In this document: one piece after another, positions 1 through 50,027 of the stretch | How positions within the stretch are numbered: the stretch's first letter is position 1 | How the letters are laid out: each line of letters opens with the position of its first letter | Made by a program: the position numbers and the translations under genes | Source: a virus | DNA length: 50,027 bases | IMG/VR virus record: IMGVR_UViG_3300035698_008270 | Span: 1 to 50,027 of that record | Reading direction: 5' to 3' (one strand) | The notes under the pieces: model-generated | What the model was told of the DNA's origin: nothing | What the model saw: only the letters and a program-made list of their open reading frames with translations | Database searches by the model: none

Positions 1-2840
1 CAGCTCGCTGTCGTGTCGGAGCTGTCCAGGTACAGGTAGTAGGTGTCGTCCACCGCAGGGATGGACACGACGCCTGCCGGGAGCGTGAGGCGCTTCCCCT
101 CGAAGACGATGGTGTGCTCCGAGTAGGGGATGTCCACCGTGACCCCGAAGACTGCCGAGCTTGTATCTAGCTCGCCTCCCTCCAGGAGCCACGAAGAGAA
201 CAGGTCGTCCATCAAGGCCGTGTTCGTGTTGGCTACGGTATCTCGTGGCGTCACCGTGAGGGAGCCGTCGAGATTGTCAGTGACGCTCGCGTCGGTGAAT
301 CGCAGAGCAGACCCACGCTTAGCTTGCCCGTAGACGGTATCCTGCTGATAGTCTGCCCCCACGGTCCCGGTGCTGATGCCCGGAAGCTGGGAGTGCCTTC
401 TCAGCACCGCTACGAAGTCCCCATCATCCGGAAGGACAAAGGAGCTGCCGTCCGCCTCTCCGCCCCACACGTTGTGAAGGGTGGTGACACCTGCTGCCTC
501 GGACACACCGTAGTAGCCCCAGGTCGAAGCCCGGACCTCATCATCGGTGTAGATAGGCTCGCCGTGTGGCGTGAGCCCGCTCAGAATCTCGAAGAAGCCG
601 GTCTGTGGGAGAGAGGTCGCGATTTCCCCGTCAAGCTGCACGGTCTCCGCTGCCACCGTCGGGTCCGGGCACACCTGAGACAAGACAGTCTGAGGTGTGA
701 CGAGGTTGGCGAAAACCCGCTGCCCGTATACGTCCGCATCCTCCGACAGGAGTTCTCCGTCTTCTCCGCACGCACCCTCACCTAGCAGAATGGGAGCGCT
801 GTCCCCGACGACACGAGGGGTCGTCCCGAGCTGCCCCTCTTCCATCGAATAGGGCACGCAGGAAACGAAGATGACCAGCTCCCCACGAGGGTTCTGGGTG
901 GCGTGCGTGAAGACGCCTCCATCGGTCGGGTACAGGTCGGAGCCATACTCGACTTCCCCGGACAACCGGATGATTCCGTTGGCGTAGTCCACCTCGACCC
1001 ACTGGTTCTCGGATTGTACGTTGCCCGTGTCGAGCACTACTTCGTTCGAATCCACCGGGCGGCTGAAGTCCGGGATGATGTCCCCAGCTTCGCTCAGAGT
1101 GGCCGGGAACAAGACCGCCCGGAACCCCAAGTCAAAGAGGTTGCCGGGATTTGCATACCCTGTCGAAGAGGATTCCGTATCAAAGATGGCTCTGTCCGCC
1201 CTGTTCGCGTCGAGACCCGGATAGTTGGGGTACGCCTTCACGCTCCCCTTGACCCAGTTCGGGTCGATGAGGACGCTGAGGCGTGCCGAGTCCACCTTGG
1301 CGTAGTCAAAGTGGTCGCCCTCCCAAAGCGCCGAGACAGCCTCGTGAACGGACATCTTGAACTTGATGTGGTCCCCAACTGCCGGGGGAACCGTCTGGTC
1401 CAGCATGAAGGCTTCAGAAGGGTACCAGTAGGCCCGGCCCGTTGAGGGGTCGTATTCATCAATACGCCGGAGGACCCAAACGTCATCGGTGGTGTTCTCT
1501 AGGGCCTCGAACCACCCGGTCAAGGTGTCGAGGGAGGCTTGCCACGTCGCAGCCCCTAGGTTCGCCAGTTGGGCATCGCCTCGAACAGCCACTTCTGAGA
1601 TGCGAACGACCTCACCCGCAACCAAGGTTGTCGATTCGATATGCAGGGCCATGTGCCCGGAACCGAAGGACGTCGCCAGAAGAGCGAGGTTGGGGTCGCC
1701 GTTGTAACCGAGGCACTGACCCGTCGTGAAAGACTTGGGCTTTGGAACCGGAAGCACCGGGCCTCGGATATAGTCCCAAGGAGTTAGCGGGTTGCTCCCG
1801 TCGCACGTAATCGGGATGCCGTCCTCTTGGAAAGTCGCGCTGGTCCAATCGACGTAGGGATACTGGTTGTCCGACAGCAGCGCTCTCTCCGGGGATACAA
1901 TGGCGAAGGTGCTGGCCTTCGTCTTAGCCGTTGCGGAGTCCGCAATAGCGACACACCGGGCCGCTTTGGGCTCGATGAACATGACCGACCGGACGATGGG
2001 CAAGCCGATGAGAGAGACATCGAAGTGGTCCGTAATCCGCTTCCCTGGGTCGAGAACGAGGATGGGGTCCGCTGGGTCGATGTCGATGACCCGGAAGATT
2101 TCGTAGTACGAAGACACGGACTCCGCTTCGATAGCCACTCGGGTGGCGGTGTCGTTGATGAACCCATCACCCACGCCGCCCAGCCCAGCGATATTCCCGT
2201 CAAGTTCCCCGCTCTGGCCTGTCACGGAGAGGACCACGTACAGTCCTCCAGGGAAACGTGCCTCCCACGTCGCCGCCGAGAACCCGTAGCACTCCTCCAA
2301 AGTCTGTGCGAAAGCTCCTGGAGCGACGCCTGCGGTGAGGTTGAACGCTTCTACCGTGTCCAGCTCGATACGGTCCCCGGCAGGAGTCCCGCTGTTGTCC
2401 GTGACCACCCACTGCCAGTTGACCTGAGCGTTCTTCGCCGTCGGGCCGACCACCCCAAAAGAGATGGGGTGTCCGAGCAGAGAACCGCCCTTCGAGCCGA
2501 ATCGGTTGGTGCGGTGAGCGTAGGGAGCGAAGTTGACTTCTTGCATCCCCATGAGCCCGAGGAAGTTCGGGACAATCTGGATGGTGTTCGGGGAATCCGA
2601 AAGCTGAGCCTGCTGGTCATTCTGAACAACGATGTGGTCCTTGGCCCACGACCCTGCCCAGGACCCGACAAACCCCTGCGTCACGAGACCGGCTTGGACA
2701 ATCTTGCCTGCGGGAACCGCCGAGAGGCGGCCCATGTATTCCTGCCACGGTGCGCGCCCTGTCTGACTCTTGTTCGTCAGGCGGTCCGCTCCCAGGGAGG
2801 TATTCGGGTTTGTGCTCTGGGTATCGTCGTCGTAGGGCAT
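1..2840 (-). CDS. orf18, large fibre/adhesin-like virion protein, 3' end outside window
   Basis: The frame is open from ATG at 2840 to the left edge (946 codons) with no stop, so the C-terminus is missing. I checked every codon line by line. GGAG lies six bases before the ATG, and an in-frame TAG at 2873-2871 rules out a longer start. The N-terminus (MPYDDDTQS) is polar and is followed by beta-rich, Gly/Asp/Thr-rich sequence typical of tail fibres. Around residues 605-625 a hairpin motif (VEVDYANGIIRLSG) resembles ones in orf6 and orf14. A segment near residues 645-665 (NPRGELVIFVSCVPYSMEEG) is distinctive but I cannot assign it to a family. There is no signal peptide or membrane segment. It is the last gene of a run of large fibre-type genes. 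Role in host recognition or baseplate periphery is inferred from context, not from a recognised domain. Confidence 0.85.
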   Translation of the reverse strand, partial: MPYDDDTQSTNPNTSLGADRLTNKSQTGRAPWQEYMGRLSAVPAGKIVQAGLVTQGFVGSWAGSWAKDHIVVQNDQQAQLSDSPNTIQIVPNFLGLMGMQEVNFAPYAHRTNRFGSKGGSLLGHPISFGVVGPTAKNAQVNWQWVVTDNSGTPAGDRIELDTVEAFNLTAGVAPGAFAQTLEECYGFSAATWEARFPGGLYVVLSVTGQSGELDGNIAGLGGVGDGFINDTATRVAIEAESVSSYYEIFRVIDIDPADPILVLDPGKRITDHFDVSLIGLPIVRSVMFIEPKAARCVAIADSATAKTKASTFAIVSPERALLSDNQYPYVDWTSATFQEDGIPITCDGSNPLTPWDYIRGPVLPVPKPKSFTTGQCLGYNGDPNLALLATSFGSGHMALHIESTTLVAGEVVRISEVAVRGDAQLANLGAATWQASLDTLTGWFEALENTTDDVWVLRRIDEYDPSTGRAYWYPSEAFMLDQTVPPAVGDHIKFKMSVHEAVSALWEGDHFDYAKVDSARLSVLIDPNWVKGSVKAYPNYPGLDANRADRAIFDTESSSTGYANPGNLFDLGFRAVLFPATLSEAGDIIPDFSRPVDSNEVVLDTGNVQSENQWVEVDYANGIIRLSGEVEYGSDLYPTDGGVFTHATQNPRGELVIFVSCVPYSMEEGQLGTTPRVVGDSAPILLGEGACGEDGELLSEDADVYGQRVFANLVTPQTVLSQVCPDPTVAAETVQLDGEIATSLPQTGFFEILSGLTPHGEPIYTDDEVRASTWGYYGVSEAAGVTTLHNVWGGEADGSSFVLPDDGDFVAVLRRHSQLPGISTGTVGADYQQDTVYGQAKRGSALRFTDASVTDNLDGSLTVTPRDTVANTNTALMDDLFSSWLLEGGELDTSSAVFGVTVDIPYSEHTIVFEGKRLTLPAGVVSIPAVDDTYYLYLDSSDTTAS

Positions 2841-2889
2841 ATTTAACTCCGGCTGCCTATTCCAGCAGAACTATAGCCAGACCACCGGC
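2841..2889 (-). promoter_or_regulatory. 49-bp gap with CTATAG motif, possible late promoter
   Basis: This is one of only five gaps longer than 45 bases. On the coding strand it carries GGCTATAG at 2878-2871, about 30 bases before the orf18 ATG, followed by the ribosome site GGAG. Similar CTAT motifs occur in three of the other four longer gaps. The orf17 stop codon sits in the loop of a tiny CGGC/GCCG hairpin, too small to call a terminator. A promoter role is an inference from motif recurrence only. Confidence 0.3.
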
Positions 2890-5800
2890 TCAGCCGTCGC
2901 TAGGCGTGGGTATTGAAGCCAGCTCGGACTCCCGAATGACCCGAATGCCCGTAATCCCGCGAACCTCTGTGGTGCTGATGCCTGCTCCGGTCACTCCGGA
3001 CCACCCTGCCCCTACGGACCCATCATCGTACTGATGGTTCATGTCGAATTTTCCCGAGAGGGTTGTGGCCGGGTCGAGCATGACTACCTTCACCAGCAGC
3101 GGCACCGTCTGATTCGTGTTCTTCTGGAACGTCGCATAGGGACCAATGTTCAGCCGCACCTGACAGAAACGTATCCCTGACTCCTGGTCCGTGCTGTCGA
3201 AGGTGTACTCGCCCGCCACCCGGCATCCGGCACCGTCCCGCGCCGGGTCTTGCTTGCTGGGGCCTGCGCCATCGGCGCGTCCCAAGTCCAACCACGTCGT
3301 CAAGCCCGGAACCTTGACCAGGATGGCAAGGCCGTTGGAGACATGACCCGGACCCGGAGCCAGATAAGCGAAATCACTGAGGGTCAGGCCGTCGATACGC
3401 AGAGTCGCGAGGGAGCTTCCCTCGATGTTCCACTGCTGCTCCCCGCTACCCCCATTGATGTTCGACACGTCGAAGCACCGGATGTACTCCCTCGTCCCCG
3501 CGCAGCTCGAATAGTCCGGCTGCGTGACCGCTCCGCCCGGAAGGAACCCAGTGGAGTAGTCGGTCTTCGGATACTGAAGGACGCCCGCCGACGGGAAGGG
3601 GGCCGTGACCCAGTCCGAGACAGGGGGGTTACGGTCCGGGAGCCCTGCTACCTGAAGCTCCGTGGGGAAGGTGTTCAAGGCGTCGTCATCGCTGTAGTCA
3701 GCAGTCTGGAGCCAAGAAGCTAGCTGCCATGCCGCGACAACCGTGTGCCCCATGCGTACCGGCACGTCGATGAACCCTGTCGCCCAGCCTTGCATACCTG
3801 GACCAATGAGCTGCGTGTCTCCTGTCACCCCACCGAAGTCCGTCTTGATTCGGTAGACCTCGTCGAGAAACCGCTCCTGGATATCCTTGTCCGACGTTGC
3901 CAGCGAAGCATAGGCCGGGCCGGGAACCGCAGGCTGGAAGTTACCGAAAATGCCGAAGCCTGAGCCCGCGCTGACATGGAACTGAGTCGAGTGGAACAGG
4001 ACCGCATCCCCACTAGCCAGCTCCAGAGGCTTGCCTGAGCCGTCCGGAAGGGCGTAGGCAGGCTGGGCCGTGTAAATCGGGTCGGAAGCCGTGAGAGGCC
4101 GCCTGACGAACGCTCTGGGGCGTGCGTTCGTAGAGAAGGACGGCAAACCGTAATCGCCCTGAGGGGTGATGGTCTGCCCACCTGCGAGCCCTATGGCGAG
4201 GCTGTCGGCAAAGACCGGTCCGACGGCTTCCGTGAAAGCCCCCAAGTAGGTGAAGGGAAACTCGATTCTACGAAGCCGGATGCAGTCAGTATCCGTCACT
4301 CCCACGGACACGTCAGGGAGGGAGCTGTAAACGAACTGCCCCACAGAAAGGAACGCCGGGTTCGGGCTACTCAGGAGAGCCGGGTTGGCGTCTGCGGTCA
4401 AGGCCGCATCATCCGTTCGGTACACGCTGTCCCACGGATGATTGGCCCCGTTGATGGTGGCGTCCAAGCTGTCGATGACGAAGTTGGGCGTTGCCAGGAC
4501 AATTTCGAGCGGATTGTAGTAGGAGACCCCGGAGCACCGCATCTGAGTGACGCCGTTGTCGGTGAAGTCCCATGCGTAGGTGTCGAAGTCGATGTCGTCT
4601 TCGTCATCCTCGTCCGCCACGTAGACCGAGGTCTTGTTCAGGTACGTGCTCAGGCTGGCGTGCCCGTATTCCGGAGCGGGACCTCGTGGAGAGGTTTCCG
4701 CATCGGTGTCCTCGTTGACGATGTTCTTGTAGTCCTCGATACCATCCTGCGGGTAGGCCCCGTACAGCTCGTAACCGTCTGCCACGTCCCCCGGCATGAT
4801 GCCGTCCCGCACGAACTTCTCGAAGTCATTTTCTGACTTGAAGTGCAGGAACCAGAAGGACCCCTTGGTCCCCGTAGTGTCCGAGTCCTTGACGTAGAAG
4901 GAGTGGCGGTATTTGGCGAGCTGCCAATTCCAGGCGTCCCGCATAAAGGGCGTGTCGAAATCAGTGCTGAAGCCCGAGGAGTCGGTCTCGTCGAGAGAAG
5001 CTCCCCAAGTAAAGGCCCCTGCCGAAAGGAGCTTGTAGGTGGGGCCTGCGGTTTCCCACTCGTATACGAGGTCGCTGTTCAGGTCGAAGGGAGACTCCAG
5101 GTTGAAGTACCGCGCCGTCTCTCGGGTGTCGAGAGGGTCCACGCCCCGAGGAGTGAACCGAATACCCGAAGTTTCATTGTACGAACCTGCCACAGGCAGA
5201 CGGTACGAGAAGAAGTTGCTCTCCTCGATAAAGGTCATGCCAATGGCGTAGTGGCTGTCCACCGTGCTCGTGTGAATCGCGTAGCCCTCGTAAGCGTCGT
5301 GTGTTGCACCCAGAATCGGGATACCGTAGGGGAGCACCGGGGCTTCGCCACAGAGGACCGCCGCCACGGTCCCCAATCGCACCTGCCCTGGAGCCTGCAC
5401 ATCCGAGTTAGGCGCACGGGCTGCCCCAACCGTCCCATCTCCGTTGTAATCGTTCCACGGGGCCGGGAGCTGTGCCGGGTCGATGGTCGAAATGCCGGTG
5501 TGAATCTCGTTCAGAGTGTACTGGCCCGACGCTTGCCCTGGGTAGGCCATCGGGTCGTAGTTCCCGCTTGCATCCGTCCCCACCGCAAAGATACCCCCGG
5601 CGTCTCCATCACAGGACACGGGAGCCCCGATAGACTCGTCCCAACGAAGGCAGTCACCGCCTGTGAGCCCCTGGCCCATCAGAAGAGCGGCTACTACACG
5701 GTCGAGCAGGTCTTGTGCGAGGAAGTCAGTCACTTCGCCGCCATGCGGCCAGTGGATGAGCGCAAGCACTCCCCTGTCTGCCGGGAAGATGTTGCCTGTG

Positions 5801-6588
5801 AGACAGGCTTGGAAATGCTCGTAGGCCGCCACGCTGCCCGCCAGTCGCGGCAAGATGCACGTCGTCCGGCGCACTGACCCGTCAGTGTCCGTGAACGCTC
5901 CTGCATGGGCCTGCCCGGAACCACCGCCGAGGACAGAATCGAAGTTCCAGACCATGAGGTCCTGGCACGTCTCCGCTAGCTCTCCGCCTCGGAAGTCATC
6001 GTATGCGGCTGGCACGGACTCACCACTCACAAAGCTAGCCGCCAAGTCGTTGTAGCTAGGGGCTTTCCGCCAGACTCCGTTGTTGTCCAACGTAGGGGCG
6101 GGTGCCGTGAAATAGTAGGGGTACACGAGGTCCGGAGCGTTCATCGCTGGCGGATACACGTAGGGGTCGGTGTCCGCGATAAACGCCCCCTCCGTGGTTT
6201 TGAAGAGGTTGTCGTCTCGAAGACCAAGAGCGCCCCAGCTCGGGATGCAGGTCCAGAAGCGGTCCGTCCTCACCACCCCCGCCATCGTCGGCATGGAAAG
6301 GACGTTCGCCGTCAAAGCATCCAGAGACATCTGGACGTTTCGGGAGCCCAAGAGCAAGTCCGGGTACGGCGAAGTGCTGATAGCGGCTGCCGGGTGTGCC
6401 CCTGCCGGGTCGTGGACATGAGCTTCCAGCGGAGAGGACCCATCACCTGCGGGCAACGGTCCGTCGTATTCGCTGTCCCCGATGGCCGGACCGACAGAAG
6501 GAACACCACTGAGAGAGTACAGGCTCTCGTCAGGAGCCGTCCGGCCTGAACCAATTCTAATTGTGCCGGGGTCTACCTTACGCGGCAT
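2890..6588 (-). CDS. orf17, 1,232-aa tail-fibre/baseplate-periphery protein
   Basis: The start chosen is ATG at 6588 (MPRKVDPGTI), because GAGGAG lies six bases upstream and the orf16 stop is only ten bases away. An upstream in-frame extension would overlap orf16 and reads unlike protein. Residues 59-92 contain the motif DPAGAHPAAAIS followed by NVQMSLDAL. That H-x-A-x-AI ... VQ-x-xLxxL pattern is common in phage tail-fibre proteins. Around residue 380 there is a DxNxDG loop (DYNGDGTVG) resembling dockerin/EF-hand calcium sites. Near residues 656-668 there is an acidic run (ADEDDEDDIDFD). The C-terminal 200 residues are beta-rich. There is no enzyme motif I recognise. It is probably an attached fibre or adhesin; the exact position in the virion is unknown. 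Confidence 0.85.
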   Translation of the reverse strand: MPRKVDPGTIRIGSGRTAPDESLYSLSGVPSVGPAIGDSEYDGPLPAGDGSSPLEAHVHDPAGAHPAAAISTSPYPDLLLGSRNVQMSLDALTANVLSMPTMAGVVRTDRFWTCIPSWGALGLRDDNLFKTTEGAFIADTDPYVYPPAMNAPDLVYPYYFTAPAPTLDNNGVWRKAPSYNDLAASFVSGESVPAAYDDFRGGELAETCQDLMVWNFDSVLGGGSGQAHAGAFTDTDGSVRRTTCILPRLAGSVAAYEHFQACLTGNIFPADRGVLALIHWPHGGEVTDFLAQDLLDRVVAALLMGQGLTGGDCLRWDESIGAPVSCDGDAGGIFAVGTDASGNYDPMAYPGQASGQYTLNEIHTGISTIDPAQLPAPWNDYNGDGTVGAARAPNSDVQAPGQVRLGTVAAVLCGEAPVLPYGIPILGATHDAYEGYAIHTSTVDSHYAIGMTFIEESNFFSYRLPVAGSYNETSGIRFTPRGVDPLDTRETARYFNLESPFDLNSDLVYEWETAGPTYKLLSAGAFTWGASLDETDSSGFSTDFDTPFMRDAWNWQLAKYRHSFYVKDSDTTGTKGSFWFLHFKSENDFEKFVRDGIMPGDVADGYELYGAYPQDGIEDYKNIVNEDTDAETSPRGPAPEYGHASLSTYLNKTSVYVADEDDEDDIDFDTYAWDFTDNGVTQMRCSGVSYYNPLEIVLATPNFVIDSLDATINGANHPWDSVYRTDDAALTADANPALLSSPNPAFLSVGQFVYSSLPDVSVGVTDTDCIRLRRIEFPFTYLGAFTEAVGPVFADSLAIGLAGGQTITPQGDYGLPSFSTNARPRAFVRRPLTASDPIYTAQPAYALPDGSGKPLELASGDAVLFHSTQFHVSAGSGFGIFGNFQPAVPGPAYASLATSDKDIQERFLDEVYRIKTDFGGVTGDTQLIGPGMQGWATGFIDVPVRMGHTVVAAWQLASWLQTADYSDDDALNTFPTELQVAGLPDRNPPVSDWVTAPFPSAGVLQYPKTDYSTGFLPGGAVTQPDYSSCAGTREYIRCFDVSNINGGSGEQQWNIEGSSLATLRIDGLTLSDFAYLAPGPGHVSNGLAILVKVPGLTTWLDLGRADGAGPSKQDPARDGAGCRVAGEYTFDSTDQESGIRFCQVRLNIGPYATFQKNTNQTVPLLVKVVMLDPATTLSGKFDMNHQYDDGSVGAGWSGVTGAGISTTEVRGITGIRVIRESELASIPTPSDG

Positions 6589-6598
6589 CTTCGTCTCC

Positions 6599-9500
6599 TC
6601 AGCTACAGACCTTATCGCCCACGACCACCAGCAGGTTACGGGTGCGGTACACCCCGACCGCTGTGCGGTTGACGTTGTCGGTGAGCCGCACGGTGTTCTC
6701 GTCGTCCAGCTCGGCATGGCGGCTCAGCACCACCAAAAGCAGTTCGTTCTTGCGGAACAGGAGTCCGCCGTCCACACCGGGGATGTCTTCGACAGCACGG
6801 GCGAGCATCGGGAAGAAGACCTTGTGCCGCACGGCCCCATAGTAGGGCTGGGACATCACCGTGGGCCGGTAAGCGTCATCGGCCACGAAGGGGTAGTAGG
6901 CCCGGAACTCTGCGTCCTTGCGAGGCTTCTGCGCATTGGTGGGGCCGCCGATTTCGAGAACATCCTGGCCGTCCGCCTGCACGAAGGGGTGCAAAGCGAG
7001 CAAGCCCGTCGAAGCGTTGAAGTCGTCGATGGTGATGTCGGCAGTCGCGCAGTAGTACCACTCCTGCGTCGTGCCCGCGACTTGGTCTGCCACGACCAAC
7101 GGGGACCCATCGTTGATGGCGATGGGGTCCAGCGGAGCGGAGTAGGGATACGGCAAGTCCACCGAGCCCATGCCCACTTGTCCCGTCCAGAGGTTCATGC
7201 CCGTGAACAACGGCTCGACAGACAAAGAGGTGGGGAGCACCCCGTCATCCGTGGTCCCAATGGCGCCCTCTTTGACACCTGCCGTCTGCGGCACATTGGA
7301 ACGGAAGTAGACCGAGAGCTGGTATCCGTCCGCACCGTAGTTCGGAATGGGGTCTTGAGCGAAATAGTCCACCTTGGTCAAGCACTGTGCGGCGGAGAGA
7401 TTCTGGGACAAGGCCAGAAGCCGGGAGCTGCTCCCGTATTCCGTCGTCGCGGTGTCCACTGTCCGTGCTACCGCTGCTACAGCGTCCTCAACCACAGGGA
7501 TGGCAGCGCCGCCATACAGGCGTCGTGGCGTGTAGATGGTTCGGTTCGTGGCACTGACGAGGTAGTCCTGGACAGGCACTCCAGGCTGCTTGTCCCCGAT
7601 AGCGTGCCCCAACGTGTTGTTCGGGACGTACTCCAGCATGGTCTCGCGGAATCCTTCACGGAACTCAGGCGCGAGCAAGTCTTCGAAGTCGTTGGGCCTC
7701 TGAGCAGGCGAGTTCTCTACCACTGCTCCAGGACCAGCCGGGCCGGAGCCGTCATAGACCACGGCATCCGGCGTGACCGGATGGTCAGGGGTGTCGGTCA
7801 GCCCGTTGTCCCCGCAAGGATAGGTCAGCTCGACTTCAATGAAGATGCGGCGGGTAGAGCCCACAAGGGGGCCAGCAGCGTTCCCGACCATCTGGTGGTC
7901 GGCGTTCCCCGAGTCACCGCCGTTGACCACGCGGTCGTTGTAGTCCAACTCGACGTAAAGATGTGTCGTCCCGAGCCCCTCGATGAGGGTGGGCTCCACA
8001 TTCTGCGCGACCGGAGTCGTGTAGTGCCCGTCGTCATGCCAGATGCTCAGCACGTCCGAGATGACCGTGCCGGGAGGGCAGAAGCGGGTGAAGTTCGGGT
8101 CCGGAAGGCCGATGCCCGAGGTGCCCCCGCCGTCCAAACCCTGGAAGATGGTTCCCAGGGTGGTCACATCGAAGTTGTCGAGGTCGAGGTGCAACGCATC
8201 CTCGTGGTACCAAACGTTGCTTGAACCCAGCGGGTTCTTGTCCACGTACTTGCCGGGGTTGATGGTTCCGGCCCCATGAGCTGGTGCTGTCTCTCTGTCG
8301 CCGGGATAGAAGGCGATGACGACGCGCTCTACGACACCTTGCGAGCCGAAGCGACGACACACATGGTCGAAGTTACGGATGAACTCGCCACGCTCCGTGT
8401 CTCCCGAGATGGGCGGAGAGCCGTCAGCACCGCGACCAATCTCGTTGCACACGAGGTAGCGAGTGGACACGTCGCCCGAGTCACCGCCCATCGTCTGCTT
8501 CGAAGCGATGTCCACCTGCCACGTTCGCAGGCTACCGTCGAGAAGCGACTGCATCTGGTACTGGAGCTGCCCCGCGAGGTCTTGACCAGGGAAGCTGATG
8601 TGTCGCCGGAGGTCCAGCAGGCTGTTCTGGGTGATGATGTCCGAGAACTCGCCGTCTGGGCGGTCCGAAAGACCTGCTGGGATGGCTCCCATTGGCCCCG
8701 CGTAGCCCGAGTGCTGGTAGCGAGGAGCACCGTTGGCGTTTGCTCGCGGGTCCCAGCCCTTGAAGGCCGCCGCACTGGTGGACACATCGTTGTGCCGGAA
8801 CACGAAGGCCAGCGGGATGGCGTAGACGTAACCGTCCAGCGTCCCGAGGTCGAGCGTTGCTTGCTCGGAGCCGTCTCCAGCAATCCACAGGCCGGTGTCT
8901 TCCACACCATAGGCTGCGGCGTCCGAGTTGCCCCACGTCGAAACCTTGTCCGCAGGGACCAAGGGGTAGAAGCGACCACCACCGACGTTGGTCGGGGAAG
9001 CTACGTTGCTTCGTGCGCCCTGGGAGAAGACCGCAGGAGAGTCCGGAGGACCTAGGATGAGGTTTGAGAAGCCGTCCGGGTGTTTCTTGTAGTTGATGGC
9101 TTCAGAAGTGCCCGTGTTTCGAATGCGGTACTGGACCTGGACCCGCTGCGTGGACTCCGTGTTGACCACCGGGTCCATGATGTCGTCCAGGAGGGCCACC
9201 ACGTCTGGGGAGAGCACGTTCCCGTGCCGGTAAAGCGATGTCTGGGTGGGCTTGTTGGGCCGGTCTTCTCCGCCTGTCAGGGTTGCCCCGGACACCGCTA
9301 GAGAACCGACCACCGCCGTCACCACACTGAGGGGCAGCAAGTTGCCCGCCACACCAGGGAGCACCGCTTCGATGGTCACGGTGTCGGAGTTGTAGTGAGC
9401 CGCGACGACCGTGTGGTAGGAATTGGCCACGTCATTGAGGGCGTCCGAGATGTTGATGGCTGTTGAATCTGCGTTCGCCCCGATGGTGAACTGGTCCACG

Positions 9501-10213
9501 CCTGCGGGACCTGCAATCGCTGTCAACGGGAGCCCATTGATGCTGAGGATGTCGCCTGCCGTGAGGTCTGTGTTCGAAGCCACCTGGACTGCACCGCTGG
9601 CCTTGACGCTGGGAGCCACAAGCGTGACCCAGACTTCAAGGAACAGGAAGTCTGTGCGCTTGAGAGACGCTTCCGAGCCATCGTAGATGCGGGGCGTGTC
9701 GAGCGTGACGAGGTTATAGCCTTCGGTGCGGGTGTTCGTGTACTCGACGACAACCGGGTGTCCTGCGACCATCGCTTCGAGGCGCGGAAGCAGCACGGCG
9801 TCGATGATGGTACGGTCGGCCAAGATGTGGGACTCCCCACCAACCGAACCTGGGCCAAGCGACCCGATAGAAGTCCCAACTGAGTCCCCGACCGACCCGC
9901 TATCGTCGCTGTCATCGACAACTCCTGCGGGTGCCAGCTCCAACGTGTAGTCGCAGTAGCAGTCGTAGCGACTCTGCCCTCGAAGCCAGCCTGAAGGAGC
10001 CTGCCAGCGACGCAGGAGGTAGTTCTCCCAGAACGCTGCGTCCTGACCGAGCTGCATCTCCGAGTCGAGAACCGGCTTGCCCGACTGCCAGATGACATCG
10101 GTAAAGGCCCGGTCCCCAGTCTTGAGGTTTCGGGACACGGTGTTCGGGGTTTCGGCAGTGCTCCCCGAGGTGCCGAGCCCGTCGTAATTCTTGTCGCGGT
10201 CCTTTACAGCCAT
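6599..10213 (-). CDS. orf16, 1,204-aa virion protein with GD-x-ING insertion domain
   Basis: ATG at 10213 follows GAGGG by six bases. Residues 30-60 carry TDVIWQSGKPVLDSEMQLGQD, matching a K-P-x-L-D-x-E pattern I associate with phage tail and baseplate proteins. A low-complexity Gly/Ser/Val linker (near residues 105-125, including GSLGPGSVGG) leads into the main body. Residues about 206-317 form a separate small domain with the order AGDILSING, QFTIGANADS, GVAGN, SGATLTGG. This is the kind of beta domain that recurs as an insertion in phage sheath and baseplate proteins. The rest is beta-rich and unassigned. It ends in KVCS. Its stop is ten bases before orf17, which suggests coupled translation. 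The virion role is well supported by context; the specific role is not known. Confidence 0.85.
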   Translation of the reverse strand: MAVKDRDKNYDGLGTSGSTAETPNTVSRNLKTGDRAFTDVIWQSGKPVLDSEMQLGQDAAFWENYLLRRWQAPSGWLRGQSRYDCYCDYTLELAPAGVVDDSDDSGSVGDSVGTSIGSLGPGSVGGESHILADRTIIDAVLLPRLEAMVAGHPVVVEYTNTRTEGYNLVTLDTPRIYDGSEASLKRTDFLFLEVWVTLVAPSVKASGAVQVASNTDLTAGDILSINGLPLTAIAGPAGVDQFTIGANADSTAINISDALNDVANSYHTVVAAHYNSDTVTIEAVLPGVAGNLLPLSVVTAVVGSLAVSGATLTGGEDRPNKPTQTSLYRHGNVLSPDVVALLDDIMDPVVNTESTQRVQVQYRIRNTGTSEAINYKKHPDGFSNLILGPPDSPAVFSQGARSNVASPTNVGGGRFYPLVPADKVSTWGNSDAAAYGVEDTGLWIAGDGSEQATLDLGTLDGYVYAIPLAFVFRHNDVSTSAAAFKGWDPRANANGAPRYQHSGYAGPMGAIPAGLSDRPDGEFSDIITQNSLLDLRRHISFPGQDLAGQLQYQMQSLLDGSLRTWQVDIASKQTMGGDSGDVSTRYLVCNEIGRGADGSPPISGDTERGEFIRNFDHVCRRFGSQGVVERVVIAFYPGDRETAPAHGAGTINPGKYVDKNPLGSSNVWYHEDALHLDLDNFDVTTLGTIFQGLDGGGTSGIGLPDPNFTRFCPPGTVISDVLSIWHDDGHYTTPVAQNVEPTLIEGLGTTHLYVELDYNDRVVNGGDSGNADHQMVGNAAGPLVGSTRRIFIEVELTYPCGDNGLTDTPDHPVTPDAVVYDGSGPAGPGAVVENSPAQRPNDFEDLLAPEFREGFRETMLEYVPNNTLGHAIGDKQPGVPVQDYLVSATNRTIYTPRRLYGGAAIPVVEDAVAAVARTVDTATTEYGSSSRLLALSQNLSAAQCLTKVDYFAQDPIPNYGADGYQLSVYFRSNVPQTAGVKEGAIGTTDDGVLPTSLSVEPLFTGMNLWTGQVGMGSVDLPYPYSAPLDPIAINDGSPLVVADQVAGTTQEWYYCATADITIDDFNASTGLLALHPFVQADGQDVLEIGGPTNAQKPRKDAEFRAYYPFVADDAYRPTVMSQPYYGAVRHKVFFPMLARAVEDIPGVDGGLLFRKNELLLVVLSRHAELDDENTVRLTDNVNRTAVGVYRTRNLLVVVGDKVCS

Positions 10214-10265
10214 GTCGTTCCCTCGGCCTCAGCCAGTCTCGTGTCGTGGTTCCCTGAAGCCCCCG
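10214..10265 (-). other. 52-bp gap with possible RNA hairpin
   Basis: On the coding strand GGCTTCAG (10261-10254) can pair with CTGAGGCC (10232-10225), eight pairs including one G-U. An inner CCA/TGG pairing is also possible. The GAGGG ribosome site of orf16 follows the stem directly. There is no U-tract, so it is not a typical terminator. It could affect orf16 translation or message processing. This is the only gap over 45 bases without the CTAT motif. Confidence 0.3.
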
Positions 10266-10940
10266 TCAGAAGGTGAGCCGCCATGTGAGGCTCATCACCG
10301 CAATCGAAGGCTTGGTCATGACCGAGAAGGTCAAGTAATTCACCAGGATGTCGTAGCCCGTCACGTCGATGGTCGCGTCGTAAGTGGGGCTCGTGGTTCC
10401 GGGTCCGTTTTCGATAGGGTTCTTCGTGGCCGGGCTCAGCGAATGGGTGTACATCAAGCCCATTTCGTTGAGCGGACCGACGGCCTCCCCTTCTCCGAAG
10501 GTCGCGGTGAAATCCACAATATTCGTCGGGTAGGCCACCGCGATTCCGTCGGTGTTGCGGAACTGCGTGGCGGAGAAAGCCTTGCGGCCAATTTCCGTCA
10601 CGAGACGGCGCTGCTCACGGGTTGGCGCGTTCGGGGACAGGAGATTTCCGGGAGCCCCTGTGCCAACGCCGAGCATGATGAGCCCGTTGTTGCGCCCCGC
10701 AGTAGGCTCCTGGCTGTCCTTGAACAGTCGGGCTGCCAGAATCCCAGCATCGCGGGTGATGATGTTCGTCAGCTCCCGCCTCTCCAGCATTTCACCCGTC
10801 TGGGCATGACGCATCTCGATGAAGACTTGACCCTTGTGTGGACCACAGGGGAAGGCTTCGTGGAGCACACCCATATTGAGAGCCATCCCCCGCAAAGCAT
10901 CGGACCCACGAGGCATTTTGTCTTGGAGAACGTGAGGCAT
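10266..10940 (-). CDS. orf15, 224-aa baseplate/fibre-associated protein
   Basis: ATG at 10940 is preceded by GGGAGAAGG. The middle of the protein carries NIITRDAGILAARLF (near residues 59-73), then LIMLGVGTGAPGN (near 87-99), then TREQRRLVTEIGRKAF. The order 'N-x-I-T-x-x-G ... LxxL ... xVGTG ... L-x-x-E-x-x-R' resembles short phage baseplate or fibre-attachment proteins, but I cannot name the family with confidence. The second half is beta-rich (YDATIDVTGYDILVNYLTF). It is by far the smallest gene in the fibre region and sits between two giants, which would fit an adaptor or cap joining a fibre to the baseplate. That role is inferred. Confidence 0.85.
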   Translation of the reverse strand: MPHVLQDKMPRGSDALRGMALNMGVLHEAFPCGPHKGQVFIEMRHAQTGEMLERRELTNIITRDAGILAARLFKDSQEPTAGRNNGLIMLGVGTGAPGNLLSPNAPTREQRRLVTEIGRKAFSATQFRNTDGIAVAYPTNIVDFTATFGEGEAVGPLNEMGLMYTHSLSPATKNPIENGPGTTSPTYDATIDVTGYDILVNYLTFSVMTKPSIAVMSLTWRLTF

Positions 10941-11016
10941 GAGCCTTCTCCCTTATGCTGTAGCCGAGCAGCGGCAGACGTACCTACTTGTGCGCGAGGA
11001 TAGGCGCTCTATTGAC
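10941..11016 (-). promoter_or_regulatory. 76-bp gap with CCTAT motif, possible late promoter
   Basis: This is the longest gap in the window. On the coding strand GCGCCTATCC lies at about 11007-10998, some 60 bases before the orf15 ATG. A small inverted repeat GCCG-CTGCT-CGGC lies between motif and ribosome site. No U-tract is present. The motif matches those at 2871, 19171 and 25295. Promoter function is inferred. Confidence 0.3.
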
Positions 11017-14000
11017 TCAGGGAGTGGCCGCCCGAAGGGTCCGGACTGTCTCAGTACCCAGAGGCAACGCGGCACCGCCCTGGCACACCATACCAAGGAG
11101 CGGCTGATGTTCGCCGTCTTCAATGGTCGAGTACCCTCCACAGAGCAAAGAACTCTGGGTGATGCCCACACCACCTGTGAGGACCCCAGATTCCCCAACG
11201 AGAGGAGGCGTAGCATCCGGCAATACCCCGACCAATGTGAGGAGGGTGGGGCTGTAGGTCGTAAGGGTAGGAAGCCAGGAGGTGCTGACCACCTGAGAGG
11301 ACTCCACCATGACGGAGGGCCTGCCAGCCAAGGTAATGCCCGAGACGGCTGTCATGGCAGCAACCGGGATGAGCGTGTTGATGAGCGCCGCGAGCTGCAC
11401 ATGCGGCTGCACAAGCACGCCGAAATCGGTAGATGCCACAGGAACCTTGCGACCCGTGAGCACTACGAAGGAGCCGGACACCTCTTCTTCAATGCGGACC
11501 TCTACGCCGTCCAAAGCATCGGGGTCCGTCGTGAGGAACTCGAAGTAGCCGCTGTCCATCGTCGGGATGAGGCCGTCAATGCCACCCCACGGCCCAAGGT
11601 GCGAGAAGTTGCCCGCTCCTGTGAGGACTGCCAGTGCAGCTCCTAGGCCATCGCTCGAAGCCACGCCGTCGGGGTTGCGCGTCCAGTTCTCCGGGCGAGA
11701 CGGCGGCGTGTTGTCGGTCCCTACCCAGTCCCAGTCCTCGTCGAGGGGCACTTCTTCTGAGCCCGCAGACTCCGGACCCAAGGAGCCCGTGGAGCCCACA
11801 GAACCCGGAGGCACGGAGACGACCGAGCGGAGACGCATGTACCAGTCAGTCCGCTGGTGGATGCGGCCTTCGCCTCGACCTGCCCGCGCCCTGGTGGAGG
11901 GGTAGTTCGGGTAGAGGAGCACGGTCCCCGGACCCAGAGTGCCACCCAGTGCTTGCGTGCCGATGGGGTTGCCGTCGCCATCCACGACTGGCCCCAGGTA
12001 TCCGCCACCGGAAGCGAACAAAAGCTTGCCGGGCATCGAGCCGCCCTGCTCCATCGCGGGCTGCTTCGGAGTCCGGGCGTCCTCCCAGAACATCGTGCCG
12101 GAGAGCTTGATGACCTGAGCGCCGACGGGGCAGCCGACCTTCTCGCCGGTCGTCACCAAGTCCTTGCTGGCCCCGGCACCGTCGAGAGGGTCCCCTCCGA
12201 TGCTCCCTACGGACTCGTCCGACCTCGTGTAGATGTCCTCCCCGCAGTCCTCGTCGTAGCCCGAGAAGCCTTGCGGGAGGGTGCCCTCACAGATGGCCGA
12301 GAGGAGGTCCTCTTGGCCGTCGTTGTCTACCTCGATGAACTCCAGGCTTTCATAGCGGTCGGAGGCGTCGGCACCAATCTGGCTCTTGGGTACGGGAGGC
12401 GTGCCCTCATTGAGCAGGGTCACGCTATCCAGGAGCGGCTGAGTTTCGAGGTACGTGATAGAGGGCTTGCCTGCGACGAAGATGACTTCCACCGAAGCGT
12501 GCTCGCCAGAGAACAGGTACTCGTCCCCATCCGAGTCGAGGCCCATCGTGAGGACCTGCGAGTCCTCATCGAAGGTGTATTGCTTGTAGGTGTAGATGGT
12601 GTCCCCATCCACGACCTTGTAGACGCTGCTCGCGTAAATCTGGGTCGGGCGCAGGGAAAGACGCCGGGTATCGAGGGTCTGCACAGCGACGCGCTCGTAG
12701 GTCACGTCCTGCGTGCGCTCGCCGCTAGAGATGACGTTGGCCCTGTTCAGGACCATGCCCTGCGGCTGGATGTAGTCCGCCGTCGCCACCTTGTAGAGCC
12801 GGTAGCGCATGTAGTCCCAGCGCTGCTGCGTGATGGAGCGTGAGTCGAAGGAACCGAAGCCCACAAACCCAAACGTGGAAGGGACCCGAGGCAGAGCGGG
12901 ATATTCGACGTTAATCCACCCTGCCGAAGAGACCGTCGTCTCGCGGAGGTTCACCGTGCCCGCAATCGCCGGAGGACAATATGGAGGCACAGGCATGTCC
13001 GGGCGGTAGACCGTTACTCCCCAGGTTGGGGTGCGGAGGATGCGAACCTCCATCAACTGTCGCCAGTCCATGTTCTCGACAATTGGACCCACCGCTGCCG
13101 AGTTGGGGGCGTTGGTGGCGTCTGTGCGCGGGATTTCCCAGTTGTCGATATCGTCCGTGTCTCCGCCCTTCCACACGCCGAGCGTCCGGAACGTATCCGG
13201 TGGGGGCAAGAGAGAATAGGACAGTGACCGCCAACGAATCGTGCTGCTAGTCCCAAAGGCCGCGTCATAGACGCCCCAGTAGCAAAGGCTCCCCCCACTA
13301 CCACCGGGGAACTGGCTGCCGAGCAAGGTCGGGGTCTGTACCTCGTCGTCCAAGAAGAGGGACACAACACCCTGCGAAGACACGACACGATAGGTGTGGA
13401 ACTCGCCATCGTTCCAAGCGAAGCTGTAGTCCTGTACCGTCGTCCCTACTGCATCCCGAAGCCGGACACCGCCGTCGATGAGGCGCAGCTCGACGTAGTA
13501 ATTGAGCGGCCCGATGTCGGTTCCGATGAAAATACCGGACACCCCAGCCACCAGGGTCGCTGCGTCCACAGCAAATCGAGCCTCGAACACCCGGTCTCCC
13601 AAGTCGCCGTAGCACAGAGCACTCGTGTCCAAGGAGGCCGTGTAGCGAAGATGCTCCCCCACCGACTGTGAGGTGATGAAGTCCGAGATGTGGACCGCGC
13701 CCGTCGCCGTCGAGGCCACGACCTTGGTCCAGTCCTGCTCAGTGGGTTCGAGGACGCCAGTGACGCTGACGGAAGGAATCTGAATGAGCCTGCGGTAACA
13801 GTGCTGCCCAGGGCACTTGGCGTACAGGAGCGTCGCTAGCCGGACTTCCCGGTTGCCGTCGTTCAGGACAATCTCTGCATCCCCAGCGCCCAACGTCCCG
13901 GTATCAACACGGAATTCCGTCTGAAGGTCCAAGTTTGAGTCAGGAACGAAGAAAGGCTCGATTCGTTCGTACCCAAAGTTGAAGTTGTGACTTTCAGAGC

Positions 14001-17000
14001 TACTTGTAGCCTTCAGGAGCAGGGCATCGCCCGAAGTTTCAATTTCGGAGTACCCGAAAGTTTGGCGTGCGAACCATTCCCAGTTGGGGTCTTCCTCGGG
14101 CAGGACGCCCATTTCCGTGGACACCGACTTCGAATGACTGCGGAAAAAGGTCTGGTCCGTGACGAGCCCATAGCGCATGAAGGACCAGATGCTCGTGTTG
14201 AGTGCTCGACGGCTCAGGGAACCGAAGAAGACCTGTCCCTCCCCGCTCGTGTCCAGAATCAGAGAGGTGTTGGCAGCCATCGACAGAGCCGGAACGTTCC
14301 CGTCGATGGTCACGATATGCGAGGTCGTGGTGCCGGACATCTCCAGCACCGCTGTTTTCAGGTCCGGGTCCGCCACCAGCCGATAGGTGGAGAAACCGTC
14401 CCAAGGCGTTTCGAAGATGACCGTCGGGTAATTGTTGTCCCACTTGGTCGGGTCCTCTGGGAAAGCCGGGCTCACCGTGAGGGTCGTTGTCCCATCACAC
14501 TGAGCTACGACATGGGTGGCCGTGTAGACCCCCATCTGTGTGCCCTCAAGAATCTGGAAACGGTCCCCGTCCTGGAGGTTGGTCGGCACCTCCTCCGTGG
14601 GTACGCTCATGGTCGTCGAATCGGTGATGGTCCCCGTCGTAATAGGGCCGATGGTCCACGACCCCACCTCATATAGGTAGCGTGGGTCGAGCAACATCCC
14701 AACGTGCTGGAGGCCGTTCACAAGCAAGGCACCCACGAGGTACAGCTCGTGGTTGTTATGGAAGCCAAAGCCCACGCCCGTGAACACGCCGTCCGGGACC
14801 ACCGCCGAAACGTCCGGGATGTAGAAGCGCGAGTTGACCGTGACCGCTGAGGGGAAGCTCAGGTCCAGCTCCCGCGAGTAGACCACCACCTGAGGGTCGT
14901 CGGGGTCGTAAGAGCCGTTCTGGTCGTCGATGAGGGTCCAGGTGCCCTCCCCGACGTTGTAAGCGCCCGCGTCGGTCCCCAGAAGCGTCCAGGAGGGGTC
15001 GCTTGCGGTAGGGCTCGCAGTGGCCTCCCAGGAGACGGACTCCCCTGTGACTTCTGCCTCGAAAGCATCCGTCGAAGACTGATGCGGGTTTCGATTAAGC
15101 AAGAGCGTCGCCGGGCTGTTCAGCATCGACGAGTATTCCTTCTCGAACCCCATGTACCGATGTCCAATGAGCAAGGGCTCAGGTCGAATCATCGGCCCGA
15201 GCACGACTGCCATCGGGAAGCGTGCTGTATCCGCCGCCCCACGCCCCACAGGGTCTACCGCTGCGGGAGAGTGATGCCCCACGCCACGGTCCCACTTGTT
15301 GAGGATGAGACCCTCAGTGTTCAGGCCCGCCAGCTCCATCGTCGGAGTGGCGAACCACTTGTAGTCCACCTTCACGTCGATTTCGCCCGGAGGCAGGAAG
15401 GGGATGGGCGTCGAGAGCGTGACCTTGCCCGTGTACGGGTTCACCCCCTCCACTTCGACTTCGGTCCCATTGACCGTGACGGTCACGTCCTGCTTGGTCG
15501 CTGGAGTCGCGTCTCCCCAGCCCTTGACGAGAGGACCCCTCTTGGTTAGGAGCCAGTCCCGCGTATTCTCGGCGGAGCCGATGAATTCCGTCTCGTGGTT
15601 ATGGAGGAAGTTCCACGCCTCCGAGAAGACCGTGTATGTGGACGTAGCGGCCACCGCTTGAATCTGGAAGCCCGTCACCGCCGTAGGTGCGTCGAGGAAC
15701 AGGAACGTCACCCCAGGACCGGCATCGTCGGTCGGGTCGAGGTTCGTCATTGGGGTCACGGCCACAGGCAGCCCGTCGAACAGGAGTGCCGCCGTCTGAG
15801 CCTTCTGGTTCCACACGAGAGACAGCATGTGCGTGCCGGTGGACCAATCGGCATCCACCTCCGCCGTGAAGCTGCCGTTGACGAACCGGAGCCTATCGTT
15901 CCCCGAGGCATCGCGCCGCAACCCAACTCGAACACCCTCCCCTTGCAACGTGGGGCCGTTCTGGAACACCACCTCTGCCAATGTGAAGTCAGTCAGGTGG
16001 TCGAGCGGCGGACTGTAGAGCCCTTGCCCGGCATCGAAGGTGAAGTCCATGCGGGTCGTGGCGCTCGGGGTGATGTGCGCCCAGTCCCCGGAGGTCGGCT
16101 CAAAGAAGGACCAGCCGTAAGGTCCCCAAGTCGGACCGGGACGACTCAGGCTCAGGATGCCCCCAAAGACTTCGGATGTCCCGTTGGTGGCGTGCTGCTC
16201 TTGCCCGTCGCAGTCGGTCGCCGCCGATGGCAAAGCGCTGCCGTCGTACCCTAGCGCCGTTGCGTCAGTGATGATGCTCGTGTAGGTGAGCGCCGTCATG
16301 CCGTAGACGGTCATCCCGACCTTGGCCGCGTCCCCTTCGAAGGGGTGCTCGACGGCCCGCACCGATATCTCGATGGGATAGACCGGGTCGGAAGTGAACG
16401 AGTAGGAAGAGAGCGCGTCGATGCCGTGCCCCGGATGCGGCTCTAGCGCAGAGACCAGCATGGGGTAAGCGAACGTGAGCCGGACCGTCTCGTGGTCCAG
16501 AGGAGTGACGATGTAGGGCGGAGCCTCCCCACGGCACAGAAGGAACGAGTCCACTTCGAGCAGCGGGTTCCCGGACATATCCGTCGGACCCGTCACTCGC
16601 AGGCGGTACGCCCCACCCAAGGTTGTCCCTGTGTGCTGGAGAAGAACCGACAACACCCCGGAACCTGGAGTGCTGTCCACTCGGGTCTCAACGCGAGCGC
16701 TCTCTACAGCCACCACAGGAGAAGCACCTGCGATGGGGGCCAGTTCGTAAGAGGCAGGGTCGAGCAGGTCTGAATTGGTCGGGTCCATCTCCTCTGAGAA
16801 GAAGACCTCGATTTCCCATCCTGAGATGCTCACCGCCGATGTGACCTGGGGAGGGACAATGTCCGTAGACCCGTAGCCACTCAGTCCGAAGGGGTCGCCA
16901 CCGTAACCACCCGAGACGGGGACTGGAGGAGCCGAGAAGTCTCCCGACCCACCGTAGGGGAAGAAACCGTAGGCCGCTCCCTCAGGCGGAGGGCTGTAGG

Positions 17001-17151
17001 GGTTCTCTGCCCAACCTACGCCACCGTATCCAGAAGACTCCGGGTGAGGCGGGCACACCACGACGGACTGGCAGGGGCGCGGAAACGGCCCAAAGCCAAA
17101 AGGTCCAGTGTCCCAGCAATCTGCCGGGTCGATGAAGGTGAGGTCAACCAT
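11017..17151 (-). CDS. orf14, 2,044-aa multidomain adhesin-like virion protein
   Basis: ATG at 17151 follows a GC-rich GGGGCGC stretch 12 bases after the orf13 stop. Residues 1-98 are rich in Gly, Tyr, Phe and Pro. Residues 100-205 look like a bacterial Ig-like domain of the SbsA type (VFFSEEMDP, YRLRVTGPTDMSGNPL), and about 210-290 like a second. At least three laminin-G/concanavalin-like sandwiches follow, marked by equivalent strands near residues 440 (THMLSLVWNQ), 917 (FSTYRLVADP) and 1248 (FHTYRVVSSQ). A GD-type beta module lies near 850-895. Near residue 1790 a short collagen-like run appears (GSVGSTGSLGPE). Such folds often bind glycans, so a receptor-binding role is plausible. No catalytic motif is seen. 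Ends beta/Gly-rich. Confidence 0.88.
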   Translation of the reverse strand: MVDLTFIDPADCWDTGPFGFGPFPRPCQSVVVCPPHPESSGYGGVGWAENPYSPPPEGAAYGFFPYGGSGDFSAPPVPVSGGYGGDPFGLSGYGSTDIVPPQVTSAVSISGWEIEVFFSEEMDPTNSDLLDPASYELAPIAGASPVVAVESARVETRVDSTPGSGVLSVLLQHTGTTLGGAYRLRVTGPTDMSGNPLLEVDSFLLCRGEAPPYIVTPLDHETVRLTFAYPMLVSALEPHPGHGIDALSSYSFTSDPVYPIEISVRAVEHPFEGDAAKVGMTVYGMTALTYTSIITDATALGYDGSALPSAATDCDGQEQHATNGTSEVFGGILSLSRPGPTWGPYGWSFFEPTSGDWAHITPSATTRMDFTFDAGQGLYSPPLDHLTDFTLAEVVFQNGPTLQGEGVRVGLRRDASGNDRLRFVNGSFTAEVDADWSTGTHMLSLVWNQKAQTAALLFDGLPVAVTPMTNLDPTDDAGPGVTFLFLDAPTAVTGFQIQAVAATSTYTVFSEAWNFLHNHETEFIGSAENTRDWLLTKRGPLVKGWGDATPATKQDVTVTVNGTEVEVEGVNPYTGKVTLSTPIPFLPPGEIDVKVDYKWFATPTMELAGLNTEGLILNKWDRGVGHHSPAAVDPVGRGAADTARFPMAVVLGPMIRPEPLLIGHRYMGFEKEYSSMLNSPATLLLNRNPHQSSTDAFEAEVTGESVSWEATASPTASDPSWTLLGTDAGAYNVGEGTWTLIDDQNGSYDPDDPQVVVYSRELDLSFPSAVTVNSRFYIPDVSAVVPDGVFTGVGFGFHNNHELYLVGALLVNGLQHVGMLLDPRYLYEVGSWTIGPITTGTITDSTTMSVPTEEVPTNLQDGDRFQILEGTQMGVYTATHVVAQCDGTTTLTVSPAFPEDPTKWDNNYPTVIFETPWDGFSTYRLVADPDLKTAVLEMSGTTTSHIVTIDGNVPALSMAANTSLILDTSGEGQVFFGSLSRRALNTSIWSFMRYGLVTDQTFFRSHSKSVSTEMGVLPEEDPNWEWFARQTFGYSEIETSGDALLLKATSSSESHNFNFGYERIEPFFVPDSNLDLQTEFRVDTGTLGAGDAEIVLNDGNREVRLATLLYAKCPGQHCYRRLIQIPSVSVTGVLEPTEQDWTKVVASTATGAVHISDFITSQSVGEHLRYTASLDTSALCYGDLGDRVFEARFAVDAATLVAGVSGIFIGTDIGPLNYYVELRLIDGGVRLRDAVGTTVQDYSFAWNDGEFHTYRVVSSQGVVSLFLDDEVQTPTLLGSQFPGGSGGSLCYWGVYDAAFGTSSTIRWRSLSYSLLPPPDTFRTLGVWKGGDTDDIDNWEIPRTDATNAPNSAAVGPIVENMDWRQLMEVRILRTPTWGVTVYRPDMPVPPYCPPAIAGTVNLRETTVSSAGWINVEYPALPRVPSTFGFVGFGSFDSRSITQQRWDYMRYRLYKVATADYIQPQGMVLNRANVISSGERTQDVTYERVAVQTLDTRRLSLRPTQIYASSVYKVVDGDTIYTYKQYTFDEDSQVLTMGLDSDGDEYLFSGEHASVEVIFVAGKPSITYLETQPLLDSVTLLNEGTPPVPKSQIGADASDRYESLEFIEVDNDGQEDLLSAICEGTLPQGFSGYDEDCGEDIYTRSDESVGSIGGDPLDGAGASKDLVTTGEKVGCPVGAQVIKLSGTMFWEDARTPKQPAMEQGGSMPGKLLFASGGGYLGPVVDGDGNPIGTQALGGTLGPGTVLLYPNYPSTRARAGRGEGRIHQRTDWYMRLRSVVSVPPGSVGSTGSLGPESAGSEEVPLDEDWDWVGTDNTPPSRPENWTRNPDGVASSDGLGAALAVLTGAGNFSHLGPWGGIDGLIPTMDSGYFEFLTTDPDALDGVEVRIEEEVSGSFVVLTGRKVPVASTDFGVLVQPHVQLAALINTLIPVAAMTAVSGITLAGRPSVMVESSQVVSTSWLPTLTTYSPTLLTLVGVLPDATPPLVGESGVLTGGVGITQSSLLCGGYSTIEDGEHQPLLGMVCQGGAALPLGTETVRTLRAATP

Positions 17152-17163
17152 GCGCCCCGCTCA

Positions 17164-19128
17164 TCAGACTGCGTACCATTCCCCGTTGTAGGGGTAGAAG
17201 GTCAGGGCCGCCCAAGGCGTGTTGATGACGTGAGTGACCCCGCCGCCGAGCCCGCCACTGAAGACGTAAGCCCCCATTGCCCGGACCGTGATGTTGTTCA
17301 CACCGGACTGCCCAGTCCCATCCTTGACCACCACCAACCTACCCGTATCTGGGGTGGCTGGAAGCTGCACCTCGATGGCCCCTGCCGTTGGGTCACAGTG
17401 AACGATGGTGACTCGGTCCGTTACTGGGTAGGTCGCGCCCCCAGCGACAGGAGCGAGAGGCCATACAGGAAGGATATCGCCCTCGGTCTCACCGAGCATG
17501 GCCATGTGCGTGTAATTGACATTGGCACCGACGAGCACGAAGTCGTCGGAATCGTTGAGAACCGTAGCACCAGCCGTGATGTTGATGTCCCCGGTCGTCG
17601 CGGCCCCGACAAAACGACAGGTGCCGGACAAGAGGCTGTTGGTGGCCTGGAAGTTCAGGTCTTCGGCAGTAGCCCCGGCGAGGACCCCAACCCCGATACC
17701 GACGGCCCCACCGGTATGGACCCCCTCTGTCACTCCCAGAGCCTTGCTGAAGCTGAGATTAGCGGTCGAGAAGAGACCCAGAATCCCCCAACCGTCTTCG
17801 TGTACTGCCCCCACCGTGCTCTTGTCGCAGTAGAGGCTGGCGGTGTCGTCTGTCCCCACGACGCCGTTGGCTCCGAGGCCAATGGTATCGTTCAGTATCA
17901 GGTATCCGTTCTCCCCTACCAGAGCTGCACAGGGCACTTCACCAGCTCCGATGGTGTCCGGAACCGGCCCATTGAGCAGGCCCGCAAAAGTGAGCACTTG
18001 GGAGATGAGGCCCGAAGCCCCCAGAGAAACGGCGCTCCCCGAGTCGGCCCTCTTGCTGATGCTGCCCTCTCGAAGAATCAGCAAAGAGCCCTGGACATGA
18101 ACCGCCGCAACATCGGCTGCTTCTACGCTGTCCAAGGCGATGCCCACGACCATGCAGGGGTTCAGCTCGCTGGTCGAGGTCGCCGTGCCTACCAGCGTGT
18201 GCCGGTTGACCGGGATGAGGACGTTGGGGAGAACTCGGACATGCACCGAAGCCAGGGTACCAGGGTCTCCATCTCCTCCTGTCAGGCTCACGTCAGGGTA
18301 GGAAGACATCGCATTGATGAGATGGATATTGGGCTGGAGAGCCAGCGTCTCCTCGTAGAAGCCCGGTGCCACCTTGATGAAGTAGGGGTCGTCCATCGAC
18401 ACGGCAGGTTCGCCGCGTGTCGTGGCCGCTGCCGCATAGGCGATGGCGTCGTTGATGCTGGAGAAGTCCGCGAAGCCGATTGCCGACATCCGGATTCCCG
18501 TCTCGTCGCGAGCGAGGGGGTCCGGCCCTGGAATCCGAAGGATGTTCTCGGAATCGTTCTGGTCGGCTGCGTTGTCCCGACCTCGGTTGGCATCCACGTA
18601 GAGGACCCGACCGGAAGCCGCTGTGCGACGGACGATAGCCAAGAGACGCTGGATGTTCGAGTTCTGGTCGTCAGCCCAACCTTCGGGGCTGGCATCGGCA
18701 GGGACCGTACCATTGGCGTCGCGACGCTCACCGGCTGCGACGAGCTTTATCTCCGCGAAGTGAGTCAGGCCACGAAACCGCAGGAACTTTGTCTCTTCAG
18801 TTGGCAAGCCCGCATCCACCACGAGGCGGAGCAGGTACGCTCCATCCCAGTCTGCGTTGAACCGGCACCCCTTGGAACTTGACCCCTCTGGAGACAGAAG
18901 AGCTGCCTGGGAAGGCGTCCCTACGAAGTCCTCCGCCGAAGCCGCCACAGGCCCCGCGCTGTCAGGGGTGTACGCCAACAGCCAACTGTAGGACGAAGCA
19001 TCGTCAACGGACTCGCAGACGACCTGATACCCTTTCAGGAGGTCGTTGCGGCTGGAATCGGTTGTGACCGGACCGACGGGAACCCCTCCGGGCTGGTTCA
19101 GGAATGTGGTCTGGATATGGGCTGCCAT
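17164..19128 (-). CDS. orf13, 654-aa tail fibre/spike with beta-helix
   Basis: ATG at 19128 follows GAGGGAG. Residues about 220-300 carry the entry of a right-handed beta-helix of the pectin-lyase-like kind: FADFSSINDAIAYAAA, then YFIKVAPGFYEETLAL, then short repeating hydrophobic rungs through about residue 560. The C-terminal 90 residues (TDRVTIVHCDPTAG, GRLVVVKDGTG, ITVRAMG, WAALTFYPYNGEWYAV) resemble the small end domain that closes many phage fibres. Family knowledge says such proteins are trimeric and act as fibres, some as polysaccharide depolymerases. No catalytic acid pair can be assigned by eye, so enzyme activity is open. The gene ends in tandem stops (TGATGA). It is the first gene after the gpI-position gene, the usual place for a fibre. 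Confidence 0.88.
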   Translation of the reverse strand: MAAHIQTTFLNQPGGVPVGPVTTDSSRNDLLKGYQVVCESVDDASSYSWLLAYTPDSAGPVAASAEDFVGTPSQAALLSPEGSSSKGCRFNADWDGAYLLRLVVDAGLPTEETKFLRFRGLTHFAEIKLVAAGERRDANGTVPADASPEGWADDQNSNIQRLLAIVRRTAASGRVLYVDANRGRDNAADQNDSENILRIPGPDPLARDETGIRMSAIGFADFSSINDAIAYAAAATTRGEPAVSMDDPYFIKVAPGFYEETLALQPNIHLINAMSSYPDVSLTGGDGDPGTLASVHVRVLPNVLIPVNRHTLVGTATSTSELNPCMVVGIALDSVEAADVAAVHVQGSLLILREGSISKRADSGSAVSLGASGLISQVLTFAGLLNGPVPDTIGAGEVPCAALVGENGYLILNDTIGLGANGVVGTDDTASLYCDKSTVGAVHEDGWGILGLFSTANLSFSKALGVTEGVHTGGAVGIGVGVLAGATAEDLNFQATNSLLSGTCRFVGAATTGDINITAGATVLNDSDDFVLVGANVNYTHMAMLGETEGDILPVWPLAPVAGGATYPVTDRVTIVHCDPTAGAIEVQLPATPDTGRLVVVKDGTGQSGVNNITVRAMGAYVFSGGLGGGVTHVINTPWAALTFYPYNGEWYAV

Positions 19129-19180
19129 GACATCTCCCTCTAGCCGTCAGAACCTTCATAGAGCTGCGGCTATAGGCCAA
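19129..19180 (-). promoter_or_regulatory. 52-bp gap with CCTATA motif and hairpin
   Basis: The coding strand carries GGCCTATAGCC at about 19178-19168, some 43 bases before the orf13 start. It is immediately followed by an inverted repeat: AGCCG at 19171-19167 pairs with CGGCT at 19146-19142, and CAG with CTG inside it, leaving a 13-base loop. The GAGGGAG ribosome site lies just after. This could be a promoter with a structured leader at the boundary between baseplate wedge and fibre genes. Function is inferred. Confidence 0.35.
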
Positions 19181-20542
19181 TCAGCGGAAGAAAAACTCCG
19201 AAGCGTCCTCGTCAGACTCCTGCCTGGGAACCTGAATCCCTAGCCGGTCCACCGACACCGTGTACTGCTGTCCCGTTGCCGCTAGGGGCATCCGGCTTTG
19301 GGTCCGGAGAGTGCTGGGAGCAATCCTCACTCGCGTCGCGGTCCCCGGACTTACAAACCCTACCGGACCGCCCTCTGCCCCGAGCACAGTCTTGAGGCGG
19401 TAGCTCCCCGCGTTTGGCCCCTCGGAGAAGGTCAGGATATCCCCCTCAGGAGCAAGGCCCCAATTCTGGTTCGGGTCCGTGAGAGTGCTGCCTTCGACCA
19501 CAGCGGAGCCTGAGAGGCCCGAGGCGGTCGTGTAGGCTCTCAGGGTGGCGTCGTCCCCCACAGGGAAGTAGCGCACCTCCTGGACCCTGTAGTGGCCCAT
19601 CCAGCCCTCATCCGTCGCGCTGGCAACGGTCGAGTTGGGTCCGGTCAAGATTGTGAGTGTCGCCCCGTGCTGGACAGAGGTAAAATCTCTGTTCGTGTCG
19701 ATGAAGAGAGTCCGGTCTGTAGGCGTGACTCCGGCCTCTCCCGTGACCCTCTCCGCCCCCAGGCAGAACTTCCTGAAATCCTCGTAGTAGTAGATGTCGT
19801 AATCGACCGACACCGCATCCGAAAACAACGTCCCGAAGGAATCCCGAAACAGGTTGCGGTAGTCGTACAGGGTGTGGGCGGCTTTGAGCGCCCGCATCAC
19901 GATGTCTACGTTGTCCTGAAGGGTGAAGGGGTCCGCTGGGAAGTCATCGAGCACGACCTCCTCTCCGCCCACAACCACTGTTCGGGAACCTGTGACGTTC
20001 ACTTCGAAGGTGAACTCGTCTCCTGGTCCCCAGGCCGAGCCCGGCGTCTGCCGAGCAAGCACCCCACGTTCGAGAACCTCAACCGTCGCTGTGGTGAGCA
20101 GCTCGACGCCCTCCTTGACTGTGCCCGCTGTAGCTCCTTGGAGGAGCAGCACAACCATGCGCTGGAGGAACTGACGGTAGGTCAAGTCACCTTCCAAGGT
20201 CGGCCACATCCCGATTCCGGCATCTGGGAATACGAGAGCCCCGAGAATCTGATACAGGACCTCAGAGCGGGTGTAGTCGTACACGGAGTCGGCCCAGACC
20301 TCTTGGGCGGAAATCTGGAAGGACGCAATCTGCTCGGCGGCAGCCTGGAATTGAAGACTGTAGTTCGGCCCCATCACCTGCGAGGCGTAGTTGCTTGGGA
20401 GGACCTTGAAGAAGACCTCCATGATGCGGTCCACCTGTGACCGCACCACCGTCTTGCGCCCTTGGCTGTCCACAGCAAAAGGCGCCGGGTTTTGAGGTAC
20501 CAGACTGGGGAGAGAAGTCTTGTCTACAGGTCGGTCTGCCAT
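19181..20542 (-). CDS. orf12, 453-aa baseplate wedge protein in the gpI position
   Basis: Its ATG (20542-20540) shares one base with the orf11 stop (TGATG), so the two are probably translationally coupled; the ribosome site itself is weak. The N-terminal 150 residues are helical (DRIMEVFFKVLPSNYASQ, FQAAAEQIASFQISAQEV, FLQRMVVLLLQGAT), which fits a protein that follows gpJ in P2-like order and links wedge to fibres. The second half contains two copies of a small GD-type beta module, near residues 281-337 (HGATLTILTG, YRVQEV) and 346-410 (LTDPNQNW, EGDILTFSEGPNAGSYRL). The same module appears in orf6 and orf14. Identity with gpI rests on position and general shape, not on a decisive motif. Confidence 0.85.
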   Translation of the reverse strand: MADRPVDKTSLPSLVPQNPAPFAVDSQGRKTVVRSQVDRIMEVFFKVLPSNYASQVMGPNYSLQFQAAAEQIASFQISAQEVWADSVYDYTRSEVLYQILGALVFPDAGIGMWPTLEGDLTYRQFLQRMVVLLLQGATAGTVKEGVELLTTATVEVLERGVLARQTPGSAWGPGDEFTFEVNVTGSRTVVVGGEEVVLDDFPADPFTLQDNVDIVMRALKAAHTLYDYRNLFRDSFGTLFSDAVSVDYDIYYYEDFRKFCLGAERVTGEAGVTPTDRTLFIDTNRDFTSVQHGATLTILTGPNSTVASATDEGWMGHYRVQEVRYFPVGDDATLRAYTTASGLSGSAVVEGSTLTDPNQNWGLAPEGDILTFSEGPNAGSYRLKTVLGAEGGPVGFVSPGTATRVRIAPSTLRTQSRMPLAATGQQYTVSVDRLGIQVPRQESDEDASEFFFR

Positions 20543-23500
20543 CAGTTCGCCCGCCGCCCAATCACACGAGCCTTGTAGTCGGTGTCCTCATCCGAGGTGA
20601 AGTCAAAGTTCCCGAGCTGGATGTATTCCGTCGGCCCGACTTCGATGTTCTGGACCCCCGAGTCCGCGTACACCACATAGGTCGTGGACCAGTCGGATTT
20701 CGTGGGGTCTTCTCCCTTCGTCAGAGTCACGAGCACTCGCTTCTGCGTGACTTGCTGACGCCACAAGGTCAACTCGTCCGGAGTGGCAAAAGGATACGTC
20801 ACCGCCAACGTCGCGTCGTCGCTGAACCCTGGGATGTACAGGCCACCGTTCCCGATGATGAACGCCGAGTTCGCCGCGTACTTGAGCGGCACCCCATTGA
20901 AGTTGGGAGCTTCGTCGAACAACGTGAGAGGAGTCTCCTCTTTGAAGACGCCTCTGGGTTCATTCTCGTACCCGCCACCGTCCAAGGTGCCGCTCTCCAA
21001 GGAGACATCAACCCCGAGCAAGTACACGTCCACCGTGTCGGAGGACCACGCCTCGATGAGGGAGACGTCCGTGCTTTGGGAGGTCTGCATCTCCTCGCGA
21101 ACCACCATCGCCCCGTCCTGCTTGGTCATCTGGACCAACGGGGTGACGACATAGGAGACCCCCTCGGAATTCTCGATGACTCGGAGGACATCCGATTGCC
21201 GAAGCGGTTGCCCGAGAGACAGAGAGCTGAAGAGGCGACTGAGGTTGGTCCGCACCGTGCCGTTGATTTGGTCTCGGGTCTTCCCGTAATCCCGGACAAT
21301 CGTAGCGTAAATGTCCACGCCCACCGGGAGAGAGTCCTTGACCAGAACGTCCGCCGTAACGTGGCGGTTTTCGTTGATGGCGTTCTGAGCCACCGCCACG
21401 ATGGAATTGGTGACGTATTCGACGGTGAAGTTCTCGTCATGCTCGTAGTCCACGACAACCGTATCGCCCTCTGCGATGCGAGAGTCATCTGTCCGCACAA
21501 AAGCGAGAGGCTCCTCATCCGTCTCGTCGAGGAAGGTGAAGTCTTGCACGTCACCTGGATGGAAGGGACCGTAGAACTCTGTCACCCGGTCCACCGTGTA
21601 GACACGAACAGTCGTCTTGTTGGCCCCCAGGTTGTTCAGGTACTCCGGGCCTTCCAGGACAACGTGTTCTTCACCGGTCACGGCGATGGCGTTCCCAGAA
21701 GGCACATCGACAGGGTCCGTCCCATCAGTGGGGACGACCACCTGCACGTAGTCACCTGCCTCAGAGGACCTCCCCATGAGAAGGGGGAGCCCTGTGTAGA
21801 GGAGGTACGCCGAATCGCTGATGACCCCCGAAAGGAGGGGGTCGCCTGCAAACTCCGTGATTTCCTGCACCGGCTGGCGCTCGAAGACATGCTTATCGCT
21901 CGTGCGGTAACGGTAGGAGCCCTGGAACACGTCAGTCAAGGTGCTGTTCACAGGGTCATTGTAGTCCAGCGAAAGCTGAATCCCGTCTGGTGCAAGAATC
22001 TCCACGTCCGTCAGGTCGAAGACCTTGCCCGTCGTCACGTCCTCGAACACGAAGTCCCACGCAGAGTTGTCGAGCATCTCGATAATGGGGTTGCTGTCGG
22101 ACAAGGACTCGTCGATGGCCCGGAACTTGAGATTCTGGATGTCCCCCACGGGCTCGAACTGCTGGTTGAAGCGGAACTCGAACCGGAAGGCGAAGCTGTC
22201 CGTGATGGTGGCGAGGCTTTCCCCTCGCGTCCATACATCCACCTTGCCACCCGTGTGCTTGCTGTAGTCTGCGTCGTAGTCCCGCATCATGAGGGTGTGG
22301 CCCGCGTCCACAACGTTGACTTGTAGGACCCCTGGGACGTCAATGGCGGTCTGGATGTAGCCCCGGTAGGTGCCCGAGTCCACTGAGGACAGAAGGCCAT
22401 CTGCCCGGACCGCCAGTTCCCGATTGGTCTCCTCAGCACGCCCGCCGAAGGTGTAGCCCTCATTGACCACCTGCACGCTGGCAGGACCGTTGACGAGCAC
22501 GCGAATCTGGTCCGGAGCGAGGTTCCCCTGCTTACCGGCATCCTCCGCCTGGATGAACACCCTCGTCGAATAGCGTCCTGTCTGAGGGTTGTAGGTCGTC
22601 CCTATCCCGGTAGACGAAGAGGAGATGGCTCCGGAAGACGTGAGACGGAACCCTATCCCACCGCCTGTGGCCTGCATTCCGATACTGAGCTGCCGGGTCG
22701 TGGTCGGGCGCTGGCTCGTGTACGCCGTCAGCTCGCCGCGTGCGCGCTTGCCATTGCGTCGAACCGCGCCACGTCGAGCAGCCAAGGCGTCGAACGCATT
22801 GTCGATGACGAGCTGGGTGTCGTCGTTGCTCTGAAGGAACAAGGCTCGTTGGAGAGCCATCTTGTAGGCCGACTGCGAAACAGACAGCGAAGTCCCCGTG
22901 CTCCCTGGGTCGTCAATGGTGAGCAGAGACGAGAAGTTCTGTGCTGCCTGGACGAAGCCCAGCACGAAGCGAATGCGCTCCGCTTCGGTCGCGAAGGGCT
23001 CAATGAACGTGTCTCGCAGCGCCGACCCAGGCTTGATGTCCAGCTCGGGCTGCGAGCGGAAGATGGCCAGCGACGTGTCGCGGATAATCTGCTGATGCGA
23101 GACCGGTGGCAAGAGCGCCAACGTGGGCGTGATGATGATGGGAGCAGCAGACAGCTCCGGCGAGTACACCGACTCGTACTCCTTGGTTCCGATGAGGTAC
23201 ACCGCCGTAATGACGTAGTAAAGCGGGTCCTCGTCCGGAAGAGCCAGGAAGGAGGAGTTCGGGATTGCTGGGTACTCCGAAGCCAACGTGGCCCGACGGT
23301 CATGAACGAAGGAGAACAACTGGACCTTGCGGACCTGCTCGACCGATACCGTCGTCTTGAGCTGCGTCACGGTATCAGGAATCACTACGGATTGGTCGTA
23401 GTCAGTCTGGTAGGCCACACCAATGCGGTTGGTCTGTTTGGCTACGACGTTGAGGTACAGGGGGTCGGCTACGCTCTGCCCGTCATCCCCCTTCGCCACC

Positions 23501-24063
23501 ATCGCGTCCACGACCAGCTCAGCCAGCTCCGACAGTTCTTCTGTGGTCGTGCTGGAAATGACCATCTCCGGGTTGATGCGGAAGTACCCGACCGCTCCTC
23601 CGCCCGGAGCAGCCGAGGCGTAGAAGTTGTAGCCGACCACGTTGGCGTCGGAGAGACCTTCCACGGTGAGCGTCACGCGACGGTCCTGCCGTTCCACGGA
23701 CACTCCCGAAGGGGCCTCGACACCTGCCTGCACGTCTCTGTCGAGCGAGAGCTGGGCGTCGATGGTCCCTATCGGAGAGGTTTCACCATTTGACAGCACT
23801 GACCGGACTTCGATGATGTTGTCCCCGGAGAACAGCTCCAAGCCAGACGGGAACGCTGCCGGATTCGGGATGATGAACTCGGTCCCTTCGAAGATGATGG
23901 TGTCAGGGTCAGACGTGAAGCCCCCGCCACGGATAGACACCTGCATGTCTGCCGTGTCCGGGTCTGAAGTGCCCCGGAAGAAACGTGTGGGGAGGTCCGT
24001 CGAGAAGATGTACTTGCTTCTCAGGACTCCATCCGGGCCGTAAAACTGGGGGCTGTTCGCCAT
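20542..24063 (-). CDS. orf11, gpJ/gp6-type baseplate wedge protein, extended
   Basis: ATG at 24063 follows GGGAGA, one base after the orf10 stop. Residues 320-380 carry the typical N-terminal part of baseplate J-like proteins (DTSLAIFRSQPELDIKPGSALR, then IEPFATEAERI). Residues 508-560 show the family signature GKQGNLAPDQIRVL, GPASVQVVNEGYTFGGRAEET and NRELAVRADG. These proteins form the wedge ring of contractile-tail baseplates. The usual gpJ is 300-400 residues; this one has 1,173. The first 310 residues look like one Ig-like and two FN3-like domains (GVSVERQDRRVTLTVEGLSD, YYVITAVYLIGTKEYES). About 500 further residues follow the core and are beta-rich and unassigned. Between orf10 (gp25-like) and orf12 it sits exactly where gpJ is expected. 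Confidence 0.92.
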   Translation of the reverse strand: MANSPQFYGPDGVLRSKYIFSTDLPTRFFRGTSDPDTADMQVSIRGGGFTSDPDTIIFEGTEFIIPNPAAFPSGLELFSGDNIIEVRSVLSNGETSPIGTIDAQLSLDRDVQAGVEAPSGVSVERQDRRVTLTVEGLSDANVVGYNFYASAAPGGGAVGYFRINPEMVISSTTTEELSELAELVVDAMVAKGDDGQSVADPLYLNVVAKQTNRIGVAYQTDYDQSVVIPDTVTQLKTTVSVEQVRKVQLFSFVHDRRATLASEYPAIPNSSFLALPDEDPLYYVITAVYLIGTKEYESVYSPELSAAPIIITPTLALLPPVSHQQIIRDTSLAIFRSQPELDIKPGSALRDTFIEPFATEAERIRFVLGFVQAAQNFSSLLTIDDPGSTGTSLSVSQSAYKMALQRALFLQSNDDTQLVIDNAFDALAARRGAVRRNGKRARGELTAYTSQRPTTTRQLSIGMQATGGGIGFRLTSSGAISSSSTGIGTTYNPQTGRYSTRVFIQAEDAGKQGNLAPDQIRVLVNGPASVQVVNEGYTFGGRAEETNRELAVRADGLLSSVDSGTYRGYIQTAIDVPGVLQVNVVDAGHTLMMRDYDADYSKHTGGKVDVWTRGESLATITDSFAFRFEFRFNQQFEPVGDIQNLKFRAIDESLSDSNPIIEMLDNSAWDFVFEDVTTGKVFDLTDVEILAPDGIQLSLDYNDPVNSTLTDVFQGSYRYRTSDKHVFERQPVQEITEFAGDPLLSGVISDSAYLLYTGLPLLMGRSSEAGDYVQVVVPTDGTDPVDVPSGNAIAVTGEEHVVLEGPEYLNNLGANKTTVRVYTVDRVTEFYGPFHPGDVQDFTFLDETDEEPLAFVRTDDSRIAEGDTVVVDYEHDENFTVEYVTNSIVAVAQNAINENRHVTADVLVKDSLPVGVDIYATIVRDYGKTRDQINGTVRTNLSRLFSSLSLGQPLRQSDVLRVIENSEGVSYVVTPLVQMTKQDGAMVVREEMQTSQSTDVSLIEAWSSDTVDVYLLGVDVSLESGTLDGGGYENEPRGVFKEETPLTLFDEAPNFNGVPLKYAANSAFIIGNGGLYIPGFSDDATLAVTYPFATPDELTLWRQQVTQKRVLVTLTKGEDPTKSDWSTTYVVYADSGVQNIEVGPTEYIQLGNFDFTSDEDTDYKARVIGRRAN

Positions 24064-24064
24064 G

Positions 24065-25258
24065 CTATCTCCCGCTCGGGTTCAACTGGTAGGGAGGGGT
24101 CGCGATGGTCTTTTGCCCCAGCGCCGTAATCCCAGACCTTTCTGTTCCCAACATGAGCCCGTTGCTGCCCATCAAAGCTACCACGTCGGGGACGGTGAAC
24201 ACGATGGTCAGGTTGATGGGCTGTCCCGACGCATTCTGGACTGTGACCCCAATCATGAACGTGGTCGGGTCCTGCTGATGCGGAAGCACCTCGACGTTCA
24301 AGATGGAGTAGAGCCGTTCCTTGAACGTGACGCTCTGGTACTTGGACTGCGCCTCCTGGAGCTTCTGGAACTCACTGAGGCCCTTGCGGACATCCTCACT
24401 GATGATGGCTGCAATCCCAGAGAGAGCCTTGCTGCCAACGCGAGACCGAATCTGAGTGCCGTACCACGGGTGATACGGATTGCTCCCCCGGTCTGTGAGG
24501 AGCATCTTGAGAGCCGCCTGATAGAGCAGGTTCTCGTTCTCTACGAAGACCGCTTGGCCCGATGTGTTGTAGCGGTAGTCGTTCTCAACATAGGTCGCCT
24601 GACACCGAAGGCACCGGGTCGGCGGGACCGTGTACGTCACCTTGAAGTATGGGTTGTTCCGGATAGGCTCCAGGAACCGAGGATAGCGGTTGGTGATGGT
24701 GTCCGGACGAACCTCCAGCCCCCACCCTGGGTACAGGCGCTTGCCTGACGCCCTCCACTGGTAATCGACCCCTCCACAATTCCCCACTCCCTCAGGAGCC
24801 CCAAAGCCGAGGGACACCGCTGCGGAACCGGACACGCGGACGAACGAATCGGACCCGACCTTCATTGTGTCCGTGAAGACCAGATGCCCGTTCACGTCCT
24901 CTACGAGCACGTCGGAGATGCCCTGCCTAGCCAGCTCTGTGAGCACTTGCTTGGCCGTTTTGCGTTGGGTGCCCCGGATGCCAAAGGCGAAGGTCTGAGC
25001 ACCCGCAGAGGACTCTACAATGAGGGTGTCTTGGTTCTCCACGAGGTCGAAAGGCCCGGACACAGCTCCGAAAAGCTGAGCGGGGACGTAAAGACCGCCC
25101 TGTGGAATATACATCTCGTCGTTGACCAGGATGCGAACTCGTCCCGTCGCCGCCACCGGCTGTCGAGTAGACAGGGTTCTGCGGTCCCCTCCTAGGGACA
25201 CCCGCTCCTCCACGGTTAGGTGGGGGCAAGACCAAGCCAGTTGAAAATCCTTTGACAT
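24065..25258 (-). CDS. orf10, baseplate wedge protein with gp25-like domain
   Basis: ATG at 25258 follows GGAGG by four bases. Residues about 230-350 resemble the T4 gp25/P2 gpW wedge family: a helix (NENLLYQAALKMLLTDRGSN), the P-W-Y-GT turn (YHPWYGTQI), a second long helix (EDVRKGLSEFQKLQEAQSKY) and then strands ending in a hydrophobic edge (INLTIVFTV). gp25 attaches the sheath to the wedge ring. At 397 residues it is nearly three times the usual gp25 length; the first 200 residues are an unassigned beta-rich extension (IPQGGLYVPAQLFG). A Cys-x-x-Cys pair (RCLRCQ) lies just before the gp25-like part, and Cys11-Pro-His is near the N-terminus, so metal binding is possible but unproven. Directly upstream of gpJ-like orf11. 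Confidence 0.85.
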   Translation of the reverse strand: MSKDFQLAWSCPHLTVEERVSLGGDRRTLSTRQPVAATGRVRILVNDEMYIPQGGLYVPAQLFGAVSGPFDLVENQDTLIVESSAGAQTFAFGIRGTQRKTAKQVLTELARQGISDVLVEDVNGHLVFTDTMKVGSDSFVRVSGSAAVSLGFGAPEGVGNCGGVDYQWRASGKRLYPGWGLEVRPDTITNRYPRFLEPIRNNPYFKVTYTVPPTRCLRCQATYVENDYRYNTSGQAVFVENENLLYQAALKMLLTDRGSNPYHPWYGTQIRSRVGSKALSGIAAIISEDVRKGLSEFQKLQEAQSKYQSVTFKERLYSILNVEVLPHQQDPTTFMIGVTVQNASGQPINLTIVFTVPDVVALMGSNGLMLGTERSGITALGQKTIATPPYQLNPSGR

Positions 25259-25311
25259 CGAGCCTCCGAGTACGCCGCCTCAAAGAGCGGAACGTATAGG
25301 CACCGTACCGC
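25259..25311 (-). promoter_or_regulatory. 53-bp gap with CCTATA motif inside a hairpin loop
   Basis: The coding strand reads GTGCCTATACGT around 25303-25292. The CCTATA core (25300-25295) lies about 36 bases before the orf10 start and sits in the loop of a strong hairpin (25285-25313). The GGAGG ribosome site of orf10 is at the 3' end of the gap. This may be an internal promoter for the wedge genes, or an attenuator. Function is inferred. Confidence 0.35.
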
Positions 25312-25313
25312 TC
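25285..25313 (-). terminator. Terminator-like hairpin after orf9
   Basis: GAGCGG (25313-25308) pairs perfectly with CCGCTC (25290-25285). After a T/T mismatch, ACG pairs with CGT inside, leaving a nine-base loop. The stem begins within the orf9 stop codon and is followed by TTTG. The U-tract is only three bases, so it is at best a weak terminator or attenuator. Confidence 0.35.
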
Positions 25314-26199
25314 ACCCCATCGGGTCACGGTTCTCCGAAGGCACATCGGGGAAGGTGAACTTGAGGAAGGGCACCTTGTCCTCGTTGGCGACGTAGGATG
25401 TGACCTTCCCACCAGCGTCCGTCTCAAAGAGCAGCTCGTACATATCCTGAATCAAGATTTGGACTCGCTGGTCCGGGTCAAAGCGGTCTCGGTCGAAGTC
25501 CTGCAAGCCCGTGAGCGCTCCTCCAAAGGCTTGCTGCAAGACCACATCGCGCTCCTTTTCGAGCTGCTCGTACAGGTCGCTGAGCTTTATGATTTGCCAC
25601 TCCAGGTTCAAGAGGCGTTCCTTGATGTCCTGGTTCGCCCAGCTCCGAATCTGGTGCATGTACCGGACCACCGAATTGCTGTCGAAGCCACCCCGGTCAG
25701 CACGCCCTCCCTGTCGAGCGGGGAAGTAGCCATCCGCTCGGATGTACCCGCCTGGATAGCCCCCGTATCCTGTGTCCTTGCCCTGGATAGCCTGAGGCTC
25801 ATTGTATTCTGCGGACATGGGGGCGATGACACCACCATGCGGGCTGGTCTGGATGATGGTGAGGTTCCCCTCGCCGTCATCTGCAACGATTTCCGTGCTG
25901 TCCGGACGCAAGAAGGAGGAGATGTCCAGGGGATTGCCTCCCTTCGCCACATAGGCCCGGACGAGCCGACCTAGCGAGGACCCCTTCGTGACCGAGAATC
26001 CGATTCTCTGCTCAGTCGCTTTCGAGCTGCCATCCTGTTCTACCATCAGGTAAGTCACGGTCACGAGACCGATGCGCTCCATTTCTGCCGAGATGACGTC
26101 AATCCGCGATGAGATGGAGCGTCGGTTCCGCAGGAGCCAGCTTGAAATGGCTCGAAAGTACCCCACGGGCCACACACCCATTTTGGAGAAAGAGGGCAC
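25312..26199 (-). CDS. orf9, 295-aa virion protein of unknown function
   Basis: The start is GTG at 26199. A strong GGAGG seven bases before it, directly after the orf8 TAG, supports GTG over the internal ATG six codons later. The N-terminus (FRAISSWLLRNRRSISSRIDV) is a basic amphipathic helix. The middle (about residues 148-180) is Gly/Tyr/Arg-rich (GYGGYPGGYIRADGYF) and probably flexible. Residues about 188-232 are helical and likely coiled coil (IKERLLNLEWQIIKLSDLYEQ). I do not recognise a family. It lies between large orf8 and gp25-like orf10 in an unbroken structural run, so a baseplate component or assembly factor is the reasonable guess. Confidence 0.85.
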   Translation of the reverse strand: MPSFSKMGVWPVGYFRAISSWLLRNRRSISSRIDVISAEMERIGLVTVTYLMVEQDGSSKATEQRIGFSVTKGSSLGRLVRAYVAKGGNPLDISSFLRPDSTEIVADDGEGNLTIIQTSPHGGVIAPMSAEYNEPQAIQGKDTGYGGYPGGYIRADGYFPARQGGRADRGGFDSNSVVRYMHQIRSWANQDIKERLLNLEWQIIKLSDLYEQLEKERDVVLQQAFGGALTGLQDFDRDRFDPDQRVQILIQDMYELLFETDAGGKVTSYVANEDKVPFLKFTFPDVPSENRDPMG

Positions 26200-26208
26200 A
26201 GCTACCTC

Positions 26209-29115
26209 CTAGAGCACATCCGGCTCGGGGTCAGGTGGTACTGGGGTTCCTTCAGGGATACCCTCAATTCCGATGGCGTCCTGAAGCTCCCCTTCTTCCG
26301 ACAGATATCCGTCTGTGTCGTCTCCAGGGCTCACCGCGAGGAACGTCTTGATGACGTCCATCACTACCGGAGGCACCCCCGCCATAGGGAACACCACCGC
26401 GATACCCGCTCCGTAAGCCAGAGCAGAGTCAGGTGGCTTGTTCTCTGCTGTCACGAGGTCCGACAGTACACCGCCCGTCCCGTCGGAGAGCAGCATCAGG
26501 GCGGAGCACTTGGGAATCTGGAAGCTGTAGCCCAGTATTTTCTGGAGCAGCGAGTTGATGCGCTGGATGAGCTGCTGCAACTCGACGATGCGGGCTTCGA
26601 GGTACTCGATGAACTGCCGAATGGTGTCCACGACCGATTCCACGGTCTTGGATATGGCATTGAGCCATTCGTAGAGCTGAGCGAGGAAATCCTCGACGCC
26701 AGGGACGGTATCGAGGAAGCGGAGAGCTATCCAATCACCGTCCTTCGGTGAGCGTCGCAACGCAGAAGCAGCGACGCTCAGGGCCACGGCAGACTCCGTG
26801 AACAGTATCCCGCCTTCGTAGTCCGCGAACAATCCTCGGCAGTACCGGATGCCTGCCTTGTTGATTTCTACAGTGACGGCTCCCGGATGGACGTCTTCGA
26901 GGATGTCCGCGCCCCAGAAGAATACCGGGGACATATCCGCCGAACCCACTGTTTTCTGCCTTGCCGCCAGTGCCGTGAGCGCAGCTCGGTCCTCCTCGGG
27001 GACGAGGATGGACCCGTCCTTTCGGACGCATTTCTCGTACACAACACGAAGAGAAGGAGGAAGGTCGAGGAGGAAGGTTTCAGCACCTTCGCTGGACACT
27101 TCCATTGTCGCCTTGAACTGCGGGTCGTCCCCGCCAACCACGCCTTCCTGCATCTGAGGCAGTCGGCTAGCAATCAAGCCGTCTACGGAAAACATCATGC
27201 CTACGGAGGCTTCGACCGGCCCGATGCAGTACGGGTTGAGCGCCAATCCCGAGAAAGGCTGGGCTCCTGGCTTCCCCTCGTCCGTATCGAGGGACTCCAG
27301 AATGGTGGCAGCAGCCGTGTCCTCATCCACGTTCAGCAAGCCCTCCTCAGGGAGGATGTCCACCCACTTCACCTTTCGAAGATTCTCAGTGGCTCTCACG
27401 ACATAGGCTTCGGTGTCGGGCATCGGGCCTGTCTTCGTATACAGGTCGTGAACTGTGACCTGCACCCACTTCAGGATATGGCTCCGCATCTTCTCCGGGT
27501 CTTCACCCCTGGTGCGCATCTTCTCCGCGTAGTCCTTGTAGATGAACTCGGTAAGGTGCCTGAAATCTTCCAGGCCACACCTCTCCAGCGCCAAATCAGG
27601 AACGATGAACTCGTTGTCCTGGATAGCCTTGAACCTGCTCTCGGAGAACAGGTCTTTGAGGGTGTCGATGGGGGACAGGTCGGGGCGGCTCAGGAGGAGC
27701 ACCACAAGGGCTATCTGGACCGCTTCGAGGTACTTCTTGGTGTTAACGTTGGGGAACGTCACAACCGTTGGCCCCGAGAAGGGGCTGAGCGAACTCGAAT
27801 CGAAGTCAGCCTGCGTCGTCGTAACCTCCACCGCCTCCGTGGTGTCTCCCTTCAAGGGGAGGTACTTCGAGAAATCGTACTGGTACGCCTCGGCTGCGGC
27901 CAACTCCTGCGTCGTCGAGGCGACCCGAACGAACAGGGTGTGAGCGGGACCATCGTCTTTGAGCACCATCTTCCCGTTTTCAGGAGTCAGGGAAGCGTAG
28001 CGAGGCATCTCTTCGGTAAGGAGGAACACAGAAAGGGACTCGCCCCAAATCTGGCCCAAGGGTGCTTCGACGTAGAACACCCTCTGGAAGTAGTAGATGT
28101 CCGCCCCGTCTTCTCCAGCCCCCGCATCCTTCAGGTCCTCCAACGGAATGGGCTGTCCTGCTTGAGTGATGCCGTAAATGCGTGTCTTGCCGTCGATGAT
28201 TTGGCCGTCGGAGTCCACCGCGCTGTTGTATTCCAGGTCTCCCGGCAGGTTGAAGGTGTCCGCCCCGCCGTACAGGACCAGAGGGACCCCCTTATCCAGG
28301 ACCGGGCCAGACTCTCGGGGCTGTTGCCCGTCTATCTTGCCCGCGTTGGCCTGCGGTCGGTCGTAGACCAGGGGGATGCCGTCCTTGAAGGACGAGACCG
28401 TCACAACGAAGCCCTTGGGAGGCGACATGGGGAAGGGGTTGAAGGTGTTTTCTCTTGCTGGAGGCGTCGCCTCCCACTTCACCCGAGCCACGTTGGGAGG
28501 CGTGCCGTCCCCCTTCTTGAAGAAAGCCCCCAAGTCCTCTGCCTGGAAGATGGAGGCAGCATCAGAACCGTAAACGACGTCGGTGATGATAGGGGTCGGC
28601 AAACCACCGGGGACGTTGTACTCCTGCTGGAAGAACTTGAGCATCTTGAGGACGAAAGCGACGAGCTTCTGGATGTCGGAGATGTCCACCGAAAGGTAGA
28701 AGAAAAAGCTCAGCACAGGCGTCAGGCTCGACACATCCGGTCGGGTGGGGTCCGTCGTATCCGTCAGACGAGCAATCATCCGGCGCTCGTACTCTTGGTA
28801 CCCCCCGCGAAGCTCCTTGTAGGGGCACTGGAGCAAGGGCCAGTCTCCCGTGATGTACAGGCCCAACTGTCTCAGGTCACGGAGAAGGGCGTTTATCTCC
28901 GCGAGAAGGGCTTTCACAATAGCTTGAATCGGGTCGATGTACCCGACGAGGAACCCCTTGGCGATGTTCAGGATGGACAACATGATGTCGAGAACGGTGA
29001 TGAGCAGCTCGGCCACCGTGTTGATGGCTTCTCGCGTGTCCTCCAACCAATCCGGCACCCCGAGGGTGAGCGTACCCCACTGCCCTGTGGCGCTATCGAC
29101 ATTCACATCGACCAT
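26209..29115 (-). CDS. orf8, 968-aa virion protein with helical ends
   Basis: The start is ATG at 29115, overlapping the orf7 stop by one base (TGATG), with GGGGG upstream. A longer in-frame reading would cover orf7 and is rejected. Residues 19-110 are strongly hydrophobic and helical (INTVAELLITVLDIMLSILNIA, IQAIVKALLAEINALL). Residues about 850-905 form a second helical block (SVVDTIRQFIEYLEARI, ELQQLIQRINSLLQKIL). Between them is mixed alpha/beta sequence with one notable Cys (LERCGLEDF) and several small beta segments. There is no clean transmembrane helix because charged residues interrupt each block; bundle-forming or membrane-touching helices are both possible. No family is recognised. 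A long open frame exists on the opposite strand here but reads as a shadow. Confidence 0.88.
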   Translation of the reverse strand: MVDVNVDSATGQWGTLTLGVPDWLEDTREAINTVAELLITVLDIMLSILNIAKGFLVGYIDPIQAIVKALLAEINALLRDLRQLGLYITGDWPLLQCPYKELRGGYQEYERRMIARLTDTTDPTRPDVSSLTPVLSFFFYLSVDISDIQKLVAFVLKMLKFFQQEYNVPGGLPTPIITDVVYGSDAASIFQAEDLGAFFKKGDGTPPNVARVKWEATPPARENTFNPFPMSPPKGFVVTVSSFKDGIPLVYDRPQANAGKIDGQQPRESGPVLDKGVPLVLYGGADTFNLPGDLEYNSAVDSDGQIIDGKTRIYGITQAGQPIPLEDLKDAGAGEDGADIYYFQRVFYVEAPLGQIWGESLSVFLLTEEMPRYASLTPENGKMVLKDDGPAHTLFVRVASTTQELAAAEAYQYDFSKYLPLKGDTTEAVEVTTTQADFDSSSLSPFSGPTVVTFPNVNTKKYLEAVQIALVVLLLSRPDLSPIDTLKDLFSESRFKAIQDNEFIVPDLALERCGLEDFRHLTEFIYKDYAEKMRTRGEDPEKMRSHILKWVQVTVHDLYTKTGPMPDTEAYVVRATENLRKVKWVDILPEEGLLNVDEDTAAATILESLDTDEGKPGAQPFSGLALNPYCIGPVEASVGMMFSVDGLIASRLPQMQEGVVGGDDPQFKATMEVSSEGAETFLLDLPPSLRVVYEKCVRKDGSILVPEEDRAALTALAARQKTVGSADMSPVFFWGADILEDVHPGAVTVEINKAGIRYCRGLFADYEGGILFTESAVALSVAASALRRSPKDGDWIALRFLDTVPGVEDFLAQLYEWLNAISKTVESVVDTIRQFIEYLEARIVELQQLIQRINSLLQKILGYSFQIPKCSALMLLSDGTGGVLSDLVTAENKPPDSALAYGAGIAVVFPMAGVPPVVMDVIKTFLAVSPGDDTDGYLSEEGELQDAIGIEGIPEGTPVPPDPEPDVL

Positions 29116-29357
29116 CAGGAGCCCCCACCAAACTTCAATCGGGAGACTTGCTCTCTGAGCCCCACCAGCATTTTCTGGTCCCCGTCCACGATGCCTTGCA
29201 AGTAGTCCCGCAGCACGACCAAGGAGTCCCTCTGCTGGTCCACGAAGGGAGACCGTACTGTTTGGGCTTGTGTCTTGCCCCAAGTGCCGAGATTGACTTC
29301 CTTTTCGTCGAGAAGTTCTCTCACCTTCTCAGAGATGTTCGGGGTCTTGTCACTCAT
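29115..29357 (-). CDS. orf7, 80-aa small helical protein
   Basis: ATG at 29357 overlaps the end of giant orf6 by eight bases. GAGGG lies eight bases before it, inside orf6. The protein is polar and mostly helical (ISEKVRELLDEKEV, DSLVVLRDYLQGIVDGDQKML) and ends in GGGS. It has no Cys, signal or membrane segment. It is the only gene under 200 residues in the window, and is tied by overlap to both the giant upstream gene and orf8. Small helical proteins in this position can be assembly factors or linkers, but I do not recognise this one and give no function. Confidence 0.8.
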   Translation of the reverse strand: MSDKTPNISEKVRELLDEKEVNLGTWGKTQAQTVRSPFVDQQRDSLVVLRDYLQGIVDGDQKMLVGLREQVSRLKFGGGS

Positions 29358-32300
29358 CGCCAATTCCCTCTGTCGTCTCTTGCAGCACCAGCAACCGCTC
29401 ACGTTCTGCTAGTCGCTCCGGCAGCTCCTCATCGAACCGCTTGATGCCCGCCAGCGTGCCGAGAATCAGATGAACTCGGTAGGCCAACCAGACATACCGT
29501 ACCGTCCGGAAGCGGTCGGACTCGTCGAGCACGAGGTCTATCCGCTCAGGGAGCACAGGCCGCACGTCACTCCCCCCACTCACGTCGTCGGTATAGGCCG
29601 TGTAAGGCGTATCTCCTGGGCCTGACAACTGCATGGCGTAGTCGCCAGCCGAGGTCAGGTGGTCGAGCCTCAGGTCGTATATCCAGAAGCGACGGTCGAG
29701 AAGCGAGAGGCAGCTCCGGTTGTTCAGGTACGGAACGGTGCCCAGCTCTCCGAGCATCTCCTTGATGAACTCGTTGTCCAGGACGCCAATCCCAGACTCG
29801 GGGTCGGCCAGAAGACCGAGGTCTTCGATATGGTTGTCCCGCTGGAAGACGAAGTAGGACCCCGACTTGCCCCCACGCAGCAGTCCTCCCAGCATCTCAA
29901 TGAGGGACAGCATCCTCTCGCGCATCGTGAGCACGAGGTCGATGGCCTCCTCCGAGAAGAGGCCGGAGGGGCGAATGACTCGGTAGCTGAAGGGCCGGAT
30001 GGAGTAGTTGTTCCCCTCGTAGCTCTCTGTCACAGGGTCACGCTTGTCCGTCGGGCGCAGGTCCATCTGCCCCTCGAAATCGCCGGAGAGCCCTGAATCC
30101 GAGATGGTCGGGTAGATGGCGTACTCACGTTCCGGGGTCGTCCCCTCAGCGAACGTCACCCAGTCAGTGTTCGTGATGCCTCCTGCAAAGGTCGAGATGG
30201 GGCTAATCTCCAAGTAGGGGGTCGCATCGTTGACGACCTTCGTGACTCGGTAGAAGCCCCGGTTGTCGTCCAGCTCGTTGGCTCTGCCTATCTCGAACTC
30301 CGCCCGGTCCGTAACTCCGAGGTCCCCAATCGGACGCTGGCCTCTCTCGGGGGTGACTGGCAGCTTGCCCCATTGGAACAGAGCCCCTGCGGGGTCGATG
30401 ACGATGATGTCCCCTGCCCGGACGCCCTTCGTGATGAAGGAGCCGCTCATGGCGTCGTCGAACATCTTGTTGACGACATCGGCGTAGGTGCCTGTCTCAA
30501 CGTAGCCGCCCAGCTCGTTCTCCCAGTCGGCTTCTGTGCGGTAGACCTCACGGTCCGTAATGGCGTCGAGGAGCTGCTCGTTGGATTGCTCCAACGGTAC
30601 GGGGACCTCGCGGAGCCAAATCTCGAAGCGCATTCCACCGTCGGCTTCCATCTGGGCCTTGGTGCGTGCCGTGATGCCCGGCATGGCGAGCTTGATTTCG
30701 CCCGGACCCATGACCCCCAGAACCTCACACTGCTCGATGAGCGTGCCGTCCGCGTCGAGAAGCCGGAAGAGGCTGCCTGCCGTGATGTTCACGTCCGGGT
30801 CGTCGAAGGTGCCGAGATTGGTCCCCGTGTAGGTCTCCCCGTCATTCCAAGCGTCAGGTGCCTTCGGATGACTCGGGTAGGCGTAGCTGGCATTCCAGTC
30901 CATCGTGAAGCCGTCCGCCTCAACGATGGCCCGCTGCCGGTCGTTCTGCGTGTACAGAGTGACGCGCCCACGTCGAATCTCGTAAGCGAATCGCAGCGCC
31001 TTGAACGGGTCTGCCGCTTCTTCCAGGGCCTTGTGCCAGCGCCGGACGCGCCGGACGGTAAAGCTCACACCCTCAGGCTCGTCGATGACCGAAGAGGTGT
31101 ACTCCTCCGTGTTCCGCATCCAGCTTTCGCGGTCCCAGTCGTCCGCAGCCGCCAACGGGTCTACCAGCGCGTGCCCGGACTCGTCCACGACGCGAGCGTG
31201 GTCCGCCACAAGATTGAGTGCCGAGCGCGGGAAGGACGGCTCCAAGAAGATGCCCGCCTGCGCCCAGTAGCCAGGATTGCCACTGCCGTCGTCCAGAAGC
31301 ATCGGGGTTGAAGGCAAGAGGCACTGAGGGGCAGTACACGCTCCCGGCGCACCTCCGTTGGAGTTTATGGAGTCCCAGACCGCCGCGAGAGCCACGGGGG
31401 CTGGGGTTTCAAAACCAAGAGTGTCCACGACATTGTGGTAGACCGGCGTGTTCTGGTCCGCCAAGAACGTGTCGCTCATGTCGATGACGAGACGGTCGTA
31501 GAGGTTGACGTACCCAGGCAAGACCGGGTTCGCTGTGGTCCCGATTTCTCTGGGAGGCCCTACCACTGACCCATCGAACGTCTGAGCAGTCCCTCCGATG
31601 CTCGCGGGCGAGCCCAAGGTCAACCACCGGAACCCACGCGGAGAACCACCCCATTCGTAGGAGGGAGGAGGCACCGCCTTAGGAGCGAACTCGTACCCAA
31701 CGCAGTTGTTGTGGGGCAGCCCTTGTTCCCCGCCTATCTGGACAGGGAAACGACTCATTCCTGCGACCCAAAGCGGTCGTCCTGCGATGAGGTCGCTGAC
31801 AGTCTGAGCCAACAGCGGGGCGCCTGCCAAGTCGGCATAATTCGTGAGTTCCCACTGAGCCGGGGTTGCTCCGGCTGCATTGATGGTCGCCACGATGGCT
31901 CCCGCTGCGTAGGTCGCGGCAACGGTGGACCCCAGTGCCGTGCTACTGAGGAGAATGTACAGGGTGTCCCCAACGGCAAGGCTGGCCCCTTCTTCTGTCT
32001 CCGGAGCATGGTCGAGAGTGAGCATGTCTGTGCCCACGTCGAACTCTTCCACCTTGGGGAACACGAAGGGGCACCAGCCGGTGTTGATGCCCGCCAGCGT
32101 CCCCAGAGTCACTTCGCGGTAGCCGTTGCCGGAGTTGTCATCCACAGCATGGCGCACGAGGTACGTCCCCACGAAGGGCGAAGCCTCAAAGGCGGGAGCG
32201 TCCGAAGCGTCGATGACCAGAATGTCCCCGCTCTCGACCTCGTTCGTCGGAATTGAGGGCTCCAGGATACGATTGTCTACCACCCGCTCCAGGCCCGCGA

Positions 32301-35300
32301 TGAGGTTCGTGTTGAAGAAGCTGGCAGCCTTTCCAGTCCCCTGGCAAATGAACGTGGCCTGCCCCTCACCATAGTCGTTCGAGGGCATGGCAGAGAAGGT
32401 CACGTCGGAAGCGGTGATGGGGGTGTTGTTGTGCCCCTCGAAAGCCATCATCTTCACTGAACCGTAGTACAGCGCACCATCCCAGTCCCCGGCTTCAGTC
32501 GTCCCGTCTCTGGAAAGGAAGGTGAAGGGGTCGGGCAGACCACCGTCGAGACCGTTGGAATAGCGGTTGACCTTGCTGCTGTAGGACGCGCCTGCGGGAG
32601 TTGGGCAGGTGACTTGTTCCACCACGAGTTTCGCGTCGAGCACCAACTGGGGCTCCGGTGCGGGGTCGATGGGGTGCGTAAACCCTCGTGTCTTGGCCAT
32701 GTGGAGGTCGAGGTCTTCTCGGAAAGTCAGGCGGTCCGATTCCACCTGAGCCGTCGTAGAAGCACCCTCTGTGGTGTCGATGCTGAACGTGAACTCTTGC
32801 CCGTACAGCGTGCGGAACACGCCCGGTGCGACAACGCCGAAGTCATAGGGCATGAACCACTGGTTAAGAGCCCCAGGAGTCGAAGGCACAGCACTCCACG
32901 GGAACCAGCCGATGACCGGGATAATCACCTGCATCTCGTTGATAGTCCCGTAAGGGGCGGCAGTTACACCAAACTGAGGAATAGCAGGGAGGACAATGGG
33001 GACCTTGGGGAGCAAGAGCGTCTCATCCTCGTCCTCCGCCCACACTTCTCCCCCGTAGAAGTGAATGATGAGCGCGACGAGCCCACCCGTTTCATTGGGG
33101 TGCGGCGCATTGGGCTCGTAGGGAGGTGCCGTAACCGGCCACGTCGTCACCTGGACATCTGGGCGCGCGATAATCTTGATGCGGATGTGGTTCTTCACGT
33201 TAGCCACGATGTCGTTGAGGTTCCCAGCCCCAGGAACACCTGAGTTCATGGCGAATCCGCCCATCGAGCTGAAGTCGAGGACCGTCGTGGTGGCATCCTC
33301 ATAGACCTCAATGCCCTGCGGTGGCGTCGGTTCCGCCTGCGGGTCAGGCGGGTACATCCCTGAGGCATCGAGCCACGCCATCGCATCCTCGAAATCGTAC
33401 TGGATGCCGTTGCCCAAAGTCGTCGGCGTCACGAAGCGAGGAGGCTCGATAGTCTTAGGGCTGCCGCTGGAGTCCACCGCCCCGACCGTGTGGATGCCCA
33501 GAGGCCCTTCTGTGGTGAAGGGGCTCGGGTTGTCCGTCTGGTACAGCACCACGTCGAAGGGGCGGAGAGGCCGCTCCCCGAGGTCGGTCGGCGCAAGGTC
33601 TTGGGTGGTCAGCAAGGCTGCTGGGGTGGTTGAGGGGTCGGTCTCCACCTCGCCCGCGTTGTCCAGAATCTCGTCCGGGTAGACAGCCTGCGGCGGAGCG
33701 TTCCCGTCCACAGCCACCAGCACACGAGGGAAGCTGGTCCCAATCTCGTCGAAGCGGTCCAACTCCGTGTTGCCCGCCAGCATGTACGGGAGCTGGTAGT
33801 CCCCTGAGTCGTCCGCCGTAAACCCCGAGAGAGCTGGGATGCGGAGAGGGTTCTGTCCCTTGAAGAAGAACTCTACAGGACCTTCCAGCGTGCTCATGGG
33901 CTCGGGAGGCTTCTGACCCGTCCACTCCCGCAGACCAAAGGCGAAGGGGTCCGTGATTGACGGGAGCGTCCGGTCAAGGACACACCCATCAGCGTTCACC
34001 GAAAGGTCGAACCCGTCTCGGAAGATGGCGAGGCCGTTTGCCATCGCCTGCATGTCCTCGAACTCAGGCGGGTCATTGAACGGGGTGGAAGCCGAACCGA
34101 TAGGCGGCCCCACGAACACTGTGTCCCCCTGCTCAGCCGGGAACTCGTCCAACGAGATGCCTGTGTCCGAGCTAGTCCCTACCAGCACAGCTCCCGAGCT
34201 GAGGATGTCGTTGCCATCGGCGTCTGCGAGGGTGATAACGCACCCGTACAGCACCTCCTTGACGAAGACCCCCGTGAAAGTGGGGCTGCCGTACACGTCG
34301 ATGCCGCCGTCGCGGTAGTACAGCTCATAGGTCGTCCCATCGGGACGGCCCCAGCGGAGCTGGTCGCCCTCCTGGAATCCCGGAACTGCCAGAGCGTAGT
34401 CGCCGCTCAGAGCATCAGGGACCTCTCCTCCTTGTGAGAGGAGCTGTGCGTTATCCGGGTAGCTCGTGTCCGGGTCCACCGGGACATCCCGCAGAAGGGC
34501 CGGGAACGCGATGATGACTGGGCGTTCGAGAAGTGCCGAAGTCGGTGAGAAAGCATCCAAGGGGAGCCCGTCAGGCCGGTAGCCCCACACACGCCCCCGC
34601 GCCAGTCGTCTGCCTAGCTCCGCCGAAGCAACCCCTGTGATTTCTCCCACGACCGGATTGTAGAGCTGCCCGATGGTGCTTCCTGTGGTTCTCTGCGTTT
34701 CCCCGTCGATAACCTGTCCCCAGGTGTAGACCCCATTCTCGTCGATATCGAGGTCTGCTCCGACCCCAGGATAGGTCATGAAGAACGCCTGCGTCAGCGT
34801 TGGGTAAAGGCGGGAGAAGCGATGCCTCTCTCCCATGCTGGCGTACATGCCCAAGGACGTGTACTTGAAGTACGGGAAGGTGCTTGTCCGGCCCACTTCA
34901 GGGGACCCGAGCCTCAGGAACACCCTATCGTCTACGTCGTTCTGGACGAGCTGCCCTTGTCGAGAAGTGAACGACCGAATCCGATTCACGCTGGGAAGAT
35001 TGCCGTCAATCACCCCACCGGAAATGGAAGCTGACAACGGGTCCACCACCCTGTCCGTTTCGAGGTAGGTGATGTCGAGGTCCGTGCGCTCTTCATTGCA
35101 CACCTCGGCCCAGACGTTCCGGGGGTTCAGGGTCCCCGAAATGGCGTCCTCATATCCGGGCGTGGGCCACTCCTTATCGTGACCCACGAAGAAGCGGAAC
35201 TTGCCGTCCCGGTCCCCGATAAAGCCGCCTGAGATGGTCTCGTTGACCTGCTCGAACGCCACAATGGTCTGGTTGTAGAAGTCCAGGAACGTCCGGGCTG

Positions 35301-38300
35301 CTCGGTCCTTGTCCAGGAGGTGCTTGCGCTCCCCGAGGAGGCCGAGACGACCCTTCTCCCAGTTCTCTTCTCCAGCCCCAGCCGTCTGAGGCGCACCACT
35401 CGCAGGCTGCTTCGAACTGATTTCCTGCACCGCTTCCTTGGCCGCCTCCCCCAAGAAGGAGGGGAGCGTGACCGACCGGAAGTAGAAGGTGTCCGGGTTG
35501 CGGAAGGAGAAGCTGCCCGCCAACAAAGCTCCGTAGAGGCCATTCTCTTCAGAAGGGGTGTCCACGTAGAGATAGCTGGCCGTGTAGCGCGGCGTGACCA
35601 CGACCCCATCCTGCATAAAGGGCTGGAGAGCCCTGATGCGGGTGAAGTACAGGCAGAGCGACTGACCGGCCCCCAGAGCGTCCTGCAAGGGCGGTAGAAG
35701 CTGGAAACTACCCGAGGTGGGGTCGAGGCTGTACTCGGTCCCCTCGGCCAGAGAGCGCCCTGGAAGCTCGTTGCCGTCGGTATCCGTCTCCCCGTAGAGA
35801 ACCAGCTCATAGGGCTCTTCAGTCAGCACAGGCCCCGCACCCAGGAAGTCTCGCGTGGAAGGCGGGTAGATGGGACGGTACGAGAGCTTGACCGTGGGCG
35901 GGTCCGAGACAGAGAAGCCGGAGCGGAACCCAGACGTGACCGTCAGCATCGTCCTGGTGCCATCGTCGTTCAGCGTGACCTCAGAGAGAGTGAAGGGCTG
36001 CCCGCCAATCTCGAAGTGGTGGCCCGGCTGCGCGAAGGCCGTCAAGTCTCCTTGGAACACGATGGTCTTCTGGCCTCGGCTCACAGGCTCGAAGGGGAAA
36101 ACACTCGTGTCGATTTCGGACATGAACCCGAGAGGTGCATTCGTCGGTGTCGGGCTGCCCCCTGTCGGCGTGACCTCGGTAGCCACGGCCTCAGAAGTGA
36201 TGACCGTGATGACATCGTTGCCCGGAGCACGGGTGCCGACCTCTGTGGTCGTCGTGGGGAAGATTCCAATGCCGGTCACATTCCCCTTGCTGTTGCCGTC
36301 CGTGTCCGTGTACGGAGGATAGTAGGTGAGCTTCGTGACGTAGAAGCTCTCCTGTCCGATACGGAACATTTGGCCTAGCTCGAACTCGGAAGTCCGGTCC
36401 CCCCAGACACCAAACTCGTCCACGCCCTCCTTGACGAAGAACGGAGGACGGTAAACCGGCTTCATGCTTGACTCGTAGGCCCGCTCTCCGCCCTGTGCTT
36501 CGAACACCGCGTAGGACAGCGTAACGGGGATGTAGTCCGCGACCGTCTTGCTGACGAAGACGATGCGGCCCTTCCCACCCAACTCCACCGGATAATCCAC
36601 GATGTAGTCGGTGGTCCCGAAGTTCTGCATCCTCGGACCGATGTACACCGTGGGGTCGATACGCTGGTCGATGGTCGTCGAGCCCGAACCGAACGTGTAG
36701 GTGTTGGGAGAAATCCGAACAGCCTGCTCCTCGCGGAGGTAGACCGGGAGGAACTCCGTGAGCTGGTCGCCTTCCTTGCGCCCCTCGCTCGTCGCCTCCC
36801 AATACGACACTTCCACCGAAGAACCCTTGGGGACAGGAGAGCTGAAAGTGAAGGCTCCCAGCAACGGACTCAACGACACGTCCTTGCGGTCCTCCGTGAC
36901 CATCTGCTCGACGAAGTACGCTTGAGTGCCCGCGAACTGGGCTTTGTCCGCCGCCGAGAAGTTCAGGTCCCCGTTGACCGGGTTGTACTCGACTTCGAGA
37001 GCCGTGAGGTCCGCAGCGGGTTGGAACTCCTCGACGTACCAGACGGCTGCCCCGGCAAAACTGCTCAGAAGATTCGTCCCGAACTTCAGCCGCCCCACGG
37101 GAGAGGCCCCAGAAGCCACCGTGAGGTACTCGATGCCGTCCCCGTTGCCTGGGTTCGCGCTGAACGTAGAGACGCCCGTGAGCCCCGTGCCCTGCTGGTA
37201 CAAGGCGGTGCCCACGCGGACAGAGAAGGAGCCGGAAGCGAAGCGAGCACTCCCCGACGGAACTTCGAGAACCTCATTGGCAAGAGGACCCAATTTCAAC
37301 TGAGTGAGTGCGATGAGGGTCGCCGTGTTCACCGTCGTCGCCGGGACGAGCCCATACCGAATGTTCATCAACCGCCCACTGCTCAGAGCGGTTGCCATGT
37401 TGGCGTGCGGCGGCGTGCCCTCTACCGGTGACAGCAAGAAGACCTGGAAAGGCTCCGTGGACAGATGGTTGAACCCCTTGTAGGTGATGTCTGCGACCAC
37501 TGAGGGGTCGTACACCTCGCGGGTGTAGCCTTCGAACAGCTCCCAGACGACTGGCGTGGTGGCCGATGCGGTGAAGGTCGGGGTGACGCGGAGCTGCGTC
37601 TGCCCGAGAACCTCGACGACTTGGTGAGAGCCTTGGACGTCCCCTGAACCAATCTTCAAACGGTAGCCCGGAAGCACCGCACTGAAGTCGGCTTCTGCGT
37701 CGGTGAAGGTGCCGGTGCCCGCCTGCATGTATCCCTGCGCACCGGTAGACACCCGTGAACCGAAGCGCTCGATGAGCTGGGCGTTGCCCGGACCGCCTCC
37801 CAGAGGAAGCACGTAGTCCTCTTCAGAGTCCTGGAACACGCCGCCTTCACCATTTTCTGAGATGTACAGGCCACCCCCGATGCCTGGAGCGCCAAGCATG
37901 GATTCTGGAGACACAGCGGCATGTCCCAGAGCCAGGGTCGTCGTCATGTTCTCGACAGACCCCTCTACAGCTTCCCGAGACACCCAGTCGAACTTGCTCT
38001 GTCCGAAGTGGTGGATGATGTCCTGGTAGTGCCGTAGGGGCTTGTTGATGACCCGGACATAGATGCCGTCGATGGTCGTGGTTTGGATGCTGAAAAACAC
38101 CCCCTCGTCGTAGCCCGCGATGTCCTGCAAGGGCGGGTAGTCAAGGAAGAAGAACGGAGCAGCCGCCACCGACTGAGACAGGACCGTGTTCTCCAGGCGC
38201 TCGCGGTCTCGGATGTCGGGAATCGCCTTGGAACGGTCGAGGTTGACCGGGCTACGGAACAAGCCAAGAGCAGCTCCCGAATCAGGCAGCCAGTTGACCC

Positions 38301-40635
38301 TGCCCTCGACGGCCCGCCAACCGGGCAAGAAGCCCAGAGCGGTCGCTCCAGAGAGGTCCTTCACGTTGCCTTTGCCCCAACCGATTTCAACCGACCGCTC
38401 CCAAGGAGCTGGCATCTCTACCGACTCGATGACCACCCGCCCGTTCTGGGCGTAGACCGACCCTGCGGGAAGTGCTGGCGTCGCGTTGGCCGCCATGTCC
38501 ACCGTGACTTCTTCGGGGGTGTAGAAGCTCTCTGCCGTCGGTGCGGTCCACTCATAGACTGTCCCGTCGATGGCGAAGTAGAAGACCTCATCCTCCTCGA
38601 ACCGGAAGATGTCCCGATTGCGGCTCACCAGACGAGCCCGCTCAGTGTAGGTCGCCGGAATCATCGTGGACTGGAGGAAGTAGAGGAACTCGTCATCCCC
38701 TGCCCAGTCCCGCAAGTCGTCCCGGCTCAGCATCACGCGAGAACCCGTGGTCCCCATCTCCCGAGCGATGTAGGCGTCTCCCTTCTTGACCTTGTAGGAG
38801 CGAGAGGGGAGGTCGGCTTCCCGGTCCACCACGAAGATGTTTGTCACCGCCCCTTTCTTCGAGAAGATGAAGGTGTCGCCCACGTCGTCCGATACACGGC
38901 GCACTCGCCCAGTGTTGGGAGAGGTCGAGTCATCTCCGCCCGGACGAACACCTGCTTCGACCCCCAACACAGACGGGACAGCACCCGTGCCGTCGGGTGC
39001 ATCCAAAATCCCGGACTTGCCCAGGCCCCGGTACAGGTTCGCTCCTGTCCAGTCTCTCGGGAGAGTCACCGCGTCCGGGACGTAGAAGGCATTGGAAGCG
39101 GTCGTGGCCGGGTCCCCTGCGCTATCGAGGAGCGGCACCGGCTCTTTGGTGGGCTGCGCCACTCGGTTGAGCGCCACACCGTCGTAGACCACGTCCTCTC
39201 CCAGAAAGTGCTTATTGAAGAGGGAGGAGTCCGGATTCGACTTGGCGATGTCCGCCGCCGACAGGAGCAGGCGTCCCGTCGATAGGGAGACCACAACCTC
39301 ACCCTCTGCCGGTGGGTTGCTCCCCGATGCCGACAGCAGCGCAGTATCGTTTTCCACGAGGGTCGGGTTCAGGTAGCGTCGGTTGCCCAGCTTGAGCATC
39401 GGAAAGTCGTCGGGTCCGGGGATGGGCGCAATGTACAGCGGGTGGATGTCCGCGTCGCGCAACGAGCCCACAAGGCCATCCGAGGACTCAGAGAAGTTCT
39501 TGTAGGCGTACCAAATGGTCTTGCCCGCGTGCAGCGTTGCAAAGGCCGGGTTGAACTCCAGGATGCCGTTGGTCTGCCCCAGAACCGCGTTGGATGTGGG
39601 GTCCTGCGTGAAGTCGAAGCCTCCCGCGACTTCGCTGTTTGGCCGCACCCGCACCAGCGGCACAGGCACACTGTCGAAAGCGCCCGGCGACGACCCCACC
39701 CGGAGCATCGCATAGGTGTCCGAGTCATTGCTGCCCGGCAGGTAAGCGTTGATGGGGAGGTTCTTCAGCTTGGGGGTGAGGCGGTAGCTCTCGTCGAGCA
39801 AGAGAGTCCCGACTTCGACCACCCCGGAGCCCTTGTAGGGCTGCCATTTCTGAGTCTTACCGCTCCAGCCGAAACGCTGCTCGTAGCGGTCATTGCGGGA
39901 CCACCAGAACTTGGCCGGGGACACCGTGAACCGAACCTCCTGGATAGTGTCGCCTCGGTCGATGGAGACGCCTCCATCCAGCGCCACCAGAACTTGGTCC
40001 CCGGAACCCTCAGGGGTGAAGCCTTCACGAGTCAGGTTGACGATGCCTGCATCGGCGTCCTGGTCGGGCACCGTGGGTAGAAGGACCATGTAGGGGTTGG
40101 TCCCGTCACGGCCCGCTGAAGGGTCGTCCGGGTCCGTCCAACCCTGGTCGTCGTAGTCGTCCACGTCCCCACGCGAGATGACGACCGCGCTGATGTTGCC
40201 GATGGAGCGCTCCCCGTCGTCTCGAACAACGATACGGCTCGACCCGTCGAGGAAGTACCCGTAGCTGTTGGGGTGCGGGAAGCCTGGGACGAGGGGCTCA
40301 GGGGTGCTGTCCGTGACCTGTAGTTCGCCCTCGGGAATGGTGCCGTAGCCTTGTTCTGTCCACCAGTCGGAGTCATTGACACACGCGAGCTGAGACGTGT
40401 TGGCTGCCCACACGAGATATTCCACAGGGGACGAGCCCGGAGCTTCGAGGACAGCGGCACGATACTGGTCAGCATAGGCGTCCACGAAAAGGGGGGACTG
40501 AGGAGCCAGAGAGTAGGCTTGTGGAATAGCACGGGCATCCCGCACCACACCCGTCAGAGGCTCACCTGTCGTCTGCGCGTTCGTAGGGGCGATACGCGGT
40601 GGCCGGAGCACTCGTCCATCGAAGCTGAATCCCAT
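29350..40635 (-). CDS. orf6, 3,761-aa giant virion/baseplate protein
   Basis: An uninterrupted frame of 3,762 codons, 11.3 kb. The start chosen is ATG at 40635 (MGFSFDGRVL), one base after the orf5 stop (TGACATG). Upstream in-frame codons would overlap orf5 and read as a shadow. The ribosome site is weak (GGTGGTG), which suggests coupling to orf5. The protein is mainly beta-rich, Asp/Gly/Pro/Thr-rich and low in Cys. Recurring beta hairpins occur near residues 358, 455, 1217 and 1633 (for example STGRLLLSAADI and NPVNGDLNFSAADK). GD-type beta modules appear near 972-1022, 1525-1567, 2797-2845 and 3400-3481. A helical, possibly coiled-coil stretch spans about 1725-1800, and the last 230 residues are helical. 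It lies between spike and gp25-like genes, so a baseplate scaffold or very long fibre is likely. No enzyme motif was recognised. Confidence 0.9.
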   Translation of the reverse strand: MGFSFDGRVLRPPRIAPTNAQTTGEPLTGVVRDARAIPQAYSLAPQSPLFVDAYADQYRAAVLEAPGSSPVEYLVWAANTSQLACVNDSDWWTEQGYGTIPEGELQVTDSTPEPLVPGFPHPNSYGYFLDGSSRIVVRDDGERSIGNISAVVISRGDVDDYDDQGWTDPDDPSAGRDGTNPYMVLLPTVPDQDADAGIVNLTREGFTPEGSGDQVLVALDGGVSIDRGDTIQEVRFTVSPAKFWWSRNDRYEQRFGWSGKTQKWQPYKGSGVVEVGTLLLDESYRLTPKLKNLPINAYLPGSNDSDTYAMLRVGSSPGAFDSVPVPLVRVRPNSEVAGGFDFTQDPTSNAVLGQTNGILEFNPAFATLHAGKTIWYAYKNFSESSDGLVGSLRDADIHPLYIAPIPGPDDFPMLKLGNRRYLNPTLVENDTALLSASGSNPPAEGEVVVSLSTGRLLLSAADIAKSNPDSSLFNKHFLGEDVVYDGVALNRVAQPTKEPVPLLDSAGDPATTASNAFYVPDAVTLPRDWTGANLYRGLGKSGILDAPDGTGAVPSVLGVEAGVRPGGDDSTSPNTGRVRRVSDDVGDTFIFSKKGAVTNIFVVDREADLPSRSYKVKKGDAYIAREMGTTGSRVMLSRDDLRDWAGDDEFLYFLQSTMIPATYTERARLVSRNRDIFRFEEDEVFYFAIDGTVYEWTAPTAESFYTPEEVTVDMAANATPALPAGSVYAQNGRVVIESVEMPAPWERSVEIGWGKGNVKDLSGATALGFLPGWRAVEGRVNWLPDSGAALGLFRSPVNLDRSKAIPDIRDRERLENTVLSQSVAAAPFFFLDYPPLQDIAGYDEGVFFSIQTTTIDGIYVRVINKPLRHYQDIIHHFGQSKFDWVSREAVEGSVENMTTTLALGHAAVSPESMLGAPGIGGGLYISENGEGGVFQDSEEDYVLPLGGGPGNAQLIERFGSRVSTGAQGYMQAGTGTFTDAEADFSAVLPGYRLKIGSGDVQGSHQVVEVLGQTQLRVTPTFTASATTPVVWELFEGYTREVYDPSVVADITYKGFNHLSTEPFQVFLLSPVEGTPPHANMATALSSGRLMNIRYGLVPATTVNTATLIALTQLKLGPLANEVLEVPSGSARFASGSFSVRVGTALYQQGTGLTGVSTFSANPGNGDGIEYLTVASGASPVGRLKFGTNLLSSFAGAAVWYVEEFQPAADLTALEVEYNPVNGDLNFSAADKAQFAGTQAYFVEQMVTEDRKDVSLSPLLGAFTFSSPVPKGSSVEVSYWEATSEGRKEGDQLTEFLPVYLREEQAVRISPNTYTFGSGSTTIDQRIDPTVYIGPRMQNFGTTDYIVDYPVELGGKGRIVFVSKTVADYIPVTLSYAVFEAQGGERAYESSMKPVYRPPFFVKEGVDEFGVWGDRTSEFELGQMFRIGQESFYVTKLTYYPPYTDTDGNSKGNVTGIGIFPTTTTEVGTRAPGNDVITVITSEAVATEVTPTGGSPTPTNAPLGFMSEIDTSVFPFEPVSRGQKTIVFQGDLTAFAQPGHHFEIGGQPFTLSEVTLNDDGTRTMLTVTSGFRSGFSVSDPPTVKLSYRPIYPPSTRDFLGAGPVLTEEPYELVLYGETDTDGNELPGRSLAEGTEYSLDPTSGSFQLLPPLQDALGAGQSLCLYFTRIRALQPFMQDGVVVTPRYTASYLYVDTPSEENGLYGALLAGSFSFRNPDTFYFRSVTLPSFLGEAAKEAVQEISSKQPASGAPQTAGAGEENWEKGRLGLLGERKHLLDKDRAARTFLDFYNQTIVAFEQVNETISGGFIGDRDGKFRFFVGHDKEWPTPGYEDAISGTLNPRNVWAEVCNEERTDLDITYLETDRVVDPLSASISGGVIDGNLPSVNRIRSFTSRQGQLVQNDVDDRVFLRLGSPEVGRTSTFPYFKYTSLGMYASMGERHRFSRLYPTLTQAFFMTYPGVGADLDIDENGVYTWGQVIDGETQRTTGSTIGQLYNPVVGEITGVASAELGRRLARGRVWGYRPDGLPLDAFSPTSALLERPVIIAFPALLRDVPVDPDTSYPDNAQLLSQGGEVPDALSGDYALAVPGFQEGDQLRWGRPDGTTYELYYRDGGIDVYGSPTFTGVFVKEVLYGCVITLADADGNDILSSGAVLVGTSSDTGISLDEFPAEQGDTVFVGPPIGSASTPFNDPPEFEDMQAMANGLAIFRDGFDLSVNADGCVLDRTLPSITDPFAFGLREWTGQKPPEPMSTLEGPVEFFFKGQNPLRIPALSGFTADDSGDYQLPYMLAGNTELDRFDEIGTSFPRVLVAVDGNAPPQAVYPDEILDNAGEVETDPSTTPAALLTTQDLAPTDLGERPLRPFDVVLYQTDNPSPFTTEGPLGIHTVGAVDSSGSPKTIEPPRFVTPTTLGNGIQYDFEDAMAWLDASGMYPPDPQAEPTPPQGIEVYEDATTTVLDFSSMGGFAMNSGVPGAGNLNDIVANVKNHIRIKIIARPDVQVTTWPVTAPPYEPNAPHPNETGGLVALIIHFYGGEVWAEDEDETLLLPKVPIVLPAIPQFGVTAAPYGTINEMQVIIPVIGWFPWSAVPSTPGALNQWFMPYDFGVVAPGVFRTLYGQEFTFSIDTTEGASTTAQVESDRLTFREDLDLHMAKTRGFTHPIDPAPEPQLVLDAKLVVEQVTCPTPAGASYSSKVNRYSNGLDGGLPDPFTFLSRDGTTEAGDWDGALYYGSVKMMAFEGHNNTPITASDVTFSAMPSNDYGEGQATFICQGTGKAASFFNTNLIAGLERVVDNRILEPSIPTNEVESGDILVIDASDAPAFEASPFVGTYLVRHAVDDNSGNGYREVTLGTLAGINTGWCPFVFPKVEEFDVGTDMLTLDHAPETEEGASLAVGDTLYILLSSTALGSTVAATYAAGAIVATINAAGATPAQWELTNYADLAGAPLLAQTVSDLIAGRPLWVAGMSRFPVQIGGEQGLPHNNCVGYEFAPKAVPPPSYEWGGSPRGFRWLTLGSPASIGGTAQTFDGSVVGPPREIGTTANPVLPGYVNLYDRLVIDMSDTFLADQNTPVYHNVVDTLGFETPAPVALAAVWDSINSNGGAPGACTAPQCLLPSTPMLLDDGSGNPGYWAQAGIFLEPSFPRSALNLVADHARVVDESGHALVDPLAAADDWDRESWMRNTEEYTSSVIDEPEGVSFTVRRVRRWHKALEEAADPFKALRFAYEIRRGRVTLYTQNDRQRAIVEADGFTMDWNASYAYPSHPKAPDAWNDGETYTGTNLGTFDDPDVNITAGSLFRLLDADGTLIEQCEVLGVMGPGEIKLAMPGITARTKAQMEADGGMRFEIWLREVPVPLEQSNEQLLDAITDREVYRTEADWENELGGYVETGTYADVVNKMFDDAMSGSFITKGVRAGDIIVIDPAGALFQWGKLPVTPERGQRPIGDLGVTDRAEFEIGRANELDDNRGFYRVTKVVNDATPYLEISPISTFAGGITNTDWVTFAEGTTPEREYAIYPTISDSGLSGDFEGQMDLRPTDKRDPVTESYEGNNYSIRPFSYRVIRPSGLFSEEAIDLVLTMRERMLSLIEMLGGLLRGGKSGSYFVFQRDNHIEDLGLLADPESGIGVLDNEFIKEMLGELGTVPYLNNRSCLSLLDRRFWIYDLRLDHLTSAGDYAMQLSGPGDTPYTAYTDDVSGGSDVRPVLPERIDLVLDESDRFRTVRYVWLAYRVHLILGTLAGIKRFDEELPERLAERERLLVLQETTEGIGDE

Positions 40636-40636
40636 G

Positions 40637-41245
40637 TCACACCACCACACACGTCGTTGGTCCGCTTGCAGGAACCGGGGGAACCGTGGGGGTGCCGACG
40701 ACTGCACCCTGCCCAATACCCTGTAGCAATAGGCCCGCTATTCCGTTCCCCAGGCCCGTGGCCACTGAGGGAACCGAGAGCCCAGGCCCCAGAGACGAAG
40801 AAAGGCTCCCCATCAAGATACCTACGAGACTGGCCGGGTTCGCCGTCGTCACCTTCGATACATCGACCCCCACACCCACACCTGCTGCGGGACCTGCGTA
40901 CTGAGCCGAAGCCGTGAAAGCCATCGAGATACCGTTCGAGATGGCGATGGCGAGGCTCTGAGCCAAGACACCTGCCACTCCAGCGCCAGACAAGGCAGCC
41001 ATCAAGAGCCCTGGGTTCGGAGGCACAATGAGCTTCGAGGTGAAAGGAGCCACCGTCCCTACGCCCGCTGTCCCTACAGCCATCCCCGTGAGCCCGAGGT
41101 TCTGGGGCTGCCCCACGCCCCACACGAAGACACCTTGCGACACTCCCAGTGCGAGACGGTCGTAGTCCACGCCCCCGAAGGGATGAACTCCGGAGACTCG
41201 GGCGGAGAGCAAGGAGGAGTATAGGATGCCGGGGTTCAGTGCCAT
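40637..41245 (-). CDS. orf5, 202-aa Gly/Val-rich protein with three internal repeats
   Basis: ATG at 41245 follows AGGGGG and lies nine bases after the spike gene stop. The protein is rich in Gly, Val, Ala, Leu and Ser. Three repeats of about 60-70 residues can be aligned by eye. Each opens with NPG or NPA (residues 5, 77 and 136 begin the N-P pair within one residue). Each continues with LALGVSQGV, LAIAISNGI or VATGLGNGI (31, 98, 161) and ends with a Gly/Val-rich strand (54-67, 118-130, 176-190). I do not recognise a family. The repeats have no PAAR motif and only one Cys. Because it follows the trimeric spike gene directly, a three-fold tip or cap for the spike is an attractive but untested idea. 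Hydrophobic Gly-rich helices would also suit membrane contact. Confidence 0.87.
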   Translation of the reverse strand: MALNPGILYSSLLSARVSGVHPFGGVDYDRLALGVSQGVFVWGVGQPQNLGLTGMAVGTAGVGTVAPFTSKLIVPPNPGLLMAALSGAGVAGVLAQSLAIAISNGISMAFTASAQYAGPAAGVGVGVDVSKVTTANPASLVGILMGSLSSSLGPGLSVPSVATGLGNGIAGLLLQGIGQGAVVGTPTVPPVPASGPTTCVVV

Positions 41246-41254
41246 CCTATCCCC

Positions 41255-43687
41255 CTAACTACCGACATTATGGTTCTTAGCGCCGAGGCCGAAAGTAGCG
41301 AAGGGAAGCCCTGTCAGCGGGTCGAGGGAACCGGCACAAATGATGGGGCCTGCGTCTGGCCCTGTGATAGGGCCACCCAAGTAGACACCTGCACCGCCCC
41401 TGAGCGTGGCAAGCCCTGCGTCTGAGGACACCGTCACTCCAGCAAGCCCGGACAGCGAAGCTGCTCCTGCGGTCGCCCGGAGTGCCACGGTCCCTGCCTT
41501 GGCTGTGCCTGAGATGCCCGTCGGGCCGAGCTTCATTTCGGAGGCCACCGCCTTGGCCGTCCACGTCCCCAGCTTCACGTCGAAGACCATCTTACCAATG
41601 AGGATTTCGGTCGAGTGGTTGCCGAGGTAGAACTTCTCCTCACGGTCGCCTTGCGTGTACGTGACCTTCTCCGCCACGAGTCCGGGAATCGCTGGCGTGT
41701 AGGTCCTCTCGTGGAGCGGCCCCGAGGTGGGGAGCATCATCTTCGGACCGGCGTAGCTCTCCTGTGACCGACCATTGACCGTCTTCTGGAAGTTGTCCGT
41801 CGAGAGCGCCATGCTCTTGGTCGCGTTCAGGCTCATGTCCTGGTGAGCGTTCATGCGGATGGAGGACGCATTACCGTCGATGGTGTTGCCCTTGAGGAAC
41901 ACCGTCTTCACAGCCTTGATGCGTGCGCTGGTCCGGGCCTCAATGTTGACCGAGGCGAGCATGTCAGACTCCCCCGTCATCGCCGCGACCGTGCTCTCTA
42001 CTCCTTGCGGAGGTCCGCCACCGAAGATGTTGACCGGACCCTGTGACGAACTCAGCTCTGCGCTGGCCTTGCTCGACGTGCCGAGCTTCACATGCCCGTT
42101 CATCAGCAGTTCGAGCTGCCCGCCCAAACCGAGCTTCAGCCCACCGTGCATGTAGATTTCGGCGGACGGCTCTGTCGGAGGACCTCCAATCGACGCCTTG
42201 AGCTGTCCCTTCTTGTTGAAGGACATGAACGTCTCGGGACCACCTGCACCAACCGGGGGCTTCAGGCGGAACAAAGTGGCTGCCTGTTCCTCTATCGGAG
42301 TCCCACTGCCAGCCTCCCCCTGCTTCGGCAGGGAGATGGCCTCTAGGCGCGGAGAAGGAGTCGTCCCATTGTAGACTACCGCCCGAAGCGGAAGGCCGTA
42401 CTGGGGCCTTCCCGCTTGCGAGAAGGGGTCATTACCGATTACGGACCCCAGCACCCACTCGATGAAGGGCTGGTTCTTCGGGAGACCCGGCTGCGGTGTT
42501 GTGGGGTCACTCTCGGGCAAACGTTCCGAATCGAACCCATCTGTTTGCTCGGTTACGGGGAGGCGCCCATCGGAGGTGTGCGTCATCTCCAGGCGGTACT
42601 CTGTCAGCGTTCGAGCGTCCGGGTCAATGGTGGCGTTGTCTCGGCTCTGCATCGAAACCCGGTATATGGGCTTGCCACCGTAGATGGCGTCCGCATCCCA
42701 GCTATTCCCACTGACGAACCCCGACTCGTCGATGAACCCCCCGAGACGCAAGAACTCGTAGGGGTCGAGGTACGGGTCATCCCCCAAGAAACTGCGACCG
42801 AGATAGCCCTCCGCCTGGGTCTTGATGCCTTTTTGCAGGATGCGGGCCGGGGTCAAGAAGTCCGTGGGGGACTGGTAGTCCACCGGAAGCATCAGGTCGT
42901 CTACGGGCTCTCCCCCGAGTGCCTGCTGAGGCCCGGCCCAATCCCGGTAGTCCCCGACCATCGACGGGTGGAGGAGCTGGGCGTCGCGCTGGACCATGCC
43001 TGCATACACCCGCGCCCCGGCAAGAGCCTGGAAGCTCTGCAAGGCCCGCAACACAGCGGCTTGGTCCTGGTCCCTCAGGAGGAACTCGTTACCTCTCCGG
43101 TTGGCGAGCAAGGCGCTCTCGTCCAGAACAAGGTCGGCACCCTGCGAAGAGGAGCCCACCACGTTGCCCGGTTGGATATGCCGGAGCTTGTGCCGGATGC
43201 GGCTGTAGGACCCCTCCGAAGCCTGCTGGTCCACTGGGGAGTCCTGGTCAAACTCATCGACCTCGAACTCCGAAGTCAACAACCACTCGCGTCCGGGCCA
43301 GACACCGGGGACAACCCACGACAGAATCACCGGGGTCCGGGTCTGCTGCTGGTTCGTGCTCTCCTGAGGCATCCACCCCACGATGCACATATCCCCCTCT
43401 TCAGGCATGGAACCAAAAAAGTGCCGCGTCCCGGCGCCAGGGAAGGTCAGGGGAATGGGAACACGCTCGAACAAGTCGGAAGCCCCGGAGAGCGTCTGAA
43501 GGGTGGCGTAAAACTCCTCGTAGTCGATGGTGACGACCTTGGCGACGCCGAGTCCCCATCCCGACTCCGGACGCTGCTTCTTGAGGTCGGCCTTGGCCTT
43601 TGCCGAAGAGGTCCTCAGAGCCCCGCGCTGAATCGAGTCCAGGGTCGAGACAGTTCGTCTGCGAGAAGCGTTTTCAACATCAGCCAT
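41255..43687 (-). CDS. orf4, baseplate central spike (gp5 C-terminus/gpV-like)
   Basis: ATG at 43687 (MADVENASRR) has GAGG six bases before it; an in-frame ATG at 43702 is a weaker alternative. It overlaps the orf3 stop by eight bases. Residues about 45-135 look like the OB fold of spike proteins (GWGLGVAKVVTIDY, FFGSMPEEGDMCIVGW, TPVILSWVVPG). The C-terminal third is made of short alternating strands typical of an intertwined triple-stranded beta-helix (NIEARTSARIKAVKTVFLKG, MNAHQDMSLNATKSMAL). Known spikes of this type are trimers that pierce the cell envelope. There is no lysozyme domain between the two parts; the muralytic-like domain is in orf2 instead. The middle 300 residues are an unusual, unassigned insertion. 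At 810 residues it is longer than typical gpV. Confidence 0.88.
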   Translation of the reverse strand: MADVENASRRRTVSTLDSIQRGALRTSSAKAKADLKKQRPESGWGLGVAKVVTIDYEEFYATLQTLSGASDLFERVPIPLTFPGAGTRHFFGSMPEEGDMCIVGWMPQESTNQQQTRTPVILSWVVPGVWPGREWLLTSEFEVDEFDQDSPVDQQASEGSYSRIRHKLRHIQPGNVVGSSSQGADLVLDESALLANRRGNEFLLRDQDQAAVLRALQSFQALAGARVYAGMVQRDAQLLHPSMVGDYRDWAGPQQALGGEPVDDLMLPVDYQSPTDFLTPARILQKGIKTQAEGYLGRSFLGDDPYLDPYEFLRLGGFIDESGFVSGNSWDADAIYGGKPIYRVSMQSRDNATIDPDARTLTEYRLEMTHTSDGRLPVTEQTDGFDSERLPESDPTTPQPGLPKNQPFIEWVLGSVIGNDPFSQAGRPQYGLPLRAVVYNGTTPSPRLEAISLPKQGEAGSGTPIEEQAATLFRLKPPVGAGGPETFMSFNKKGQLKASIGGPPTEPSAEIYMHGGLKLGLGGQLELLMNGHVKLGTSSKASAELSSSQGPVNIFGGGPPQGVESTVAAMTGESDMLASVNIEARTSARIKAVKTVFLKGNTIDGNASSIRMNAHQDMSLNATKSMALSTDNFQKTVNGRSQESYAGPKMMLPTSGPLHERTYTPAIPGLVAEKVTYTQGDREEKFYLGNHSTEILIGKMVFDVKLGTWTAKAVASEMKLGPTGISGTAKAGTVALRATAGAASLSGLAGVTVSSDAGLATLRGGAGVYLGGPITGPDAGPIICAGSLDPLTGLPFATFGLGAKNHNVGS

Positions 43688-45893
43688 CGGCGTCCTCGTC
43701 ATCGTTCCGGAAGATATCCAGGAAGTCGGAGCCTAGCTCCTCCCCGATGTCTCCTACGGTCTTGCCTTTCTGCACGAGCTGGTCGAGATGGTACTGCCGT
43801 TCCCTCTCCGCAGCAGCAAGCGCATCAGGCAGACTCTCTATCGCCCCCGCCAAGGGGCTTTCTCCACGGTCCGCCACGGTCCCTCGGATTGCGTCCTGGG
43901 AGAACTGCCAGCCAACAGCCTTTTGAGCTGCGGTCGCCATGAGCCACTCGGTCAGACGGTCTTGGGTGCCGTCCCCATAGCTCGGAGCCAGGGTGGTGCC
44001 CGGAGCAGCGAACTGAACGAAATCTTCCTGCCCAGCGACATCGAGCAGCACGTTGGCTTCCGCCATCTTGCAGTTGCAGATATTGGCCGGAAGGTTCACC
44101 TGCATGTCGGCAAGGGAGTACGCAGCGTTGTTCAAAGGGACTTTCTGGATGCCGTCCCTGGATTTCTCAGCAATCCAGTTGTTCAGGTCGAAGTCCAGAA
44201 TCGTCGCGTCGTCCTTGTTGCGCACCGCAAGTCCCACATCGAGTATCTGCTGGTCCGTCAGCCGCGTTCGCAGCATCTTGAGGACTTCTTGCTCCAGAGC
44301 CGTCTTCGCCCTGGGACCCGCCGACGTGAACGTTTCCGTCGTGTACCCGGTGATAGTGGTTTTGTCGTCGGCATACTGTGGCACTTGGCGTTCGATGGTG
44401 ACGGGCTTGCGCCGGATGAAGGCCCGAACAATTCGGTCCACCATGTAGCGGTCGAGAAGCGCGAGAGGGTCTTGTGCGTGGAGCACTCCGAACACGCCTT
44501 CCGGGTCAATATCCACCCCACGCCCGTAGGAGTAGGCCCCGATGACTTCGTAGCCCCCTTCGTCGGACACAGGGAACACCGGGGTATTCACCTTGCTCTT
44601 CCACCGATAGTTGCCCCGCTTCTTCCCCTTTTGCTTGACCCGAGCCACAGAACCATACGCATTCTTGATGGAATCCGTGAAGAATCCCCAGACGTCCAAA
44701 GCCTTGTCCGAAGACAGACTGGCCGCCTCCAGCTTGTCCTTCCACAGCCTCCGAGAGATACGGAACTGAAGGAACATCATGTCCGCGAAGGACTCCACCA
44801 CCTTGTCGAAGAAATCGGTGAAGGAAAGGGCTGGGACTGCGGCGGACACTTCCGCGAAGGCCGCATCCCCAGTCGTATCCACAGAAAAGAAGATGTCCCG
44901 AACACCCAGAGTCTCGGGGAGCACGAACGCCGGGAACTCTCCGATTTTTTGCCGCACCGAAGACACGGACAGCGCCTTGGATTTCTCAACCGCTTTCGCA
45001 CACTTGGCCTGGAACTCCTGCATCAACGGTGTCAGCAGAACCTCAAAGGTCAGGGTATGGGTGTCTCCCTTCACGCTCTTCTTGAAATGCGCAGCCATTG
45101 CCTGCTTGAATGCCGAGGTGACGTCCGTCGTTTTCTTCTGCGCCTTTGTTGCGGTCGCAGGCTTCGTGAGGGACACCTCGCAGACTGAGAACATCAGCTC
45201 CCGAATCTCACTGGTCGGGACAGTCTCCCCACCGGGAAACTCCGGGTTGTTCGTCAGGACCTTGATGCCCCACTCGGGGCTCATCTCGATAAGCTGAGCA
45301 TCGGGGAGCCGTTCATTGGGCCGTGCTGTGGGCTGAGGGGCGAACCCCAGCACCTTCTCGTCTTTCCACACAGCCTCCAAAAACGGATTCTTGTACGTGA
45401 CCGATGCCGCTTGAGCTTCTTCCCGCTGGTCTATGTTGGGCTCCAACTGCCCCTGGTGCTCTTTCTTGGGGTGCGACGCCGAGTAGTACCGGTAGGTCCC
45501 TGGAAGAGAGCCGTTGGTGAAGACAGCCTTCTTGTCCGCCAGCATCTCCATGAGGTTGATGGAGGAGTTCAGGTTGCCGAAGGACTCCCCATCTTTCCGG
45601 CGAGAAGTCATGAACCCCGAACCGATGGTCTGGATGAGGTGCTTGAGGTACCCAATACCGGAATCAATGTCCCCGAGACTGTCCTTCTCGAAGTTCTCCT
45701 GGGCGGTCCGGATAGCCTCTGTCGTATCCGCAATCTCCTTGTCCAACGCAGCAGCTTCCTCTACGGTGTCTTGGAGCTTTTGTGTTTTCGTCCTCTTCTT
45801 GCCCTTGGCCTTCTTGTCCGCAGCGACTTGAACGTCAATCCGCTTCGAGACTTCCTTGAGGACACCGGTCACTCCATCAAAAAACCCCGCCAT
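43680..45893 (-). CDS. orf3, 737-aa unrecognised protein between hub and spike
   Basis: ATG at 45893 follows GGGAGG by six bases and lies two bases after the orf2 stop. Residues 1-75 are highly charged and helical (Lys-rich KKAKGKKRTKTQK, then EEAAALDKEIADTTEAI), likely coiled coil. The middle is mixed alpha/beta with several Lys/Phe-rich segments. Near residue 610 there is NICNCKMAEAN, a Cys-x-Cys pair. The C-terminus is acidic (IFRNDDEDADG). I do not recognise a family or an enzyme motif. A gene of this size between hub and spike is not part of the common P2 or Mu order. Its position suggests a hub-associated or internal tail-tip protein, possibly delivered cargo, but that is conjecture. 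Confidence 0.85.
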   Translation of the reverse strand: MAGFFDGVTGVLKEVSKRIDVQVAADKKAKGKKRTKTQKLQDTVEEAAALDKEIADTTEAIRTAQENFEKDSLGDIDSGIGYLKHLIQTIGSGFMTSRRKDGESFGNLNSSINLMEMLADKKAVFTNGSLPGTYRYYSASHPKKEHQGQLEPNIDQREEAQAASVTYKNPFLEAVWKDEKVLGFAPQPTARPNERLPDAQLIEMSPEWGIKVLTNNPEFPGGETVPTSEIRELMFSVCEVSLTKPATATKAQKKTTDVTSAFKQAMAAHFKKSVKGDTHTLTFEVLLTPLMQEFQAKCAKAVEKSKALSVSSVRQKIGEFPAFVLPETLGVRDIFFSVDTTGDAAFAEVSAAVPALSFTDFFDKVVESFADMMFLQFRISRRLWKDKLEAASLSSDKALDVWGFFTDSIKNAYGSVARVKQKGKKRGNYRWKSKVNTPVFPVSDEGGYEVIGAYSYGRGVDIDPEGVFGVLHAQDPLALLDRYMVDRIVRAFIRRKPVTIERQVPQYADDKTTITGYTTETFTSAGPRAKTALEQEVLKMLRTRLTDQQILDVGLAVRNKDDATILDFDLNNWIAEKSRDGIQKVPLNNAAYSLADMQVNLPANICNCKMAEANVLLDVAGQEDFVQFAAPGTTLAPSYGDGTQDRLTEWLMATAAQKAVGWQFSQDAIRGTVADRGESPLAGAIESLPDALAAAERERQYHLDQLVQKGKTVGDIGEELGSDFLDIFRNDDEDADG

Positions 45894-45895
45894 CG

Positions 45896-48800
45896 CTAAC
45901 CTCCCTCAACCGCTGGTGGCTCCGGAGGTCCCACCGCCTCTACCACTTTCGGCTTGGCCTTCTTCTTGCGAGCAGCCTTGGGCCTCTCCTCTCTCGTCAG
46001 CGCTTCTTCCCGTTGCGCCAGTCGGACGAGTTTGCTGCGAGCTTTCTTGATTTTCAGACGCATCTTGTCGAGGACTGTGGTCTGCTCTTGCATGGACACG
46101 GTGTACTTGTTGGCAGCTTCCAAGAGGTTTACGAATTGAGAGCCCTCAGGGGTGCCCTCCAAGGTTTGCGAACCCGCTGCGTCCGCCGTATTCAGGTTGG
46201 GCAGGAAGAAAATCTTGTCCGAGTACGTCCCTGTCACCATCTTCCACTGGTTCTCTTGCCCATCGACTTTCGTCAGAATGCCTAGCTGGACCCCCTGCTC
46301 CATCAAGTTCTGGAGCGTGTCATTGTTGTTGATGATGGCTGCGTCCGCCCCAGTCACGAAGAACAAGGGGTTGATTTGCTTCGGGTCCAGCGCCATCACG
46401 ACATTGGGGAACCCTGCGAGCCGAGGTCGCCCCGCCTTGTCCAGGACTTCCAGGGGCTTCTGCGGCAACCGGGTGTTGGAGAGGTCGATTGCCGCGATAC
46501 CATTCTGAGTAGGTCTCCCCGGCGCGTAGAACTTCGCTCGCTTGCCCGTGAGCTGAAGTGAGGTCGTGCAATCGCCGCCCACGCTGAAGCTGTGCGCGAA
46601 GCTGGAGCAGTAGTAGAAGCAGTCGAGGTACCTGATGTAGACCGGATAGCCGGGACGCAGCTCCGGACGCAACGGGATGGACAGATTCGCGGTGTTCACC
46701 GCAATGTTCATCACGTCCATGCGGGTCACGGCAGCGAAGAAGATGCTCTTGGGGTCCGAGAAGTAGGCCGTCTCATAATCGCCGGGCCGCCACCCAAACT
46801 TAGCCACCAGCCGGTAGTCGATGTACTGACCCCGGACTCCCCACTCGTTTTCCAGGCCGGTACCCTGCAACTGCTTGGTGCCGATACCCTTGACGGTCAT
46901 GTACGTGACCTCGGGCTCCTTCTCATCGAAGCTGAGGCTGATGATGTCGATGTCCTCGATGCAGTAGACGCGCGAGGACCGGGTATCCATGTTGTAGAAG
47001 GGCGGCTTGAACACGAAGTCACCGTCCACATCCTGGAAGAACTCGAACCCCGTGACATCGCTGACTTTGCCGACGATATCCTGCTTCGACTCGTAGGTGG
47101 ACTCGAACAGCTCAATCTGCCCGAAGTTCCCGATGTTGGCGACGAACGCTTGCATCTCGCCCATGTTCATCTCGAACTTGGGCTTGTTCGAATCCGACTG
47201 CGCTGGGCTTGTGCGCCGAAGTTGGAGGAGAGCTTCCAGGCGACGATTGTTGAACAGGCCAAGGGAGATGGCTTGGCTCATGACCTCGCTGGTGTGACTG
47301 TCCCCTGTTTTGTTGAACCGCTGCTTCATGAGCCGGGTGAGAGCCCCACTGCTCGTCTGGGCCAGCCATGCGGCCTGAGCAGAGTTGAACAGGTGCCCGC
47401 TCGCGCCGTGCATCCTGAGCTTGATATCCCTCGACTTGAAGCGTTGCTCCCAGTAGCGAAGATTCAAACTGAAGAGGGATTCCCCTGTGACCGTGCTGCG
47501 AGCATCCTGATTCGTCTTCTGAGACAAAGCCCACCCAACGCCCGCAGCCGCTCCGGCTACGTCGTGGTGTAGGGTGTAGACGATTTCGTAGGGGTGCATC
47601 CCCGTGAAGTTGTGCCCCACAAGGCTCATGCGGAGCTTCGAGTTAGCCGGGCGCTGGCCAAACAACGAAGCGTTAGTCGAGACCCGCTGGTACTGCCAGA
47701 AGTGGAGCATCGACGCGCACTGGACCGCAGCCGTCTGCACGCCCCCACTGTAGGAATGGCTCACGCTCGTCACGATGCCGTGGAAGACATGGTAGTAGGG
47801 GTATGCCAGGATTTTTTCGATGTCCTGGCCCTGAAGTCCAGCCTGCTCCAACGCAGAAGGCTGCTCCCCCGATTGCGCGTCTACGGAATCGACAGAAGCG
47901 GGCTCCGGGACCACTTCCGGGAGAGGGTCAATATGGTTGGCCTGCTGCTGTACAGCCGCCGGGTCCGGGACCCCATTTTTTTCATCTTGGTAGAACCGAA
48001 TCCGCGAACTTTTGAACGGGGCGTCCTGAATCCAACTCAGCCCATCACGCTCCCATGCGGCCACCACCTGTTCAGGAGTCTTCGTGGTCTTGGTCGGGGG
48101 TTTCTCCTCTGTATAGGTCCGGTTCCTGTAGGTCCAGGGTAGCTTGGACCCTTGCGCTTTGAACTCTTTGTAGCAGTCATAGGACGCCTGCTGTCCGCCC
48201 CAATGGAAGAAAGAAAGGGCACCCTCCCCGGATTCCCCATACTGCCTTCTCGTAGTCAGAGTGTCTTCAACGGTCCCTACCAAGCCTTGAAGAGCGGTGC
48301 CAGTCGGGTGCTTGGCTGAAGCATAGGGCCTCGTGGCCCCTGTCTGACGACCCGTACTCCCAGAAGTACCTGTGGCCGTCCGCCACACCGTATTGCCGGT
48401 GTCGAGGGCACGGTTCAGCATGGTGTGGGTAATCCACACCTGCTCATCTTTCCGAAGAGAGGACTCGTTCCCGCAGACAACCGCCATCAGCAGGACATCT
48501 GGAGAGATGCCAACCTTATTGGCCCACTCCCGCATCTGCGCTTCGGTCAAATCTCCTTTAGGCGGCTCATACCCGTAATTCCGGTCTCCCTCTTCCTTCT
48601 CCCCCAGCACTGGCGTGACCACAAACTCTGCATCCGTGGGGCCTTGGGGGGCATCGAGGTTCGAGTACATACCCTTCACTGGGAAGTAGCCGCGCTCGTA
48701 GATGTGGACCTCAAGGCCAGGATGCAGGATGAACTGAGCGTCCCGTGAGAACGATTCGTTGTGGTGGACGGGGATGGACAGGGTGAAGCTGGCAGAGGCC

Positions 48801-48994
48801 GCTCCCATGTCTGTCCCGGCGTCCACAGACACCTCAGTGACGAACTGCTGGATGTCGATGCGGCCAGAGCACTTCGCGCAGCCGGGGATAGAGAGGTCCC
48901 CATTCAGGTAGACGAGAGCGTCTGGCGTGTGCTGGACGACCTGCTTGCCGTCGAGTTTCCAGCTCCCGATGTATGGTCGTTGCGTCAGCCCCAT
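45896..48994 (-). CDS. orf2, baseplate hub (gp27/gpD-like) with inserted hydrolase-like domain
   Basis: ATG at 48994 is preferred to an upstream TTG because GAGAGG lies ten bases before it; the orf1 stop is one base away. Residues 50-105 look like the first hub barrel (VSVDAGTDMGAASASFTL, LHPGLEVHIYERG). Residues 395-435 continue the barrel (YYHVFHGIVTSVSHSYSGG). Residues 635-670 (SKQDIVGKVSDVTGFEFFQD, DGDFVFKPPFYN) and 775-820 (LRPGYPVYIRYLD, YYCSSFAHSFSVGGD) match hub domains of gp44/gp27/gpD type. Between the barrel halves, residues 150-290 resemble a lysozyme or cell-wall-hydrolase domain: LLMAVVCGNESS with Glu177 as a candidate acid, then ITHTMLNRA and SFFHWGG. The C-terminal 60 residues are basic helix then Pro-rich. 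The hub call is firm; peptidoglycan cleavage is inferred. Confidence 0.88.
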   Translation of the reverse strand: MGLTQRPYIGSWKLDGKQVVQHTPDALVYLNGDLSIPGCAKCSGRIDIQQFVTEVSVDAGTDMGAASASFTLSIPVHHNESFSRDAQFILHPGLEVHIYERGYFPVKGMYSNLDAPQGPTDAEFVVTPVLGEKEEGDRNYGYEPPKGDLTEAQMREWANKVGISPDVLLMAVVCGNESSLRKDEQVWITHTMLNRALDTGNTVWRTATGTSGSTGRQTGATRPYASAKHPTGTALQGLVGTVEDTLTTRRQYGESGEGALSFFHWGGQQASYDCYKEFKAQGSKLPWTYRNRTYTEEKPPTKTTKTPEQVVAAWERDGLSWIQDAPFKSSRIRFYQDEKNGVPDPAAVQQQANHIDPLPEVVPEPASVDSVDAQSGEQPSALEQAGLQGQDIEKILAYPYYHVFHGIVTSVSHSYSGGVQTAAVQCASMLHFWQYQRVSTNASLFGQRPANSKLRMSLVGHNFTGMHPYEIVYTLHHDVAGAAAGVGWALSQKTNQDARSTVTGESLFSLNLRYWEQRFKSRDIKLRMHGASGHLFNSAQAAWLAQTSSGALTRLMKQRFNKTGDSHTSEVMSQAISLGLFNNRRLEALLQLRRTSPAQSDSNKPKFEMNMGEMQAFVANIGNFGQIELFESTYESKQDIVGKVSDVTGFEFFQDVDGDFVFKPPFYNMDTRSSRVYCIEDIDIISLSFDEKEPEVTYMTVKGIGTKQLQGTGLENEWGVRGQYIDYRLVAKFGWRPGDYETAYFSDPKSIFFAAVTRMDVMNIAVNTANLSIPLRPELRPGYPVYIRYLDCFYYCSSFAHSFSVGGDCTTSLQLTGKRAKFYAPGRPTQNGIAAIDLSNTRLPQKPLEVLDKAGRPRLAGFPNVVMALDPKQINPLFFVTGADAAIINNNDTLQNLMEQGVQLGILTKVDGQENQWKMVTGTYSDKIFFLPNLNTADAAGSQTLEGTPEGSQFVNLLEAANKYTVSMQEQTTVLDKMRLKIKKARSKLVRLAQREEALTREERPKAARKKKAKPKVVEAVGPPEPPAVEGG

Positions 48995-48995
48995 G

Positions 48996-50009
48996 TCACA
49001 CAAACCTCTCGGAGCGCCCGCGTTCTGTCTGTTTGACCTCTTCGGTCTCTTCGGCGGAGGCCGTCTGGAAGCCGTCGGTCCCGGTCTCCTGTGACTGTAC
49101 CCCTCGCGGTCGGTCGTCTCCGGCGAGGTGGTCCCCCACCTGCAAGAGGTCTTCCGGGATGAGAGTCTGGAGCGCCTCGGTGTAGCTCACCTCTCTGCCC
49201 TGCGTATAGAGCCCGTTCAGTCCGATGGAGAACTCGCCCGCCGCACCCCGAGAACGGGCGATGGGGCGGTCGAGGCTAGGCGTCGGGGACCTCATAGGAG
49301 CCACAAAACTCGTCGTCTCAGGAGCCGTGTCCGTCATGGCGGACACCGTGAACTCCATCGTGAACTCGACGCCGCCGTTGGGCTGGGAGTCCTGGTAGGC
49401 GTAGTTGAAGCTCTCCATGTGCCCGTAGTAGACCCAGCCGTCGTACCAGACAGAGAGCTGACCGACGAAGTGGTGAGCGTTCGAGCGCCCCTGCGTGTCG
49501 TAGATGTAGCCGTTGTTCCGGTAGATGGTGAAGGCGTTCATGAGGTTCTGCCACGAGGCCGAATCCCTCTTCGAGGCAAAGCTCACGCCCCGACCACTGG
49601 ACATGAACGCGCCGCACTTGGCGGTGATGGAGAGCTTGGGCTGCTCCTCACCCCAGGCATGGAAGATGTAGCCCTGACGGCTCCGGTCCTGGAACTGCTG
49701 GAGCTTCGTGATGTTCAGCGAGAGGTTGTTGGGGTTCACGAGCAAGACCAACGGGGGCGTGTTCATGGTGGCCGAAAGCTGCATCGCGATGTCTACCGCC
49801 GTGAACACGTCTGCGATAGCGGGCTTCCACAGCCGCCCACTGGCCGTCTCCCCAGTCGCATCTGCCTGTTCCCCATCAGGAGTCGTGTGCTGGTTAGGAC
49901 CTCCGGGTGAGTTGGGGGTGACGTAGGCTTGTGGAGAAGAAGCCGTGTAGTCCATGCCCACAATGTTGGACTGGGCAAGGTTCGCACGGGCTTTCTGAGC
50001 CAGGGACAC
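48996..50009 (-). CDS. orf1, tail-tube/baseplate-proximal protein, 5' end uncertain
   Basis: The frame is open to the right edge, so the true start may lie outside. GTG at 50009 (SLAQKARANL follows) is a plausible start with GGGA nine bases before it. The core (PLVLLVNPNNLSLNITKLQQF, then AWGEEQPKLSITAKCGAF, then NAFTIYRNNGYIYDTQGR) has the order 'VNP-x-x-L ... G-x-x-x-P-x-I ... Y-x-x-NG' seen in tube-to-baseplate proteins of large myophages. It is followed by a beta-strand pair typical of their ends (VWYDGWVYYGHMES, GGVEFTMEFTVSAM). No LysM domain is visible, although related proteins often carry one. It precedes the hub gene by one base, as such proteins commonly do. The exact equivalent (gpX, gp48 or gp54-like) is not settled. 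Confidence 0.78.
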   Translation of the reverse strand: MSLAQKARANLAQSNIVGMDYTASSPQAYVTPNSPGGPNQHTTPDGEQADATGETASGRLWKPAIADVFTAVDIAMQLSATMNTPPLVLLVNPNNLSLNITKLQQFQDRSRQGYIFHAWGEEQPKLSITAKCGAFMSSGRGVSFASKRDSASWQNLMNAFTIYRNNGYIYDTQGRSNAHHFVGQLSVWYDGWVYYGHMESFNYAYQDSQPNGGVEFTMEFTVSAMTDTAPETTSFVAPMRSPTPSLDRPIARSRGAAGEFSIGLNGLYTQGREVSYTEALQTLIPEDLLQVGDHLAGDDRPRGVQSQETGTDGFQTASAEETEEVKQTERGRSERFV

Positions 50010-50027
50010 CGTGGTCTTTCCCGCACG

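Follow-up and report, generated by a model that had tools for sequence, protein, structure and literature searches.

The stretch of DNA analysed here, referred to as the window, is a 50,027-bp linear IMG/VR fragment of a contractile-tailed huge phage. Its minus strand carries a cluster of baseplate genes in which one exceptionally long gene, the giant, is embedded. Read along this strand, the order is p337, the hub (p1035 and p737), the spike, p202, the giant, g1024, orf295, gp25, gp6/J and gp453, followed by p654, p2044, p224, p1204 and p1275. The main features are the following:

43680 to 49003, minus strand: hub region, comprising p737 and p1035, the latter matching phage G gp185.
41255 to 43702, minus strand: probable tail spike (VgrG/gp5-like) of 815 aa, with matches to Phage_base_V, DUF2345 and VgrG (6sjl), all weak.
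40637 to 41245, minus strand: p202, a Gly/Ala-rich protein of the ~195 aa family, nearly always the nearest recognised upstream neighbour of the giant.
29350 to 40635, minus strand: the giant gene (3,761 aa, 407 kDa, pI 4.4), defined by its open frame and its homologues.
26209 to 29283, minus strand: g1024, nearly always the next recognised gene downstream of the giant.
25312 to 26199, minus strand: orf295, a 295 aa protein conserved in synteny.
24065 to 25258, minus strand: gp25/gpW-like sheath initiator (PF10934, phrog_975), homologous to phage G gp187 and Tunturi_5 gp242.
20542 to 24063, minus strand: gp6/J-like baseplate wedge protein of 1,173 aa (PF04865, E 2e-13; phrog_6).
19181 to 20542, minus strand: gp453, a probable wedge protein downstream of gp6, with homology to phage G gp189 in its N-terminal half (HHalign 98.8%).
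11017 to 17151, minus strand: p2044, which carries a ~60-residue module also found in the giant.

The giant frame extends over 11,286 bp, from an ATG at 40635, one base past the stop codon of p202, to a stop codon at 29352-29350. This start is favoured over an alternative upstream TTG at 40716, which would yield 3,788 aa, because the conserved N-terminal motif of the relatives, FxGxVLRxxR..N, begins at the ATG. In 40 dinucleotide-model windows of the same composition, the longest stop-free run had a mean of 325 codons and a maximum of 419; the GC content of the giant frame is 62/47/77% by codon position, and homologues retain an intact frame of similar size. The frame is neither chance nor artefact. 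The open frame of 11.3 kb and 3,761 residues reported in the initial annotation, which gave no strand, is thus confirmed and assigned to the minus strand, and its placement between spike and gp25 within a baseplate gene order also holds, with the refinement that the giant and gp25 are not adjacent, two genes for proteins of 1,024 and 295 aa lying between them.

That annotation lacked the observation that the giant is one member of a family in which some forms are half as long. A search of IMG/VR with gp6/J yielded 41 loci, and in the 31 gp6/J-bearing records examined the giant was present every time, as 30 homologues and one C-terminus at a contig edge. Searches with a long-form alignment (138 coding stretches, 80 kept) and a short-form alignment (12 loci) left 98 sequences after duplicate removal, i.e. 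about 98 distinct homologues from IMG/VR, to which is added one from LR745208.1, an uncultured phage of 485 kb. Relatives were found by the gp6/J and alignment queries, the giant alone, used as a peptide query against IMG/VR, having returned none; a scan of genome contigs with gp6/J gave no match. Complete long forms (3,376-4,024 aa) make up one clade, and are accompanied by mid (1,951-2,446 aa) and short (1,733-1,818 aa) forms, all of them colinear. In the gp6/J tree a branch with 100/99 support sets the long form apart from the rest, and mid forms (2.2-2.4 k residues, then 2.0 k) diverge earlier than the short clade, the outgroup branch being long. The short form lacks the equivalent of window residues roughly 100-240, 500-700, 1100-1250 and 2450-3350. 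Identity to the nearest relative is 69% for the giant and 75% for gp25 and gp6. In one relative, L096, the giant frame is split into overlapping ORFs (3-6056 and 6016-8016), through either a natural split or a sequencing frameshift. All members known to date come from a single broad clade of huge myophages, with member-bearing contigs reaching 536 kb.

The gene order around the giant is near-invariant across relatives, and consists of spike, ~195 aa protein, giant, ~1,000 aa partner, ~295 aa protein, gp25 and gp6/J. The p202 family was nearest upstream in 79/79 scored loci and g1024 next downstream in 80/81, some loci in both counts coming from the same contig. The giant is encoded in a cluster with gp25 and gp6, with a positional exception in LR745208.1. 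This phage, whose record is unannotated, encodes a full-length homologue of 3,642 aa, about 33-37% identical and followed by g1024 on the same strand, but ~26 kb separate the pair from gp25/gp6 (region 225000-274999), indicating that clustering of the giant with gp25 and gp6 is not obligatory. In this region gp25, gp6 and the genes that follow them are on the other strand, which amounts to a rearranged baseplate cluster. The length of g1024, a protein with coiled-coil-like helices, tracks that of the giant (825-1084 aa in the long clade vs 715-812 aa in mid and short forms). The tight p202-giant-g1024 linkage, the persistence of the pair in the rearranged genome and this parallel change in length suggest that the giant and g1024 are physical partners.

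As for the neighbours themselves, gp25 matches PF10934 with an E-value of 1.1e-3, a match too weak to reach the curated cut-off of that family, and phrog_975 with an E-value of 6e-5. The Baseplate_J match spans only about residues 424-960 of the 1,173-aa gp6/J, a protein far longer than P2 J (~300 aa). The hub proteins p1035 and p737 are separate ORFs in the window, with two bases between them and in different frames, and correspond in most long-clade relatives to one fused protein of ~1,400-1,950 aa; their separation could be a natural split or a contig frameshift.

Within the giant, four regions can be distinguished:

37534 to 37710, minus strand: ~60-residue beta module, residues 976-1034, detected with HHalign.
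35101 to 35433, minus strand: conserved core of the long, mid and short forms, residues 1735-1845, in which a coiled coil precedes GDRDGKFRF.
30586 to 33288, minus strand: long-clade-specific segment, residues ~2450-3350, absent from short forms.
29353 to 30474, minus strand: C-terminal region, residues ~3388-3761, common to short forms; a helical bundle ends the short form.

GDRDGKFRF, given here in the window version, is the motif with the highest conservation across the family, and residues 2450-3120, the first two thirds of the long-clade-specific segment, show the lowest conservation in the whole protein. The ~60-residue module (consensus in the giant FTD..DF....GY.L.I.SG...GS..V..V....L.V.P.F) recurs near residues 3276-3340 and 3457-3495 (HHalign 73-77%), and occurs in gp453 (residues 262-324, 95%) and p2044 (~839-919, 84%) as well, against a reversed-profile null of <=10% within the giant and <=4% for neighbours. 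No family name was found for this module, whose shared consensus across at least three tail-cluster proteins is LTD..F...G..L.I.SG...G.Y.V..V....L.V.P.F. Profile self-comparison revealed other repeats, pairing residues 1400-1465 with 1517-1573 (96%) and ~355-485 with ~1180-1240 (96%). AlphaFold2 models of window residues 2441-3600 (encoded by 29836-33315; pLDDT 87.6, pTM 0.77) and of short-form residues 534-1733 (core and C-terminus; pLDDT 88.1, pTM 0.59) are both mainly beta strand, a predicted chain of beta-sandwich modules. In the core model, helices that are read as a coiled coil precede GDRDGKFRF, and four helices make up the end of the short form. These slices and the internal repeats bear out the description of a modular, beta-rich protein with helical segments, while the suggestion of a long coiled fibre falls away, since coiled segments are short and the modelled bulk consists of beta domains. 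A tape measure protein, expected to be largely helical, was likewise rejected on account of the mostly beta-strand models.

Occurrence of the ~60-residue module in the giant, gp453 and p2044 supports a role for the giant in the baseplate, and this bears on two alternative explanations. The first is that the giant could serve as a baseplate assembly factor or molecular ruler rather than as a regular part of the virion, as would be consistent with its clade-specific length and its fixed position beside g1024 with the coiled-coil-like helices of the latter. Known assembly chaperones and tape measures are small or mostly helical, however, and a folded 400 kDa chain of beta domains resembles none of them; together with the module held in common with other baseplate-cluster proteins, this makes such a function most improbable. 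The second is that the giant could be virion-borne cargo, or an injected polyprotein with unrecognised enzymatic domains. Some phages do carry injected proteins of 3,000+ residues, and the models cover regions other than the N-terminal third; nevertheless, neither an enzyme family in Pfam, PHROGs or PDB nor a significant enzyme fold in the modelled regions was detected, and the baseplate location and shared module also argue against cargo, which we consider the remotest of the possibilities discussed here. The Pfam, PHROG and PDB searches likewise recovered no known non-structural family over the length of the giant; detection of such a family across most of it is what the initial annotation had named as refuting its interpretation.

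Sequence and profile searches of Pfam, PHROGs and PDB with the giant in fact returned nothing above chance, a 27-residue hint of phrog_6554 being dropped, and profiles of the long and short forms compared with all PDB chains did not retrieve T4 gp7, gp8, gp9, gp10 or gp11. No description of the family was found in literature searches either. Judged by these searches, the family, which has no Pfam or PHROG match, appears to be new, although the baseplate structural protein as a kind is already known. At E<=1e-3, Foldseek gave no PDB match for the long-form slice, and four PDB matches plus 136 in BFVD (predicted viral proteins) for the core slice; the PDB matches of the core slice include the JBD30 baseplate (E 9e-6) and the N-terminal part of CBA120 TSP4 (E 4.6e-4), the best PDB match being an algal flagellar glycoprotein. 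Matches are mainly to phage tail and structural proteins and superpose poorly as a whole (TM <0.2 for most), and we take them to reflect an architecture of tandem beta domains such as phage tail proteins have, and not homology. With regard to a wedge-protein fold, the two modelled slices gave only generic beta-domain phage tail matches, with no T4 baseplate chain among the matches listed.

The tailspike and tail-fibre matches, the tandem beta domains and the low conservation of residues 2450-3120 could also be taken to indicate a receptor-contacting arm or fibre, whose variable outer beta domains would bind or track the host surface. Yet the chain is conserved from end to end with no swapped tip, the long forms align colinearly, and neither a phage-fibre family nor a beta-helix repeat or chaperone domain was detected. 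Pfam and PHROGs gave no tail fibre or tailspike match, and the likeness to TSP4 concerns the fold of its N-terminal part only: TSP4 residues 1-335 match with a Foldseek probability of 0.99, and share with the giant and T4 gp10 an arrangement of beta domains in series, but the similarity is local (rmsd 17 over 225 columns) and there is no trimerisation evidence for the giant. TSP4 is itself linked to T4 gp10. Fibre-like genes are, moreover, located elsewhere, downstream of gp453, where p654 matches the tail-fibre family phrog_972. A receptor-contacting function is thus rather unlikely.

Bacillus phage G displays the same core order in gp184-gp189, with p337-like gp184, hub gp185, gp25-like gp187, gp6 gp188 (so identified by annotation and position only) and gp453-like gp189, so that the core partners gp25, gp6, gp453 and hub are conserved out to this phage. 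Between hub and gp25, however, phage G has a single 334 aa protein, gp186, in the position taken in the window by spike, p202, giant, g1024 and orf295, and HHalign detected no giant homologue in its baseplate cluster; the giant, g1024 and p202 therefore occupy a place unfilled in phage G. In Tunturi_5, HHalign likewise detected no giant counterpart, while the gp6 and gp25 controls matched at 99.95% and 97.9%; gp246 (1,970 aa), in a similar slot, was rejected as a distant homologue (probability <=6.5%). No equivalent of the giant was thus detected in these two clusters, whose gp25 and gp6 are related to those of the window; the initial annotation had noted that P2, Mu and T4-type orders have no comparable gene at this place.

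Taken with the gene order, the beta architecture and the lack of a non-structural family, these data lead us to favour, as the probable identity of the giant, a tail-baseplate structural protein, likely a peripheral wedge scaffold or arm; of the roles first proposed, scaffold or arm is thus retained as the best reading, in which the giant would work like T4 gp7 and gp10, to which it is unrelated by any test run here. T4 gp7 is a peripheral wedge protein of 119 kDa present in 6 copies (PMC3004832). Both would be single-chain, multi-domain proteins and the largest component of their baseplates, of a type absent from the simpler P2 and Mu baseplates, and both would link core ring and periphery, but the giant is 3.4 times larger, its gene lies elsewhere in the order, and it has no sequence or profile match to T4 baseplate chains in the PDB, with none among the listed Foldseek matches. 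As a virion component, one end of the giant would dock on the core ring of gp25, gp6/J and gp453, probably together with g1024, and the chain would run outward to link the ring to the fibre proteins. By analogy with gp7 and gp10, it could hold the baseplate in the ready state and pass the fibre signal to the sheath. The chain of the window clade is ~2,000 residues longer than the short forms, mainly through residues 2450-3350, and the first part of this segment probably forms an outward lobe, the fast-changing 2450-3120 stretch being probably exposed. More tentatively, one chain of ~0.4 MDa per wedge might do the work of five T4 peripheral proteins (gp7-gp11), its length having changed by gain or loss of modules within a clade of huge phages, with g1024 changing in step.

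If the copy number of T4 gp7 is borrowed, six copies of the giant would amount to 2.4 MDa, as compared to 9.8 MDa for the T4 sheath alone (138 x 71 kDa; PMC3004832, Table 1). Such a mass is large for a baseplate and small beside the T4 sheath and any capsid, and the giant is therefore unlikely to make up much of the virion mass, as had been presumed. The longest members, with 4,024 residues, would nonetheless, to our knowledge, count as some of the largest structural proteins in contractile tails. The family provides a marker gene for this clade of huge phages, and, with members that grade in length from 1.7 to 4.0 k residues along a resolved tree, it constitutes a natural series for the evolution of the baseplate periphery, which allows one to ask why huge phages need a bigger one.
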